This document shows positions 1-64,000 of a DNA stretch of 64,000 nt, one piece after another. The stretch lies in assembly GCF_000215995.1 (NCBI RefSeq), contig NC_015680.1:1-64000 (forward strand). Reading direction: 5' to 3'. Source of the DNA: Pyrococcus yayanosii CH1 (lineage in GTDB: Archaea; Methanobacteriota_B; Thermococci; Thermococcales; Thermococcaceae). How positions within the stretch are numbered: position 1 is the stretch's first letter; the number at the start of each line of letters is the position of its first letter. The translations under genes and the position numbers were made by a program. The notes under the pieces were generated by a model. It was given only the letters and a program-made list of their open reading frames with translations. It was not told the DNA's origin and made no database searches.

Positions 1-24
1 ACGCTCTCTAACCAACCTGGGCAT
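1..24 (-). CDS. sudA: NfnI/sulfide dehydrogenase large subunit, first 8 codons (partial)
   Basis: Only the start lies in the window. An ATG on the minus strand at 24-22 opens the frame MPRLVRER, which resembles the start of the GltA-like large subunit (SudA/NfnL) of the Thermococcales sulfide dehydrogenase/NADH-dependent ferredoxin:NADP oxidoreductase. A strong Shine-Dalgarno site (GGAGGTGA) sits just upstream, overlapping the 3' end of sudB, so the two are translated as one operon. The identification rests on those eight residues plus the position directly downstream of sudB. Confidence 0.7.
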
Positions 25-29
25 TCAAA

Positions 30-863
30 TCACCTCCCCTCTCTCCCTTTCCATCTCTCGAAGCTCATAATCTCAAGCTCCCTGTAGTAGGTCAGTCTCT
101 TCATCAGCTCGTCCCAGTCAACGAGATGAGCATCGAATTCTGGTCCGTCCACACAAGCAAACTTAACCTGACCCCCCACGGTAACACGACAAGCACCACA
201 CATACCACTACCATCAACCATTATCGGGTTGAGGCTTGCCACGGTCTTTATGCCGTATTGCCTCGTTAGCTCCGCGACGGCCTTCATCATCACAACAGGG
301 CCGACGGCATGGACGAGGTCTATTCTCTTGCCTTCCTCGATGAGCTTTGCCAAAGCGTGAGTCGTGAAGCCCTTCATCCCGTAGCTCCCGTCGTTCGTGG
401 TAACGATAACCTCGTCGCTGACATTCCTAAGCTTATCTTCCCAGAAGACGAGTTCCTTCGTTCTGAAGCCAAGGATCGAGATGACGTAGTTTCCAACCTC
501 CTTCATGGCCTTTGCCACAGGATAAATCTCGGCTACTCCAACACCGCCGCCAATCATGACGACTGTGCCAAACCTATCTATGTGGCTCGGCCTCCCTAGG
601 GGACCTAGGATGTCGAGTATCGCGTCGCCCTCCTCATAGGTCCCTAGCTCATGGGTGGTCTTGCCAACCTCTTGGGCGACGATCGTTATCGTTCCTCTTT
701 CAGGGTCATGGTCCGCTATAGTGAGGGGTATCCTCTCGCCCCTCTCATGGAGCCTTAGGATGATGAACTGGCTTGGCTTCGCATGCCTGGCAATCTTTGG
801 TGCCTTTATTTCGAAGAGGTTTATCCCGGGTGCTAGTCTCTCCTTGCGGAGAATGGGGAACAT
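30..863 (-). CDS. sudB: NfnI/sulfide dehydrogenase small subunit
   Basis: This 277-residue flavoprotein is the small subunit of the cytosolic SudAB/NfnI complex, which bifurcates electrons between NADH, ferredoxin and NADP. The N-terminal half is a ferredoxin-reductase FAD domain (PLTIADHD). The middle is an NAD-binding domain (GGGVGVAEIYPVAKAMKE). The C-terminus carries a 2Fe-2S-type cysteine set (MCGACRVTVGG, then FACVDGPEFD). I chose the ATG at 863 because AGGTGATG lies 5 nt upstream; ATG 869 and GTG 872 are in frame but overlap that site. A TATA box (TATTTATAAAAC, about 889-900) precedes it. In P. furiosus the same pair (PF1327-PF1328) is divergent from sulfhydrogenase II, as here. Confidence 0.93.
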   Translation of the reverse strand: MFPILRKERLAPGINLFEIKAPKIARHAKPSQFIILRLHERGERIPLTIADHDPERGTITIVAQEVGKTTHELGTYEEGDAILDILGPLGRPSHIDRFGTVVMIGGGVGVAEIYPVAKAMKEVGNYVISILGFRTKELVFWEDKLRNVSDEVIVTTNDGSYGMKGFTTHALAKLIEEGKRIDLVHAVGPVVMMKAVAELTRQYGIKTVASLNPIMVDGSGMCGACRVTVGGQVKFACVDGPEFDAHLVDWDELMKRLTYYRELEIMSFERWKGREGR

Positions 864-932
864 GAGCATCACCTAAAGGAAAAGTTGTGTTTTATAAATA
901 TTAAAAGTTTCTGCGTGGGAATGCAGCTTTTA

Positions 933-949
933 GTACATAACTAGAAGTT
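933..949 (+). promoter_or_regulatory. Candidate SurR operator upstream of sulfhydrogenase II
   Basis: GTACATAACTAGAAGTT matches the published SurR pattern GTTn3AACn5GTT at every fixed position except one (GTA for the first GTT). It lies in the divergent sudB/shyB promoter region, upstream of the probable shyB TATA element (about 970-980), where an activator would bind. SurR is the redox and sulfur-responsive regulator of Thermococcales hydrogenase genes. Function here is inferred from sequence and context. Confidence 0.5.
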
Positions 950-1018
950 TAGAAAATTTGGTTTGAAAAACCCTTAAGGAGTATTTCGCGATGAATAAAT
1001 ATTAAGTCGGTGATGGTG

Positions 1019-2029
1019 ATGAGATATGTAAAGTTACCCTCCGAAAATCTCCCTGAATTCTTCAACAGGCTCAAGAAGCTTGGCAAAGTTTACGCACCCG
1101 TTCAGAGGGGTTCAACGTATTCTTTTGAGCAGGTGGAATATATCGATGATGTCGCTCTCCACTACACGAGGACGGTCCTGCCCCCAAAGAAGTTCTTCGT
1201 GAGGCCTAGAGACCCCATGTTCAAGCTCAGGGGCAGTCGGTGGGAGGAGGTAAAAGACGGAGAGCCCTCTGTAATTTTCGGTATCCACGCCTGTGACATC
1301 CACGGGCTCAAGATACTTGACAGAGTGTACCTTGGAGAACCGCCGGACCCCTATTACAAGGCCAGACGGGAAAAGGCCTTTATAGTGGGGATAAGCTGCA
1401 TGCCCGACGAGTATTGCTTCTGCAAGAGCCTCGGAACGGACTTCGCAATGGATGGTTTCGACTTATTTCTCCACGAGCTCCCCGATGGCTGGCTCGTCAG
1501 GGTGGGTAGCGTCAGGGGACACGAGGTCGTCTGGGAGAATGAAGGACTCTTTGAGGAGGTAACGGACGAGGACATCAGGCACTTCAGGGAGTTTGAAGAT
1601 AGGAGAGCCAAGGCCTTCAAGAGGAGCCTCAACAGGGAGGGCCTCGCTGACATCCTAGACCTCGCCTTCCACAGCCCCGTGTGGAAGAAGTACGCCGAAA
1701 TATGTCTCGGCTGTGGCAATTGCAACGTCGTTTGTCCGACGTGCCGCTGCTACGAGGTCTGCGATAAATGGATTAACGCCTACGAGGCCGTCAGGGAGAG
1801 GCGCTACGATTCCTGCTTCATGGAGAGCCACGGACTGGTGGCGGGTGGCCATAACTTCAGGCCCACCCGCTTGGACAGATTCAGGCACCGCTATTACTGC
1901 AAGAGCTACTTCGGAACGGAGGGCTTCAATTGCGTCGGCTGTGGCCGCTGTGATGAGTTCTGTCCGGCCAGGATAGAGCATGTCAAGGTCCTCGACGATG
2001 TTAGGGGGGTCTCGTATGAACCCGTTTAA
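1019..2029 (+). CDS. shyB: Sulfhydrogenase II subunit beta (iron-sulfur)
   Basis: This 336-residue subunit belongs to the cytoplasmic heterotetrameric NiFe sulfhydrogenase. It relays electrons between the flavin subunit and the hydrogenase core. The C-terminal third has two ferredoxin-type clusters, CLGCGNCNVVCPTCRC and CVGCGRCDEFCPA. The N-terminal part (FGIHACDIHGLKILD, ISCMPDEYCFC) is the anaerobic-sulfite-reductase-A-like region. The C-terminus is short after the second cluster, which fits SHII (PF1329 type) better than SHI. ATG 1019 has GGTGATG upstream; GTG 1010 and ATG 1013 are alternatives. It is the first gene of shyBCDA and overlaps shyC by 14 nt. Confidence 0.93.
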   Translation: MRYVKLPSENLPEFFNRLKKLGKVYAPVQRGSTYSFEQVEYIDDVALHYTRTVLPPKKFFVRPRDPMFKLRGSRWEEVKDGEPSVIFGIHACDIHGLKILDRVYLGEPPDPYYKARREKAFIVGISCMPDEYCFCKSLGTDFAMDGFDLFLHELPDGWLVRVGSVRGHEVVWENEGLFEEVTDEDIRHFREFEDRRAKAFKRSLNREGLADILDLAFHSPVWKKYAEICLGCGNCNVVCPTCRCYEVCDKWINAYEAVRERRYDSCFMESHGLVAGGHNFRPTRLDRFRHRYYCKSYFGTEGFNCVGCGRCDEFCPARIEHVKVLDDVRGVSYEPV

Positions 2030-2882
2030 GAGCCACGACGTCCGGATTCTGGAGGTCCGGGAGCTTACGCCGAGGGAGAAGCTCTTCACGCTCCGCTTCC
2101 TTGACCCGGAGGTCGAGGAGAACTTCACCTTTAGGCCGGGCCAGTTCGTCATCGTGGACGTGAGGGGGTTTGGAGAGTTCCCCATAAGCATTTGCTCCCC
2201 GCCGACGAGGAAGCCGCTCCAGCTCTGTATAAGGAAGGCCGGCAGGATGACACGCTTCATCCATGGCATGACCGAGGGCGATGTCGTTGGCATCCGTGGT
2301 CCCTACGGAAACGGCTTTCCCGTAGAGAAGATGGAGGGCTCGAACCTTATCCTCGTGGCCGGCGGCCTCGGCATGGCTCCCCTTCGCTCCATCCTCTGGT
2401 ATGCCATAGACACCGGGAGGTTCGAGAAGACATACCTCTTCTACGGAACCAAGAGCTACGAGGACATCCTCTTCAAGGACGAAATCCTCTACCTCCTCAA
2501 GCACGGCGAGAAGCTCAACTGCCACGTCAAGCTCGCTTACGAGGTTGAGACCCCCTCATGCATCTACCTGGAGCGGGGCTTTTCGGAGAAGGTGTGTAGG
2601 GGCGTCGTGACGGACCTCTTCAGGGGTGAGGAGTTCGATGTCCACAACACCTACGCCCTCATATGCGGCCCGCCGATTATGTACCGCTTCGTAATCAGGG
2701 AGCTCCTTAACAGAGGGCTCTCTCCGGGCAGGATATACATGACGCTCGAGAGGCGCATGCGCTGCGGGGTTGGCAAGTGCGGCCACTGCATAGTCGGAAC
2801 GAGCACCTCCATAAAATACGTCTGCAGGGATGGTCCCGTTTTCAACTACTGGGACGCCCTTTCCACGAGGGGGTTGATATGA
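2016..2882 (+). CDS. shyC: Sulfhydrogenase II subunit gamma (FAD/NAD(P)H-binding)
   Basis: This 288-residue diaphorase subunit binds FAD and pyridine nucleotide and exchanges electrons with NAD(P)H. RPGQFVIVDVRG and FPISICS form the FAD fold. GGLGMAPLRSILWYA is the nucleotide-binding loop. The C-terminal RRMRCGVGKCGHCIVG, followed by YVCRDGPVF, supplies the four 2Fe-2S cysteines. ATG 2016 follows AGGGGGGT at 2003-2010. An upstream GTG-initiated extension exists but would lie deep inside shyB. The end overlaps the start of shyD by 4 nt, indicating translational coupling. Confidence 0.92.
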   Translation: MNPFKSHDVRILEVRELTPREKLFTLRFLDPEVEENFTFRPGQFVIVDVRGFGEFPISICSPPTRKPLQLCIRKAGRMTRFIHGMTEGDVVGIRGPYGNGFPVEKMEGSNLILVAGGLGMAPLRSILWYAIDTGRFEKTYLFYGTKSYEDILFKDEILYLLKHGEKLNCHVKLAYEVETPSCIYLERGFSEKVCRGVVTDLFRGEEFDVHNTYALICGPPIMYRFVIRELLNRGLSPGRIYMTLERRMRCGVGKCGHCIVGTSTSIKYVCRDGPVFNYWDALSTRGLI

Positions 2883-3616
2883 TGGAGAAGCTCAGGCTTG
2901 GTGTTTTCGAGCTCACCGATTGTGGTGGCTGTGCCCTCAACTTGCTCTTCCTTTACGAGAAGTTCTTCGACGTTCTCGAATTCTACGAGATAACCGAGTT
3001 CCACATGGCTACGAGCATCAAGGAAAAGGGGCCCCTTGATATCGCCCTCGTTACGGGCACCGTTTCAACTCAGAGGGACCTAGACCTCCTGAGAGAGGCA
3101 AGGAACAGGGCCAAATACTTGATAGCCCTCGGAACGTGTGCGACGCACGGCTCCCTTCAAGCCAGCGTCGAGGGTCGGATAAGGGACAGATTGGAGAGGG
3201 TCTATGGAACTAGGGCGAACCCCATGAAGGCCCTTGAATCGAAGCCCGTAACCGACTACGTCCCCGTGGATTATGCCCTCCCCGGCTGTCCGTACGATAA
3301 GGAGGAGCTCTTTCAGGTTCTGATGGAGATAGCGAAGGGAGTAGAGCCCGTAAGAAAGGACTATCCCGTCTGCCTCGAGTGCAAGCTCAACGAGTACGAG
3401 TGCGTCTTCCTGAAAAGGAACATCCCCTGCCTCGGCCCGGTAACTTACGGGGGCTGTAACGCGCCCTGCGTGCGCTCCGGTCTCGGTTGCATAGGCTGCC
3501 GTGGACCCCTGCCCGGGGCGAACCTGCCCGGCCATGTCGAGGTCCTCAGAAGCCTTGGCCTAGACGACGAGGAGATAGCGAGGAAACTGAGGACGTTTGC
3601 GAGGTGGGAGCCGTGA
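2879..3616 (+). CDS. shyD: Sulfhydrogenase II subunit delta (NiFe hydrogenase small subunit)
   Basis: This 245-residue small subunit carries the iron-sulfur relay next to the NiFe site. FELTDCGGCALN is the proximal-cluster motif, followed by ALGTCATHG and PGCPYDKEE. The cysteine-rich tail (CLECKLNEYEC, GGCNAPC, GLGCIGCRGP) ligates the other clusters. The start is ATG ATG at 2879/2882, with GAGGGGG just upstream; either codon works. It overlaps shyC by 4 nt, and its stop overlaps the GTG of shyA by 4 nt. Confidence 0.92.
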   Translation: MMEKLRLGVFELTDCGGCALNLLFLYEKFFDVLEFYEITEFHMATSIKEKGPLDIALVTGTVSTQRDLDLLREARNRAKYLIALGTCATHGSLQASVEGRIRDRLERVYGTRANPMKALESKPVTDYVPVDYALPGCPYDKEELFQVLMEIAKGVEPVRKDYPVCLECKLNEYECVFLKRNIPCLGPVTYGGCNAPCVRSGLGCIGCRGPLPGANLPGHVEVLRSLGLDDEEIARKLRTFARWEP

Positions 3617-4857
3617 TAATCGAGATTGGCGAGTTCACGCGCGTTGAAGGCAACGGAAGGGCTGAGGTTATTGTGGAGGACGGCGAGGTGAGGAAGGTTA
3701 AGCTCAAGATAATAGAGGGGCCCAGGTTCTTCGAGCTCCTGACCCTTGGCCGCCACTTCTACGATGTCCCGGATCTTGAGGCCAGAATATGCGCCATATG
3801 CTATCTAGCCCACAGCACGGCTTCCGTAATGGCTATAGAGAGGGCCTTCGACGTTGAGGTGCCTGAGGAAATTCAGCTTTTAAGGGAGCTTGGCCTGCTT
3901 GGCGAGTTTCTCGAGAGCCACGCCCTCCACCTTTACCTCCTCGCCATGCCAGATCTCTTCGGCTACCCGGACGCAATCAGAATGGCTACCAGACACGGGG
4001 AGCTCGTGAGGGAGGGTCTTGCCATAAAGGCCTTCGGAAACTACATACGGGAGCTCATAGGGGGCAGGGAGATTCACGGCATAAACGTCAAGCCTGGCGG
4101 CTTCGGCCGGTATCCTAGCGTTCGGGAGCTCGAGACAATAGAAAGGCGGAGTGAAAGCCTCATAAGATTCGCTAGGAGGGCCGCGAGCACTTTCGCGTCT
4201 CAGGAGCCGATGGGCGCGAAAGCTGAGCTCTTCGTTGCGACCGATGGATACCTGTTCGGGGACGAGCTCGTTGCGAGCGATGGTGAGAGGTTCCACTACA
4301 CCGAAATCGAGGAGCACTCTCTGGAATACAGTTTCGCTAAGCAGAGCCTTTACAGGGGAAAACCCTTCTTCGTGGGTGCCCTTGCGAGGCTGATCATCAA
4401 GGGGGACCAGCTTACACCAATTGCGAGGAAGCTCCTTGAGGAGCATTGGGAGAAGCTCTCCACGGGCTACGTCACTTATAACAATCTCGCCCAGGCCATA
4501 GAACTCGTATACGCCCTCGAGAGGGTGGCCGAGATTGCCAGGACGCTCCTCGACCGCGGAATTCAGGGGGAGAACGTCCCCATCGAGGTAAGGGAAGGGG
4601 AGGGAATCGGCTACGTTGAGGCGCCGAGGGGCGTGCTCGTCCACCATTACCGCATAGACTCGGGAGGCAGGGTAACATTCTCGAACATAATAACGCCCAC
4701 CGCCTTCAACCATGCCATGATTGAGCTGAGCCTATTCGAGGAGGCCAAGAGAAGGTACGGCGAACTGCCCGAGATGGAGTTCGTCCAGAGGCTTGAGGAA
4801 GTCGTGAGGGCCTTTGACCCGTGTATCTCATGTTCTGTGCACGTCGTGAGGCTTTGA
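3613..4857 (+). CDS. shyA: Sulfhydrogenase II subunit alpha (NiFe catalytic subunit)
   Basis: This 414-residue catalytic subunit takes up and evolves H2 and, in the family, reduces sulfur or polysulfide. Both NiFe ligand motifs are intact: the N-terminal RICAICYLAHS near residue 58 and the C-terminal DPCISCSVHVVRL. The terminal VVRL implies proteolytic trimming after the conserved CxxCxxH, and a maturation protease gene follows immediately. The start is GTG 3613 in a GTGA overlap with the shyD stop, with GAGGTGGG upstream. The longer frame from 3487 lies inside shyD and is rejected. Confidence 0.93.
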   Translation: MIIEIGEFTRVEGNGRAEVIVEDGEVRKVKLKIIEGPRFFELLTLGRHFYDVPDLEARICAICYLAHSTASVMAIERAFDVEVPEEIQLLRELGLLGEFLESHALHLYLLAMPDLFGYPDAIRMATRHGELVREGLAIKAFGNYIRELIGGREIHGINVKPGGFGRYPSVRELETIERRSESLIRFARRAASTFASQEPMGAKAELFVATDGYLFGDELVASDGERFHYTEIEEHSLEYSFAKQSLYRGKPFFVGALARLIIKGDQLTPIARKLLEEHWEKLSTGYVTYNNLAQAIELVYALERVAEIARTLLDRGIQGENVPIEVREGEGIGYVEAPRGVLVHHYRIDSGGRVTFSNIITPTAFNHAMIELSLFEEAKRRYGELPEMEFVQRLEEVVRAFDPCISCSVHVVRL

Positions 4858-4866
4858 TTCTGGGTC

Positions 4867-4880
4867 ATTTTTTTAACCTT
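4867..4880 (+). promoter_or_regulatory. T-rich terminator/TATA region between shyA and the maturation protease
   Basis: A T-run followed by TTAACC lies 10-25 nt after the shyA stop and 20-30 nt before ATG 4899. It could act as an oligo-T terminator for shyBCDA and as a TATA box for a nearly leaderless downstream mRNA. No good Shine-Dalgarno site precedes 4899, which fits leaderless initiation. Assignment is by position and composition only. Confidence 0.35.
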
Positions 4881-4898
4881 CATGGCAATCTTGATGTG

Positions 4899-5363
4899 AT
4901 GAGTGGAAAAACCCTCATCATAGCCCTTGGCAACGATGTCATGGGCGACGATGGATTTGGCTTAAGGGTCGGGAGAATCCTAATGGAGAGGGGCCACAAC
5001 GTTCTGGAGGTCGGCACCGACATCTTCAAGCTGGCCCAATACTACGAGGGCGAAGAAAGGTTGATAATCATAGACGCCATCCTGAGCGACGAGCTGGAGC
5101 CGGGAACTCTCGTCCACCTGAGCGGTGAGGAGGTCTTCGAGAGGCTGAAGGGGGAGATAAGGAGCGCCCACTTTATGGGAGCCATTGACGCCCTCAGGCT
5201 TCTAATGGCTCTCGACGAGCGGTTGGCAAGGGCGGAAATCCACTTCGTTGGCGTGGTAGTGAGGAGGATAGAGCTAGGCATGGAGCTCAGTTCAGAGGTT
5301 GAGGCGGCCGTTCCGAGAGCCGTTGAACTCATCGAGAGAATAGTACGGGGGAAGGTGCGGTGA
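4899..5363 (+). CDS. Hydrogenase maturation protease (HycI/HyaD family)
   Basis: This 154-residue endopeptidase should cleave the C-terminal tail of a NiFe catalytic subunit after nickel insertion. It starts with the family signature IIALGNDVMGDDGFGLRV, containing the metal-binding acidic residue. VGTDIFKLA and IIIDAILSDELEPGTL are the next conserved blocks. Its place directly behind shyA, with only 41 nt between them, suggests ShyA as substrate, although related proteases may serve other hydrogenases. ATG 4899 is chosen because the signature begins at once; the upstream in-frame extension runs into shyA. The stop overlaps the next gene's GTG. Confidence 0.9.
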   Translation: MSGKTLIIALGNDVMGDDGFGLRVGRILMERGHNVLEVGTDIFKLAQYYEGEERLIIIDAILSDELEPGTLVHLSGEEVFERLKGEIRSAHFMGAIDALRLLMALDERLARAEIHFVGVVVRRIELGMELSSEVEAAVPRAVELIERIVRGKVR

Positions 5364-5605
5364 ACATCCTCGCGCCCCTCGCGGTCGGTATCCTCCTAGG
5401 TTACCTCCTAAGAGGAAGGATCTCCTTAGACACCGAGAAGCTCATGGGAATTTCCATAATTCTCCTCGTATTCCTGATGGGCGTAGAGGCTGGGAACGTT
5501 GAGGTCAACGCCTTGAACATCGCCGGAATGGCCGCCGCCTTCGCCCTAGCAACGACAGCTGGCAGTCTCCTTATGGCCGCGCTCCTTAGGAGGGCGATGG
5601 AATGA
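5360..5605 (+). CDS. LysO-type transporter, N-terminal DUF340 module
   Basis: This 81-residue membrane protein has about three hydrophobic segments. It matches the N-terminal DUF340 half of LysO (E. coli YbjE), an amino-acid exporter with lysine as its known substrate; here the substrate is unknown. It starts at GTG 5360, overlapping the protease stop, and ends in an ATGA overlap with the C-terminal module at 5602. The two must be co-translated and probably assemble into one carrier. Family assignment comes from the order and features of the two halves rather than a motif in this short piece. Confidence 0.7.
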   Translation: MNILAPLAVGILLGYLLRGRISLDTEKLMGISIILLVFLMGVEAGNVEVNALNIAGMAAAFALATTAGSLLMAALLRRAME

Positions 5606-6189
5606 GGTTCACCTACGCCGTCATTGCGGCTCTCCTGCTTGGCTTCGCCGCGGGTAGGCTGGGCCTCAGGACAGGAGACACCTACGAGTTGGCCTTGTAC
5701 TTTCTAATATTCGTCATAGGGCTCGACATAGGGAAGGAAGGCAGGCTCTCGGAGCTAAGGAAGGTCGGTAGGTTATCTCTTGTCCTGCCCTTCTCAACCC
5801 TAGTCGGCTCAATTCTCGGAGGAACCATCGTCTCCGTAGCCTTCGGCATTCCCATCCTGTGGGGGCTCGCTGTGGCTTCGGGCGTTGGCTGGTACTCCCT
5901 CACGGGCCCAGTCCTAGCCCAGCACTCCCCCTTCTACGGACTGCTGGGCTTCTTTGCCAACTTCCTCAGGGAAGTCCTGACCATCGTGGCCTATCCGCTT
6001 CTCGTGAGGGTTCTCCCGCCCGAGGTAGCCCTCTCCATTGGCGGTGCAACGACCATGGACTCGACCTTGCCGATAATCGCCAAGTTCGGAGGGAGGGATG
6101 TCGTGCTCCTCGCCTTCATACACGGTTTCATCCTGAGCCTACTCGTCCCCTTCGTGGTCCCCCTCCTCGCCGGGCTCGCGGCTGGATGA
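5602..6189 (+). CDS. LysO-type transporter, C-terminal DUF340 module
   Basis: This 195-residue, very hydrophobic protein has about six membrane segments. Typical LysO/DUF340 blocks are visible: YFLIFVIGLDIGKEG, GVGWYSLTGPVLAQ, FFANFLREVLTI and GGATTMDSTLPII. Together with the preceding 81-residue gene it makes up a carrier about as long as a single-chain LysO (about 300 residues). Export of lysine or a related cationic amino acid is the family function; the actual substrate is not shown by the sequence. The start is the ATG of an ATGA overlap. Confidence 0.8.
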   Translation: MRFTYAVIAALLLGFAAGRLGLRTGDTYELALYFLIFVIGLDIGKEGRLSELRKVGRLSLVLPFSTLVGSILGGTIVSVAFGIPILWGLAVASGVGWYSLTGPVLAQHSPFYGLLGFFANFLREVLTIVAYPLLVRVLPPEVALSIGGATTMDSTLPIIAKFGGRDVVLLAFIHGFILSLLVPFVVPLLAGLAAG

Positions 6190-6234
6190 CAATTCTTTTA
6201 TTCTCTTACCCTCCCTATATTCTTGGTGTGCCCG

Positions 6235-7500
6235 ATGTCGAAGGTTGAGTGGTATCTTGACTTCGTTGACCTCGACTATACTCCCGGAAGGGACGAGCTT
6301 ATAGTGGAGTACTACTTTGAGCCGAACGGCGTTTCTCCGGAGGAAGCCGCCGGGAGAATTGCCAGCGAGAGTTCTATAGGGACGTGGACGACTCTCTGGA
6401 AGCTCCCCGATATGGCAAAGAGGAGCATGGCGAAGGTCTTCAGCCTTGAGAAGAGTGGAGAAGGCTATATAGCCAAGATAGCATATCCGCTGACCCTTTT
6501 CGAGGAGGGGAACCTCGTTCAGCTTTTCAGCGCCATAGCGGGAAACATATTCGGAATGAAAGCCCTCAAGAACCTTAGGCTCCTCGACTTCCACCCGCCC
6601 TATGAATATCTTAGACACTTCAAGGGGCCGCAGTACGGGGTGAAGGGGATTAGAGAGTTCATGGGGATAGAAGACAGGCCTTTGACGGCTACTGTTCCTA
6701 AGCCCAAGATGGGCTGGAGCGTTGATGAATATGCAGAGATTGCCTACGAGCTTTGGAGCGGGGGCATCGACCTCCTGAAGGACGACGAGAACTTCACGAG
6801 CTTCCCCTTCAACCGCTTCGAGGAGAGGGTTAGGAAGCTCTACGCCGTGAGAGATAGGGTTGAGGCCGAGACTGGAGAGACAAAGGAGTACCTGATAAAC
6901 ATAACGGGTCCAGCCCACGTGATGGAGAAGAGAGCCCAGCTCGTCGCGGCTGAGGGCGGCCAGTACATAATGATAGACATCGTCGTCGTTGGATGGAGCG
7001 CCCTGCAGTACATGAGAGAAGTTGCTGAAGACCTCGGTCTGGCAATCCACGCCCATAGGGCTATGCATGCAGCGTTCACGAGGAACCCGAGGCACGGGAT
7101 AAGCATGTTCGTCCTCGCCAAGGCGGCGAGGATGGTGGGCGTTGACCAGATACACACGGGAACCGCCGTCGGAAAGATGGCCGGGGACTACGAGGAGGTC
7201 AAGAGAATAAACGGCTTCCTCCTCAGCGAATGGGAGCATATAAAGCCAATCTTCCCTGTTGCCAGCGGCGGTCTGCATCCTGGATTGATGCCCGAGCTTA
7301 TAAGGTTATTTGGAAGGGACCTCGTCATTCAGGTGGGTGGCGGCGTGATGGGACATCCAGACGGACCTAGAGCCGGTGCCAAGGCCCTCAGAGATGCTAT
7401 AGAGGCTGCCATCGAAGGGGTCAGCCTGGAGGAGAAAGCCAAGGAGAGCCCCGAGCTGAAAAAGGCCTTGGAGAAGTGGGGCTACCTGAAGCCCAAGTGA
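6235..7500 (+). CDS. rbcL: Ribulose bisphosphate carboxylase, type III
   Basis: This 421-residue archaeal RuBisCO carboxylates ribulose 1,5-bisphosphate to 3-phosphoglycerate. In Thermococcales it acts in the pentose bisphosphate pathway of nucleoside/AMP degradation, not in autotrophy. Catalytic TVPKPKMG and the carbamylated-lysine region [17 protein letters not shown] are intact. [24 protein letters not shown] and ASGGLHPG complete the active site. ATG 6235 follows GGTG with good spacing; TTG 6223 and GTG 6226 are less likely. The other pathway enzymes are not in the window. Confidence 0.96.
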
Positions 7501-7546
7501 GCGACAGGGCTTTAAGCTTCCTTACCTTCTTTCGGTGGGGCCCGTG

Positions 7547-7735
7547 ATGGACAGGAAGCTCGACGACTTCATCAACGGTGCACCGAAAAGGAAAGATGTG
7601 CCAAGGGCAAGGCCGAAGAAAAAACTAAAGGCTACAAACCTCGACGACTTCCTGCCCGAGGAGCACATAAACTTCTTCAGAAACCTTCGGATTGGGTCGA
7701 AGAAAATTGCAAGGAAGAGGGTTGAGGAACTTTAA
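7547..7735 (+). CDS. Small basic protein of unknown function
   Basis: I do not recognise this 62-residue protein. It is rich in Lys/Arg and has two similar short blocks, [13 protein letters not shown] and [14 protein letters not shown], each with an LDDF core. That suggests a linear interaction motif repeated twice. No membrane segment or cysteine pair is present. ATG 7547 is preceded by GGTGGGG at 7534-7540 and by a TATA-like TTTAAGCTT at 7511-7519, so it appears to have its own promoter. GTG 7544 is an alternative start. Confidence 0.6.
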
Positions 7736-7864
7736 AATCACGCAAATCTTCGGAGTAGGAGCTTAAAGATGCCGTGAAGCGCGGGAGAGATTAATCCTAC
7801 TACTTGGCCTCAGAAGGTTGGAAAAAGCTCGCTCTTCAACGTGGCCCTGAACGAACTTCCTCGT

Positions 7865-9022
7865 TTAAACCTTTCCAAGCTCCTCGGCTATGACGGCCGT
7901 GTTCCCGACCTGGAATACGAAGGCCCGTCTCTCTCCCCTCAGTCCGGCCTCTATTTTTTTCCTGATCCTCCAGTACTCGGAGTCCGGCACGCTTATCCTG
8001 AGGGTCGCCCTCCCGTAGCCCTCCTTCCTGAGGAAGTCATTTATTCTGACGGGGTGGAAGGGCATCGTGGCGACGACGACGTAAGCCCTCTTAAAGTAGG
8101 GGCTCCTCAGCTCTTCTTCGCCCGTCGCAAGGACACGCCTCTTCTCCCTCAGTAGGAGCTTGAGCTCCCCCTTCACGGCGTGGAAGAGCTCGTTTATTAA
8201 GTCGGCGTAGTCAACTGCCTGTGGAATCTCGTAGAGATAATGGCCTGGCGTATTTGTCCACTCGACTATGGGCTCAAGGTCTGGGTTGCTCTCCAGCCTC
8301 ACACCCTGGGGCAGTATTACGGCGCTCCTCTCGGCTTTTGCTAATGGCTCAGTGTAGAAGGTCAGCCTGTTCAGGTGGCCGAACAGGTCTATGTACTCGA
8401 ACTCGCCCTTCCAGGGCACTTTCTCGCGCCTTATCTGGGGTGGCAGGTCGAATATGAAGGCCTCGACCCTTTCCTTATAGACCTCGTAAACCTTCAGGGG
8501 GCTCGGAAGGAGCCCCTCCAAACTTCTCTCGGGAACCTCGGGCGGTCTCGCGGGGTCGGAGAACACCACCTGGGCGTCTATTCTCCCTATGACTTCGGGA
8601 CTGAGGGCGTCACCATGTATGAACTCCACCTTGACCCCAAACTTCTCCGCGTTCCTCCTCGCATACTCAACTTTCTTCGGGTCTATATCAACGCCGATGG
8701 CCCTTATCCCATGCTTTGCGAAGAATATCACCTGTATCCCGACGCCGCATGAAACGTCCGCTATGCTCTTCACGCCTTGTTCCCTCAGCCTCTTCCCCCT
8801 ATAATCCGCCACGAGTTCGTGCGTGGCGTAGCGGAGGCCCTCAAGGTCGAGCCAGAGGTCATCGCGGGAGAACTTGTCTCTTGCCCTCATCCTCGCCCTG
8901 GCAACCTCTATTGCCTCATCGGCCTCCTCCTTCGAAAGACCCAGCTTTTGCCTTATCCTCTTTTCGTCGTAGCCGGCCCTAATGAGTTCCATTGCGAGCC
9001 TCACGTGCTCCTCTCCGAGCAT
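7865..9022 (-). CDS. SAM-dependent methyltransferase, THUMP-like family
   Basis: This is a 385-residue protein. After a helical N-terminal region (to about residue 90) comes a Rossmann methyltransferase fold: [17 protein letters not shown] (SAM motif I), [19 protein letters not shown] and [22 protein letters not shown] resembles the DPAR motif of methyltransferases with a C-terminal THUMP-like domain. The substrate is unknown; RNA is a reasonable guess. It overlaps the 3' end of the inositol enzyme gene by 22 nt and has its own SD (GGGAGAAAGG). The GDD-type catalytic loop of branched-polyamine synthase BpsA is not seen. Confidence 0.7.
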
Positions 9023-10284
9023 CCTTTCTCCCTCCAGACGAGGTAGACTGTCATGGCAACCCTCAGAGTGCTCCAGACCGCGAGAAGGGCGAAGAGGGGC
9101 TTCACGAGGCCAAACAGGAGGAAGAGCATGGTCACGAATATTCTCTCATCCCTCTTCCCGGGCAGACGGCGGAGTCTCTTTATATCCTTGTAGGCGTCGC
9201 TGAAGTAAGCTCCCTTGTACCTCTCCGTCGAGTAGCTGACCATCGCCGATGAGAACATAGCGAGGGCCGCAATGGCCCACCAGAAGGGCTCCGTGAGGGT
9301 TACGTAGGCGAGGGTTAGGAGGAATGCGAAGTCCACGTAGCGGTCAAGGATTGAGTCAAGGTAACCCCCAAACTGGCTCCCCTTCATCGCCGCCCTCGCT
9401 ATCTCGCCGTCAACACCGTCCAGTATGGAGGCTATCTGATACATTATACCCGCCAGAGGCATGCTCACGAAGTTGAGCAGGGCCGCGAACAGGCCGAGGA
9501 AGAACGTCACAACTGTCATTTGGTTGGGCGTTACTCTATCAACGAGCAGGGCCGAGATTCGGGTTGAAATCTTCCTGTTGAGATGCCTGCTGATGAAACC
9601 GTCCCCCGTTCCCTTGATTGATGCCATAACGAGAAGCTTCCTTGCCCTTCCGACATCTTGGGGCGTGTCCACGTCCATCCAGAAGAGGCCGTCCACGTAG
9701 GTGACGGGAAGCTCTGCCCTCTTCACGACATCTTTCAACTCCACGACGTCTTTCTCCTTCGCCAACTCCTCCGTGACCGTAAAAATAGAGGCATCGAGCA
9801 CGAAGAAACCCGTATCGAGGGCATCCCACTCCTTGAGGTCCTTCCCTATCTCCTTGACCCTACCTCCCTCAACCTTGACCTTTGTGGCCTCATCAATATC
9901 AACAAAACGTCCGACCCTATCCGCTATGAGGCCTTCCCCTCGAATCGCCCTCTCAAGGAAGGCTCTTTCATAGACGTGGTCGCTCATGAGGAGGACAAAC
10001 CTTCCATCTACACTGCCTCTTGCGAGGTGCAGGGAATAGCCGTTGCCCCTCTCCGGGTGCTCGTTGATGACTATCTCCGCCCTGAAGCCATTCCGTTCAA
10101 CGAAAGCTCTGTAGAAAGGTTCGTATCTTGGGTTGGTAACTATGACGAACTCCTCAACGCCCAACTCCTCAAGGATCCTCATGGTCCTGTAGATTATCTC
10201 TCTGCCCGCAACCTTGAGCAGGCCCTTTGGTTTCTCGCCCATTCTCGTCCCAAGGCCAGCTGCCAGAATGACCGCCTTCACCAC
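9001..10284 (-). CDS. Bifunctional IPCT/DIPP synthase (di-myo-inositol phosphate synthesis)
   Basis: This 427-residue fusion makes phosphorylated di-myo-inositol-1,1'-phosphate, precursor of the heat-stress solute DIP. Residues 1-230 are a nucleotidyltransferase ([21 protein letters not shown]) that makes CDP-inositol. Residues 240-420 are a membrane CDP-alcohol phosphotransferase with [30 protein letters not shown], the DGx2ARx8Gx3Dx3D signature, and several hydrophobic helices. The start is GTG 10284 or GTG 10281, behind GGGGGGTGGG. A TATA-like CTTTATTAAAG precedes it (about 10314-10324). A PfkB kinase that may phosphorylate inositol lies 7 kb away. Confidence 0.92.
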
Positions 10285-10333
10285 CCACCCCCCAGAAAGG
10301 TTCTGAGGGTTGCTTTAATAAAGTTTGGAAAAA

Positions 10334-11554
10334 TCAGGAGAACCTCTCGTAGCTGACCCTGAGGGCCTCAAGGACCGGAAGCTTTTCTCCTGAGAAGAAG
10401 GTCAGCATGGCTCCACCGCCCGTTGATATGTGGCTTATTCCCGTTATATTGTACCTCTGCAGGCTTGCGATGCTGTGTCCTCCCCCGATGACGCTGAAGG
10501 CGTCGCTCTCGGCAATTGCCCTAAACACTCCTACGGTTCCGAGGGCGAACTCTTCCCTCTCGAATACTCCCATCGGTCCATTCGCAACAATGACTTTCGC
10601 CTCCAGGAGTATCTCTCTATATTTCTCAACGGTCCTCGTCCCTATATCAAGTATCGGGTACTCGTCAAAGAGCCTTTTCTCGTCGCTTATGATGTCTATC
10701 TCCACCCTCTCCCCCTTGTAGTCTATCGCGAAATCCACGGGCGTCCTGATGTAGGGGTAGAACTCGTCGAGAATCCTCTCGGCCCAATCAACGAACTCTA
10801 GGAGGCCCTTCCTCTCAAGGAACTCCACGTTGACCCTGCCGAGGTCGAAGCCCTTCGCAAGGATAAATACGTGACCAACCAGGCCGCCCGTGAGTATGAG
10901 GTCAGCCTTTCCCTTCTTGAGAACGTTCTCGGCGACACGGAGGGAATCGTCAACTTTGGCTCCCCCCAGGACGTAGACCCTTGGCCTTTCCTCGCTCTCA
11001 TAGGCCTTGCTGAGAGCCTTAATCTCTCTCTCCATGAGCCGCCCCATGACCATCGGCTTTAAACGGGCAAAGCCCACGAGGGAGGGCTGACTTCTGTGAG
11101 CGGCGGCAAAGGCGTCGTTCACAACGTAGTCTATGAGGGGGGAGAGCTTCTTTACGAGGAATGTCTTCTCGCAGTCTTCTAAGGGCTTCTGCTTTACCTC
11201 CTCGGCAGTGAAGCGCAGATTCTCGAGCATTATCACGTCGCCAGGCTTCATAGTCTTAATCTTCTCACGGGCATAGCGACCGAAGATATCTTCCACGTAT
11301 TCGACTTCCTGGCCGAGGAGCTCCCCGAGGATCCTCGCATGCTCCTCCGTCGTCGCGTAGTCCTCCCCGTAAGGCTTCCCTTGATGCGTCGCCACGACCA
11401 CCTTTGCCCCATTCTCAAGCAGGTACCTTATGGTTGGGAGAACTGCCCTGAACCTTGCATCGCTGATTATCTTCCCGTCCTTCATGGGAGAGTTAAGATC
11501 AGCGCGCAGGAAGACCGTTTTACCTGAGTAATCAAAGTCCTCGAGCCTGAACAT
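10334..11554 (-). CDS. pgk: Phosphoglycerate kinase
   Basis: This 406-residue enzyme interconverts 1,3-bisphosphoglycerate + ADP and 3-phosphoglycerate + ATP, mainly in gluconeogenesis in Thermococcales. The signature VFLRADLNSPMKDGKI is at residues 15-30. THQGKPYGEDY, MLENLRFTAEE and DAFAAAHRSQPS follow. The nucleotide site includes GGAKVDDSL and the C-terminal GGGHSIASLQRYN. Length is normal for the archaeal form. ATG 11554 has GGTGGTGGG immediately upstream. It is divergent from the orphan gene at 11661. Confidence 0.96.
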   Translation of the reverse strand: MFRLEDFDYSGKTVFLRADLNSPMKDGKIISDARFRAVLPTIRYLLENGAKVVVATHQGKPYGEDYATTEEHARILGELLGQEVEYVEDIFGRYAREKIKTMKPGDVIMLENLRFTAEEVKQKPLEDCEKTFLVKKLSPLIDYVVNDAFAAAHRSQPSLVGFARLKPMVMGRLMEREIKALSKAYESEERPRVYVLGGAKVDDSLRVAENVLKKGKADLILTGGLVGHVFILAKGFDLGRVNVEFLERKGLLEFVDWAERILDEFYPYIRTPVDFAIDYKGERVEIDIISDEKRLFDEYPILDIGTRTVEKYREILLEAKVIVANGPMGVFEREEFALGTVGVFRAIAESDAFSVIGGGHSIASLQRYNITGISHISTGGGAMLTFFSGEKLPVLEALRVSYERFS

Positions 11555-11660
11555 CCCACCACCTGGGACTCCTTTGGGCCGAAACCATTAATAAGATTGC
11601 TTAAACACTTGGGGTGGCACGCACGCGAAGGTTTTTATGACGAGAAGATGAGGGGAAACC

Positions 11661-12437
11661 ATGCGAGTAGCCGTAATCACTAGCGACGCAAGGGTTTACT
11701 ACATAGCGGCCAAGGTCCTCAAGGAGCAGCGCATACCTTTTTACAGCCTTCGGGTCGGCGAGGATATTCCATTCGACGTAGAGGTCGTTCTTACCAGCGA
11801 GAAAGACTATGAAAAGGTTTCCTTCCCCGTCAAAATCATCGTGAGGGATGAGAGCTTTATAGATGAACTCCTCGCAAAACTGGAGGGAAGGAGGTTTAAG
11901 AGGGTTTATATCGCCATAGATCCCGGGGAGAGGCCCGGCGTTAGCGTTGTGGCCGACAACAGGGTTCTCGAGGTTTATCATCTGAAGAGCCCCAAGGACA
12001 TCGGCGTCATAATCCAGCTCCTCGAGAAGTATCCTAAGGCGAAAATAAAGATAGGACACGGGGCGAAGATGCACAGAATCCTTATGCTGAAGGCCCTTGC
12101 TCGAGTTCTTGGTGAGGATTATCCTGTAATCGTCGTGAACGAGCGTGGAACCACTCCCAGGGTTGGAGGAATTGAAGGATGGGGCATTCAGGACATAGTG
12201 GCCTCCATAAACATCGGGCTCAGAGAGGGAAGGGAGGTCACCATAAGGGAACTCATAAGGGGAGACAAGGTGACCAAGGGAGAGATAGAGCATATAAAGT
12301 CCCAGAGCAGAATACTAAGTGGCGGGAAGATAACCATATCCTCGGAGCTCGCGAGGGAGGTTGCTCTTGGAAACCTCACCCTCGAAGAGGCTATCGAGAT
12401 ACAGAAGAGGAGGGGAAGGAAGGATGATACTGGGTAG
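11661..12437 (+). CDS. Conserved protein with RNase H/RuvC-like motif, function unknown
   Basis: I cannot name this 258-residue protein. After an N-terminal Rossmann-like half, [23 protein letters not shown] (residues 93-115) looks like the first beta-hairpin of an RNase H/RuvC fold, with Asp-Pro-Gly as in RuvC and Yqg[26 protein letters not shown] and [16 protein letters not shown] follow at positions where later acidic residues of that fold would lie. The C-terminus is helical and basic. ATG 11661 has AGGGGAAACC upstream. Its last 14 nt overlap the CDC48 start, so the two are one transcript. Confidence 0.6.
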
Positions 12438-14934
12438 GGGAGAGGAAGTTAAGGATGAAATAAAGCTTCGCGTGGCCGAGGCTCTTAAGAGGGACGTCGG
12501 GAGGGGAATAGTTCGCTTTGACAGAAAGTATCAGAGGATGCTTGGCGTCGAGCCGGGAGACATCGTGGAGCTCGAGGGGGAGAGGGTCACTGCGGCAATA
12601 GTTGCCAACGCCCACCCCGACGATAGAGGTCTCGATATAATAAGGATGGACGGCTACATAAGAAGGAACGCGGGCGTCAGCATAGGTGATTACGTGACGG
12701 TCAGGAAGGCGGAAGTTAAGGAGGCAAAGAAAGTCGTTCTCGCCCCAGCCCAGAAGGGGGTCATAATCCAGATACCGGGCGAGATCGTGAAGAACAACCT
12801 CCTTGGGAGACCCGTTGTTAAGGGGGACGTCGTAGTCGCGAGCAGCAGGGGAGAGTTTTACACGGGATCACCATTCGATGAACTCTTTAGAGGGTTCTTC
12901 GAGTCCCTTCCTCTGGCCTTCAGCGAGCTCAAGTTCGTCGTCGTGAACACTATTCCGAAGGGAATTGTCCAGATAACCTATAACACGGAGGTCGAGGTTC
13001 TCCCACAGGCCGTTGAGGTCAGGGAGGAGAAGGTGCCCGAGGTCACCTACGAGGATATAGGCGGTCTCAAGGATGCCATAGAGAAAATCCGGGAGATGGT
13101 GGAGCTCCCGCTTAAGCATCCTGAGCTCTTCGAGCGCCTCGGCATTGAGCCTCCTAAGGGTGTTCTTCTTTATGGGCCGCCTGGAACCGGTAAAACTTTG
13201 CTCGCCAAGGCTGTGGCGAACGAGGCTAATGCACACTTTATTGCCATTAATGGGCCGGAAATCATGAGCAAGTACTATGGTGAAAGCGAGGAAAGACTTA
13301 GGCAAGTGTTCAAAGAGGCTGAAGAGAACGCGCCAAGCATAATATTCATCGACGAAATCGACGCGATAGCGCCAAAGAGAGAGGAAGTCATCGGAGAGGT
13401 TGAGAAGAGGGTGGTTTCGCAGCTCTTAACCCTTATGGATGGTCTTAAGAGTAGGGGTAAGGTTATTGTTATTGCTGCTACTAATAGGCCTGATGCTATT
13501 GATCCTGCCTTGAGGAGGCCGGGGAGGTTTGACAGGGAAATCGAAGTTGGAGTACCAGACAAACAAGGCAGAAAAGAAATACTCCAAATCCACACCAGAG
13601 GAATGCCCATAGAACCGGATTTCGACAAGGATACAGTTCTAAGAATTCTGAGGGAGCTGAAATTAGAGGATAGGCTTGACGGCAAGAGGATAGAGGTTCT
13701 CGAAAGGAAGATTCAAGGAGCCAAGACCGAGGAAGAAGTGAAGGAGATACTCAAGGAGTACGGTGAGATCTATTCGGAGGTTAAGGCTCGCCTAATTGAC
13801 AGACTGCTCGACGAGCTGGCAGAGAGGACGCATGGCTTTGTTGGGGCTGATTTAGCCGCCCTCGCGAGAGAAGCAGCTATGGTCGTTCTGCGCCGCCTGA
13901 TAAGGGAAGGGAAGATAAACCCGGAGGCTGATAGTATTCCGAGGGAGGTTCTTGAGGAGTTGAAGGTGACAAGGAAGGATTTCTATGAGGCGTTGAAGAT
14001 GGTTGAGCCGAGTGCGCTGAGGGAAGTGCTCATTGAAGTCCCAAACGTCCGCTGGGACGACATAGGCGGCCTAGAGGAAGTCAAACAAGAGCTAAGGGAA
14101 GCAGTAGAATGGCCCTTCAAATACCCGAAGGCCTTCAAGAGGCTGGGAATAACGCCACCGAAGGGGATTCTCCTCTATGGCCCACCGGGAACGGGCAAAA
14201 CACTGCTGGCAAAAGCCGTAGCCACCGAAAGCCAGGCGAACTTCATCGCCATTCGCGGGCCGGAGGTACTAAGCAAATGGGTAGGAGAGAGCGAGAAGCG
14301 GATTAGGGAGATATTCAGAAAGGCGAGACAGGCCGCACCTGCGATAATCTTCATTGATGAAATTGACGCCATAGCACCGGCCCGTGGAGCGGTTGAGGGT
14401 GAGAGGGTCACGGACAGGCTGATAAACCAGCTGCTGACAGAGATGGACGGAATAGAGGAGAATAGTGGGGTTGTGGTAATTGCTGCCACTAATAGGCCCG
14501 ACATCCTTGACCCTGCCCTGCTGAGGCCTGGTAGGTTCGACAGGCTGATACTTGTGCCCGCGCCTGATGAGAGGGCTAGGCTGGAGATATTCAGGGTTCA
14601 CACGAGGAACATGCCACTAGCCAAAGACGTCAACCTCGAAGAGCTGGCCAAAAAAACAGAGGGCTACACAGGCGCGGATATAGCGGCCCTTGTAAGGGAG
14701 GCGGCGCTGAACGCCATGAGGAGAGTATTGTTGACCCTACCAAAGAGGCTCGTTGAGGAGGAAAACGAGGAGTTCCTCGGGAAGCTCGTGGTTACGAGGA
14801 AGGACTTCGAGGAGGCCCTCAAGAGGGTCAAGCCGAGCGTCACAAAATATATGATGGAGTACTACAGGCAGTTTGAGGAGAGCAGGAAGAGAGCGGCCGG
14901 TGAGACGAGGGAGCTCGATTACTTCACGGGCTGA
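12424..14934 (+). CDS. cdc48: CDC48/VCP-type AAA+ ATPase
   Basis: This 836-residue hexameric unfoldase/segregase feeds protein substrates to degradation or disassembly. The N-domain (1-200) has the double-psi barrel ([19 protein letters not shown]). Two AAA modules follow, each with Walker [16 protein letters not shown], Walker [13 protein letters not shown] and the [36 protein letters not shown] arginine-finger region. Length is normal. ATG 12424 starts inside the preceding gene. Codon use changes in patches through both AAA modules (see findings). Confidence 0.95.
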
Positions 14935-14994
14935 GGACTTTCCTATCCTCTTATTTCATCCCTTTCTGAGCGGATGGATTCTGATTCTCGGAAC

Positions 14995-16236
14995 TTAAAA
15001 CTTTCTCACCAGCTTCACAACAGCCTCAACGTGGGGCGTGTGAGGGAACATATCGATGAGAATGACATCCTCAATGCGATATACCTTTGATAAGTGCCTC
15101 TCGTAGTCAAGCTTAAAGGCCCGGGGGTTGCAGGAAACGTAGACTATCCTCGCTGGGCCTTTCATTAGCCTTTTGGCCCCATCCTTAAGTCCTTTCCTCG
15201 GGGGGTCAACGATAACTGTGTCGTAGCTTCCAATCAGAACGTCTTCAGCCCTGCCCACCTTGAACTCCGCCTGAACGTCGTTTATTTTGGCGTTTCTGTT
15301 GGCCATCTCAACGGCGAAGGGATTTATCTCCACCCCCTCCACCTCGAATCCCCTCTTCGCAAGGTAAACCCCAAACGTCCCAACCCCCGAATAAAGGTCC
15401 AGAACCCTCGAGCCATCGATGAAGCCCTCGACCGCCTTCAGGAGGAGAGGTAGGGCATAGCTGTTAGTCTGGAAGAAGCTTGCCGGGTGAATCAGATACG
15501 TAACTCCTAGTATCCTCTCCCTTATGTAGGGCTCGCCGCCCACGTGGAGGGGCTCCCCTTTCGGGTCGTCCCGCTCATCAGCTTTGATGCTCCAGTACAG
15601 GGAGGAGGCGAAGGAGAAGTAGTTCCGGAAGGCCTCTAGGACCTCGGGCTTTGCTTCTCCGTGCGCTATAATGTTTATCATGATGTCTCCAGTGAACTTC
15701 CCCTCCCTCACTTGGAGGTAGTGGACGTCACCTCCCTTTGGACCCCAAGGCCTTAGGCCCGTCTCTTTCAGAAAGGCTCTGAGGGTGTGGAGGTATTGGG
15801 GCGTTCTACTCGAGAAAACGGGGCACTCCCTTAGGTTCACGACGGTTCGGGGGTCGCCGAACTCCTTGAGGCCCATTCCCCTAATGGTCACTATGAAGTT
15901 ACTGACGCTCCTGAAGCTCCAAACCTTGGGGGATCCCTTTATCTCGGCCGATATTCCAGTTATCCGCTCGAAGAGCTCCCTCTTAAGCCTAAGTTGCTCC
16001 CCATACTTCACATGGCCCCAGAGGCATCCGCCACATCGCCCAACATGGACGCATCTAGGCCTCTGGCGGAGAGAGGACTTCTCCAGAACTTTAAACTCCT
16101 TGGCGAGAACCTTCCCGAACCTGTTGACGGTCCGATGGACCTCCACATGGTCACCAACGACCGTGAAGGGAACTCGGATGCCGTTCTCTAGGATTCCCAA
16201 GCCCTCCTCGTCCATATCAACTACCCTGCCCCTCAT
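14995..16236 (-). CDS. RNA (uracil-5-)-methyltransferase, TrmA/RumA family
   Basis: This 413-residue enzyme makes 5-methyluridine in tRNA (U54) or 23S rRNA. Residues 1-55 form a TRAM RNA-binding domain. [21 protein letters not shown] gives the 4Fe-4S cysteines with an upstream one (RPRCVHVG). [18 protein letters not shown] is the SAM motif, [12 protein letters not shown] the substrate pocket, and [17 protein letters not shown] holds the catalytic Cys. Thermococcales have two such enzymes, and sequence alone does not say whether this is the tRNA or rRNA one. ATG 16236 overlaps the stop of the upstream gene (ATGA). Confidence 0.88.
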
Positions 16237-16922
16237 CGGGTCCCTCCCTTAGGTTCAAGATGGGCCGCTTTGACGACGAGCTTTCCAGACCCAGTACACC
16301 CATCCCAGATTCTCTCCACCTCATCGAAGACGACTCGGGCCCTGAAGTAGGGCATGTCCCTCACGAATGTCTCGAACTCCCCTCCCTCTCCGGCCACATG
16401 AATGCCATACTTATCCCTGAGCTTCTCGAGCTCTCTTATGGCCTCCTCGTTCACCCTCCTCCCTAGCCAGCCCTCGTCGAGACCGTAGGCCGAGACCCCG
16501 ACGAAGACTATGTCGAAGCCGAGCCTCACGAGCTCCCTCATGTACTCGACCGGGTCCCTTCCCCAGGCGGGGGCAAAGGTCTTCAGGCCGAGCTCCTCCG
16601 CCACCCTCTCTATCCTCTCCCTCTGGTACCTGCTGGCGAGAGCCCCGGCAACGATTCCCTCCACCTTGAGCCCTTCGAGAACCCTCTTCAGGTCCTCAAC
16701 TTCTTCCTCCTTTCTCCCCTCGGTGAAACCCTTCACGAGGGGTATTCCGAGGGCCCTTGCCTGGAGCTCTGTGAGGTGGACGTTGGGCACGTGATACATG
16801 TAGCTTTCCTCGTTCTCGCTCACCATGGTGACGAGAAACCTGACGTCAAGCCCCTTCTCAAGGGCCCAGTAGAGGGCGTAGTTGGAGTCTTTTCCGCCAG
16901 AGTAAAGGACAGCAACCCTCAT
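16233..16922 (-). CDS. DPH6/MJ0570-like ATP-pyrophosphatase (diphthine-ammonia ligase family)
   Basis: This 229-residue PP-loop ATPase is of the family that amidates diphthine on EF-2. It begins [20 protein letters not shown], the SGGKDS PP-loop. [36 protein letters not shown] and [17 protein letters not shown] are family blocks. ATG 16922 is chosen because the PP-loop strand starts there. GTG 16952 would add ten residues and lies beside AAAGGTGG, so the real start is uncertain. It is coupled by ATGA to the RNA methyltransferase gene, so both may modify the translation apparatus. Confidence 0.8.
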
Positions 16923-17006
16923 ACCTGTCGAGAAGGCGTCGGTTAAGCCCACCTTTCATCATCCCGTCAGGGTCCTGGCTGTTTCCTCATCCAGAAAAAA
17001 TAGAGT

Positions 17007-17201
17007 TCAGGAGGCGTTTTTGGAGTATTTCTTCTGGAGCCTCTTACCCTTTGGCTTACCCCTGCCGAAGAGCCATCCGTGGGCCTTGTTCACGTGCCTT
17101 ATATAGTCCTTGCTCCTCCTGAAGACCATGCCACAACGGGGGCACCTAAAGAGTATCTCACCGTCCCTGTCCCTAATCTTGATGGCCTTGAGGACCGCCA
17201 T
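17007..17201 (-). CDS. Small C2H2 zinc-finger protein
   Basis: This is a 64-residue protein with one finger: [24 protein letters not shown] (residues 20-43) gives Cys-x2-Cys and His-x4-His ligands. The tail is strongly basic ([13 protein letters not shown]), suggesting nucleic-acid or ribosome binding. ATG 17201 has TGGGGG about 6 nt upstream; GTG 17219 and ATG 17207 would extend it by up to six residues. A TATA box, ACTTTATAAAGT at 17231-17242, lies at the right distance. The specific role is not known. Confidence 0.75.
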
Positions 17202-17230
17202 CTCCATCCCCCACGGCACTCGCTCAGAAG

Positions 17231-17242
17231 CACTTTATAAAG
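17231..17242 (-). promoter_or_regulatory. TATA box of the zinc-finger gene
   Basis: ACTTTATAAAGT is a perfectly palindromic archaeal TATA element about 30-40 nt upstream of ATG 17201. It lies between the zinc-finger gene and the tRNA, so the finger gene need not rely on read-through from the tRNA. Its symmetry means orientation must come from flanking BRE bases. Confidence 0.5.
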
Positions 17243-17258
17243 TTTGTGAAAACTGTTA

Positions 17259-17336
17259 TGGTGCGGTGGCCGGGATTTGAACCCGGGTCGCCGGCTTGGG
17301 AGGCCGGCGTCCTAGACCAGGCTAGACTACCACCGC
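17259..17336 (-). tRNA. tRNA-Gly (anticodon CCC)
   Basis: The minus strand folds into a cloverleaf. The acceptor pairs are GCGGTGG with CCACCGC, the D-stem GTCT/GGAC, and the anticodon stem CCGGC/GCCGG around loop CTCCCAA (anticodon CCC, plus-strand positions 17298-17300). The T-arm is CCGGG TTCAAAT CCCGG. Discriminator A is followed by a genome-encoded CCA (17259-17261). No intron is seen. Upstream on the minus strand, TTTTTAAAG at 17363-17371 is a TATA box 27-35 nt before the 5' end. Confidence 0.97.
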
Positions 17337-17450
17337 ACCCATTTCTTTGAAGGGGGAGAAGGCTTTAAAAATTTTACTGGGAAGGTTATTGGGGCGATGA
17401 TGTAGATTGGCCTTTGGGGTATTGATGCCCGGGACCGGGAGGCTGAGCCC

Positions 17451-18209
17451 ATGAAGTGCATCGTCGTTGGTCATTTGACGAAGGACATCTTGAATGGTCG
17501 CGAAAGGATTGGTGGAGGTGCCTACTATTCCTCACTTGCCCTCTCCGAGCTCTGCAAGGTAACCGTAATCACCAAGGTTGGCCCGGATTTTCCAAGGAAG
17601 TGGCTGGAAGGGCTTCGGGAGAGGGGTGTTGATGTTCGCACCCTCCCCTCATCGGCTACCACAACTTACAAATTCACCTATCGGGATGGCTGGAGGGAGT
17701 TAACCCTGCTCTCTAAGGGGGACCCCTTCACGGATGAGGAGCTGGTCGGTGTGAAAGGGGATCTCATAATCCTGAACCCGGTCGCCGGCGAGATAGCGCC
17801 GAGGCAAGTGGCTTTCTTCGATAACCCCTCCCTTGATGTTCAAGGGTTTATAAGAGGCTTCGAAAACGGGCGGGTCGTCCTCAGGGAGACCGATGGCTCC
17901 TTTCTCTCCGCGGCAAGGGTCGTTCATGCCTCCGTTGAGGAGTTTCGGGTCCTGAAGAATATCTCCCTGCCCGAGGTTCTCCTCGTGACCAACGGAGCTT
18001 CAGAAGGCTTCGCTGTTGTCAGGGGCCGAAAATACATCATCAAACCCTACCGTGTGGATGTCCGAGATACTACCGGGGCTGGGGACGTCTTCCTGGCCTT
18101 CTTCTCCTACCTCTACACGCGCCTGCCCTTCACCGAAGCCCTTGACGGTGCCCTAAGGATGACGGCGGAATTCTTAAAGGGTCGCGATGATGATGCCTCG
18201 ATTGGCTGA
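17451..18209 (+). CDS. PfkB/ribokinase-family sugar kinase, possibly myo-inositol 3-kinase
   Basis: This 252-residue kinase is short for the family. GHLTKDIL and IGGGAYYSSLALSEL are the N-terminal substrate region. The C-terminal DTTGAGDVFLAFF holds the anion hole and catalytic Asp. T. kodakarensis has a short ribokinase-family enzyme characterised as myo-inositol kinase, encoded (from memory) near its RuBisCO and DIPP-synthase genes; the same neighbours occur here. The substrate is therefore inferred from context, and ribose, nucleoside or another sugar remains possible. ATG 17451 has GGGAGG upstream. Confidence 0.75.
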   Translation: MKCIVVGHLTKDILNGRERIGGGAYYSSLALSELCKVTVITKVGPDFPRKWLEGLRERGVDVRTLPSSATTTYKFTYRDGWRELTLLSKGDPFTDEELVGVKGDLIILNPVAGEIAPRQVAFFDNPSLDVQGFIRGFENGRVVLRETDGSFLSAARVVHASVEEFRVLKNISLPEVLLVTNGASEGFAVVRGRKYIIKPYRVDVRDTTGAGDVFLAFFSYLYTRLPFTEALDGALRMTAEFLKGRDDDASIG

Positions 18210-18248
18210 TTGGATGATTGGGAGGGACTAAGCTGAGCGGTGGTGCCA

Positions 18249-18782
18249 ATGGAGAGGTACGTGTTACTGGTGAAGGCCCTGAAGGGGGTCGATGTAACGC
18301 CCTTCAGGGAGAGGGTAAAGGCCTTGGCAAGGGAGTTTGGACTAAGGGCGGAGATGTACAGGTGCATAGGGCTAACGGTCGACCTAGTGATACTCTATGA
18401 GGGTGGCGTTGTCTTGGTGAAAAGGGGAAAAGAGCCCTATAAGGACCACTGGGCCCTTCCCGGAGGCTTCGTGGAATATGGGGAGACTGTGGAAGAAGCT
18501 GCTGTGAGGGAGGCCAAAGAAGAGACCGGCCTTGACGTTAAGCTCTTAAGCCTCGTTGGTGTCTACTCTAGGCCAGACAGGGATCCGCGGGGACACACGG
18601 TTACGATAGCCTTTCTCGCCCTCGGACTTGGCGAGTTAAAGGCTGGGGACGACGCCAGGGAGGTCAGGGTCTTCCCGATAGATGCTCTCCCTCGCCTCCC
18701 CCTGGCCTTCGACCATGCTGACATCCTGAGGGATGCCCTTGGGGGGAGGATAGGGTGGGGAAGGTCAAGTTCGGCAGGATAA
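18249..18782 (+). CDS. NUDIX hydrolase (ADP-ribose pyrophosphatase-like)
   Basis: This 177-residue pyrophosphohydrolase has an intact Nudix box, with GGFVEYGETVEEAA followed by VREAKEETGLD (about residues 74-98; Gx5Ex7REUxEExGU). PYKDHWALPGGF precedes it, as in ADP-ribose pyrophosphatases. The substrate is probably ADP-ribose or another nucleoside diphosphate derivative. An N-terminal extension of about 55 residues precedes the Nudix core. ATG 18249 follows GCGGTGG; GTG 18240 would add MVP. The 3' end overlaps the next gene by 28 nt. Confidence 0.87.
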   Translation: MERYVLLVKALKGVDVTPFRERVKALAREFGLRAEMYRCIGLTVDLVILYEGGVVLVKRGKEPYKDHWALPGGFVEYGETVEEAAVREAKEETGLDVKLLSLVGVYSRPDRDPRGHTVTIAFLALGLGELKAGDDAREVRVFPIDALPRLPLAFDHADILRDALGGRIGWGRSSSAG

Positions 18783-19105
18783 CCATAGATGGTAGGACGT
18801 TCGAGCACGATATCGTGGTCTATCCGAGCGGGAGGATAGATCGCAGGAGGAAGGAGATAAGCAAGCGGAAACACGGCACGAGTCACCGCCTTGACCCCGA
18901 GGAGCTGAAGGAGTATTTAAAGGAGGACTTTGATGTCCTCTTGGTCGGTACCGGGATTTATGGCATGCTCTCCCTCCTGCCGGAGGCGAAGGAGCTGGTA
19001 AAGAACAGGGAGGTCATTGAGAAGCCGACCCCCGAAGCCCTTGAGCTCTTCGAGGAACTGCGAAAAGAGAAAAGGGTCCTGGCGATATTCCATGTAACCT
19101 GCTAG
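18755..19105 (+). CDS. MTH938-like domain protein
   Basis: This 116-residue protein is of the MTH938/AAMDC type, a small fold of unknown biochemical role. FGRITIDGRTFEHDIVVYPSG opens the domain. The block RRKEISKRKHGTSHRL and the loop DVLLVGTGIYGMLSL follow as in the family. GTG 18755 begins within the NUDIX gene with GGGGAGGATAGGG upstream. Its stop overlaps that of the convergent ABC permease gene by 4 nt. Recognition is by overall pattern. Confidence 0.75.
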   Translation: MGKVKFGRITIDGRTFEHDIVVYPSGRIDRRRKEISKRKHGTSHRLDPEELKEYLKEDFDVLLVGTGIYGMLSLLPEAKELVKNREVIEKPTPEALELFEELRKEKRVLAIFHVTC

Positions 19106-20547
19106 CGCAGTATCCGGCTGGCCGTGAGCATCACAGCCATCTCTATGATGAAACCGGCAAGGTAGTCTTCCGGATGGCCAATAAGCAGATGAGCGATCCC
19201 TATCAGGAGGACTGGGATGAGGGTAAGGAGGAACATCGCTATGGAATCCACGAAGCCCATCTTTGGCATCGCGATGTCGTCGCCCATCTTGGAGGCCACG
19301 TAGGCAACGCTTATTAGGGCCGTCGCGAGGGGCAGGGGAAGGTAGAGAAGCAGCGGAAGGGCCTTCGCTCCATTTAGGAGCACCGAGAGGGTAACCAGAA
19401 TTGCAACCATTCCAGTCGGTATCGCGGCCATCGTGAGGGCCTTCCCCATGAGGAAGGTTTCCCTCTGGAGGGGCAGGGTCCGGAGGAACTCAAAGCCCTC
19501 CGCTTCAAGTTTTAAGGCGGCATCGGAGAGCATTGATGTCAGCAGGCTGACTATCAGAAGCACGAGGAGTGTCTCACTTGGCCGGAGGCCAGAGCTTATC
19601 GCTTGATATAGGGGATAGAAGACCACGTAAACGGGAACCAAGAAGGATGCGAGGAGCTGGCTTCTCCTGAACACCGTTTTCAGGTCCTTGAGGGCCACCG
19701 CCACGACTGGCTCTTTCACCGAGAGCCTGAAGCCTTCTCCCGTTTTTCCTACCACCCTTGGCTCACTCACGGCCTCCCAGACGCGGCGGAGGGTATAGAT
19801 GTAGAGGGCGAGGGAAAAGGCCATATAGAGGGTTAGGAGTCCAATGCTTTTGAGGGGCTCGTAAACGGTGGACGCGGCCATCGGGAAGGCGAAGGAATAC
19901 CGCTCGAAGATACCGGCAAGCATCTCGATGTGGCTCTCTATGTAGTCCTCCATGAAGCGGATGACGTAGTAGATGCCCACGATGAGCAATATCCCGATGG
20001 TCTTCCCGATGTTCTTCAGTATACTCCTCCTGCCGACGTGGATGGTGCCGAAGTGGACGTATATGAAGAGGCCCAGCGAATGACCCATGAATATGGCCGT
20101 GAGGGTCCAGAGGATGCCAAGCAAAGCTGCCGGAACATTGGCGAGGGCAAGAACGGCTGGTAGGAGCAGGAAGAAGGCCGGAACGACGTCGAGCAGGATA
20201 AGGGCTGAGAGGTATAGCGGCGAGCTCTTCACCGGGAGAGGCTTGAGGGGTTCGAAGATGCCCATCGAGACGGCGTAGGATACGTTGAGCGTCGAGGTGT
20301 AGAGGGAGATTATGAAGGGGAGGAGAAGATAGGAGGCGAAGATTACTGCCCTTCCTTCCTTCGCGAAGTAAATGCTCGCCCCTAGCATTGCCCCAAGGCC
20401 GAGGTAGACGATGCTCTGAAGGCCAACGCTCCAGAGTATGCTACCTTGATGTTTCAGATTCTTCTCCAGCTTCTCGGGGTCGCCTGCTATCATAGGGTTG
20501 TCCTTCATTATGCGATAGCGGAGCTCTCTATAGAGAAGCCTAAGCAT
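19102..20547 (-). CDS. ABC-2-type transporter, membrane subunit
   Basis: This 481-residue integral membrane protein has about 11-12 hydrophobic segments in two clusters separated by a polar stretch (about 235-270). The N-terminus is cytoplasmic and basic (RELRYRIMKDNP). It directly follows its ATPase gene, whose stop abuts this ATG, so the pair forms one exporter. The substrate is unknown; related pairs export drugs, lipids or peptides. It converges with, and overlaps by 4 nt, the MTH938-like gene. Confidence 0.8.
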   Translation of the reverse strand: MLRLLYRELRYRIMKDNPMIAGDPEKLEKNLKHQGSILWSVGLQSIVYLGLGAMLGASIYFAKEGRAVIFASYLLLPFIISLYTSTLNVSYAVSMGIFEPLKPLPVKSSPLYLSALILLDVVPAFFLLLPAVLALANVPAALLGILWTLTAIFMGHSLGLFIYVHFGTIHVGRRSILKNIGKTIGILLIVGIYYVIRFMEDYIESHIEMLAGIFERYSFAFPMAASTVYEPLKSIGLLTLYMAFSLALYIYTLRRVWEAVSEPRVVGKTGEGFRLSVKEPVVAVALKDLKTVFRRSQLLASFLVPVYVVFYPLYQAISSGLRPSETLLVLLIVSLLTSMLSDAALKLEAEGFEFLRTLPLQRETFLMGKALTMAAIPTGMVAILVTLSVLLNGAKALPLLLYLPLPLATALISVAYVASKMGDDIAMPKMGFVDSIAMFLLTLIPVLLIGIAHLLIGHPEDYLAGFIIEMAVMLTASRILR

Positions 20548-21309
20548 TCACAGGGCCTCCTTTAGGACGTTCACTAGGATAGCGACCTCATCCTTGGCCT
20601 CCGTCAGCTTTAGGAAGACGTCCTCGAGGCTCTCCTCTTTTGCGAGCTCCTTGAGCTCCTCGACGGTTCCTTCTGCTATCAGTTTTCCGTTGTGGATGAG
20701 ACCTATCCTGTCGCAGACGAGCTCTGCAAGGGCCAGAACGTGGGTGGAGAAGATTATGCTCTTGCTCTCGGCCTTGAATTCCATGAGAAGTTCCCTGAAA
20801 ACGCGGGCACTCTTAGGGTCGAGGCCGTTCATGGCTTCATCGAGAATCAGAACTTTTGGATCGTGGAGGAGAGCACTTATGAGGGAGATCTTCTGCCTTG
20901 TCCCGAAGCTCAGGGTTCCTATAAGCTGGTTCATGTATTTCTCTATGCCGAAGGCCTCCACTAGTCGCCTTACCCTGTCCTCCAGCACGTCTTCCTCGAT
21001 TCCCCTCACGCTTCCCACGAAGCTGAAGAACTCCGTGGGGGTGAGGCTCTCGTAGAGGACGGGAGTCTCGGGGACGTAGCCTGAAATTCTTTTCACGGCC
21101 ATGGGGTCTTTGAGGACGTCTATGCCCTCGACGATGACTCTTCCGGACGTTGGCTTTATTATGCCGGCTATTATCTTTAGGGTCGTGGATTTACCGCTTC
21201 CGTTGGGTCCAAGAAGTCCGTATATCTCCCCGTCATTAACGGTGAACGTGATGTCATTAACGGCTATCGCTCCTCCATACCTTTTCGTGAGCCTCTCGAC
21301 TTCAATCAT
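20548..21309 (-). CDS. ABC transporter ATP-binding protein
   Basis: This 253-residue ATPase is of the CcmA/NatA type. Walker A is GLLGPNGSGKSTTLK. The signature loop is GTLSFGTRQKISL, a degenerate LSGGQ as in ABC-2 exporters. Walker B is VLILDEAMNGLDP, and the switch His is in FSTHVLAL. It energises the permease at 19102-20547. The start, ATG 21309, is the first of a two-gene operon reading away from fbp. Confidence 0.9.
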   Translation of the reverse strand: MIEVERLTKRYGGAIAVNDITFTVNDGEIYGLLGPNGSGKSTTLKIIAGIIKPTSGRVIVEGIDVLKDPMAVKRISGYVPETPVLYESLTPTEFFSFVGSVRGIEEDVLEDRVRRLVEAFGIEKYMNQLIGTLSFGTRQKISLISALLHDPKVLILDEAMNGLDPKSARVFRELLMEFKAESKSIIFSTHVLALAELVCDRIGLIHNGKLIAEGTVEELKELAKEESLEDVFLKLTEAKDEVAILVNVLKEAL

Positions 21310-21554
21310 CCAAACACCCGGAGTAAAGAGAAACCATCAAAATTTATAAATTTTTGCCTACGGTCTTCCGTCATTCTGGCCGTGCATCTCACCAGCCATG
21401 AAGGTCGGAGCTCCGGGAGATGAGGCGACGCTCCTCGGATTTCTTTGACTTCTCGGTTGTGCTCTTTTTGTCTATTTCAAGAACTAACCCAAAATCATGG
21501 CGATTACTCCACGATCAGCTGGTTATATGACCAGAAAAACTTTGGGTGATTGCG

Positions 21555-21571
21555 TATCATTCGCGGTGATA
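21555..21571 (+). promoter_or_regulatory. Thermococcales Glycolytic Motif (TGM) upstream of fbp
   Basis: TATCATTCGCGGTGATA matches the TGM palindrome TATCACn5GTGATA except for one base (T for C at position 6). It lies 17-35 nt upstream of the TATA box TTTTATAAATG (about 21590-21600), the placement used for activation by Tgr/TrmBL1. In T. kodakarensis that regulator activates gluconeogenic genes, including fbp, when sugars are scarce. Confidence 0.75.
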
Positions 21572-21589
21572 AACTTTAGCTTTGGCAAA

Positions 21590-21600
21590 TTTTATAAATG
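21590..21600 (+). promoter_or_regulatory. TATA box of fbp
   Basis: TTTTATAAATG lies 32-42 nt before ATG 21632, directly downstream of the TGM. A GGTGG Shine-Dalgarno site at 21620-21624 gives a short leader. Confidence 0.7.
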
Positions 21601-21631
21601 TGTAACAAAAATCTTTCCCCGGTGGTAAAAA

Positions 21632-22756
21632 ATGGCGGTGGGAGAGAAGATAACCATAAGCGTAATAAAGGCTGATGTTGGGGGTTGGCCAGGCCACTCG
21701 AGGGTTCATCCGGCCCTGATAGAGAGAGCGAAGGAAGTTCTTGCAGAGGCCCAGAAAGAGGGCACGATAATAGACTTCTATGTCACCTACGTGGGCGATG
21801 ATCTCCAGCTCATCATGACCCACAAGAAGGGTGTTGACAGCCCTGATGTCCATGGACTCGCTTGGGAGGCTTTCAAGAAGGCTACCGAGGTAGCTAAGGC
21901 CCTTGGTCTTTATGGGGCTGGGCAGGATCTCCTTAAGGATGCTTTCAGCGGGAACGTGAGAGGCCTTGGTCCAAGCGTCGCTGAGATGGAGATAACCCTT
22001 AGGAAGAGCGAGCCCATAGTGACGTTCCACCTTGACAAGACCGAACCTGGAGCCTTCAACCTGCCGATATTCAGGATGTTCGCCGACCCCTTCACCACGG
22101 CCGGTCTCGTCATTGACCCTAAGATGCACATGGGCTTCCGCTTCGAGATATGGGACATCCTCGAGCACAAGCGCGTCATAATGAGCTCTCCCGAGGAAAT
22201 GTACGACATCCTCGCCCTCATAGGAGCCAAGAGTCGCTACGTCATCAAGCGTGTCTTCCCGAAGGAGGGTCACCCGATACCTAAGGACGAGCCCGTCGCC
22301 GTTGTCTCAACGGAGAAGCTCTATGAAGTGGCGGGAGAGTATGTGGGTAAGGACGACCCCGTCGCAATCGTTAGGGCTCAGAGCGGTCTCCCGGCTCTTG
22401 GAGAGGTGTTGGAGCCCTTCGCGTTCCCGCACCTCGTCAGTGGCTGGATGCGCGGTTCTCACAACGGTCCGCTCATGCCTGTCCCGCTCAAATACGCGAC
22501 TCCGACTAGGTTCGACGGTCCGCCTAGGGCGGTTGCTCTGGGTTGGCAGATAAGCCCTGAGGGTAAGCTCGTCGGTCCGGTTGACCTCTTCGACGACCCA
22601 GCCTTTGACTACGCTCGCCAGAAGGCCCTTGAGATTACCGAGTACATGAGGAGACACGGACCCTTCGAGCCTCACAGGCTCCCGCTCGAGGAGATGGAGT
22701 ACACAACCCTGCCGGGTGTCCTCGAGAAGCTCAAGGACCGCTTCGAGCCCGTCTGA
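21632..22756 (+). CDS. fbp: Fructose-1,6-bisphosphate aldolase/phosphatase
   Basis: This 374-residue archaeal bifunctional enzyme condenses triose phosphates to FBP and dephosphorylates it to fructose-6-phosphate, making gluconeogenesis one-way. The N-terminus KITISVIKADVGGWPGHSRVHP contains the first metal ligands. HLDKTEPGAFNLPIF, GWMRGSHNGPLMPVP and YATPTRFDGPPRAVALG are family hallmarks. Length is normal. With pgk and phosphoglycerate mutase in the same window it fits sugar synthesis from peptides. It converges on the NSUN gene with only 2 nt between them. Confidence 0.96.
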   Translation: MAVGEKITISVIKADVGGWPGHSRVHPALIERAKEVLAEAQKEGTIIDFYVTYVGDDLQLIMTHKKGVDSPDVHGLAWEAFKKATEVAKALGLYGAGQDLLKDAFSGNVRGLGPSVAEMEITLRKSEPIVTFHLDKTEPGAFNLPIFRMFADPFTTAGLVIDPKMHMGFRFEIWDILEHKRVIMSSPEEMYDILALIGAKSRYVIKRVFPKEGHPIPKDEPVAVVSTEKLYEVAGEYVGKDDPVAIVRAQSGLPALGEVLEPFAFPHLVSGWMRGSHNGPLMPVPLKYATPTRFDGPPRAVALGWQISPEGKLVGPVDLFDDPAFDYARQKALEITEYMRRHGPFEPHRLPLEEMEYTTLPGVLEKLKDRFEPV

Positions 22757-22758
22757 TT

Positions 22759-24111
22759 TCATTCTTTTCTCAGTTTTGCTATGAAGAAGCTGTTGCAGTC
22801 GTGCCTGTGGGTCCACGTTCTAAAAACCCTTTCGCCGATTTCAAGGAAGCCTCTGTCACCCCAGTTAAAGGGATGTTTTATGAGGGCAAAGCCTCTCTCG
22901 AGGGCGAAGAGAACGTTCTCCTCGTTCTCGTCTATCCTTATCGAACAGGTCGAATACGTCATTTCACCATCGGCGCGTAGGTTCTCGTAGGCGTTGAGGA
23001 GCATGTTCCTCTGGACGCTTATCACGCGTTTGATTTTGTTCTCGTCGAAGCGCCACTTGACTTCTGGGAACTGCCTGTAGGTGCCTGAGGAGGAGCAGGG
23101 AGCGTCGAGGATGATCTTGTCGAAATCCCTCTCATCTTTAAAGTTCTGGCCGTCCGCGTGGACGAGCCTGACATTCTTGACGCCTAGCCTTTTCATTCGC
23201 TCTTTCATCTTTATTAGTCTCTCGTAGGAGTAATCCACGGCCACTATTTCACCTTTGTTCTCCATAAGGGCGGCGGCATGGAAGGTCTTGCTTCCTGGTG
23301 CCGCTGCAAGGTCGAGAACCCTCTCGCCGGGCTCAGGTTTTAGAACATGGGCCACGTAGGCGCTGGCGAGGTCCTGAATCACGAAGTATCCCCTCTTATA
23401 CCATTCCAGCCTCGTCACGGGCGTCTCGTAGTCGAGAACCTTTAGGACGTCGTCCACAGGCGTGTATGCAACCCTAACGCCATTCTCCTCAAGGTATTTC
23501 TTGACCTTATCTACGTCCGCCTTTAGCGTGTTCACCCTGATGTAGTAGCGTTGTGGTCTTAGGTTGCTAAGCAATAATCGGACGGCCTCATCGTAGCCGA
23601 GGAGGTTGATTACATATTCAACGTACCAGCGGGGATGAGAGAAGCGGACGGATAACCACTCGACCCTGTCTTTCTCTTTTAGCTTCTTCAGAGCCCTTTC
23701 TACGTCAAATTTCTCAACTTCCCTGAGGATGGCGTTCACGAATTTGGCTTTTGCCAAGTCAAAGCGCTCTTTGACGACCCTCACGATGGAATCCGTCGCT
23801 ATCGCCGGATTCACGCCCTTGAACTTCATCTCGAACGTTCCAATGCGAAGGAGGTTCGCCAGATAGGGGTCAAGGTCATCAACCTTTGACCCCCTCAGGA
23901 CGGAGTTTATTATGAAGTCTATCTTGGCTCGCCATTTCTCGATCTCGAAGACGTAAGCGTGTGCAATTCCTCTTGCCTTCTCCCTGTCCCTTCCTTCGAC
24001 TTTGGAGAATATCCTCTCGAGGGCATGCTTCGATGAGAGCTCCCTCTCCTCAACGAGCGTGAGAGCGTCTGCCACTATCTCCTGCAGGCTCACCCGGTAG
24101 AACAGCTCCAT
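22759..24111 (-). CDS. RNA cytosine-C5 methyltransferase, NOL1/NOP2/Sun (RsmB-like)
   Basis: This 450-residue enzyme makes 5-methylcytosine in rRNA or tRNA. Residues 1-150 form a NusB-like helical domain, as in RsmB/Fmu. The catalytic domain has LDLAAAPGSKTFHAA (SAM site), ILDAPCSSSGTYRQFPEVKW (catalytic-cycle Cys) and MTYSTCSIRIDENEENV (nucleophile Cys). The C-terminus RTWTHRHDCNSFFIAKL is conserved. It resembles the P. horikoshii PH0851 type; the target is unknown. It is divergent from the ZPR1 gene. Confidence 0.9.
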   Translation of the reverse strand: MELFYRVSLQEIVADALTLVEERELSSKHALERIFSKVEGRDREKARGIAHAYVFEIEKWRAKIDFIINSVLRGSKVDDLDPYLANLLRIGTFEMKFKGVNPAIATDSIVRVVKERFDLAKAKFVNAILREVEKFDVERALKKLKEKDRVEWLSVRFSHPRWYVEYVINLLGYDEAVRLLLSNLRPQRYYIRVNTLKADVDKVKKYLEENGVRVAYTPVDDVLKVLDYETPVTRLEWYKRGYFVIQDLASAYVAHVLKPEPGERVLDLAAAPGSKTFHAAALMENKGEIVAVDYSYERLIKMKERMKRLGVKNVRLVHADGQNFKDERDFDKIILDAPCSSSGTYRQFPEVKWRFDENKIKRVISVQRNMLLNAYENLRADGEMTYSTCSIRIDENEENVLFALERGFALIKHPFNWGDRGFLEIGERVFRTWTHRHDCNSFFIAKLRKE

Positions 24112-24199
24112 GCTCGGCCCTTCTCTCTGTTGTTTAAAAGGCTTTGCATGCCTATTTATTTATAAACCATAATTTTCGGATTATAGGCAGGTGGTATGA

Positions 24200-24829
24200 A
24201 TGGGAGAGCTTAAACCCGAGATGATTCAAGAGCTTAGGCTTGGCGACTGTCCGATATGTGGCGGAAAGGGGACGCTTAAGGCTATCCAGCTTATCCACAG
24301 GATTCCTTACTTTGGCGAGGTTATGGAGAGCACCGTGATATGCGAGAAGTGTGGCTACAAAAGCGCCGACGTCATGATACTCGAGGAGAGGGAGCCAAGA
24401 CTCTATGAGGTCAGGGTTGAGGAGGAGAGGGACCTTTTCACGCGCGTCGTTAGAAGCAAGAGCGGAACCATAGAGCTCGTTGAGCTGGGCGTGAAAATAG
24501 AGCCGGGCCCAGCCTCAGAGGGCTTCGTCAGCAACGTTGAAGGTGTTCTGGAGAGGGTTAAGGAGGTCCTCCTGATGGCGAGGGACTTCAAGGAGCAGGA
24601 GGAAGACGAGGATGCCGTGAAGAGGATAGATGAGCTGTTGGCCTACATAGAGGACGTCAGAGAGGGCAAAAAGCCTCTGACGGTTAAGGTAATGGACCCC
24701 TTTGGAAACAGTGCCCTCATAGGCGAAAAAGTGAGGAGCAGGCTACTGACGAAGGAGGAAATAAAGAGCTTGAGCACAGGGCCTTACGTCGTCATCGAGC
24801 CTGAAGAAGCCACTTCCAGAGATGAATGA
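24200..24829 (+). CDS. ZPR1-type zinc-finger protein
   Basis: This 209-residue archaeal single-unit ZPR1 protein has zinc ligands CPICGGKGT and CEKCGYKSADV, followed by the ZPR1 beta-domain (YEVRVEEERDLFTRVVRSKSGTIELVELG, IEPGP). Eukaryotic ZPR1 has two such units and binds or folds EF-1A, so a translation-factor role is possible but unproved in archaea. ATG 24200 follows GGTGG at 24190-24194; the ATG at 24196 is out of frame. A TATA-like TTATTTATAAACC lies upstream. Confidence 0.88.
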   Translation: MGELKPEMIQELRLGDCPICGGKGTLKAIQLIHRIPYFGEVMESTVICEKCGYKSADVMILEEREPRLYEVRVEEERDLFTRVVRSKSGTIELVELGVKIEPGPASEGFVSNVEGVLERVKEVLLMARDFKEQEEDEDAVKRIDELLAYIEDVREGKKPLTVKVMDPFGNSALIGEKVRSRLLTKEEIKSLSTGPYVVIEPEEATSRDE

Positions 24830-24906
24830 TGCTGATCACCCTCCTCACTTAAAGGAGCATAAGCTTTAAATAAAGCAGTCCTCTACTACTAACCCGGGGA
24901 GTTCTC

Positions 24907-25722
24907 GTGATACTCGGAGGAATGTTAAAGTTAAAACGTATAAAGGGCATAACCCACGGGAGCCACATAGACACGGTTTATCCGGACCCTCTTTGGGTCG
25001 TGAGCTGGCTCATGAGAAAGCTGAACGAGGAGAACCCGGAATACAGAACCGTAAAAGCCGAGCTGAGGCAGGGAAGACTCTTTCCCCGCACCAAAACCGT
25101 CGATGTAAGGATATACGACCTGCCCTTTGGCGACGACGTTCTCATGAGGACTGTCGTGATGGAAGATCCGGAGCCCCGCCTCGTTACGGCGTTTCCAGTT
25201 CTGATGGCAGAGACGAGCAGTCAGTTCCGGGTAGAGAGGGTCTTTGAGTGGGCTAATGGGCTGGAGGGCAATATCGCTGGTGAGGTTCTCGGGGAGGTAA
25301 AGCCGAGCGTGAGTTTTTTCGCGGTTGATTATGTCGAGAGAAAGGCCGACTATCTAAGGGTTGAGACTGACGAAGTAAGGCTGGCGTTCCTTGCTTACGG
25401 GGCCAGAGCTGGGCCTCCTGGGGATAACTTTGAGGTAGAATTACCCGATGCCGGACCTATAAAAGTTAACCTTGAGGAGGCTGAACTACTCCTGCCTGTG
25501 CCCCTCAGCGGTGCATTCATGGACGATTACATGATAACGGGAAAAGTGCTTGGGGTGAGATCAAGTAGGACGCTCTATGGCGATGGCTACCTAATTCGGC
25601 TGAAGAACCTTCCGCTGAGGGAGATAGATTTATTCGTCCTCAGGGAACATCTGAAGGGAGAGGTAAAAGAGGAGGAGATGCTCACGGCTGTTGGGTGGCT
25701 TCAGGGGGAACTTCTGCTTTAG
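24907..25722 (+). CDS. Conserved hypothetical protein
   Basis: I do not recognise this 271-residue acidic soluble protein. It has no membrane segments or metal motifs. The first part (HGSHIDTVYPDPLWVVSWLMRKL) contains a His/Asp cluster. The middle is beta-rich (SFFAVDYVERKADYLRVETDEVRLAFLAYGARAG). GTG 24907 is chosen because GGGGAG sits 5 nt upstream and TATA CTTTAAATAAAG about 30 nt upstream; ATG 24922 is in frame but touches a GGAGGA. Its last 41 nt overlap, tail to tail, the TFB coding sequence. Confidence 0.65.
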   Translation: MILGGMLKLKRIKGITHGSHIDTVYPDPLWVVSWLMRKLNEENPEYRTVKAELRQGRLFPRTKTVDVRIYDLPFGDDVLMRTVVMEDPEPRLVTAFPVLMAETSSQFRVERVFEWANGLEGNIAGEVLGEVKPSVSFFAVDYVERKADYLRVETDEVRLAFLAYGARAGPPGDNFEVELPDAGPIKVNLEEAELLLPVPLSGAFMDDYMITGKVLGVRSSRTLYGDGYLIRLKNLPLREIDLFVLREHLKGEVKEEEMLTAVGWLQGELLL

Positions 25723-26650
25723 CTATGTTGGTTATGAAAGCTGAGGGTAGTTTAAGTCCAAGTTTTTCTACTAGTTCTTTGTATCTGTTTCTTACGGTTA
25801 CTTCTGTTACTCTTGCTATTTCGGCGACTTCTCTTTGGGTTCTTTTTTCTCCTTCGAGGAGGGAGGCGATGTAGAGGGCTGCTGCTACTAAACCAGCGGG
25901 GCTTTTCCCGCTTGTCAATCCCTTCCTATAAGCTTCTTCCAAAATTTCCACGGCTTTTCTTCTAACCTTTTCACTCAAGCCTAGTTCATCGGCAAACTTG
26001 TTCACGTAATCCGTGGGTTTCACGAATAATTTCTTGGGTGTGAGGTTTAAATTGCGGGCTATGAAGCGATAACTTCTCCCAATTTCCTTCTTATCAACTC
26101 TTGAGATGTCGCTGATTTCGTCGAGGGTTCTTGGGACTTTTAGGAGCCTGCAGGCGGCGTAAACGCAAGCTGCAATAACACTCTCAATTGAGCGGCCCCT
26201 AATAAGCCCCCTCCTAACAGCCTCCCTATAAAGCCTAGCCGCCTCCTCCTCAACATGCTTCGGAAGCTTAAGCTGGGCCGTAATCCTATCAAGCTCACTA
26301 AGAGCAAAAGCAAGATTACGCTCCGCAGCATCACTAACCCTCAAACGAGACTGCCACCTCCTAAGCCTATACATCTTCTCCCTCATCAAACCCGTGAGAG
26401 AGCGATCTATGCCTATGTCCGTGGAGAGACCCTTATCATGAAGAAGAATACTCTCAGGAGCTCCAATTCTGGAGCGTTTTTTCCACTGGTTGCTGTCAAA
26501 AATCCGATAATCGGGACGTAGGTCGATAATGTTCTCCTGTATTATTTCTCCACAGTTTTGGCAGTATATTTCTCCGCGATAGGGATCGTAGACGAGGTTT
26601 GTCGAGCCGCAGTTGGGGCAGGTGTGGGAGATTTTAGAATTGGTAAACAT
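25682..26650 (-). CDS. tfb: Transcription initiation factor B (TFB)
   Basis: This 322-residue general factor recruits RNA polymerase to TBP-bound promoters. The zinc ribbon is CPNCGSTNLVYDPYRGEIYCQNCG (residues 11-34). The B-reader region (RIGAPESILLHDKGLSTDIG) is intact. Two cyclin folds follow, with RGRSIESVIAACVYAACRLL and SGKSPAGLVAAALYIASLL. The C-terminus extends a little (IAKAEVPPEATQQP). ATG 26650 has GAGGTGA 6 nt upstream. Thermococcales carry two TFBs; the position suggests the TFB2-type copy. Codon choice switches abruptly in mid-gene (see findings). Confidence 0.94.
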   Translation of the reverse strand: MFTNSKISHTCPNCGSTNLVYDPYRGEIYCQNCGEIIQENIIDLRPDYRIFDSNQWKKRSRIGAPESILLHDKGLSTDIGIDRSLTGLMREKMYRLRRWQSRLRVSDAAERNLAFALSELDRITAQLKLPKHVEEEAARLYREAVRRGLIRGRSIESVIAACVYAACRLLKVPRTLDEISDISRVDKKEIGRSYRFIARNLNLTPKKLFVKPTDYVNKFADELGLSEKVRRKAVEILEEAYRKGLTSGKSPAGLVAAALYIASLLEGEKRTQREVAEIARVTEVTVRNRYKELVEKLGLKLPSAFITNIAKAEVPPEATQQP

Positions 26651-26797
26651 TCTCACTCACCTCATAATTATGATGATCTCGTAATATTTCGTGGTTCCCC
26701 ATTGTGTAATATAATCATAAATGTTTATAAGTTTTGCTGTTGGGTTGAGCAATAAAATGTGTTGGAGTATTGTGCTCAAAAGAAAATGGGGAGCAGT

Positions 26798-28264
26798 TTA
26801 GAGTGGCTCTTCCAGTATCATTTCCTCCAGGATGTCCTTTATCTTTTTTCCGTGGAATAGCTCAAGTATTCTGATTAATGGTTTTGGGAATGTTGTTGTG
26901 AACACTTCTGATGGTCTGGTAAATGCGGACAATATATCTCCTCCATCACTGTTTCTCCTGACCAGATAGTGAACAAATAGTTCCAGACCCTTGACAATTG
27001 CTAGGGTCTCGAGGGTAGTTTCGTCAATGTACCCAGCTTTAAGCTTTGATTCGGCTTCAAGAACTTCTTTTTCCGTAAGATTGAGCGTCTTCCAGTAGGC
27101 TTCTTTAATTCGTTTCTTTAGCTCTTCGATATTTTTGTCAATTTCGTCCCGCTTTGCCTTCTTTCTTAGCCTTATCCCATTTATTCTTAGTTCGTCCTTT
27201 GAGAACGTCATCTTGAATAGGGGTAGGGGATAGTCTTCGAACAAGTAGGGTAAGAGCTTCGGGGTGAAAGTTAGCTTTTCTGGGCTCGCTCTGAAGAGAA
27301 CCTCTATCTCCTTGTCAAACTTGTGGCAGAAGATGTCTTTATAGTCCTCGAGGGTTATACTTTCTCCTGATGCCAGCTTGGCCTTAATCTTCTCTATGAC
27401 GTGAGGACACTCAACGAACGCTTCGAATCCTAGTTTTCTATGGAATTTAAGGATTGTTTCTGGCGGGAATTCTTGGACAACCCTTACTGGATACTCAAAT
27501 ACGACGTGGTCAATGTCGAGGGTGTTGACTTCACAGCCAAATTTTAGGAACACTTCATCGTTTTCTTTGAAAATGCCTGCATATGTGTAGAAGAAGGCTT
27601 CGGGTGTCTTAAAGTCGCTAGTTATGTTCTTTTCGAACAAGAGATCCACGATTTCTTCTGGGATATTCTCTTTGGAGGCATGGGTTTTCACAAGATGCTT
27701 TAGGAAGTGGTGGATATGCTTGAGATCGGAGGGGTTTATTTGTTCCTCGTGTTCGTAAATTATTACGAATTTTCTCCCTTTTTCGTCCTCATTGAATGTT
27801 CTCCTTTCTTTTATTTTCTCTAGTCTGTTCAGGGCATTTTTAATTGTTTCATATGCTCTTTGAGTTATAATGCCATCTTTTTTCAGAGTTTCGATGAGAT
27901 CCTGAGTTGCTGTAATCAGGAGTTTTCTTAGAATTGCGGAGGGGGATGTCTCATATTTAAGTGCTAGGGCTTGGAGTTTTATCCACGAGGGAAATGATAT
28001 TCGGAGGGGTACCGTCTTAGGTACGAGCTTTTTCTCAAGTTCTTTGAGGTAATCTTTTTTCGCTGCCTCGAGAAGCTCTTTCGCTTCTGCGAACATTCCT
28101 TTTTTCGCGAGTTCTGCGCTGATCTCTTTGACTTTTTCCTTTTCAATGAATTTTGCCTTTTTCTCTTTAAAATCATAGTAGGGAACTTTTTCGGTGAGGG
28201 CTGCCATATATTCTAGGTCTTCCATTTTCTTGTAATTTAATGATGTTATGTTTATGTATTTCAT
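26798..28264 (-). CDS. Unknown protein with ribbon-helix-helix-like segment, divergent from the McrBC-like genes
   Basis: This 488-residue protein is not recognised. Residues 82-125 (VPLRISFPSWIKLQALALKY, then ETSPSAILRKLLITATQDL) look like a ribbon-helix-helix DNA-binding unit: one strand and two helices. A Lys/Glu-rich coiled-coil-like region precedes it. The long C-terminal part (160-488) shows no known catalytic motif; CPHVIEKIKAKL and FCHKFDKE contain Cys/His. ATG 28264 follows GGTGAG 5 nt upstream, and a TATA-like TTTAAATAC lies at 28296-28304. It shares a 97-nt divergent promoter region with the nuclease/McrB operon, so it may regulate or assist it. Confidence 0.6.
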   Translation of the reverse strand: MKYINITSLNYKKMEDLEYMAALTEKVPYYDFKEKKAKFIEKEKVKEISAELAKKGMFAEAKELLEAAKKDYLKELEKKLVPKTVPLRISFPSWIKLQALALKYETSPSAILRKLLITATQDLIETLKKDGIITQRAYETIKNALNRLEKIKERRTFNEDEKGRKFVIIYEHEEQINPSDLKHIHHFLKHLVKTHASKENIPEEIVDLLFEKNITSDFKTPEAFFYTYAGIFKENDEVFLKFGCEVNTLDIDHVVFEYPVRVVQEFPPETILKFHRKLGFEAFVECPHVIEKIKAKLASGESITLEDYKDIFCHKFDKEIEVLFRASPEKLTFTPKLLPYLFEDYPLPLFKMTFSKDELRINGIRLRKKAKRDEIDKNIEELKKRIKEAYWKTLNLTEKEVLEAESKLKAGYIDETTLETLAIVKGLELFVHYLVRRNSDGGDILSAFTRPSEVFTTTFPKPLIRILELFHGKKIKDILEEMILEEPL

Positions 28265-28361
28265 CTGGCTCACCGGTGCGTAATTTAAGAGTAAAGTATT
28301 TAAAGCTTTGCTGGAAATTGATTGTTGGGATCGGCGAATTCTACGGGAAGAGGGGACGTAT

Positions 28362-29993
28362 ATGGAGGTCCCAATAAACGGTGAAGATGGGTACTGGCTA
28401 GTTGGGGAGGATTTGATAACTTATGAAGGACGGCTTTACCTTTTTGAGTGGGCTGAGTATTGGGTTGTGGGAGAAAGACCGTTCATAGTCAAGGCTGGAG
28501 GGGAGGAGGTTGTATCAAGGAAGATTAAAGAAAACGCGTATGTTGCGCAGTTTTCGTTTAGGAATTATGTTGGGAGAGCTCGCGTTGAGGTGATTGAAGA
28601 GAAGGGGAGGAAGATTTTTAGAGATGTCGAGGTGCTTTCGCGTAAGATACTCCAAATATACGGCATAAAAAAGGATGAAGAGGACATAAAAGCCATTATA
28701 GAGGTTCATAGAAGATTTTACGAGACCATTGTTAACGATATAATCAAGATTTCATCCTTGTTGCCATTTTCTGTCAGAGCTCCTACTGGATTTGGAGTTG
28801 TTGAATCGGGGGAGCCTATGAGCGAGCTTTTTGCATATCATTATCTGCGTTCGAATAAGGAGAGGATTCTTGAGGCTTTTGAGACGATGCTGAGGCACAT
28901 CAAGAGGAAGCTTGTTGTCGAGGAGGATTGGCTTGGGCTTGAAGATGTGAGTGAGGTAACATCAGAGACTTTCTTTTCCATCGTTCAATACCCAGAACAT
29001 CTGGTTTCAGTGGGGGAGGGGGTTTTATTGTCCGAGTACCTTAGGGGGCACGTTCCTATGAGGGTTCTTAGTTTTAGGAAATATGAGAGCGTTGATACAC
29101 CGGAAAATCGTTTTGTCAAGTATTTTCTCAACCTACTTGTGGAGTGGAGTGAGCGTGTCATTGGGGTCTTTGGGGATAGAGCTGAGGTCAATGCTATTGA
29201 GGAACTCTTGAGAGAGTTTGAATTCATAAGGAGCAATGGAGTTTGGGAAGAGATTGGTGAGATGAAGTTCTTTCCTTACACTTCACAGGCGCTTTTGAAG
29301 GGCGTTGGCTACCGCGACCTGCTTGAGCTTTACAGGGAGTTCACGGCGTATTCGCCTTTCTTCGAGGAGCTGCAGGGGGCGATAGACAATAAGGATATAG
29401 CGAAACTTTACGAGTACTGGGCCTTCTTTAGGCTGGTCGAGGAGCTTGGAGAAATTCTCGGAAGTAAAGAGCTCAAAATCGTAATTACTCCGGGGGGCGA
29501 GCTACCCGAAAGCGGAGACGTTTATGCGGAGTTTGATAATGGTTGGAGGCTTTATTACAATAAGGAGCTAGTTCCAAAAAGGTGGAGCTACTCTGTAACC
29601 ATGAGGCCAGACTTTTCGCTTTTTGATGGGGATCCAGATAGAGCGGGAACTAGACTCATTGGAGTCTTCGATGCGAAGTTCAAGCTTGATGTCGTTGATG
29701 AGCCCAAAGAAATGGAAAGCTTTGATGAAGAAGTCGAAGCTTTGGAGAGAGAGTGGAATTATTGGACATGGGCAAAGCTGGAGGATATATACAAGATGCA
29801 CACATATAGGGATGCATTGGGGTGCAGGTTTGCGGTGGTGGTTTATCCCGGAGATGTGAGTGTGTTTTTCAAAACGAGGGGAAGGAAGCTCACTGATTTC
29901 GATTTAGCAACTCTAATCCTGCTTGACGACTTTGAGGGAGTCGGGTATCTAAAACTTCGGCCTGAGGTGGTAGAAAATGATGGTTTCGGATAG
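28362..29993 (+). CDS. DUF2357/McrC-like protein with PD-(D/E)xK nuclease domain
   Basis: This 543-residue protein is of the COG1700 type, the predicted nuclease partner of McrB-like ATPases. The N-terminal half is the DUF2357-like region (YVAQFSFRNYVGRARVEV; VLSFRKYESVDTPENRFVKYFL). The C-terminal third has TMRPDFSLFDGD and LIGVFDAKFKLD, matching the D...D/E-x-K nuclease core. ATG 28362 has AGGGGA 6 nt upstream; TTG 28308 would add 18 residues and lacks an SD. Its end overlaps the McrB-like gene by 17 nt. Lower GC than the metabolic genes suggests acquisition. Confidence 0.82.
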   Translation: MEVPINGEDGYWLVGEDLITYEGRLYLFEWAEYWVVGERPFIVKAGGEEVVSRKIKENAYVAQFSFRNYVGRARVEVIEEKGRKIFRDVEVLSRKILQIYGIKKDEEDIKAIIEVHRRFYETIVNDIIKISSLLPFSVRAPTGFGVVESGEPMSELFAYHYLRSNKERILEAFETMLRHIKRKLVVEEDWLGLEDVSEVTSETFFSIVQYPEHLVSVGEGVLLSEYLRGHVPMRVLSFRKYESVDTPENRFVKYFLNLLVEWSERVIGVFGDRAEVNAIEELLREFEFIRSNGVWEEIGEMKFFPYTSQALLKGVGYRDLLELYREFTAYSPFFEELQGAIDNKDIAKLYEYWAFFRLVEELGEILGSKELKIVITPGGELPESGDVYAEFDNGWRLYYNKELVPKRWSYSVTMRPDFSLFDGDPDRAGTRLIGVFDAKFKLDVVDEPKEMESFDEEVEALEREWNYWTWAKLEDIYKMHTYRDALGCRFAVVVYPGDVSVFFKTRGRKLTDFDLATLILLDDFEGVGYLKLRPEVVENDGFG

Positions 29994-31911
29994 TGGGATA
30001 CTTGAGCTAGCGAACATAATTCAAAGCTTAAAAGAGAAGTACAAGGACGAATGGAAAAAGTATGAAAAAGAGGCCCTAAGTAAATTCGAGGAATTGTCCA
30101 AATATATCTTCAAAGATAATCCTCCGATCGAAGAGATAATGAAACTAATAAATGGCTTACCTCCAAAAATCAGAGCTATGCTCTACTTTATGCATGCATA
30201 CAAAAAGGAAGACATAACCGAAAAATTCAAACGCATGTTCTCAGATCAAAAAGATCAAAAATTCAGAAAAGTCCTTAAAGATGTAGAAGATAAGAAGGAT
30301 ATAAAGTCCCTAGACTTGAAAGAGTTAAAGGAGAATATCAGAGAGATAGATATCTCGGATGTTGGACTGTCAATAATAAGTACTTGGTTAACTGTTGTCA
30401 ATCCATACTTGTTCATTCCAGTTCATAAAGGAGTAATTTCGGATAAATTTAATTCTCTTTTAGAAAGGTTGTTTGGATTTAAATTGGTATGGGGGAGGGG
30501 AGGATGGAAGGATTACGTGAACAACTACTTAAAATTCGTTCAGATAGTAAATAAAGTTAAGAACGAACTAAATGTTGAGACAACGCTTGAATTGGCATTT
30601 TATTTGAGCAAATTTTCCACGGAAGAGCTAGGAGTTATGTCTAGCAAAAATATCTCGTCTCAGGAGTTTACATTACATAATTATCTCATCTTAAGGGGCT
30701 ACCTTTATCCATCTCATCTAGTTGCCCAGTTCTATGTTGCCCTTAAGACCAAGGGCTTTGTAATCCTCTCGGGTCTCACGGGGGCAGGGAAGACAAAAAT
30801 AGTTCAGGAGCTCGCAGAACTTCTTAATTCGAGTGGAGAAAACTTCCTCTTCCTATCTGTTCGCCCGGATTGGAGGGATTCAAAGGCTCTCCTAGGCTAT
30901 TATAACCCCCTAACTGGCAGGTATCATCGAACAAAGCTCCTTGACTTTATTCTCAAAGCCAAAGAGGACTACGAGCGCAATGGAAGAAATGCAGTGCCCT
31001 ACTTCATTCTTCTCGACGAGATGAATCTTGCTCACGTTGAGTACTACTTTGCGGACTTCCTCAGCGTCCTTGAGAGTGGGAGGGATGAGGGTGGATTCAC
31101 GAGGGAGGGTATTAAGCTTCATGACGTTGACGAGGTTGAGACCTTCGATGGAATCCCCAAAGAGCTCCACCTTCCACCAAACCTCTATGTCATCGGGACG
31201 GTGAACATGGACGAAACAACTTATGCCTTTAGTCCGAAAGTTCTCGACAGGGCATTTACAATTGAGTTCCACGATGTCAAGCTTGAAGATTACCCGCCAA
31301 GGAAAATCGAATTATCGCGGAAAGAAATTGAAGAGTTGAGGAGTGCTATCCTAAAAGACCTCAGGAGGGGCGGGAAGTTCCTCGCTTGGACAAAGGAGGA
31401 GACTAATGAGGCCGTCAGAGAATTAAGAGAGGGATACGAGGGGTTGTGGAATGCGTTGAGGAAGCTCAATGAGGTTCTTGAACCATACGATCTGCACTTC
31501 GGCTACCGCGTGATCGACGAGATAGCCCTCTTCTTCAGGAGTGCCAGGGAGAGTCAGGAGCTGGGCATTGTTAAATTTGGGGACGATGACGAAATATTTG
31601 ATCTCGCTCTCCTAATGAAAGTCCTTCCAAAGTTCCATGGGAACAGGAAGAAGCTTGAAGGACCTCTAAAAGAAGTTCTGAAGCTTTGCATGAAAGAAAA
31701 TGAACAAATAATCGTAAAGTTCAGGAAAAATGGCGAGGAAGAGGTAGTAAAATTGCCGGATGAAATTGACAGGCTCGATGGCAATGTCATTGTTACAATG
31801 ATCACCAACTGGAGCGAATATGAGAAGCATTTCCGCTTCAAGCACACGGCTAAAAAAGTTCTGCGCATGCTTCGCCAGCTCTACGAGATAGGCTTCGCAA
31901 GCTTTAGTTGA
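29977..31911 (+). CDS. McrB-like AAA+ GTPase, type IV restriction
   Basis: This 644-residue motor subunit probably drives the nuclease encoded just upstream. The N-terminal 260 residues are Lys/Glu-rich with a globular part (GLSIISTWLTVVNPYLFIPVHKGV) and presumably recognise modified or foreign DNA. Walker A is LSGLTGAGKTKIVQELAE. Walker B is YFILLDEMNLAHVEYYF. The McrB-type GTVNMDETTYAFSPKVLDRAFTIEF completes the GTPase site. ATG 29977 has GAGGTGG at 29964-29970. The nuclease-first order is opposite to E. coli mcrBC. Confidence 0.87.
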   Translation: MMVSDSGILELANIIQSLKEKYKDEWKKYEKEALSKFEELSKYIFKDNPPIEEIMKLINGLPPKIRAMLYFMHAYKKEDITEKFKRMFSDQKDQKFRKVLKDVEDKKDIKSLDLKELKENIREIDISDVGLSIISTWLTVVNPYLFIPVHKGVISDKFNSLLERLFGFKLVWGRGGWKDYVNNYLKFVQIVNKVKNELNVETTLELAFYLSKFSTEELGVMSSKNISSQEFTLHNYLILRGYLYPSHLVAQFYVALKTKGFVILSGLTGAGKTKIVQELAELLNSSGENFLFLSVRPDWRDSKALLGYYNPLTGRYHRTKLLDFILKAKEDYERNGRNAVPYFILLDEMNLAHVEYYFADFLSVLESGRDEGGFTREGIKLHDVDEVETFDGIPKELHLPPNLYVIGTVNMDETTYAFSPKVLDRAFTIEFHDVKLEDYPPRKIELSRKEIEELRSAILKDLRRGGKFLAWTKEETNEAVRELREGYEGLWNALRKLNEVLEPYDLHFGYRVIDEIALFFRSARESQELGIVKFGDDDEIFDLALLMKVLPKFHGNRKKLEGPLKEVLKLCMKENEQIIVKFRKNGEEEVVKLPDEIDRLDGNVIVTMITNWSEYEKHFRFKHTAKKVLRMLRQLYEIGFASFS

Positions 31912-31956
31912 TGATTGGCCATCGTGCTACCAAAGACGAAAAATCCAAACCCCGAC

Positions 31957-31964
31957 TTTTTTTT
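31957..31964 (+). terminator. Oligo-T terminator after the McrB-like gene
   Basis: Eight consecutive T residues, with a second short T-run just after (around 31970), lie about 45 nt past the stop at 31911. Oligo-T tracts terminate archaeal RNA polymerase without a hairpin. Confidence 0.5.
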
Positions 31965-32423
31965 AGTGTTTTTATTCCCCAATCATCTTCAAAATTTCAT
32001 ATTATGGCGAGAAAACTAACATTTTTGGATACTATCTGCTTTCGATGGTTTTCATTTTCGGTTTACCATTTTAGTGGTAATTTCTTGCCAGATGCGTTCA
32101 TTTGACAGTGGAGGTAGCTTCCGCCCGCTCTGGCGGTTAGAGGAGCAAACAATTGAGTTTGAAGGGTCTAAGAGATTAGTCAATTCCCTATTTTTGATTT
32201 AAATTGCGAGTTCGAGCTTATTTTTGGCCATTTGGTTTTCGATTTCCTAAAATCCAAAATCAAGCATTCTATCAGGATTATTAGTGAAATTTAGAACTAT
32301 GCAAGCTTTTTCATTTTCAGGCCAGATTTATAAATGAAGTGCAGTGCTACCGGTTCCAAGAAAAAACTTTAAATACCAGCTCCGAGATATCATTACTTGA
32401 AGAACAAAGGGAATACGCCAAGG
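31965..32423 (+). promoter_or_regulatory. Leader region of CRISPR array 1
   Basis: This is about 460 nt of A/T-rich sequence without a supported gene, ending at the first repeat. Two TATA-like elements near the array, TTATAAAT at 32328-32335 and CTTTAAATA at 32367-32375, could drive pre-crRNA rightward. Leader polarity is supported because the degenerate repeats are at the other end of the array. Confidence 0.6.
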
Positions 32424-34078
32424 GTTTCCGTAGAACGTAATCGTGTGGAAAGAATTTGTCAATACTCCATGTCATAGCCCTCACCACCGTGTTTCCGTAG
32501 AACGTAATCGTGTGGAAAGTGTAACTATTGAAGAATTCAACGAAGCTATTAATGAAGTTTCCGTAGAACGTAATCGTGTGGAAAGTTCTCTTCGCCTCTT
32601 CCCACAACCCCCATCCCATTAATGTTTCCGTAGAACGTAATCGTGTGGAAAGGTGGATATGTGGGAGGAGGATGGTGCCCTTATCGTGTTTCCGTAGAAC
32701 GTAATCGTGTGGAAAGAGATTGCACCAACAGGTTATCGCATTACTACAGGTGGTTTCCGTAGAACGTAATCGTGTGGAAAGTTCATGGTCATCACCCTAA
32801 TAAATAACAGCGTAACCCTCCCGTTTCCGTAGAACGTAATCGTGTGGAAAGGCTGACTTTCTTGTTGTAGCAGTTGCTGAAGAGGTCGCGTTTCCGTAGA
32901 ACGTAATCGTGTGGAAAGTGTACGGTGTCAGCATGGTCTTCGTCATGGTCTTCTTCGGTGTGTTTCCGTAGAACGTAATCGTGTGGAAAGCCACTCCCAC
33001 CACCCCCACGCATAATAAAAGAACAGGAATGTTTCCGTAGAACGTAATCGTGTGGAAAGCTGCTGATGGAAAAACATTCTACATCTGGCCTGAGGGTTTC
33101 CGTAGAACGTAACCGTGTGGAAAGCTCTTCAACAAGCGAATACACTTCAAGGACAAGATCGTCATGTTTCCGTAGAACGTAATCGTGTGGAAAGCGACAT
33201 TCCCCAGCCCTTCGAGGATATCGTCGATTGATGTTTCCGTAGAACGTAATCGTGTGGAAAGGGGCGCGTGCTCGTGCCCTCGCCTGCCAGCCGGCAACTG
33301 GGTTTCCGTAGAACGTAATCGTGTGGAAAGTCCACGCGGCCGCTAGCTTCTTCCTCTCCTCCATCCTCGTTTCCGTAGAACGTAATCGTGTGGAAAGTCT
33401 CAAGCACATCTGCTTCTAGCAAATAGTCTGGAAAGTGTTTCCGTAGAACGTAATCGTGTGGAAAGCTTCATAAAGCAGTACTGGAGCCCAGGGGCATTCT
33501 CGTTTCCGTAGAACGTAATCGTGTGGAAAGGTGTTTTTATCCATAAATCTGTCCCAAGGTCTACGTCAGTTTCCGTAGAACGTAATCGTGTGGAAAGTGG
33601 AGCTCCGGAGGGAGGGGTTCCGTGTGGAGCCCCTCCCGGTTTCCGTAGAACGTAATCGTGTGGAAAGTAACCTGGGCAAGCTTTGTGCTGTCGTTCATAC
33701 ACACCGTTTCCGTAGAACGTAATCGTGTGGAAAGAGTTCCTCCCGACCTTGCAGAGGGAAAAGGGATTCTATGTTTCCGTAGAACGTAATCGTGTGGAAA
33801 GCCTCCCGGTGAGTTCTACACTGTACCTTAGGGAGATGATTTCGTTTCCGTAGAACGTAATCGTGTGGAAAGATTTCAACGCCCGCATTTGTACCTGGCG
33901 AACCTTGACGTTTCCGTAGAACGTAATCGTGTGGAAAGTTGCATAACGAAGAATCCTCTCGACTTCGTCTGGGAGAGCATATGTTTCCGTAGAACGTAAT
34001 CGTGTGGAAACTGATAGAGCTCTTTTAGTTGCCTCTGGATCTCTCTGAAGTTTCCGTAGAACGTAGTCGTGTGGAAAG
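32424..34078 (+). CRISPR. CRISPR array 1: 25 repeats of 29 nt, 24 spacers
   Basis: The repeat begins GTTTCCGTAGAACG and ends TAATCGTGTGGAAAG. I placed 25 copies, starting at 32424, 32491, 32557, 32624 and so on to 33983 and 34050. The 24 spacers are 35-44 nt. Nearly all copies are identical. Repeat 11 (33096) has C for T, repeat 24 (33983) ends AAAC, and repeat 25 (34050) has G for A, so decay sits at the right end and the leader at the left. Transcription is therefore on the plus strand. No cas gene occurs in the window. Confidence 0.97.
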
Positions 34079-34104
34079 GAACTTAATGCGCCATTAGCTT
34101 TAGA

Positions 34105-34133
34105 GTTTCCGCTGAGGGAGATTGTGTGCGGCT
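34105..34133 (+). repeat. Possible decayed 26th repeat of CRISPR array 1
   Basis: After a 26-nt gap from the last clear repeat, the sequence starts GTTTCCG and retains TTGTGTG near its end. It matches the repeat at about 17 of 29 positions. It fits an old trailer-end repeat with a shortened spacer, but could be chance similarity. Confidence 0.3.
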
Positions 34134-34735
34134 TTGTGTTTTTGGAACGGGATTTTGTGGGGTTCGAAAAGCCAGGACTTTGCGGTATTGGCTACGTGGC
34201 CCGAGTGGTGGTCTCTGCTTATGGTAAACCCTCCTTCCAAAACTCTGCTCTTGTCAAGCTCACTATCGAGGTAGCCAACCTAACACCGAAAGATGTTTCT
34301 ATAAATTTCGGTGGATATACATCAGGGGTGCTGTCCTTCAGGAAAGAGGGAAGCATCGAGGTGTATGCTGTGGAGATATTCTTTCCACACAGCGCCCTGT
34401 CGAGGTTCTAAGCGTTTCCTACTCGGAGTCCATAAAGGATTCTCAGGTGCTCTCTCAGGTGGATGGAGGGTCGTGAAGTTTGGTGTCGTCAATGTTGAAA
34501 AAAATCGAGGATGTCAAAACGGTTCTCCTTGCTGAGCCTTTAAATAGGACGATACCGCCGGGGGGAAGAGGGTACTCGTTGTCCACATCTCCATTGATGG
34601 TAGGATAAAGTGGCCTCTACTTCAAGCCCAAGATACTTCTGCAAATTGGAGACAAAGTTATGGCTGTTCTGGGCCAGTCATTTGTCTTCGTGAGGGTGCC
34701 CGAGCCTTGCGGAGAACCATAAGGATTTTTCAGGT
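34124..34735 (+). pseudogene. Decayed coding remnant(s), probably of an exported protein
   Basis: An open frame at 34124-34411 (95 codons) reads plausibly as protein in its second half (LVKLTIEVANLTPKDVSINFGGY), like a beta-rich extracellular domain. At about 34400 coding-like sequence continues in another frame (VEVLSVSYSESIKDSQVLSQ). Further fragments in shifted frames follow (VLVVHISIDGRIKWPLL near 34570-34620; KPKILLQIGDKVMAVLGQS near 34625-34685). Stops and frame changes interrupt all of them. I see a disrupted gene or gene family member, not a working ORF; the parent is unknown. Confidence 0.4.
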
Positions 34736-34872
34736 CAGTTAGTCGTTTCCTCGTTTTGGTGTTTTTAACCATTAGTTTACGAAGTATTTTGGGGTGTGTA
34801 TTACATCCAAATTAAGAAAAGCTTCCTGGGGTGAGAGAGTGAACTCCCGTAGGTTTGTGTTGCTGACCTCCT

Positions 34873-34903
34873 CCCCGCCCTGAAGGGCGAGGGTTCCAAC
34901 GAA
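34873..34903 (-). repeat. Right-end hairpin of the IS605-type element
   Basis: CGCCCTGAAGGGCG forms a short perfect stem within a GC-rich flank (minus strand AACCCTCGCCCTTCAGGGCG) immediately after the tnpB stop. Such subterminal hairpins are recognised by TnpA and end the guide RNA of TnpB. Confidence 0.55.
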
Positions 34904-36121
34904 TTAACCCCTCGCCATTGGCGGGAAGGTTTGAGGGGGTCTCATCAGGGGACCCACTAAAACGGGTTCTTCGAACCCCTCGGGGAGGGTCTTCCCCCCG
35001 TTACCCCTCCCTTGGGCGTAAAGACCACCCAAGTTCGGGGTTATGGTTCTCGCCACCTTCTTTAAAATGTTGAACGCTCCAACCAAGTCCGCGTTAAAGA
35101 CAAGCCCCGTCGCGGGACACGCAAAAAGACCACGAACAAAGCGCGCCCCATCGTGGGGCTTCCCGCAAACGGGGCAGGTTTTAGAAGTGAAAGCCTCATT
35201 CACAACCACAACAGAGATACCATACTCCTCCGCAACTTCCTTCAAGCGTTTGATGACGTAATTAAACCGCCACACGTGGGAGAGGAGGAAATTCCGCTTT
35301 CTGCCCTTATCAGAGTTCCTGGCAATGCCCTTCGGATAACCAACGACAATCCTTGAGACCCCGAGTTCGTAAAGCCTTCTAACCGTTTGCCTGACTGCAG
35401 TGTTAATGTAGTGTTTAGCCTGAAGTTTGGCTTTTTGATGCATTCTCTTAAGTTTTCTGCTCATTTTGACCCCGGACTTGTTGAGTTTTGACTGGTAATT
35501 GGCAATTTTTCTCCTCCAGTAGAAATCAATGCTCTTCAAGGGTCTTCCATTGACCAGAAAGCTTTCTCCATTCTCCACGTAGACCGCCATTAAGTTGTTC
35601 ACTCCAAGGTCAATTCCGGCGGAAAGGTTACCTAATGGTTCTTTTGGGATTTTAACCCATTCCCCGCCCTCAAGTTTCTCCTCAACGGTAAAGCTCACGT
35701 GAGCGTACCACTTCCGCTTTACGGGGTCGAAGGTTATCTCCAATCTCCCTTGTTTCCCATTCAAGTGTATCCTGCCCTTAAACTGGACTTCGAGTTTTTT
35801 GAACTTTCCAAGGCCTTTGAGGATTAGTTTGTTGCCTTCAATCCGATACTGGTCGTTCCTGAGGATTATTATCGGTTTTCTCTTCCCGTCTTCCTTGAGG
35901 TAGTTTGGTGGTTTTGGCTTGAGCCAGGAGGGTAGCTCTCCATTCCTCTTTTTCCGAAGGAGGGAGAAGAATGAACGCCACGCTTCAGCATTCTTCCGGC
36001 AGATTTGTTGGACTGTGGCAGAACCGATTTCCCTCTTAAACTCCTCATAAACAGTCTTCTCTGTTGAATTGAAGTCTACGATTTGCTCTTGGAAGTATTG
36101 TTGTCGTCTGAGATAGTTCAC
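34904..36121 (-). pseudogene. tnpB: TnpB (IS605 OrfB) RNA-guided nuclease, apparently without its start codon
   Basis: The 405-codon frame from GTG 36121 carries the RuvC-like core: AGIDLGVNNLMAV (Asp), VVVNEAFTSKTCPVCGKPHD (Glu and zinc-finger Cys) and GLVFNADLVGAFNILKK (Asp). The same frame stays open upstream to 36223 and encodes the usual beginning KRSVTVKLQPSKEQEKTLFELADLGAKVWNR, but has no ATG, GTG or TTG before 36121; the expected start is GTT. The native start thus seems mutated, and initiation at 36121 would lose about 30 N-terminal residues. Catalytic residues look intact. Whether any product is made is unknown. Confidence 0.8.
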
Positions 36122-36201
36122 TCTGTTCCAGACTTTTGCTCCTAAGTCTGCTAACTCGAAAAGAGTTTTTTCTTGCTCCTTTGAGGGCTGGAGTTTAACC
36201 G

Positions 36202-36531
36202 TTACGCTCCTCTTCGTTTTAACTCACGCTCCCATTGGGTTTCAACGTAGTGCTTAACAATCTCGTCCGTCACGTAGCCGACTGTGGCGACAAAATAGGA
36301 GCGTGACCACAAGCGACCGTTGGTCGTCTTTGTTCTTAATTTAGGGAACTCTTGGAGGAGTTTTCTTGCTGTCTTGCCTTTCAGGTGGTTGATTATTTTG
36401 GTTGGTGAAAGGTTTGGCTTTGCCCTGAGGAAGACGTGCACGTGGTCGGGCATTACTTCGATGGCAATGACTTCGCAATCTATTTCCTCGGCGTACTCTT
36501 TGAGCATTTCACTTGAAAAGGAAATGCACAA
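36202..36531 (-). pseudogene. tnpA: TnpA (IS200/Y1 transposase), N-terminally truncated
   Basis: About 109 codons remain. The HUH motif is present (EVMPDHVHVFLRAKP), followed by LKGKTARKLLQEFPKL, LWSRSYFVATVGYVTDEIV and KHYVETQ, which holds a candidate catalytic Tyr. The usual N-terminal strand and TKYR region, about 25-30 residues, are absent: upstream in frame a TGA (36540-36538) occurs at once and only TTG 36531 could initiate. The 3' end overlaps the upstream tnpB frame, as in intact elements. I judge it non-functional. Confidence 0.8.
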
Positions 36532-36686
36532 AGGAATTCAAGAGAAAAAGGAGGTCCGCCCTTCCCACAAGGCCCGAGCATTGGTCCAAATTGTTGTCCG
36601 TTAATCGTCGAAAATTCCTTTAACTTTCACCGAAAGCCTTTTAATAGGGCCCCTTCTAGGGTGAATGACCGTCAGAGGTGATGCTC

Positions 36687-37739
36687 ATGGGGAAGCTTAT
36701 GAAGCCAATCAGGGATGTTGGAATCGTCGGATACGGTGCCTACATTCCCATGTACCGCATACGGAACGAAGAAATTGGCAGAGTCTGGGGAGTTAATAGC
36801 TTCCCGATAGAGGAGAAGGCCGTTCCGGGCCTTGATGAGGACACAGTCACAATTGGTATCGAGGCCGCAAGAAACGCCCTGAAGAGGGCTCGCATTGAGC
36901 CGAGGCTCATAAGGGCCATCTGGTTCGGCACCGAGTCTAAGCCCTATGCCGTTAAGCCCTCGGCAACTATAATCGCGGAGGCCATCGGGGCGACGCCAGA
37001 TTTAGAGGCCGCTGATTTTGAGTTCGCTTGCAAGGCCGGAACCGAGGCCCTTCAGGCGGCGATAGGATTCGTGGGCTCCGGCATGGTTGACTATGCAATG
37101 GCCATAGGAGCGGACACCGCCCAGGGAAGACCTGGTGACCACCTCGAGTTCACCGCCGGTGCCGGTGGAGCGGCCTTCATCGTAGGCAAGAAGAGCTCCG
37201 AGACCCTCGCATATTTCGAGGGAAGCTACTCCTACGTTACCGACACGCCCGACTTCTGGAGAAGGCAGCACGAGCATTACCCAAGGCACGGTAACAGGTT
37301 CACGGGCGAACCAGCATACTTCCACCACATAATAAACGCGGCCAAGGGCCTCATGGAGGAGCTAGGCTTAACCGTTGACGACTTCGACTACGCCGTCTTC
37401 CACCAGCCCAACGTTAAGTTCCCGCTCACCGTCGCCAAAATCCTCGGCATTCCGAGGGAGAAGGTTCTGCCCGGCCTCCTCACCGGGATAATCGGAAACA
37501 CCTACAGCGGTGCGACGATGGTCGGTATCTCAGCTGTTTTGGATGTTGCCAAGCCGGGCGACAGAATCCTCTGGGTTTCCTTCGGCTCCGGTGCGGGAAG
37601 CGACGCCTTCAGCCTCGTCGTCCAAGACGCTATAGAGGAGAAACGCGATCTAGCTCCGAAAGTTCAGGACTACGTGAACAGGAAGAAGTACATCGACTAC
37701 GCCCTCTACGCGAAGGCAAGGAGGAAGTACATTCTCTGA
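36687..37739 (+). CDS. Hydroxymethylglutaryl-CoA synthase (archaeal)
   Basis: This 350-residue enzyme condenses acetoacetyl-CoA with acetyl-CoA to HMG-CoA, entering the mevalonate route to archaeal lipids. [18 protein letters not shown] holds the catalytic Cys. [19 protein letters not shown] holds the catalytic His. [14 protein letters not shown] and [12 protein letters not shown] complete the thiolase-fold pocket. ATG 36687 has GAGGTGA 5 nt upstream; GTG 36678 and ATG 36681 overlap the SD. It leads an operon with thiolase and a DUF35 protein, which in methanogens form one channelling complex. Confidence 0.94.
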
Positions 37740-37749
37740 GGTGGTGAGC

Positions 37750-38907
37750 ATGAAGGCCGTGATAATTGGGGTTGGAATGACTCCTGTTGGTGAGCACTGG
37801 AAGCTCTCTCTTCGTGACCTCGCCGTTGAGGCCCTCCTCAACGCCATGGAGGATGCTGGAGTCGACAGTGTAGATTCCCTCTATGTGGGCAACATGGCCT
37901 CCGGCTCCTTCGTGGAGCAGGAGAACCTTGGAGCACTCATAGCCGACTGGGCTAACCTTGGGAGCATTCCAGCCGTGAAAATCGAAGCGGCATGCGCCAG
38001 CGGCGGTGCCGCCGTCCAGGAGGGAGTCAAAGCTGTTCTGAGCGGCTTAGAGGATGTAGTGGCAGTCGTTGGTGTGGAGAAGATGACGGATGTTTGGCCG
38101 AGCGATGCCACCAGATATCTCGCCTACGCGAGCGACGCTGAGTGGGAGCTCTTCCATGGGGCCAGCTTCGTAGCCCTCAACGCCCTCATAATGCGCCACT
38201 ATATGAACACCTATGGCTACACCGAGGAGGATTTAGCTTTGTTCGCAGTCAACGCTCATACCAACGGTGCCAAAAACCCCTATGCGATGTTTAAGAAGCC
38301 CATAACCGTTGAAACTGTCATGAAGAGTCCGTATATTGCCGATCCGCTCAAGCTCTTTGACGCATCCCCTGTATGCGATGGGGCGGCGGCAGTGATAATA
38401 ACGACTCCAGAGAAGGCAAAGGAGCTTGGAGTTCCGAAGGAGAAGTGGGTCGAAGTGGCCGGAATGGGCCGTGCGGTTGACACTATAAATCTTGCCAACA
38501 GGGCCGATTTGCTTGACCTTAAAGCCGCCAGGGTTGCCGCTCAGAGAGCATACAAGATGGCCGGAGTTACTGCTAAGGACATCGACTTCTTCGAGGTTCA
38601 CGACGCCTTCACCGTCATGGCCGCCCTCAGCTTAGAGGCTTTAGGTGCCGCGGAGAGGGGCAAGGGTGCCCAGCTCGCCAAGGAGGGACAGATAGCCATT
38701 GACGGTGACTATCCAATACAGACAATGGGTGGCCTTAAGGCTCGCGGTCATCCGGTTGGAGCTACAGGCGTTTATCAGACCGTTGAGGCTGTGCTTCAGC
38801 TCAGGGGAGAGGCACCAAACCAAGTTCCGGATGCCGAAATAGGTTTGACTCAAAATATAGGTGGGACCGGTTCGAACATAACTGTCACCGTCCTGAGGAG
38901 GGTTTGA
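37750..38907 (+). CDS. Acetyl-CoA C-acetyltransferase (thiolase)
   Basis: This 385-residue enzyme makes acetoacetyl-CoA for HMG-CoA synthase. KIEAACASGGAAVQEGVKAVL holds the nucleophilic Cys near residue 85. FFEVHDAFTVMAAL and GGLKARGHPVGATGVYQ supply the active-site His and Gly loop. The archaeal type lacks the C-terminal CxG cysteine of bacterial thiolases (the end reads LTQNIGGTGSNITVTVL), consistent with an SCP2-thiolase-like mechanism. ATG 37750 has GAGGTGG upstream; the HMG-CoA synthase stop is 10 nt before it. Confidence 0.93.
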   Translation: MKAVIIGVGMTPVGEHWKLSLRDLAVEALLNAMEDAGVDSVDSLYVGNMASGSFVEQENLGALIADWANLGSIPAVKIEAACASGGAAVQEGVKAVLSGLEDVVAVVGVEKMTDVWPSDATRYLAYASDAEWELFHGASFVALNALIMRHYMNTYGYTEEDLALFAVNAHTNGAKNPYAMFKKPITVETVMKSPYIADPLKLFDASPVCDGAAAVIITTPEKAKELGVPKEKWVEVAGMGRAVDTINLANRADLLDLKAARVAAQRAYKMAGVTAKDIDFFEVHDAFTVMAALSLEALGAAERGKGAQLAKEGQIAIDGDYPIQTMGGLKARGHPVGATGVYQTVEAVLQLRGEAPNQVPDAEIGLTQNIGGTGSNITVTVLRRV

Positions 38908-38909
38908 AG

Positions 38910-39314
38910 ATGGGGAAACCCATGCAGGTTTCCCGCTACTGGAGGCACTTCCGAGAGAAGTATCGCCTTATAGGGGGAAAGTGCGAGAACGGCCACGTTA
39001 TGTTCCCTAAGAGACCGATCTGCCCAATCTGCGGTTCGAGAAACATTGAGGAGTTCCAGTTCAGCGGCAGAGGCAAAGTCATCAGCTGGACGATTGTCAG
39101 AAATCCGCCGAGCGGCTTCGAGTACTATAAGCCTTACCCGCTCGCCCTCGTCCAGCTCGAGGAGGGGCCGGTGGTTTTAGCGCAGCTCACGGACGTCGAC
39201 CCTGAAGATATAAGAGAAGGCATGGAGGTTGAGATGGTAACGAGGAAGATAAGGGAATTCGACAAGGATGGGCTCATACTCTACGGCTACAAGTTCAGGC
39301 CCGTCCTGAAGTGA
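38910..39314 (+). CDS. DUF35 OB-fold/zinc-ribbon protein of the thiolase-HMG-CoA synthase complex
   Basis: This 134-residue protein has an N-terminal zinc ribbon (GGKCENGHVMFPKRPICPICGS) and a C-terminal OB fold (FSGRGKVISWTIVRNPPSGF; PLALVQLEEGPVVLAQL). In a methanogen this protein bridges the thiolase and HMG-CoA synthase and shares the CoA site so acetoacetyl-CoA is channelled; the same gene order here implies the same role. ATG 38910 follows GGAGGG. TTG 38904 is an unlikely alternative. Confidence 0.9.
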   Translation: MGKPMQVSRYWRHFREKYRLIGGKCENGHVMFPKRPICPICGSRNIEEFQFSGRGKVISWTIVRNPPSGFEYYKPYPLALVQLEEGPVVLAQLTDVDPEDIREGMEVEMVTRKIREFDKDGLILYGYKFRPVLK

Positions 39315-39423
39315 TTTCCCTTTTTAGACCATAACCATCTCGCTTTATACCCTGACTAGACATTTTTTGGACAGGGAGATGACAGTGTTCCCTTATGGCG
39401 GTGGGTTGAGGTCAAAAAAGGAT

Positions 39424-41106
39424 TTAATGGAGCTCTATAACGTATTTTTCTACAACATCCTTTATTGCCTCAAGGAACAGGAACTTATCACTCTCGGAGG
39501 GCTCTACAAATGTTGCCTCCACGAAGTCATTCCACGTGTCTATTCTTATTTCACCACAGTGCCCTCTATATTTAATGGCAAGTTCCAACATTTTCTTAAA
39601 CCTCGATACGTTTCTGTCTATTTCGTATGAGATAAATCTTGGATCCCAAGTCCTACTGAAGCCTGGCGACACTGTTGGAATGAAGCATCTCCCAGAGTTC
39701 TCCACGTATTCTCTCCACTCCTGCAAATGTTTATTATATCTACTCAGGAAAACCTTGTCGAACGTGCTCTTGTTTTTTATGGGGACTATTTTAACTCCTT
39801 CCCCTACTATTGGAGCCACCCCGAAGAAACCTATCCATCCCGAGTAGGCACTTATGAAGCTTTCACCCCCGTCGGAGTTTCTATAGTTCCACCAGCTTTT
39901 CCATCCTTCTCCCGGATCTATGCCCTCTTCGTATATTGCCGGAATTATGTCAGTTATGAGATAGGGCTCGGAGCCCGAAACTTCCTTGACATATCTGAAT
40001 ATTTCCTCGTAAGCTTCCCTTCTATTTTTGAAAGTGGCTTCCGCCCAAATGAATATTGCTGGCCTGCCGTTTATCCTGTAATAGTTGGGATCGTTTAGTA
40101 ATTTTCCCAGACTTTTTATTAGTGAAACAAATTTCTCTTTAGTATTTTTGTCTGAGAGATCAGCGCTTCCTTTTTCCAAAACTTCATCCCAACAACTTAC
40201 CATAAGCCCGACGCTCATTCCCTTCTCTAAAAATCCTGATAATACGAGTGGCACATTCTCCGGCTCATGAACTTCTATCCAAAATACTGATATCCCATGC
40301 CCGTTGGCCCAATCTATATGCTTCCACTGTACGATGTTACTAAGCTCATTACCCCAACTGTCGTAGGAACCTAGAAGAGGTTTGCCTATTAAATGTTCCT
40401 CATAGAAAAAGTATCCAGACCTATGCGCCATATAAACAGTGCTTATTATTATTCCCCTCTCCTTTAATATTTTAGCAAGATTTTTGTATTGTCTATAATA
40501 GGGGGTTACAATGCCTTTTTCGGTACAACCCCCTTTGTTGCATGCCTTGACTTTTATTATATATTCTCTCCCCCCTAGAATTTTAGCCTCAAAAATATGT
40601 ACACCACTTGCATTAAATAGGAACTGTTTTTTGTTTTCATTGGGAAATGCATCGTCGTTAAGAAGGGGATATGTTTTTGGAATGACTTCTACTCTTCCAT
40701 ATGTTTTGCAGTTAGTATCTCCCTCGATGTAGATTTCGATTGTAATATGATCTACTTTGTCTAGTGGTGTGAAAGATGGATCAACTTTTATATATTTGAT
40801 ATTTGGAGAGGCACAAGTGACAAAAGATTTTGTCGATGTTAATGTTACCGTAGTCGTTATAGTTTTAGTAACTACTTTTGTTTCTGTTATAGTGTATGTT
40901 GTAGTCACTTTTTTGGTTATAGTATAGTTTATTGTTTTAGTGCTAGTGGTCATTATCGTCTCAGTCCTCGTTATGGTCTCTGTTACAGTTGTTGTCAAGA
41001 TATCTTTACTTTCAGTATCCCTACTTTTTTCTATGCATCCTTCCATGGATAGCGCAAGCGAAAAAAGGATAATTATAACAAGGACTCCAATCTTAGGCTC
41101 CTTCAC
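39424..41106 (-). CDS. Exported Thr-rich lipoprotein with GH99/WbsX-like domain
   Basis: This 560-residue cell-surface protein starts with a signal peptide and lipobox (IIILFSLALSMEGC). Next is a stalk of about 60 residues, almost only Thr, Val, Ile, Lys and Glu in TxTxT repeats, probably O-glycosylated. A beta-sandwich-like region and a C-terminal half with YYRINGRPAIFIWAEATF and RIDTWNDFVEATFVEPSE resemble GH99/WbsX-like TIM barrels acting on glycans. GTG 41106 is chosen: GGGGGG lies 7 nt upstream and it yields a compact KEPK-led signal peptide. ATG 41142 adds 12 residues. It lies beside CRISPR array 2 and is A/T-rich. Confidence 0.7.
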   Translation of the reverse strand: MKEPKIGVLVIIILFSLALSMEGCIEKSRDTESKDILTTTVTETITRTETIMTTSTKTINYTITKKVTTTYTITETKVVTKTITTTVTLTSTKSFVTCASPNIKYIKVDPSFTPLDKVDHITIEIYIEGDTNCKTYGRVEVIPKTYPLLNDDAFPNENKKQFLFNASGVHIFEAKILGGREYIIKVKACNKGGCTEKGIVTPYYRQYKNLAKILKERGIIISTVYMAHRSGYFFYEEHLIGKPLLGSYDSWGNELSNIVQWKHIDWANGHGISVFWIEVHEPENVPLVLSGFLEKGMSVGLMVSCWDEVLEKGSADLSDKNTKEKFVSLIKSLGKLLNDPNYYRINGRPAIFIWAEATFKNRREAYEEIFRYVKEVSGSEPYLITDIIPAIYEEGIDPGEGWKSWWNYRNSDGGESFISAYSGWIGFFGVAPIVGEGVKIVPIKNKSTFDKVFLSRYNKHLQEWREYVENSGRCFIPTVSPGFSRTWDPRFISYEIDRNVSRFKKMLELAIKYRGHCGEIRIDTWNDFVEATFVEPSESDKFLFLEAIKDVVEKYVIELH

Positions 41107-41221
41107 TAACTTTCCCCCCACTCGTAATTTTGGATCTATCATCTCCCCTTATTTAGAAACCCCATTCAAGGAAATCCTGAAGCAAGAACACATACATATA
41201 TCCACGATTTTCCTTTATAAG

Positions 41222-42207
41222 CTTTCAATTCTCTTTGAGTCTTATTGGAACCCTCAACAACAAGCACAAACTATTCGTCGTCTACAATTCTTTCAATTCT
41301 CTTTGAGTCTTATTGGAACGCGCAAATAGTTCTCCCCACAGAGCTCGAGCTCTCCACGTCTTTCAATTCTCTTTGAGTCTTATTGGAACGAGGGCGGGGC
41401 TGGCGTGGAGGATGAACGCGGTCGCTTTCAATTCTCTTTGAGTCTTATTGGAACAAAGGAAATAGTTAGTTTCTTTACGGAAGAACCAGAAGCTTTCAAT
41501 TCTCTTTGAGTCTTATTGGAACTTTGGTACGTAAGCGCGATGACGGCAAGTACGAGCTGATAGACTTTCAATTCTCTTTGAGTCTTATTGGAACGGTGAT
41601 ACTAGAGGACGAGGAGGAGTTATTCGAGCTTCCTTTCAATTCTCTTTGAGTCTTATTGGAACAAATGTAAAAATGAGGGGGCTTCAGATCCACCCCACGC
41701 TTTCAATTCTCTTTGAGTCTTATTGGAACTTCAACGTTTCTGGTTGTTATCTCGTCTGGAGCAGCCCTTTCAATTCTCTTTGAGTCTTATTGGAACACTC
41801 TCACACGGACACACACAAAATCCTGGTTACATCTTTCAATTCTCTTTGAGTCTTATTGGAACTCCAGCCTGTTGGCCTGGGTGAAGGAGGGGAAGAAGGC
41901 TTTCAATTCTCTTTGAGTCTTATTGGAACCGTTGTCCCAATAGAGCACTACAACGAGAAGAAGAAGCCTTTCAATTCTCTTTGAGTCTTATTGGAACAGC
42001 ATCCATACGGAAGTTGCGTTAAGCTGTACTATGACTTTCAATTCTCTTTGAGTCTTATTGGAACCCGGCCGGGCCCAAATTTCCTTCAGCTCAGCCGTCC
42101 GGCTTTTGCCTTTCAATTCTCTTTGAGTCTTATTGGAACTATCCATTGCCCCCCACCTTTTTTATGATAATTCTATCCTTTCAATTCTCTTTGAGTCTTA
42201 TTGGAAC
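41222..42207 (-). CRISPR. CRISPR array 2: 15 repeats of 30 nt, 14 spacers
   Basis: On the minus strand the repeat begins GTTCCAATAAGACTC and ends AAAGAGAATTGAAAG, the Pyrococcus/Thermococcus type whose crRNAs carry an AUUGAAAG 5' tag. Copies start (plus coordinates) at 41222, 41290, 41360, 41425, 41493, 41565, 41633, 41700, 41767, 41833, 41900, 41968, 42035, 42110 and 42178. Spacers are 35-45 nt. All copies appear identical. By comparison with known arrays, transcription is leftward with the leader at 42208 and beyond. Confidence 0.97.
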
Positions 42208-42704
42208 AGGTGGGTTTTTTGCTTGTTTTCTTCTATGCTTTTCTTGGGAGTCTTGGATTTTATAAATCTTTTGGCGAGGGGGTCTTAACGAGGCCTTGAG
42301 AGGGCTTGAAATGCAGTCTTGAGGAGTCAAAACTTTTGGTAAAAAGCTTCTAAAAAACCCCATAATTTCAATGATCGAAAGTGATCATAAGGCTTCCAAC
42401 GGTTTCTCAACCAATTAAATCAAAAATCAAGACTTTTTATGTTAGAGATTTGGAAAAAATACGATTCTAGTAGGGTTTGGGGTGAAAGGAGTGCCCTCCT
42501 TGCCCCACTCCAAATTCCGAAAAAAATTTCGTTACAAAACACGCGAGAAAACACAACAAAATGCCATATACTAACAAAAAATTACTAAAGACTTCCAAAC
42601 CCCCCACAACCCACCATTTACCCAAACAAACCACATCCTAACCTTTTCGAGAAAAATAGCACCCAAAAATAAGTATCTAAAAAATTTCGGCTCAATGATG
42701 ATCT
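42208..42704 (-). promoter_or_regulatory. Leader region of CRISPR array 2
   Basis: About 500 nt of A/T-rich sequence with homopolymeric A and T runs and no supported gene. On the minus strand GATTTATAAAATCC (about 42255-42268) is a good TATA box some 50 nt before the first repeat. The far half also contains the 3' flank of the ChlI/D gene. Confidence 0.6.
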
Positions 42705-44618
42705 TCATATCCTATAGACTTTAGCGTTTGCGACTTTTTCTAAAATTTGGACATACGAAATACCTGGATGTATCCCTCTTCCTCTTGTGTCGTAGACGTT
42801 AAGCTCTATTTCTTTCCTCTTCAGGGCCCTTGCCAGCTCCGTTATTTCATCTTTAATTCGCTTCCCAAAGAGCGACACGTTGGCCTTTCCGTCGGTTATC
42901 AAGAACGCCCTGACTTTCAGGGACTTGTCTTTTCTCCTCTCACGTTCAGCAAGCAGAAGAAGATTATAGAGGGCAGAGCTTAAAGGCGTTCTCCCTCCAG
43001 TTGGAACGCTCTCTATTTTCTCAAGCACTTCCCAGTAGTTCTTCGTAGGTGGAACGAATATTTCCGCCTGATTACCTTTCGCAACTATCAAGGCCATCTT
43101 TGACCGCTTTGTATATCCGTTCTCAACCAGCTTTTCCGCTATTCCCTTTGCTATGCTGATTCTCTTCTGCACTGCCATGCTTCCGCTCGAATCCAGGAGC
43201 AGGACCCAGAGCGTTGGTGCCTTTGCTTTCCTGATCCTGACGCGGATGTCGTTTAGATCGAGTTTTATCGGCGGCTTTTTGCCGTTCAACACTGCCCAAA
43301 TCAAGGAGTTGTAGAAATCAACGTCTTTAAGTTCGCCGTTGATAGGTGGAAGGTATGAAATCGGAATGCCTCTGGGGTAGTTTATCACCGTGATGCTGAC
43401 GTCCCTTGAGGAACGGTTGCTGGTGAATTCGTCTCCATCAAAGTTTTTGCTCTCTATCCTTGGGATTTTAGCTTCGCTTGAGCGAAAATTCTGTTCTAAA
43501 TTTCCAATCCCCTGACTTCGAGTGCTTTCACTTTTTTCTTCCTTCTTGTGCTCATGCTTATGGTTATGTTCGTGGTCGTGATCGTGCTCCTTATCCTCTT
43601 TAGGCTTTGGGGGCCTCATCTGCGGTGGCTTTTGGAAGGGCTTGTCCCTCAAGCGGTGCGGTAAAGCTAATTCCATAGCCTTCTCCAAGTCTTCCAGTGA
43701 GACCCTTCTCCTTCCGTTTAGGGCGGCTATTGCTTTAGCCGTCTTTATCGTGGCTATCTCAGCCCTGTTGGTTTTGATTCCCAAATTAATTACAGTTTCG
43801 GCTAAAAGTTTCAGCAGATCGTCGCTTATCTCGACCTTCGGCAGAATCTCCCTTGCCTTAACGATCCTCTCCGTGAGCTTCTTCTCTTCGCTCTCAAACT
43901 TCTTATAGAAGCTTATCGGGTCTTCATGGAACTCTTCAACTCTCCTAACTATCTCTATCCTCTCCTCCGGGTTCATTGGTGCTGAAACTTCAACGCATAA
44001 GCCGAATCTGTCGAGTATCTGTGGCCTCAGCTCGCCCTCCTCGGGGTTCATGCTTCCCACCAGGATGAAGCGGGCGGGGTGCCTGAAAGAGATTCCTTCC
44101 CTCTCTATCGTGTTCCACCCCATTGCCGCGGCATCTAAAAGTGAGTCGGCTATGTAATCATCGAGCAGGTTCACCTCGTCTATGTAGAGCACGTTTCTGT
44201 TCGCCTCTGCTAAAATTCCTGGTTGTAGGGCTTTTTTGCCCTCCTTCAAAAATCTCTCAACATCAACGGTCCCAACGAGTCTATCTATTGTAACGCTAAG
44301 AGGCAAATCAACAACGCGCATCTTCCTCTTTGTCACTGGTAGTTCCTCGCCTTTCTCATAGCGCTCGTAGCAGGAGTCGCACATCTCTAGGGGATTCCTT
44401 GGATTGCAGTTGAAGGGACAGCCATCAACGACTTCAATTTCTGGCAAAACGTTGGCTAAAGCCCTAACCAAGGTTGATTTTCCTGTCCCCTTATCTCCTT
44501 TAAGCAGGACACCACCGATTAGGGGATTAACGGCTACACAGAGTAGGGCTAATTTAGCCTTTTCCTGCCCGACTATTGCGGAGAATGGAAATACTAAGCG
44601 TTTTTCACGAGGCTCCAT
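42705..44618 (-). CDS. Fused ChlI-ChlD-type AAA/VWA chelatase subunit
   Basis: This 637-residue protein combines both accessory subunits of Mg/Co-chelatase. The AAA part has Walker [17 protein letters not shown], Walker [24 protein letters not shown] and [23 protein letters not shown], plus [14 protein letters not shown] linker at about 350-365 is extremely His/Asp-rich ([17 protein letters not shown]). The C-terminal VWA domain has the MIDAS DSSGSM and [10 protein letters not shown]. It should power metal insertion by the CobN-like subunit encoded upstream, whose end it overlaps by 25 nt. SD GGAGGTGG precedes ATG 44618. Confidence 0.88.
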
Positions 44619-47600
44619 ATTTTATCCACCTCCTCAATTTTTTCACTCCAGTGTTCATCATCCTCAGCCGTGTAGATTTCGATAGTTCCACCCTGAACTT
44701 CTCCTTCCCCAAGGCTCTCCTCCAAAATCCCCTCAATCTCGGAATAGACCTCCATGAGCCTTTCAATCAATTCATCGCTCGTCTTCCACAGGCCGCGCTC
44801 ATAGGCTTCAATCAAACGCCTTGCAATCTCCTCAAGAGCGTAGGGGTTGTGCTCCTCGAACCATCTCCTCATCTCCTCGTCCAAAACATACCTCCGCGCT
44901 ATCTCGTCAAAAACCCAATCTTCAACGAGCTTCGTCGTTGTCTCCCAGCCGTACAAGTGAAGAATCTTCTTTGAGAACTCGGCGGCACCGCGATAGCCGT
45001 GCTTCTTCATATCCTCAATCCACCTATCATTGAGCAGCTTCGCCCTCACAACGCGCTCAAGCTCAACTTTCATGTCAACTATTTTGGCATCGCTTACATC
45101 CCTCGTGTCCGTCTGAACCACTTCAACGTTCTTGCCCGTTAAGGCATCAACAGCCGCCTTAAATCCACCATGATAAGCGAAGTAGCAACAGCAGTTCGTC
45201 GGGTCGTGCTCGTCGCTTATGTGGTTTCTGTTAACGATGTCAACCTCCTTTAAGTTCAAAACCAATGATTCGTGAGCCTCAACGCCAAAGGCATCTTTTC
45301 CATAAGCATAGCCGCTCCACTGAACCCAAACTTTTGCTAAATCCTCATCACTTTTCCAGGCAGAGGATTCAACAGCTAAATTCACTCCAGCCCCGTAGGT
45401 ACCGGGTGGAGCCGAGAAAACCCTGAACCTCGCAAACCTTTGGGCTTCTTCAAAGCTCTTTCCGAGCTCGACCAGCTTTTTAATGTGCTCAATGTAGTGT
45501 TTTTTGATGTAGTTCATCTCTAAAGGCTCATCCAGCATAACGACCTTTTCTATGGCCTCATCAATCAGGTAGATGTAGTTTGGCAATGTGTCCCTCACGA
45601 CTCCACTTATTCTGACCAGAACATCAATCCTTGGCCTTCCGAGCTCCTCCAAGGGAATTACCTCAAGGCCGGCAACCGTATCTCCCTTCCAGACCGGCCT
45701 AACCCCAATCAGGTAGAGGATTTGAGCTATCTGCTCTCCATCCGCCTTATAACCGTCTATGCTCCAGAGAACCTGCCCAACGCTTTCTGGATATTTCCCG
45801 TGCTTCTCTTTGTAAGCTTTCAAAAGCTTTTCAGCGGTTTCAACCCCTATCTGCCATGCCGCCTTGGTTGGTAGGGTTCTCGGGTCGACAGCATAGAAGT
45901 TCCTCCCCGTCGGCAAAATCTCAAACTTTCCTCTTGTTATCGCTCCCGACGGGCCGGGTTCGACGTATTTTCCGGCCAGTCCGTTGAGAAAACCGTCATA
46001 TTCTTTTTCACATTCAACTATTCTTCTGGCAACCTCAAGAGCTTTCCTGAACGCTTCTTCAAGCTTTTCTTTCTCCTTAACTTTGAATCCAAACTTTTCA
46101 ATCTCTTCCTCAATAACTTCAAAGCTCTCTCCCTTAAGCAGACGCTCTAAGCTCTTAACGGCTATCCTGTGGAAAATCTCAAGCAGTTCTCTGTTCGTGA
46201 AGCCGTTTGTAGTTCCAAGAGGGTTCTTTCTTATCTCATCGTAGTTAAAGCCCAATGCCTCAGCCACAACACGCCTGATTGAAGGAGAGTAGTAGGAGTC
46301 ATATGCCATCGCCGTGGCAACGTATTCTGCCAGCCTCTCAGGCTCTTCTGGTGGATGTCCAAAGATGTGAAGGCCGAGATTTATTTGGGAACCTCTCATC
46401 AGCTCGACGTAGCGATGTATTTCCTCTATCGTCTGCTCTTCGTCTTCCGGATTGGCTATTCTCAGCTTATTTTCCTTAGCTTTTTCTAAAATCTGCTCGT
46501 AAATCTTCCTTCTCCTTGCCTCATCGCCGAGACTCTTTGCCTTTGCATACTGGGTTAGGAGGGAATCCAAATCATCCAGAACTTCTGCCATCCCCATTGG
46601 AGGATACATGTGGTCTATAAGCGTTGCGTAGCCTCTCCTCTTGGCTATGACGCCTTCCATTGGGTTGGAGACGGCGTAAACGTAGAGGTGAGGAACATCA
46701 TCTAAGCTAGCCTCGGGAACGCATGAAGGAGAAAGCCCAACGCCTTTCCCGGGCCTGAACTCTAAGTAGCCGTGGGTTCCGAAGTGTATCATTACATCAG
46801 CCCCAAATTTGCGCGTTATCCACCTGTACACCGCCCACCACTGGTGCGGCGGGACTATCGTTGGATCGTGCAGAATTCTGCAAACTTTTCCGTCGCACCT
46901 TGCTCCAGCACAGCCGAACTTTGGCTGAGGGGTTATGAAGACGTTCCCAAACCTTATTCCCGGAACTACAAACTTCCCATCATAGACCATTCCAACCAGC
47001 GCTTTGTCCACCTTTCCAGCCAGAACATCCTCTGGCTTTCCCCAGTCCTTAATGATTCTCTCCCTCAAATCTTCCGGAAGCTCGTTGAGCCACTCCAGAT
47101 ACTCCTCCAGGCTTACGAAATCAATTGCTCCGCCGCTTTTGACTATCTCTTCAACGCTCGTCCATCTGAACTCGCTTATCGCTTTTCTCTTCAAAATCAG
47201 CTTTATCAGCTTTTCCCCCGTCTTTGGAATGTTCTCGCCGACGTAATAACCTTCCTCCTTAAGCTTGTGCAAGAGCCTTACGACGCTCTCGGGAACATCC
47301 AAGCCGAGACCCACACCAACATTCGCCTCAAGCCCCTTACATGGGGGGTTTATTAGGACTATAGCAATTTTAACCTCGCTTTTTGGCTTCTTCCTGAGCT
47401 CGACCCACTTCTTTACCCTTTTGGCTAAATATTTCATGTGCTCTTCGTAAGGTTCTCCAACCTTGTAACCTTCAATGTTTCTGGTCCCAGCTATGAAAAT
47501 TGGCTCAATTGCCCCCGCAACTTCTGGGATTATCACCCCATAAACCTGGGTCATATAGTCAACGCCTTGCTTGCTCTTCTCCCACTCTTCAAGGGACTGG

Positions 47601-48352
47601 TAGTAAGACCTTATCGGGGCAAAAACTGGAACGTTGAGCTTTTGCAGATTCTTTAAATCAACCGTACCGAAGGAAATTAAGCTAACCAAAGCTTCTATAA
47701 TCGGCTTTCCATCCTTCATGAAGAACTCTTCAACAGCTTCGCTCTTCTCCCTTCCAAGTCCTGTCGTCGGGTCTTTTCCGTATGTGAAAACAGGAATCAC
47801 ACCGAAGCCTTCTTCTTCAAGGGCTTTGATGAGCTCCCTAATCAGTTTAAATTCCTTATAAAGCCAGGCGCTCCTCCAGAATAGGACTCCAACAAGCGGT
47901 CTTTTCGTGTAAACCTCCAGATATCTGTCCAAGCTTTCAAATGTCCCAAGATCTGGGTGGTAAATCCCATCCATGGGAACTTCTTCCGGTTCTTCATATT
48001 CAATTGCCTTCCCAGTTAAGCTTGCTAAAAATCTGACCAGATTTCTGAGATTTTTCTCGCCCCCAAGGACATAATATGTCTTCGCCTTGATTATAACTTC
48101 TTCTGGAACGTTGGTCAGGCTTTCAAGCCCGGCACAGGCAATGACTTTAGCTTTGGTTTCTTTAATTTTTTCGACGACTGTTTCAGGAAGCTCGTGGGCA
48201 TATATGAAGATAACCTCGGCTTTCTCTACCTTTTCCAGCTCCCTCTCACAGTTCTGGTCAGTGAGCACAATGCCCTCTATTCTTTCTTCTCTGAGGATTT
48301 CCTGAAGCAAAGGCAAAGCCCTTGCCCCATAACCTATGATCAAACATATCAC
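44594..48352 (-). CDS. cobN: CobN-type metallochelatase large subunit
   Basis: This 1252-residue catalytic subunit is of the CobN/ChlH family, which inserts Co2+ or Mg2+ into a tetrapyrrole. Family blocks: [73 protein letters not shown]-like helices and [22 protein letters not shown]. Length matches CobN. GTG 48352 forms a GTGA overlap with the stop of the Gate-domain gene and has GGGGGTGG upstream. The true tetrapyrrole and metal are unknown; this order is not known to make corrinoids de novo. Confidence 0.92.
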
Positions 48353-49293
48353 AACACCACCCCCATAACGGCGATAACGCACAATATAATCACGCTCCTC
48401 GTTGCCATTGAGATAAGCATGAGCTTTATCCCATCTCCTGGACCATAGAGCCCGACATAATATGGAATCAGCACCCTTAGGAAGGTTATGTTTGCAAAAA
48501 TCGAACCAAGAAGAAGAGCCCTTATTAGAGCTTTTTCGCTTATTAAACCAGCTTTTAAGAGGTTTGCACCGAGGGTATAGGTTGCTATGCTGCCAGCCAT
48601 TGCACTCAATGCGACGCTTAATTCTTCGGGCGAAAAGGGCAGGGATCGTGCAAAGCTCCTCACGAGGTCACTTAGATGATTGAAGAACCCAACCGCTATG
48701 AGCAGAGCCGTTATGTAGGTCACTATGATCATGGTCTTCAGAATTTGGAGTGAAGTTTTCTTTGTTTTTGTCAAAGCATTTCTTAAGGCATCTTTAAAAG
48801 GCTTTTTCTTCCTCATCCGCTTTTGAGAATTGCTGATTTCTCTTGGATTTTTAATCAAAATTTTCCCAGCCACTGCAAAAACAGTTGTCTGGATTAGCCC
48901 TATGAAAACCAAAATTCCAAAGTAGAGCAAGCCAAGCTTTCCGAGTGTAGCCAGGAGAACAGGGATTAGAGAATTCCAGTGCCTAACCATTGCAGGGAAA
49001 GCGTTCATGAGCGAGGCAATGTAGAGCTCCCTCTTTCCAATTTTGCTCTCCCTATAAAAATCCACAAGCATGGCATTGGCTGCCCTCGTGTTCAAAAAAG
49101 CTGTTGCAAAGGCTAATGCACACTCCCCTGGCAGGTTTGAGAGCTTAACGAATGGTTTGCCAATGAAAGATATCTTCTCCACTATGCCCTTCTCGATTAG
49201 AAGCTCAGCTATGAATATCCCAATAAGCAGCCCGGGGACAGAGCGCTTCAGGAAATTGAGTGCAATCGCAACCGAGGTTGTCAGCAGCTCCAC
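48349..49293 (-). CDS. Gate/nucleoside-recognition-domain membrane protein
   Basis: This 314-residue polytopic protein has about eight hydrophobic segments in two similar halves. GECALAFATAFLNTRAANAMLVDFYRE and LSAMAGSIATYTLGANLLKAG look like paired Gate motifs. The middle is a Lys-rich cytoplasmic loop (about 160-180). Related COG3366-type proteins occur near cobalamin and metal genes and may transport metal ions or tetrapyrroles; the function is not established. GTG 49293 follows GAGGTGG. It lies between the ABC ATPase gene (2-nt gap) and cobN (4-nt overlap), so it belongs to the same operon. Confidence 0.72.
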   Translation of the reverse strand: MELLTTSVAIALNFLKRSVPGLLIGIFIAELLIEKGIVEKISFIGKPFVKLSNLPGECALAFATAFLNTRAANAMLVDFYRESKIGKRELYIASLMNAFPAMVRHWNSLIPVLLATLGKLGLLYFGILVFIGLIQTTVFAVAGKILIKNPREISNSQKRMRKKKPFKDALRNALTKTKKTSLQILKTMIIVTYITALLIAVGFFNHLSDLVRSFARSLPFSPEELSVALSAMAGSIATYTLGANLLKAGLISEKALIRALLLGSIFANITFLRVLIPYYVGLYGPGDGIKLMLISMATRSVIILCVIAVMGVVL

Positions 49294-49295
49294 TT

Positions 49296-50066
49296 TCAGA
49301 CCACCTCTGTTCTTGGAAGTATAAGTCTAAATCCGTTGAATTCAAGAATGCATATTGGAACGCCATATACTTCCTCAAGAATTTCCTCTCTTAGAATCTC
49401 ATTTGGCTTCCCTATAGCTCTAATTCTGCCTTCTTTAACAAGGGCAATCCTATCCGAATACAGCGAGGCCAAATTCGGGTCGTGAAGCGTCATAACCGCA
49501 GAGATGCCTTCCTCTTTTGCTAATCTCTTCACAATCCCGAGAACCTTCACCTGGTTTTTAAAATCCAAGTGAGCAGTGGGCTCATCTAAGAGGAGAACCT
49601 TTGGCTCCTGCACAAGGGCCCTCGCTATAAGAACAAGCTGCAGCTGCCCTCCGCTGAGCTGGGTGTAGGGCCTATCCTTAAATCGCTCCATTCCTATGAG
49701 CTTGAGCTTCTCCAGAGCCTTTTGATAGTGCTCCTTCCTTGGGCTCTCAAAAACTCCAAGCTGAGATGCCAATCCCATAACGACCACATCTAAAACCGTG
49801 TAGGGGAAAGGAGGATGATGTGACTGAGGGACATAACCAGCTAACTTGGCTCTTTCCTTTAAAGAGAGCGAGTGAAAGTCTTTACCATTCACAAAGACGC
49901 ACTTTTTCTTTGGCTTCAGCAACCCGTAAATGCTTTTCAGAATCGTTGTTTTCCCACTGCCGTTTGGACCGAGCAGGGTCAAAATCTCACCCTCTCTCAC
50001 CTCAAAGCAGACATCTTCAACGCTAAAATCACCGTAGCTGAATGATAATCCTTTAACTTCAAGCAT
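49296..50066 (-). CDS. ABC transporter ATPase, FecE/BtuD type
   Basis: This 256-residue ATPase drives uptake by the FecCD-like permease encoded upstream. Walker A is LLGPNGSGKTTILKSIYG. PQSHHPPFPYTVLDVVVMGL is a Q-loop segment typical of metal-chelate importers. The signature is QLSGGQLQLVLIARAL, Walker B VLLLDEPTAHLD, and the switch His is in MTLHDPNLA. ATG 50066 with GGTGG upstream overlaps the permease gene by 8 nt. Substrates in the family are iron chelates, heme or cobalamin. Confidence 0.92.
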   Translation of the reverse strand: MLEVKGLSFSYGDFSVEDVCFEVREGEILTLLGPNGSGKTTILKSIYGLLKPKKKCVFVNGKDFHSLSLKERAKLAGYVPQSHHPPFPYTVLDVVVMGLASQLGVFESPRKEHYQKALEKLKLIGMERFKDRPYTQLSGGQLQLVLIARALVQEPKVLLLDEPTAHLDFKNQVKVLGIVKRLAKEEGISAVMTLHDPNLASLYSDRIALVKEGRIRAIGKPNEILREEILEEVYGVPICILEFNGFRLILPRTEVV

Positions 50067-51105
50067 TCCAACCACCGCCCGTCTTCCTCAGCAGATAAGC
50101 GAAAAACGGGATCCCAAGCAAGGTCGTTAAAATCCCTATTGGAATTTCATAAGTGGCAATTGATCTCGCCAATGTATCAGCCAAAACCATGAATGATGCT
50201 CCCACAGTTATTGTTAGAGGTATTAGAGTTTTATGATCTGGCCCGAATGCCATCCTAACAATGTGCGGAATCATCAACCCTACCCATCCGATTATCCCAC
50301 AGAAAGCAACTGAAACAGCGGTTATGAGAGAGATTATTACGATAAAAGCAAGCTTCAGCTTTTCAGTTTCAACCCCAACGATTTTAGCTTCGTCGCCAAA
50401 AGACAGGACATTCAGCTGCCAGCGCATTAGATAAACCAACAAACACCCAAGAAAAATAACGGGAAAAGCTATCTTGACCGAATGCCAGTCCGCATCTGCA
50501 AAGCTCCCCATGAGCCAGTAAACAACACTCGCCAGCTTTTCATGCTCCATCAGGAACTTTAGAAGGGATGTTAAAGCAGAAAAGAATGCATTAACAATCA
50601 CTCCTGCAAGAACAAGCGAAACAGGTGTTATTTTTCCACCAATTTTGGCCAGAGAAGTTGTCAAGAACACAGCAAGTATAGCAAAGGCAAAGGCTAAAGG
50701 TGCTATTCCCAAGCTTAAGGAAAGACCTATAGCCAAAGCAGCGCCAAAAGCTGCTCCTGCCGAAATTCCCAAAATATAGCTGTTCACAAGGGGATTCCTA
50801 AATATTGCCTGCAGCACAGCGCCAGAAATGGCTAGTGCCGAACCAACAATCATTGCTAAAATGACCCTTGGGAGCCTTATTTTGAAAAGAATAGTCTGAT
50901 AAACGCTTGGATAGGGAATTTGAACAGTGAAGTCAAGTTTCCCAAAAGTTACTTTAGCCAAAATTCCAGAAACAAGCTGAAAGGTCTTTAATACAACCAT
51001 ATCCACGATGGCGGGAAGTGGCATATGATACGTTCCAATACACAGGCTTATGAGGAACGCAAAAATTGGAGAAGCTAAAAGGAAAAGAAAGAGAAACTTT
51101 CTCAT
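50059..51105 (-). CDS. ABC permease, FecCD/BtuC family
   Basis: This 348-residue protein has about ten membrane helices. Family blocks are IRLPRVILAMIVGSALAISGAVLQAIFRNPL, LGISAGAAFGAALA, FCGIIGWVGLMIPHIVRMAFGPDHKTLIP and TYEIPIGILTTLLGIPFFAYLL, the last with the EIPIG element before the C-terminus. It imports an iron chelate, heme-like or corrinoid compound captured by the double binding protein encoded just upstream. ATG 51105, 2 nt after that gene's stop, has GGAGGGGTGA upstream; the long upstream frame lies inside the neighbour. Confidence 0.92.
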   Translation of the reverse strand: MRKFLFLFLLASPIFAFLISLCIGTYHMPLPAIVDMVVLKTFQLVSGILAKVTFGKLDFTVQIPYPSVYQTILFKIRLPRVILAMIVGSALAISGAVLQAIFRNPLVNSYILGISAGAAFGAALAIGLSLSLGIAPLAFAFAILAVFLTTSLAKIGGKITPVSLVLAGVIVNAFFSALTSLLKFLMEHEKLASVVYWLMGSFADADWHSVKIAFPVIFLGCLLVYLMRWQLNVLSFGDEAKIVGVETEKLKLAFIVIISLITAVSVAFCGIIGWVGLMIPHIVRMAFGPDHKTLIPLTITVGASFMVLADTLARSIATYEIPIGILTTLLGIPFFAYLLRKTGGGWNA

Positions 51106-51107
51106 GA

Positions 51108-53231
51108 TCACCCCTCCATGCCGTAGAACCTCTTGAGAATCTCCTCGTATATCGGCTTCCAGTCCGGGTAATATTCTGGATAAATTGCATGTCCAAAAGC
51201 ATAAATCCCGGTGATGAATCTTGGTCCATAAAGAGCAACAGCATCTTTTCTCCATGAGCTCACTAATATTCCAACGACGTTCCCTTCTTTGACAGCTTTG
51301 ATTTCCTGCCATGCAGGGTCGCTTTTTATCTTTTTGACTGCTTCGGGAAGCCTCTTGGGATCCCAGTCAACCACTATTAAAACATCTGTCTTATCTCCAA
51401 AGTACGCTATGAGCTTTTCAAGGTCAAGCTTTGGATACTGCGTTGAGAAGTTGTAGTCGAAAGCAACGTTGTGTGCCCCTACAAGCTCAACGGCTTGAGC
51501 GTAAGCTGAGCCCTTATAGGAGATGCTTATTGCACCGGTGGCATATTTTCCAACCACGGAGGAGCCGTAAATTACGAGAACGTTCTTCTTTTTGTCTGCT
51601 GGTATCTTGCTTGCTATCTCCAAAGCTTCGTTGTAGTATTTCTCAAGGAAGCTCGCTAATTCTTCGGCCTTCTTCTCTTTATCAAAGACCTTCCCGAGAA
51701 CCCTTATTATCCTGATGTTTTCGTATGGCATTTCCGTTCCGGTTACATTAGAATCAGGAATTCCAAATGCAAGAACCTTGATTCCAAGTTCTTTTGACCT
51801 CTCAATAACTTCCTGCTCACCCTTAGTGAAGCCGCCTTTCCAGCGCCCCATGATTATTAAATCCGGGTTTAGGCTTGCAACGGTCTCCCAGTTTATGCCC
51901 GACCAAGTTGAGCCCACCTGAGGTTTCTGCCTAACGCTGTCGGGAAGGAACTGGTTCTTTGGTGTTGATGTGTCTATGCCAACAATTTTGTCGTCGAGTC
52001 CAAGGCAGTGCATTACCTCAGCCCAGTAACTGCTCAGAACGATTACTCTCTCGGGAACTTTTTCAAAGGTCACTTTCCTCCCCATTGAGTCCATGACGGT
52101 TACTGGAGCTTCGTATTTGATTCCATAGAATTTCTCAAGCAGCTCCTTTGCTATTGGCTTCCACTCGGGATAATACTCGGGATAAATTAATCCGCCCATC
52201 TGATAGACGCCAACTATTATCCTCGGTCCCCAGTCCAAGAAGGCCTTAGAGCCTGCCTGTATTCCATATACGTGGCCTTCTTTAACCGCCTTTATTTCCC
52301 TCCATCTTGGGTCATTTCTGATGCCGTTTACCGCCTTTTCAAGCCTCTCTTTGCTGAATGAAACAACTATTATGACATCAGCCTTGTCTCCCCAATAAGC
52401 GATTATCTTCTCAAGATCAAGCTTTGGCCACTGGGTGTCAAATTCCTTATCAAAAGCCAAGTTGTGAGCGCCGACGAGCTCAACGATGCTTGCCCATGCG
52501 CTTCCCCTTGCATAAACGGTGATTGGACCACCTATGTCCTTCGGAGCACTTATGAGAAGAACGTTCTTTTTCTTATCTGCCGGAATCTGACCGGCTATTT
52601 TGTTAATTTCATCCAGCCTTTCCCTCATCCAGCTTGCAAGTTCCTCAGCTTTCTCCTCTTTTCCGAAAACTTTTCCTAAAATCTCAACAACCCTGATGTT
52701 GTCCTCAACACTCTTTGCACTCAGAGCTATAACGGGTATTCCAAGCTCTTCAGCTTTCTTAATCGTCTCAGCGTCTTTGTACTTTCCTCCATACCAGTCC
52801 ACGATTATTAAATCTGGATTCAAGCTTGCAACGGTTTCCCAGTTTAACCCTTTGAAGCTACTCCCCACTACGGGCTTCTTTTTAACCTCATCTGGAATAT
52901 ATGGATCGTAAGGGATGTACTTTCCAATGCCCACAATCCTGTCTTGAACTCCAAGAATGCACAAAATTTCGGCCCAATAGCTCGTAAGGACGATAACTCT
53001 CTCTGGCGGCTTTTCTATCGTCACTTTCCTGCCAGCAAAGTCCGTGATTGTTATAGGATATTGGGAAGCCGTCATTGTGGATCCTTGTGCAGGGGCTGCC
53101 TCGCCATTGGTAGTAGTGAGGGGCGCTGTTGGTTTTGAGGTCTCGTTGACACTTATGCAACCGCCTGCCATGACACTGAAAATCAAAACTCCCACCAGAA
53201 TCAGGTTAAGTAGCTCCCTTTGGGTTCCCAT
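51108..53231 (-). CDS. Tandem double substrate-binding lipoprotein, BtuF/TroA type
   Basis: This 707-residue protein has a signal peptide with lipobox FSVMAGGC, a Thr/Ala-rich linker, then two complete periplasmic-binding domains in tandem. Domain 1 opens ITITDFAGRKVTIEKPPERVIVL and domain 2 opens VTVMDSMGRKVTFEKVPERVIVL. Each contains NWETVASLNPDLII, IPADKKKNVL and a PEYYP-x-WKPI tail. They are clearly a duplication but have diverged. Family proteins of this kind are about half as long. It leads the uptake/chelatase operon. ATG 53231 is preceded by GGTGGTGG, and a TATA-like TTTTAAAAAG lies near 53311-53320. Confidence 0.9.
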   Translation of the reverse strand: MGTQRELLNLILVGVLIFSVMAGGCISVNETSKPTAPLTTTNGEAAPAQGSTMTASQYPITITDFAGRKVTIEKPPERVIVLTSYWAEILCILGVQDRIVGIGKYIPYDPYIPDEVKKKPVVGSSFKGLNWETVASLNPDLIIVDWYGGKYKDAETIKKAEELGIPVIALSAKSVEDNIRVVEILGKVFGKEEKAEELASWMRERLDEINKIAGQIPADKKKNVLLISAPKDIGGPITVYARGSAWASIVELVGAHNLAFDKEFDTQWPKLDLEKIIAYWGDKADVIIVVSFSKERLEKAVNGIRNDPRWREIKAVKEGHVYGIQAGSKAFLDWGPRIIVGVYQMGGLIYPEYYPEWKPIAKELLEKFYGIKYEAPVTVMDSMGRKVTFEKVPERVIVLSSYWAEVMHCLGLDDKIVGIDTSTPKNQFLPDSVRQKPQVGSTWSGINWETVASLNPDLIIMGRWKGGFTKGEQEVIERSKELGIKVLAFGIPDSNVTGTEMPYENIRIIRVLGKVFDKEKKAEELASFLEKYYNEALEIASKIPADKKKNVLVIYGSSVVGKYATGAISISYKGSAYAQAVELVGAHNVAFDYNFSTQYPKLDLEKLIAYFGDKTDVLIVVDWDPKRLPEAVKKIKSDPAWQEIKAVKEGNVVGILVSSWRKDAVALYGPRFITGIYAFGHAIYPEYYPDWKPIYEEILKRFYGMEG

Positions 53232-53401
53232 TGTGTCCACCACCTTGTGCCACTGAATTCCAATTTAGTAATACGGACCTGGATAGAATTGGGAGATTTT
53301 TAACACTTTTTAAAACCAAATATTCTCAACTTATGGTTTCTGAACTTCTTAGTAGCCTGACCAACGTCTCAACAAACGAAACAGGCAGGGAGGGAAGTTG
53401 G

Positions 53402-54502
53402 CTAGATTATCGCATTCTCCGAGCTCTTGTCGAACACGTGAATCATATCAATGTCGAGCAACAAGGTTACCTCCTTGCCGACTTCGAGGGGAACGTGACC
53501 CGGAAGTTTAACCTTAATCAGCTCATCCCCAAGCTTTACGTGGAGTATGGTATCGGTGCCAAGGGCCTCGACAAAGTCAACCCTGCCCCTGAGCCTTACC
53601 GTTCTCCTCATGTGGCTCATCTCGCTGACTCCCTCCACAGTCATATGCTCCGGTCTTATCCCGAAGAGAACGCCCTTTCCGATGTATGGCCTGAGAATTT
53701 CCATTATGTCATCTGGCAACTCTATGCGAAATCCCCTCCCTTCAAGATATCCATCGGCCACGCTGACCTCCAATATGTTCATCTCGGGAGCCCCAATGAA
53801 CGTTGCCACAAAGACGGAGTTGGGCTTTAGGTAGACCTCCGTCGGAGGACCGACTTGGAGTACCTTACCGGCATTCATCACCGCAATTCTGTCGCCCATG
53901 GTCATGGCCTCAACTTGGTCGTGGGTAACATAAATTGTCGTTACTTTCAGCCTCGTCTGAAGCTTCTTTATCTCGGCCCTCATAGCCACCCTCAGCTTGG
54001 CATCAAGGTTGCTCAGCGGCTCATCCATAAGTAAGACATCTGGCTCAACCACTATGGCCCTCGCGACGGCAACGCGTTGCCTCTGACCACCGCTTAGCTG
54101 CGCTGGATATCGGTCAAGAAGACCCTCTATCTGGAGAAGTTCGGCTGCCCACCTAACCCTCTTATCGATTTCATCCCTCGGAAACTTCCTGATCTGCAGG
54201 GGAAAGGCGATGTTCTCGTAAACGGTCATGTGAGGCCACACGGCATAGCTTTGGAAGACCATACTTATGTTCCTGTCCTTTGGCGGGAGATAAGTTACTT
54301 CCCTATCGCCGAACCAAATCCTGCCTTCCGTGGGCTCCTCTAGACCTGCTATCATCCTGAGCGTCGTGGTTTTACCGCAACCGCTTGGCCCGAGCAAAAC
54401 AAGGAACTCACCGTCTTTTATCGTCAGGTTGACACCGTCGACAGCTTTCACTTTCCCACCGTCGAAATACTTCTTCAGGTTCTCCAATCGAACCTCGACC
54501 AT
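53402..54502 (-). CDS. Sugar ABC transporter ATPase, MalK/MsmX type
   Basis: This 366-residue protein has an N-terminal ATPase domain and a C-terminal OB-fold regulatory domain typical of carbohydrate importers. Walker A is LLGPSGCGKTTTLRMIAGLEEPTEG, the signature QLSGGQRQRVAVARAI, Walker B VLLMDEPLSNLDAKLRVAMRAEI, and the switch ATTIYVTHDQVEAM-like TTIYVTHDQVEAMTMGDRIAVM. ATG 54502 with GAGGTGA upstream lies just after the permease stop at 54508. It is the last gene of a four-gene operon that starts with the binding protein. Confidence 0.93.
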   Translation of the reverse strand: MVEVRLENLKKYFDGGKVKAVDGVNLTIKDGEFLVLLGPSGCGKTTTLRMIAGLEEPTEGRIWFGDREVTYLPPKDRNISMVFQSYAVWPHMTVYENIAFPLQIRKFPRDEIDKRVRWAAELLQIEGLLDRYPAQLSGGQRQRVAVARAIVVEPDVLLMDEPLSNLDAKLRVAMRAEIKKLQTRLKVTTIYVTHDQVEAMTMGDRIAVMNAGKVLQVGPPTEVYLKPNSVFVATFIGAPEMNILEVSVADGYLEGRGFRIELPDDIMEILRPYIGKGVLFGIRPEHMTVEGVSEMSHMRRTVRLRGRVDFVEALGTDTILHVKLGDELIKVKLPGHVPLEVGKEVTLLLDIDMIHVFDKSSENAII

Positions 54503-54507
54503 GAGCA

Positions 54508-55341
54508 TCACCTCAGGGTTATGCCCCACATCGTCACGAGGTAGCGTCTCGCGAAGAACACGAACATCATGGCTGGAAGGGTCATTATGAAGGCCGCTGC
54601 AAACTTGTAATAAGCTGGAGCTGCCCCCCCACTCGCTCCCGCTACTATGGAGAGTATCTGAGCCGGCAAGGTCCTATTATGAAGCGTCAATATCGAGGCA
54701 ACGAACACCTCGTTCCAGCTCATTACAAAGGTGAACATGGCGGCCGCCGCGAGGCCCGGGAGGGCAAGGGGCAATGTTATCTTAAGGAACGCGCCGAGCC
54801 TCGTGAGGCCGAAGACCATGGCGGCCTCCTCGAGTTCCTTTTCGACGCTTCCGAAGATACTCGACGTTATGAGGACGACGAAGGGTAGGGCCATGGCCGT
54901 GTGGGCCAAAGCCACGCCAAGTAGGGTGTCTATGAGGTTCAGCCTTATGTATAGAACGACCAGGGGAATTGCCATGACCGGGATTGGGAACATTCTCAAG
55001 GCCACGATGGAAAGCTTTATGGTGTCTTTACCGCGGAAGGCAAAGCGAGCGACAGCATAGCCCGCTGGAATGCCAAGGGAGAAGCTTATGGCTATCGTCA
55101 GCAGGGCCACAACAACGCTGTTCTTTATGCCGTCCCACGCCCCAAGGGTGAAGAGTATCGTCTTCACCCACGCCGTCGTGAAGTTCGTTGGGACAACCTT
55201 CTCGGGATCGTAGTAGTCGAGCTTGCTGGAGAAGGCGTAAAGTGTCGAGACTATGATAGGGATTACTATCCAGGCGACAACCGTGAATATAAAGGCATAG
55301 AAAGCGATCTTCTTGAGCATGAACTTCGTCTTGTCGTTCAT
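54508..55341 (-). CDS. Sugar ABC permease, MalG type
   Basis: This 277-residue membrane protein has six predicted helices. The EAA loop toward the end, EEAAMVFGLTRLGAFLKITLPLALPGLAA, docks to the ATPase. The N-terminus KKIAFYAFIFTVVAWIVIPIIVSTLYAF is typical of MalG-like CUT1 proteins. ATG 55341 is in an ATGA overlap with the preceding permease and has GGAGGTGA upstream. Substrate unknown. Confidence 0.92.
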   Translation of the reverse strand: MNDKTKFMLKKIAFYAFIFTVVAWIVIPIIVSTLYAFSSKLDYYDPEKVVPTNFTTAWVKTILFTLGAWDGIKNSVVVALLTIAISFSLGIPAGYAVARFAFRGKDTIKLSIVALRMFPIPVMAIPLVVLYIRLNLIDTLLGVALAHTAMALPFVVLITSSIFGSVEKELEEAAMVFGLTRLGAFLKITLPLALPGLAAAAMFTFVMSWNEVFVASILTLHNRTLPAQILSIVAGASGGAAPAYYKFAAAFIMTLPAMMFVFFARRYLVTMWGITLR

Positions 55342-56186
55342 TGCCTCACCTCCAAGTACTCCGCCTTGAGGAACTTAACGTAGAGTGCTCCGAGAACTAT
55401 TGAGAGTAGAGCTATCGTAAGGGCATATATTGATGCAACCCCATAATCCTTTATCTCAGTGAGCTGATAGAATCCCTCACCAGCAAGCACCGGTATGTCT
55501 CTACCCGCCAGTATCCAGACGACGCCAAAGACCTGCATCGCGAAGAGAGTCCTGATTATGAGGGCGCTCTGAATGCTGGGCTTGAGCATAGGAATGACTA
55601 TCCTCCTGAGCCTCGTCCAATAACCCGCACCGAAGACCTCTGCCGCCTCGAGGTACTCCCGGCTTATCATCTGGAGTCCAGCGAGGATTATCACAAAGAC
55701 TATCGCGGTGGCCCTCCATAGCTCGGCAATCACTATGGCAAGGAACTCCATGTTCCTGTACTGGTAACCGAAGAAGTGAATAGGCTCGCTTATGATACCA
55801 AGGTTCATGAGGAGCTTGTTCATAAAGCCGTGGTCCGAGAGCATCGTATACCATATTAAACCTGCCGCAACGTCGCTTATAGTTAAGGGAATCACGAGAA
55901 CGTATATAGCTAAATCCTTCCCTCTAAAGGCTCTATTAACGGCCAAAGCAAGGATAAGCGCGAGAACCAGCTGTAAGGGAACTATCACGGCGGCGAAGGC
56001 GAGGGTGTACTTCAGGGCCTTCCAGAACATGGGATCGGAGGTGGCCCTCCTAACGGTTTCAAGGGAGAAGGTTCCATTCTTCGTAAAGGCCAGATAAAGG
56101 GCCTCTAGAAGCGGATAGCCGATAAAGAAAAGTAGGTATGCAAGGGCTGGCAAAATTAAAAGGTAGGGAAGGTGTCGGGTCCTCAT
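55338..56186 (-). CDS. Sugar ABC permease, MalF type
   Basis: This 282-residue membrane protein has six helices. The EAA motif is EAAEVFGAGYWTRLRRIVIPMLKPSIQSALI. LPYLLILPALAYLLFFIGYPLLEALYLAF is the usual first helix. It pairs with the MalG-type protein in one importer. The start, ATG 56186, lies 10 nt after the binding-protein stop with GAGGGT upstream. Confidence 0.92.
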   Translation of the reverse strand: MRTRHLPYLLILPALAYLLFFIGYPLLEALYLAFTKNGTFSLETVRRATSDPMFWKALKYTLAFAAVIVPLQLVLALILALAVNRAFRGKDLAIYVLVIPLTISDVAAGLIWYTMLSDHGFMNKLLMNLGIISEPIHFFGYQYRNMEFLAIVIAELWRATAIVFVIILAGLQMISREYLEAAEVFGAGYWTRLRRIVIPMLKPSIQSALIIRTLFAMQVFGVVWILAGRDIPVLAGEGFYQLTEIKDYGVASIYALTIALLSIVLGALYVKFLKAEYLEVRQ

Positions 56187-56195
56187 GGCCGACCC

Positions 56196-57476
56196 TCACG
56201 GTACCTCGAGACCCTTCTCCTGGAAAAGACCATAGAGCTTCGGCTTGAGCTCTGCAGTGACCTTGGCGGGGTCCTCGCCCTGGAGCACTATCCTCTGAAA
56301 GGCCTCCCTGTAGATGGCGCTGAACTCACCGCCCTTCTCGCCAAGGTTGGGAATCATGACTATGAGGGCGTCCTTGGTCGAGGATTGCGCAGCTACTCCG
56401 TTGGCGAGGATCTTGAGCGGCCCCTCAGGAACCGCGTCGGCCGCCTCCTTGACGGTCGGGAAGAAGCCAACGTTCTTCAGGATCTCCACCTGCACCTCCG
56501 GCCTCGTGAGGTAGTCGATGAGTTTCCAAGCCTCCTCCGGGTGCGGCGCGTTCTTCGGTATCGCAAGACCAGCGAGAACGACTATGAATCCCCTGCCCTT
56601 AGGTCCCCTCGGGACGGGAACGACGACAAACTGGTCTGGCTTGGTCTCTATGGCGTTCTTGATCCTCGCGGTGTGGTCCCAGGCTATGAGGACTTCTCCT
56701 TGTAGCAGTGGATCTGCCATGGAATCCCAGGTCGTGGAAGTCGGGTTCACATACTGCCAGAGCTCCTTGAGGTAGTTCCACATCTTAACGGCCTCTGGAG
56801 TGTCGAAGTTCTTTGCCTCGTAGCCCGTGAAGCTCGGGTAGAGGTAGCCGTGGAGGAACCTGTGGAAGAGTCCTTTTGGACCTGCCGGGAATCCTAGGGC
56901 CTTCTTGCCGGTCTGTTCGTAGATGTTTTTGGCCCACTCAAGGAGGGCATCGTACGTCCACTTCTCGGTCCCCTTTATGACATCCTCCTCCGTCAGACCG
57001 GCCGGCAGGTACTTGAAGGCGTCCTTGTTGATGACCATCACGTAGGTGGCGCTCATCCAAGGTATGTAGAAGATCTTGCCGTCCTTGTCGGTGGCGTACT
57101 TCATAAAGCTCTCGATGAAGGTCCTACCCTCGAGCTTCTTGTCGCTGAGGTCCATGAGCCAGCCCTGGGAGTTGAAGTAATCGAGGCCGCCGTGGAGGTC
57201 GCCTATGACGTCTATGGTTACCTTTCCGGCTTCCATCTCACCTGCGAGCCTCGTTGAGAGGTCAGCGTAGCTCAGCGGGACGAACTCGACGTCTATGCCG
57301 GTCTCGTCCTTGAAGGGTGGCAGTAGCTTCTCGAGAACGAAGGCCCTTTCTTCGGGCGGATTAAGCTGGGTAGAGGCCCAGACTACCTTTGCCTCCTCTT
57401 TCCCACCTATGCACCCGCTCACCATCACGGCCGCTAGCAGTAGGGTCGCGAGCAAAACACCGCCGATCTTCCTCAT
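56196..57476 (-). CDS. Carbohydrate ABC transporter substrate-binding lipoprotein
   Basis: This 426-residue extracytoplasmic protein has a signal peptide and lipobox (AVMVSGCIGG). It has the MalE-like fold: LPPFKDETGIDVEFVPL, YIPWMSATYVMVINKDAFKYL, GEVLIAWDHTARIKNA and IPKNAPHPEEAWKLIDYLTRPE. The sugar is not evident; oligosaccharides such as maltodextrin, trehalose or cellobiose are family substrates. Promoter: TATTTAAAT (about 57513-57521) about 40 nt before ATG 57476, with GGTGATTG as SD. I found no clear TGM, so control by Tgr/TrmBL1 is not supported. Confidence 0.92.
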   Translation of the reverse strand: MRKIGGVLLATLLLAAVMVSGCIGGKEEAKVVWASTQLNPPEERAFVLEKLLPPFKDETGIDVEFVPLSYADLSTRLAGEMEAGKVTIDVIGDLHGGLDYFNSQGWLMDLSDKKLEGRTFIESFMKYATDKDGKIFYIPWMSATYVMVINKDAFKYLPAGLTEEDVIKGTEKWTYDALLEWAKNIYEQTGKKALGFPAGPKGLFHRFLHGYLYPSFTGYEAKNFDTPEAVKMWNYLKELWQYVNPTSTTWDSMADPLLQGEVLIAWDHTARIKNAIETKPDQFVVVPVPRGPKGRGFIVVLAGLAIPKNAPHPEEAWKLIDYLTRPEVQVEILKNVGFFPTVKEAADAVPEGPLKILANGVAAQSSTKDALIVMIPNLGEKGGEFSAIYREAFQRIVLQGEDPAKVTAELKPKLYGLFQEKGLEVP

Positions 57477-57582
57477 GCCACAATCACCATAAGGTTATTC
57501 GTTTAGGAGAAAATATTTAAATGTTGCCAAACTCCGGCCATATCTTTTTAACGGTTCCTGCCGACTAAGTGCGGTGATAAGT

Positions 57583-58596
57583 GTGGGCGATATCAAGGCC
57601 GAATGGGAGAAAGCCCTAAACGAGAGGGATTGTGGGAGACTGCTTGAGCTATTTGACGATTACATCGAGGAGATAGAGGACGAAGAGACCCTTAGAGGAG
57701 AGCTTAAAAGACTTGGGGATGTCCTTGTCGAATGCGACGACCCTTACGATCTCGCTTATGAGGTTGCCCATGTCTACTCCCACTTGGGCGAGACGGAGAA
57801 GGGCATCGAGATTTACAAACGCATAGCGAAGCGGAAGAAGGACGATCCTGATGAATATGCTGTGGCCCTATATTACCTGGCCGATGCCTATGAGCACTTC
57901 GGCATGCCGGAAAAGGCCATAGAGGTTTACGAACAACTCCTCAAGCTTGAGGAGGAGATTGGTAACGAGAGAGAGACAGCCCTAACGCTTGCCCACCTAG
58001 CGGTGAGCCATGACGAGCTCGGCGAGGTCGAGAAGGCCGTTGCCCTTATGGAAAGGGCAAGGGATATATTCGAGAGGCTTGGGGACGAGGTTAATCTGCT
58101 GACGAGCCTTATAGACTTGGCCCACTTCCACTACGAGCTGGGCCACTACGACGAGGCTGAGGCTCTCATAAGGGAGGTTCTGAGAAATCCGAGGAACGAC
58201 GAGATAGAGGTTAACGCGAGGCTGGTTGAGGCCGAGATACACGCCGGGAGGAAGAACTACAGGGCCGCGTTCACAGCGCTGAGAGATGCTCTGTTGAAGA
58301 CGAATGAAAAGGAGGAGCTCTTCAGTCTGGTCTTTGACACGCTGGTGGACTTCTTGGAGGACCTTCTGGACGAGGGGGCATACGGGGACGTATACGAGAA
58401 TGTTGGATTACTAGCCGAGGCCTTCGAGGACGACACTGCCGACTTCTTCAGAGCCATCGGGGAGCTGGCACGGTGGCGGGAGGGCGACGAAGAGGCAAAG
58501 AAGCGCTTCGAGGAGCTCTATTCAAAGGTAAAGAACGAGGAGCTGAGGCTTATCCTCGACGAGTGGAAGAGGCCGAAGCTGACCTTTGGCCTCTAA
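57583..58596 (+). CDS. TPR-repeat protein
   Basis: This 337-residue acidic protein consists of tandem helix pairs of the tetratricopeptide type. Clear units are VALYYLADAYEHFGMPEKAIEVYEQLL, TLAHLAVSHDELGEVEKAVALMERA and SLIDLAHFHYELGHYDEAEALIREVL, spaced about 40 residues, with weaker ones before and after. Such scaffolds mediate protein contacts; the partner is unknown. GTG 57583 is chosen for the GGTGA about 5 nt upstream; GTG 57574 would add three residues. A TATA-like TCTTTTTAACG lies near 57542-57552. It converges with the EF-1 beta gene with 1 nt between. Confidence 0.85.
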   Translation: MGDIKAEWEKALNERDCGRLLELFDDYIEEIEDEETLRGELKRLGDVLVECDDPYDLAYEVAHVYSHLGETEKGIEIYKRIAKRKKDDPDEYAVALYYLADAYEHFGMPEKAIEVYEQLLKLEEEIGNERETALTLAHLAVSHDELGEVEKAVALMERARDIFERLGDEVNLLTSLIDLAHFHYELGHYDEAEALIREVLRNPRNDEIEVNARLVEAEIHAGRKNYRAAFTALRDALLKTNEKEELFSLVFDTLVDFLEDLLDEGAYGDVYENVGLLAEAFEDDTADFFRAIGELARWREGDEEAKKRFEELYSKVKNEELRLILDEWKRPKLTFGL

Positions 58597-58597
58597 C

Positions 58598-58873
58598 TCA
58601 AATCCTTGAAACGGTCTCGACCTCGGCGCTCTCGACGTTCTCAACTTTTCTGAAGAGCTCGGCGACCTCGTCGAAGGAGTAGCCCTCCTCGTCCTTCCCA
58701 AGGACGTAGAACTTCAGGGCCACGAGGCCAAATGCGATTGGCTCTCGCTCAACCTTCGCGAGGCCATACTTCTCCGGTATCACTGCCTTTAGCTTCTCCT
58801 CGAGCTCGTCGAGGTTGACCTCCGGGTCGGTTGGCATAACCTTAATAACTCCAACGACGTTGAAGTCGCTCAT
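58598..58873 (-). CDS. ef1b: Translation elongation factor 1 beta (aEF1B)
   Basis: This 91-residue nucleotide-exchange factor for EF-1 alpha consists only of the catalytic domain, as usual in archaea. VVGVIKVMPTDPEVNLDELEEKLKAVIPE, REPIAFGLVALKFYVLG and the terminal NVESAEVETVSRI are diagnostic. ATG 58873 is directly adjacent to the stop of the zinc-ribbon gene, so the two are cotranscribed, an arrangement common in Thermococcales. Confidence 0.95.
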   Translation of the reverse strand: MSDFNVVGVIKVMPTDPEVNLDELEEKLKAVIPEKYGLAKVEREPIAFGLVALKFYVLGKDEEGYSFDEVAELFRKVENVESAEVETVSRI

Positions 58874-59065
58874 TCACGGTCCCTCCCATCCGCACTTAGG
58901 GCACTTGTAAGGCTTGGCGAGCACGCGGCAGGACTCACACCGCCATATTATCGCTTCGCCGCAGTTGGGACAGACGAAGTGAGTAGCGTGCTCCCTGGGC
59001 GTTATCTCCCTTCCGCACGACGTGCACACGGGTATCTCGAACTTCATCTCAACAGCCTCTGCCAA
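58874..59065 (-). CDS. Small zinc-ribbon protein (HVO_2753/DUF1610 type)
   Basis: This 63-residue protein has four CxxC knuckles: [23 protein letters not shown] and CPKCGWEGP, enough for two zinc sites. It is widespread in archaea, commonly next to EF-1 beta, suggesting a translation-linked role that the sequence does not prove. The start TTG 59065 has GGAGGTG 7 nt upstream. ATG 59047 is an alternative and would leave [11 protein letters not shown] as the beginning. Confidence 0.85.
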
Positions 59066-59193
59066 CTCCCCACACCTCCGAGAATTGGAGCTTTTGTCTT
59101 TTGCTGTCCTCGGATGGACCGGGCCCTTTATAAACCTTTCTCCATATGGTCAAGCTTTTTAAACCCCTCCGGGGACTTCCTCAGGGGAAGCTA

Positions 59194-60039
59194 ATGGAGA
59201 CGAGAGCCCTGCTGGAGATAATTAGGCCACACAACTGCCTTCTCGCAGGTTTAGTGGGTGTTCTGGGGGCCCTCGTCGCCTATGAAGGCGTTCCTCCCAT
59301 AGACAGACTTCTCATCGTGTTCCTCGTGGTCTTCCTCGGTTGTGCCGGTGGAAATACAGTAAATGATTACTTCGACTACGAAATCGACATGATAAACAGG
59401 CCGAACAGGCCCCTACCTCGGGGAGCCCTCTCAAGGAGGCTTGCCCTCTACTACTCCCTCCTCCTCTACGCCCTCGGCCTATCCTTTGCATACTTCCTCG
59501 GCTTTAAGGCGTTTATCTTCGCTTTCTCTGCCTACACCCTAACCTTCATCTACGCGTGGAAGCTCAAACCCCTTCCCTTCGTTGGCAACGTGGCCGTCGC
59601 CCTATTGACGGGTGCGACCCCTATATATGGAGCCTTGGGCGTTGGGAGGATAGGTCTAGCAGGCTACCTGGCAATCTGTGCCTTCCTCGTTAACGTCGCC
59701 CGCGAGATAATGAAGGACATTGAGGACGTGGAAGGCGATAAGCGACTCGGAGCGAGGACCCTGCCCATAGTTTCTAGCCCCAAAAAAGCAGCCGAGATAG
59801 CATCTCTCTTCGGTTTCTTAACAGTCCTTGCGTCCCTTCTTCCAATTAGGGCCGGAATAGGGCTTGGCTATCTTCCGATGATCCTTGTGGATGGGATGAT
59901 ACTCAAGGCAAGTATTGATATGCTCAAGGAACCTAGGCCCGAGGTGGCGGGGAGGGCCCAAAGGGCCCTCAAGCTGGCTACATTCATAGCGGTTGTTAGT
60001 TTCCTGTTCGGGGCGATAACGAAGGGGGTGGGAATATGA
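59194..60039 (+). CDS. Digeranylgeranylglyceryl phosphate synthase (UbiA family)
   Basis: This 281-residue membrane prenyltransferase adds the second geranylgeranyl chain to GGGP in archaeal lipid synthesis. The first Asp-rich motif is GNTVNDYFDYEIDMINRPNRPLPRG. The second is MKDIEDVEGDKRLGARTLPI. About eight hydrophobic helices are present. ATG 59194 has CAGGGGAAG upstream; the longer frame from 59146 adds 16 unlikely residues. It is coupled by ATGA to the next gene. Together with the mevalonate operon at 36687 it represents isoprenoid lipid metabolism in this window. Confidence 0.92.
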   Translation: METRALLEIIRPHNCLLAGLVGVLGALVAYEGVPPIDRLLIVFLVVFLGCAGGNTVNDYFDYEIDMINRPNRPLPRGALSRRLALYYSLLLYALGLSFAYFLGFKAFIFAFSAYTLTFIYAWKLKPLPFVGNVAVALLTGATPIYGALGVGRIGLAGYLAICAFLVNVAREIMKDIEDVEGDKRLGARTLPIVSSPKKAAEIASLFGFLTVLASLLPIRAGIGLGYLPMILVDGMILKASIDMLKEPRPEVAGRAQRALKLATFIAVVSFLFGAITKGVGI

Positions 60040-60413
60040 TTGAGGGGGTCATAAAGGATAACATCGAGAGTGATACGTTCTGGCTCGTGATAATCTTCAA
60101 GACGCCCCTTGGTCCCTCTGAGACGATGGAAAGGATCGCAAAGGCTGTAGAGAACGCCGGGTGGAAGGTCACGTTTAAGGCGAACTGGTGGACGGCTGAC
60201 ATCCCCTACGGCCTCGTAAGGATAGACGCGAAGAAGAACGGCAGGGAGAAGATTATCCTCGGGAAGTGGATTTTGGGAAGAGAGTGGAAGGTTATAAGAG
60301 CCGAGAGCCTCGAGCTAGAAAAGGGAAAGGATGAATTCTTCCGCACCGTGGACAGCATTACATCTACCCTAATCCACGACCCCGTCATAAGGACAATGCG
60401 GGAGCAGTACTAA
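60036..60413 (+). CDS. Conserved hypothetical protein
   Basis: This 125-residue soluble protein is not assigned to any family I know. It is predicted alpha/beta with WLVIIFKTPLGPSETMERIAKAVENAGWKV, like a small ferredoxin-like fold, and a conserved-looking Trp cluster (KANWWTADIPYGLVRID). The ATGA overlap with the DGGGP synthase gene indicates coupled translation and possibly a lipid-related job, which is speculation. Confidence 0.7.
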   Translation: MIEGVIKDNIESDTFWLVIIFKTPLGPSETMERIAKAVENAGWKVTFKANWWTADIPYGLVRIDAKKNGREKIILGKWILGREWKVIRAESLELEKGKDEFFRTVDSITSTLIHDPVIRTMREQY

Positions 60414-60426
60414 AGGCGCTTGCAAA

Positions 60427-61245
60427 TCAAACGCATCTTTTGGCCTTTTCTCTATCCTCCTCGCTAAGGCGCCACCCCATTGCACCAGCGTTCTCTTCGA
60501 TGTGCCCCTTCCTGCTGGCCTTCGGAATGGCTATAACGTTTTCTTCCCAGATGAGGTAGTTCAGAGCTACCTGGGAAGCCGTCTTACCGTACCTTCTCCC
60601 AATCTTAGCCAGGCATTCGTTTCTCGCGAGGGATCCCTTTTCAAGCGGCGTGTAAGCGATAAGGGCCATGCCCTCACGCTTCATGTAATCAAGGAGGCCG
60701 GTAGTTTCGGGCCACCTGTCCCTTATCGAGTACTTTACCTCGTTGGCGACTATTTCATACTTCCTCATGACTTCTTGGGAGCGCATGAGGAGATTTAAGT
60801 CAAAGTTGCTGACCCCAATGTAGCGAATGAGCCCCTCGTCCACGAGGTCTTCGAGGGCCCAGAGCGTTTTCTTTATTCTCTCGAAGCTATCTCCCGGCCA
60901 GTGGAGAAGGTAGAGGTCTATATAGGTTCCTAACCTTCTAACACTCGCCCTCGCGGCCTTCTTTGCACTCTCATAGCCAAAGTGACTCGGCCAGACCTTG
61001 CTGATGATGAAGACGTCATCTCTTTCGAACTCTTTTATTGCCTCACCCACGAGCTCCTCGCTGTGGCCTGCCCCATAAAATTCCGCCGTGTCGATAAGAT
61101 TAATCCCGAGCTCGAGGCCGTACTTCAGAACGGCGATGCTTTCGCGATCTCGTGAGTAGTCGGGGCTTTCATAGCCCCCTATACCCCACGTGCCTATCCC
61201 TATGGCCGTAACCTTGTCATCGCCGATAACCTTTAGGTCTTTCAT
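60427..61245 (-). CDS. Aldo/keto reductase
   Basis: This 272-residue NAD(P)H-dependent oxidoreductase has a TIM-barrel fold. GIGTWGIGGYESPDYSRDRESI opens the barrel. The catalytic tetrad is visible: Asp in NLIDTAEFYGAGHSEELVG, Tyr of AEFYG, Lys in IISKVWPSHF and His in YLLHWPGDS. GVSNFDLNLL and the NADP-binding AIPKASRKGHIEENAGA complete it. It reduces aldehydes or ketones; the substrate is unknown. ATG 61245 has AGGTG 6 nt upstream; GTG 61254 is less likely. Confidence 0.93.
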   Translation of the reverse strand: MKDLKVIGDDKVTAIGIGTWGIGGYESPDYSRDRESIAVLKYGLELGINLIDTAEFYGAGHSEELVGEAIKEFERDDVFIISKVWPSHFGYESAKKAARASVRRLGTYIDLYLLHWPGDSFERIKKTLWALEDLVDEGLIRYIGVSNFDLNLLMRSQEVMRKYEIVANEVKYSIRDRWPETTGLLDYMKREGMALIAYTPLEKGSLARNECLAKIGRRYGKTASQVALNYLIWEENVIAIPKASRKGHIEENAGAMGWRLSEEDREKAKRCV

Positions 61246-61373
61246 TGTGGACACCTAAAGGCCATAGGTTTCCGAACTTATTAAGGTTTGCGTCTTAACG
61301 CTTAGATGAGTGGACAAGCCTAGGAAGTGAAAGTTTTTGAACTTCAAGTGCTTTTCATCTGTAGGGTGATACA

Positions 61374-61667
61374 ATGGATCCGATTTCAAAGGCCATTGAA
61401 GAGGCAAAGAACGACCCAAAACTTAGAAAAAAGCTCAGGATAAAGGCGGCCCTCACTACGGTGCTGATGATTGCGTTCTTGGGCGTGATATTCATAACCG
61501 TGGGGACGTTCATCTCAGCAAGGCAGGGCACTTTCCTGGGGATGAATCAGCTCGATTTCCTGAAGCTTAGGGCAAGGTACGGGCTCCTCATGATGTTCCT
61601 GATAATACTCCACATTGCGGCCAACTGGAAGATATATAGGAAGGAGCTGGAGCTGCTTTCCGGTTAA
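61374..61667 (+). CDS. Small membrane protein, DUF4405-like
   Basis: This 97-residue protein has two hydrophobic helices (about 27-50 and 70-87). The loop GTFLGMNQLDFLKLRARYGLLMM and the end LIILHIAANWKIYRKEL resemble DUF4405 proteins, where the His in LHxxxNW may ligate heme. The function is unknown. ATG 61374 follows a GGTGATACA SD. It converges with the coiled-coil membrane protein gene, overlapping it by 4 nt. Confidence 0.7.
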   Translation: MDPISKAIEEAKNDPKLRKKLRIKAALTTVLMIAFLGVIFITVGTFISARQGTFLGMNQLDFLKLRARYGLLMMFLIILHIAANWKIYRKELELLSG

Positions 61668-61873
61668 ACTTCTTCCAGCTTTCTCTTTACCTCTTCCGTG
61701 TTTTTCCTAGTTTCTTCAAGCACGTTCTTGAGCCTCTCAATCTCAACCTTGAACTCGTTCAGGACCTTATTCACCTGATAGAACGCGAATATGAGTACCA
61801 CAAGAACTATCAAACTAAGGATTATGCTTATCCATCCACTTGGCGTTGACATGTACCCCCCTCCCCACGGCAT
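61664..61873 (-). CDS. Small membrane-anchored coiled-coil protein
   Basis: This 69-residue protein has one N-terminal membrane helix (SIILSLIVLVVLIFAFYQV) followed by a charged heptad-repeat coiled coil (NEFKVEIERLKNVLEETRKNTEEVKRKLEEV). ATG 61873 has GGAGGGATG upstream; ATG 61852 (MSTPSGW) has its own GGGAGGGGGG and would drop seven residues. It sits 3 nt downstream of the ArsR-like regulator gene, so regulator and membrane protein form an operon. Function unknown. Confidence 0.65.
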   Translation of the reverse strand: MPWGGGYMSTPSGWISIILSLIVLVVLIFAFYQVNKVLNEFKVEIERLKNVLEETRKNTEEVKRKLEEV

Positions 61874-61876
61874 TTT

Positions 61877-62170
61877 TCATCCCTCCAGGTTCTTCAACAA
61901 CTCGTTGTCGATGACTATCCTGAACTGCTTCGCACGATAGTACTTCTTCGCCCTCGGGTCATTGGGTTCGAGGCGGAGCTCACTCTCCACCAGTCCGGCT
62001 TTTTCGAGCTTCTTGAGATGAAGATAGAGGAGCTGTCGCGATATTCCAAGTTCTTTGGCGAGTTCGTAAACATACCACTCCTTTTCGCAGAGCATCTTGA
62101 GTATCCTAACCCTCACGGGATTGCCGAGGGCCTCGCCCACCCTCACGAGCTCCTCGATCGTCTGTACCAT
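61877..62170 (-). CDS. ArsR-like winged-helix transcription regulator
   Basis: This 97-residue DNA-binding protein has a winged helix: EALGNPVRVRILKMLCEKEW, then VYELAKELGISRQLLYLHLKKLEKAGLVESEL, the recognition helix and wing. A short C-terminal part (RAKKYYRAKQFRIVIDNELL) probably dimerises. There is no obvious metal-binding CxC. ATG 62170 is the start; the long upstream frame to 62422 runs through a pseudogene. A tandem 15-nt repeat just upstream is a likely autoregulatory operator. Confidence 0.85.
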   Translation of the reverse strand: MVQTIEELVRVGEALGNPVRVRILKMLCEKEWYVYELAKELGISRQLLYLHLKKLEKAGLVESELRLEPNDPRAKKYYRAKQFRIVIDNELLKNLEG

Positions 62171-62177
62171 GGCTATC

Positions 62178-62207
62178 ACTCTTGACCCTGTGACTCTTGA
62201 CTTTGTG
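62178..62207 (-). promoter_or_regulatory. Tandem 15-nt direct repeat upstream of the ArsR-like gene
   Basis: ACTCTTGACCCTGTG (62178-62192) is followed without a gap by ACTCTTGACTTTGTG (62193-62207); 13 of 15 positions agree. The pair ends 8 nt before the ATG and lies downstream of A/T-rich TATA candidates (62223-62255), an ideal place for repression. Binding by the adjacent regulator is inferred. Confidence 0.5.
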
Positions 62208-62262
62208 TAATTGAAACACCGAATAAAAGATGAAAAGGACAAGGATAAAAAGGTTTCCTGCC

Positions 62263-62606
62263 TCAGCGGTCCACTACCTTGAATGGGGTTACGTTGTATC
62301 TGTTCTCCAGTAGCCTTGTGAAGGCCCTGAGATGGTTCTCTGAAGCCTTTCATTAGGCTCTCGAAGACCGCCTTGAGGGCGAGAGGACTATGTCCATGTG
62401 GGTCTGTTCGCTCCTCGTGCATGCAGAGGGCGTCAATTTCGTCCTGACTCAGGTCTTGGTAGTATGGTTGAGACGTCTGGAATACGTTGCAGTTCCCGTT
62501 GCTGAGTCACTGGTTATGGAGACTGATGCCGCCTACGTAGTTGCCGTACTCGTCGAGCGAGAACTCACCATCTCCAACGGTTCGCCTCCCGGAAAGAAAG
62601 TTAGAA
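62263..62606 (-). pseudogene. Decayed DUF2202 (ferritin-like) paralogue
   Basis: Fragments of the neighbouring DUF2202 gene can be read here on the same strand. SENHLRAFTRLLENRYNVTPF ends at TGA 62265-62263 and parallels SENHLRAFAGQLEGLEVSYTA. QPYYQDLSQDEIDAL parallels TSYYSDLSQEEIDSL. Between them most of the helical middle is deleted and the frame changes (HEERTHMD-like sequence). Farther upstream, GEFSLDEYGNYVGGISLHNQ ends in a stop. It is a truncated, frameshifted copy and not functional. Confidence 0.75.
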
Positions 62607-62617
62607 AGGGAAACACA

Positions 62618-63448
62618 TCAAAGGGGCATTCCAATCCTCTTGGCAAAGCCCCTTATCCAGCCCCAGGCGTGTCTGAACATGTTGGCGATTCCATCGACGA
62701 TTCCGCTCTGGATTCTAGCCTCGCAGTGGCAGGTACCCATCATACCTACGGCGGCCCCCTTCATTCCAGCCCCGTGGTCAGGAACTGATGTAAGTATCTC
62801 ATCCACTTGCTCCCCGGGTAGCACTTGGGCGGTGTAGCTCACTTCAAGCCCCTCAAGCTGGCCGGCGAAGGCCCTTAGGTGGTTCTCTGAGCCCTTCATG
62901 ATGTTCTCGTAAACCTGCTTGATGTCCTCGTTGTCGGTCTGAGCTATCCAGCCCTCTAGGTCCTTTATTTCGGTCTCCTCTATCAGCGCGCCAACCTTGA
63001 GGGCATCAACGACGCTCTGGCTCCCCCTCTCAACAAGCTGGTCGTAGAGGGCCTGAAGCTCCTCGTTCTGGAAGACTCCAACCTGGTCGAGAGTTTCCGG
63101 AGCGGTTAGATTGTATTTCTCTATCAGCGAAAGAACCGCGTCCATGTGCCTCTGTTCGCTGTTGGCTATGTTCTGGAACACCGGAAGCCCCCACTTCTCG
63201 TAGAGTTTGATGTAAACGTCCCTCTCTAGTTTCTCCTTCTCCACCATGTACAGTAGGCTGTCTATCTCCTCCTGGCTGAGGTCGGAGTAGTAGCTCGTAA
63301 GCGTTCTGTTAAGCATTGGGGCCGTCTGAACGGCGCCATGTGAGGTGTATGGGTTTGGCCCTGGCTGACCGCGCCACGCTGAGACCGCTCCCAAGGACAT
63401 TCCTATCAACAGGGCAATTAGCCCAATTCCAAACCATATCTTTCTCAT
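62618..63448 (-). CDS. Exported DUF2202 ferritin-like protein
   Basis: This 276-residue secreted or membrane-anchored protein has a signal-like N-terminus (IWFGIGLIALLIGMSLGAVSA). The four-helix domain carries ferritin-like Glu/His residues: SLLYMVEKEKLERDVY, NIANSEQRHMDAVLSLIEKY, ALIEETEIKDLEGWIAQT and ENIMKGSENHLRAF, enough for a di-metal site. DUF2202 proteins have no settled function. The C-terminus has a CHCE motif. ATG 63448 follows GGAGGAGGTTG. TATA CTTTATAAATCC is at about 63504-63515. Confidence 0.85.
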   Translation of the reverse strand: MRKIWFGIGLIALLIGMSLGAVSAWRGQPGPNPYTSHGAVQTAPMLNRTLTSYYSDLSQEEIDSLLYMVEKEKLERDVYIKLYEKWGLPVFQNIANSEQRHMDAVLSLIEKYNLTAPETLDQVGVFQNEELQALYDQLVERGSQSVVDALKVGALIEETEIKDLEGWIAQTDNEDIKQVYENIMKGSENHLRAFAGQLEGLEVSYTAQVLPGEQVDEILTSVPDHGAGMKGAAVGMMGTCHCEARIQSGIVDGIANMFRHAWGWIRGFAKRIGMPL

Positions 63449-63467
63449 GTTTTCAACCTCCTCCATG

Positions 63468-63485
63468 TGTAACTTCAATGTTACA
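63468..63485. promoter_or_regulatory. Palindrome in the DUF2202 5' region
   Basis: TGTAACTTCAATGTTACA is a perfect 6-bp inverted repeat with a 6-nt spacer. It lies between the TATA box (about 63504-63515) and ATG 63448, around the expected transcription start, so a repressor site is plausible. The regulator is unknown; spacing does not fit SurR. Confidence 0.35.
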
Positions 63486-63562
63486 TATGCGGGCAGGATT
63501 TATAAAGTTTTCGGTCTAGAACTCTTTTAGGCTAAAAGCCCACTATACGCATGATGGATGTA

Positions 63563-63736
63563 ATGATCTCCCGGGGAGAAATCGCTTCATATCTAGCGAT
63601 TGCCATGGGGATCGTTTACCTGATTGTTGATCTCGGGAGCAAAAGGCTGGCACTGGCTGACAGGATTTTCATGACCCTTCTCTCGATGTCCCTCTGCCTC
63701 GAGGTGAAAAAAAGAAACGAAGAGCGACCAACCTAA
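63563..63736 (+). CDS. Possible small membrane protein
   Basis: This is a 57-residue frame with one or two hydrophobic stretches (ASYLAIAMGIVYLIVDLG; IFMTLLSMSLCLEV) and a charged tail. ATG 63563 is taken as start; ATG 63551 and 63554 are alternatives. No strong Shine-Dalgarno site is visible, but a TATA-like region lies upstream. It ends in a 4-nt convergent overlap with apgM. It may be real, but the evidence is thin. Confidence 0.4.
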   Translation: MISRGEIASYLAIAMGIVYLIVDLGSKRLALADRIFMTLLSMSLCLEVKKRNEERPT

Positions 63737-64000
63737 GCCCCAAACTTCTCGCTCCTGTTCATTAGATCCATCATTATTGGAACTATGTCGTGGCCCTTTA
63801 TTCTGCCAAGGCCACCTCTCATTGCCTCCCTTTCTCCGAAGCTCTGAGCGTGGTCCGTTCTAACACCCCCTCCGGCAATCAGGAGCGGAACCGGGTCGCC
63901 GCTGTGATTCTTGACCTCGCACGGCGTCGAGTGATCGCCAGTTATCGCTATGACGACCTCATCGAGGTTAACGTGCTCGACTATGTAGCCTATCATCCTG
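63733..64000 (-). CDS. apgM: 2,3-bisphosphoglycerate-independent phosphoglycerate mutase, archaeal (3' part)
   Basis: The last 88 or so codons of the gene lie in the window; the rest is beyond position 64000. VVIAITGDHSTPCEVKNHSGDPVPLLI is the C-terminal metal-binding block of the alkaline-phosphatase-superfamily mutase, and GREAMRGGLGRIKGHDIVPIMMDLMNR-like sequence ends it. It interconverts 3- and 2-phosphoglycerate, next to PGK in the same pathway. Confidence 0.9.
   Translation of the reverse strand, partial: RMIGYIVEHVNLDEVVIAITGDHSTPCEVKNHSGDPVPLLIAGGGVRTDHAQSFGEREAMRGGLGRIKGHDIVPIMMDLMNRSEKFGA

Follow-up and report, generated by a model that had tools for sequence, protein, structure and literature searches.

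A McrBC-like gene pair in Pyrococcus yayanosii CH1 stands back to back with a Thermococcales-restricted, probably autoregulated gene that is likely of different origin

Introduction

The described systems closest to the locus reported here are those of the McrBC kind. In E. coli K-12, McrBC is a two-gene unit in which McrC joins DUF2357 to a PD-(D/E)xK nuclease and McrB is an AAA+ protein with an N-terminal specificity region; the gene pair from Pyrococcus yayanosii CH1 analysed below is alike in all of these respects, whereas its gene order is reversed, its signature is NxD and not NxxD, no DUF3578/ADAM domain is recognisable and sequence similarity is marginal. McrB proteins with an NxD signature constitute a major McrBC branch, McrB usually lies upstream in McrBC systems, and CoCoNuTs are reported to be nearly absent in archaea (Bell et al. 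2024, PMC11090510). With NxD-branch systems, CoCoNuTs included, the P. yayanosii pair shares the NxD motif followed by E and the DUF2357 McrC partner, but it differs from CoCoNuTs in its nuclease-first order and in having no HEPN, TerY or CARF accessory genes beside it.

Two further systems bear comparison. PYG1 module II (PYCH_15160/15170, PMC5126054) is likewise a Type IV pair on a low-GC P. yayanosii island, but it has a different McrC family (PF10117-like), a frameshifted GTPase and no homologue of the 488-residue protein that adjoins the pair studied here. Plasmid pTBMP1 of Thermococcus barophilus MP (NC_015471) carries homologues of the 488-residue protein (62%), McrC (50%), McrB (57%) and a transcription factor B (TFB), but there the 488-aa gene and McrBC lie 10 kb apart on the same strand, and the interval holds NYN, HSDR_N, RNase J-like and other genes.

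The DNA analysed (the window) comprises bases 1–64000 of the single-contig genome of P. yayanosii CH1 (1,716,818 bp). The original prediction proposed that the McrBC-like pair and the divergent 488-aa gene form a self-regulated, three-part restriction system. Our analysis corrects that idea and replaces it with a testable alternative, which we hold to be moderately probable: an NxD-branch Type IV pair that adjoins an orphaned, NYN-associated gene of mobile-element origin, itself probably autoregulated. The McrC→McrB pair and the 488-aa gene would then be two modules of different origin placed back to back.

Results and discussion

The McrC–McrB pair

The McrC-like gene (28362–29993, plus strand) starts at ATG 28362, with an upstream TTG at 28308 also open as an alternative start, and its product matches DUF2357 (PF09823, E 8e-29) and PDDEXK_7 (PF04411, E 6e-13). 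Its end is overlapped by the McrB-like gene (29977–31911, plus strand), which encodes an AAA+ NTPase with the Walker A motif GLTGAGKT, the NxD-type signature VNMDE and a variable N-terminal region; this GTPase matches AAA_5 and PADLOC PDC-M26A (2e-55), and against the PDB it gave weak matches to the solved McrB structures 6ut3 and 6hz4. ORFs and profiles bear out the predicted DUF2357/PD-(D/E)xK protein overlapping a downstream McrB-like GTPase, and the coordinates, strands, lengths and overlaps of the cluster are, per ORFs, as originally described.

Homologues of the McrC-like nuclease were found in 33 of 94 Thermococcales genomes, and gene neighbourhoods were compared across 22 loci (20 fetched Thermococcales loci, pTBMP1 and the window). 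The original prediction drew attention to the order being the reverse of that of E. coli mcrBC; the reversal is real, but McrC comes first, with a McrB-like gene directly downstream and mostly overlapping, in 22/22 loci, and nuclease-first order was accordingly rejected as a special feature of this cluster, being the norm of the lineage. The RPD...DAK catalytic motif of McrC is invariant in these loci, and the N-x-D-E signature (VNMDE/VNIDE) is present in all 22 McrB homologues, the reading frame of which is split in two loci (L064 and L080). Unsplit McrB proteins vary in length from about 586 to 978 aa by their N-terminal region, a variation that would fit exchangeable target recognition.

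An AAA+ protein with Walker A/B motifs and an Nx(x)D signature, encoded in one operon with McrC, and a DUF2357 plus PD-(D/E)xK McrC with intact catalytic residues are the marks of a McrBC-like Type IV system. The pair shows both, and is best read, from its sequence, as an ordinary NxD-branch system of that type. Judging from the family, McrB would form a ring whose variable N-terminal region serves target recognition, and this ring would bring in the DUF2357–PD-(D/E)xK nuclease and activate it on foreign nucleic acid in modification-dependent restriction.

The 488-residue protein and its relatives

The 488-aa gene (26798–28264, minus strand) is divergent from the McrC-like gene across a 97-nt gap (28265–28361), as predicted, and belongs to a Thermococcales family that has not been described before. 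The protein had no match in Pfam, NCBIfam or PDB. Relatives were detected in 6 of 94 Thermococcales genomes, one of the six being a remnant, and none were found outside the Thermococcales in 115 genomes of the phylum or in GTDB contig scans. A viral origin of the gene was considered and rejected, no relatives occurring in phage records or IMG/VR. The plasmid copy on pTBMP1 and the low GC at the window locus argue for mobility of the gene, and the protein would be mobile-element-borne and restricted to the Thermococcales.

The protein was originally credited with a ribbon-helix-helix (RHH)-like segment; the candidate segment (about residues 83–129) shows beta-alpha-alpha order in one AF2 model. 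Full-length AF2 (pLDDT 50) placed a strand at residues 83–90 ahead of helices at 91–103 and 108–129, and AF2 of residues 1–150 (pLDDT 81) placed the same helices after an extended segment. Of these models the full-length one was too poor for structure search, and Foldseek returned no significant match; neither did searches for RHH by PDB sequence, Pfam and NCBIfam. Profile support is weak and near shuffle level: several family members gave weak PHROG CopG/Arc matches (best E 0.02), and when hhalign was used to align the segment with 14 Thermococcales RHH_1 proteins the register was correct but 8/200 column shuffles scored equally high, while the full-length profile did not select residues ~83–129. 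An RHH fold, and with it DNA binding by the 488-aa protein, is plausible but unproven.

At four loci (L016 9346–9573; L017 8863–9129; L018 1368–1604; L010 19664–19930) the divergent neighbour of the 488-aa gene is a conserved gene of about 85 aa, of an unclassified family, which occupies the place that mcrC holds in the window.

The divergent promoter

Alignment of the regions upstream of the 488-aa homologues revealed a conserved block, TTAAATACYTTWCTMTTAAATTAC, ending 15–18 nt before the start codon in 5/6 intact loci, whereas at the sixth homologue the block has diverged and contains a 2-nt gap. In the window this 24-nt element, TTAAATACTTTACTCTTAAATTAC, lies at 28280–28303 on the minus strand, 15–39 nt upstream of the 488-aa gene and within the 97-nt promoter region shared by both directions, and consists of a TATA-like box and a downstream half, TTAAATTAC, which is operator-like by position. 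A TTTAAA palindrome near 28299–28304 could, as far as sequence can suggest, serve both directions.

Eight whole genomes were searched for the element with three mismatches allowed. Five genomes had exactly one copy apiece, invariably at this position before the 488-aa gene, and there was none in the three genomes without an intact 488-aa gene; the reversed-pattern control found no copies, and dinucleotide shuffles of the window gave zero expected copies. Four homologues agreed with the window at 21–23/24 positions, whereas in a matched control the region upstream of McrC in the window agreed with those of 20 McrC homologues at only 13–16/24, the level of unrelated pairs. Part of this conservation reflects general core-promoter function, since the element includes a TATA-like box.

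The remnant of the 488-aa gene in genome G005 (L019 9135–9756) is decayed, with internal stops, and the 24-nt element does not occur in that genome.

Self-regulation of the 488-aa gene is favoured by its having a private element within the promoter that it shares with mcrC. On our best inference the gene is probably autoregulated through the element, the protein most likely binding it at its own core promoter and repressing itself; to this extent the self-regulation envisaged by the original prediction gains support for the 488-aa gene, its function as a regulator being inferred. That the protein also modulates McrBC expression in P. yayanosii is a tentative proposal that we regard as somewhat doubtful. 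It is suggested by the position of the element within the shared divergent promoter and by the McrC promoter of the window, which bears no recognisable resemblance to the promoters of the Thermococcus homologues. If the 488-aa protein does bind the 24-nt element, the locus would offer an example of archaeal defence-island regulation, a poorly studied question.

Thermococcus mcrC promoters (L063–L073, L078) have in common a motif near TAGTAACTTTTTGGTG. The window shows no recognisable copy of it, which suggests a different mcrC promoter in P. yayanosii.

The NYN partner

At all five intact loci elsewhere, a gene for a putative RNase with a NYN (PIN-like) domain lies within two genes of the 488-aa homologue (Pfam E 3e-23 for the pTBMP1 protein), and every strong match to this NYN subfamily in the 94 genomes falls at a 488-aa locus. 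A search of the P. yayanosii genome found no gene of the subfamily, and no NYN remnants were present near the window locus; the usual partner would have been lost, or never acquired, in this species.

Conserved adjacency of a PIN-like RNase and a partner gene, here 5/5, is also a property of VapBC-like modules, and the 488-aa protein could on sequence grounds be paired with the NYN RNase in the manner of an antitoxin, leaving an orphan antitoxin in the window. We consider this unlikely. The exclusive association with NYN matches agrees with it, as do the 488-aa gene-first order in three loci, the promoter-proximal private element and the toleration of an orphan state in P. yayanosii; however, an antitoxin of 488 aa would be of very large size, at G011:C3 and G010 the 85-aa gene stands between the two genes and the pair is divergent, and the RHH is itself unproven.

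Composite defence islands and the TFB neighbour

A McrBC pair lies within 10 kb, in one gene run, at three of the four testable 488-aa loci elsewhere (pTBMP1, G093:C11 and G011:C3), G010 having been left out of the count for its short contig; at the fourth, G011:C6, the 488-aa gene and NYN are present and the 75-kb contig holds no McrBC. Within ~4–10 kb, the three runs contain the NYN gene, an RNase J-like gene, others, and McrBC pairs in which McrC is of the DUF2357 type, the PF10117 type or both. By a rough estimate this proximity exceeds random placement, but it is no proof of joint function because defence genes cluster in islands.

These arrangements raise the alternative that the 488-aa gene is autoregulated and, standing at the head of composite islands of Type IV and RNase genes (NYN, RNase J-like, McrBC), acts as their controller, the intermediate genes being missing in P. 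yayanosii so that the 488-aa gene abuts McrBC directly with control retained. Its position is suggestive: at pTBMP1 and G093:C11 it comes first in a run of genes on one strand with McrBC at the end, and it is divergent from a McrBC-bearing run at G011:C3 and in the window, and has the private element at the head position in all four. Yet G011:C6 keeps the gene and NYN without McrBC, in G007 the 488-aa gene is missing from an RNase J/McrBC island of similar make-up, and defence genes gather in islands regardless; we rate the controller as rather unlikely.

Directly downstream of the 488-aa gene lies the second TFB gene of the genome (25682–26656, minus strand; PF00382), the product of which is 90% identical to P. 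yayanosii TFB1 and groups with it in the tree, on a long branch. The TFB that adjoins the pTBMP1 homologue was separately derived, from a different lineage, and no TFB is nearby at the other 488-aa loci; two separately derived copies beside one family are a curious finding. A fuller version of the controller, in which the plasmid- and island-borne family, autoregulated through a 24-nt core-promoter operator of its own, heads NYN/RNase J-like/McrBC islands, possibly with a dedicated TFB, and directly governs the McrBC promoter of P. yayanosii, seems to us improbable.

Composite islands recur at L010 20001–35948 (pTBMP1), L017, L016, L074 and L076, with NYN, HSDR_N, RNase J-like, DUF7662, class II GATase, GGCT, ADP-ribosylglycohydrolase, GmrSD and the two McrBC types in varying combinations. 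In P. yayanosii, PYG1 (L081, G000:C1:1321000-1340000) contains the central part of the island known from pTBMP1, mostly at 87–92% identity, comprising TPR, ADP-ribosylglycohydrolase, GGCT, GATase and DUF7662 genes and lacking the NYN, RNase J-like and 488-aa genes.

The 488-aa protein as a third component

The same comparisons bear on the proposal that the 488-aa protein is an obligate, structural third component of McrBC-like restriction. Divergent adjacency to McrC in the window and McrBC pairs near three other loci speak for it; but of the 33 genomes with McrC, 30 have no 488-aa gene, the nearby pairs belong to two different McrC types, and the consistent partner of the gene is NYN. Co-occurrence with COG1700/McrB pairs, through which the original prediction was to be checked, does not hold, both genes being found in just three genomes. 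The observation named there as refuting it, homologues lying mostly away from McrB-like genes, was made in part: only three genomes are shared, but McrBC is nearby in 3/4 loci. Of the three-gene, self-regulated system, the McrBC pair stands and self-regulation of the 488-aa gene gains support, whereas a conserved third component does not, and we regard that role as very improbable. The 488-aa gene is probably a neighbour or a regulator and not a third part of the restriction machine.

What takes the place of the three-part system is an archaeal family hitherto without annotation, which has a promoter element present once per genome, a strict NYN-RNase partner and a setting in Type IV-rich islands.

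Genomic setting

GC content is ~38–47% over the McrBC/488-aa cluster against 50–58% to the left, which agrees with the lower GC originally noted. The predicted adjacency to CRISPR was likewise confirmed: an array of 25 repeats (32424–34079, plus strand) begins 512 nt beyond the McrB gene, and we treat it as a neighbour only. Its spacers had no match against the compared loci. Islands PYG3 (41713–55341) and PYG9 (32347–37739) have been published for P. yayanosii CH1 (PMC5126054), and their coordinates match ORF limits in the window. Just past the CRISPR array, at 34904–36121, lies an IS605 OrfB/TnpB-like gene with OrfB_IS605 and Cas12f1-like TNB domains.
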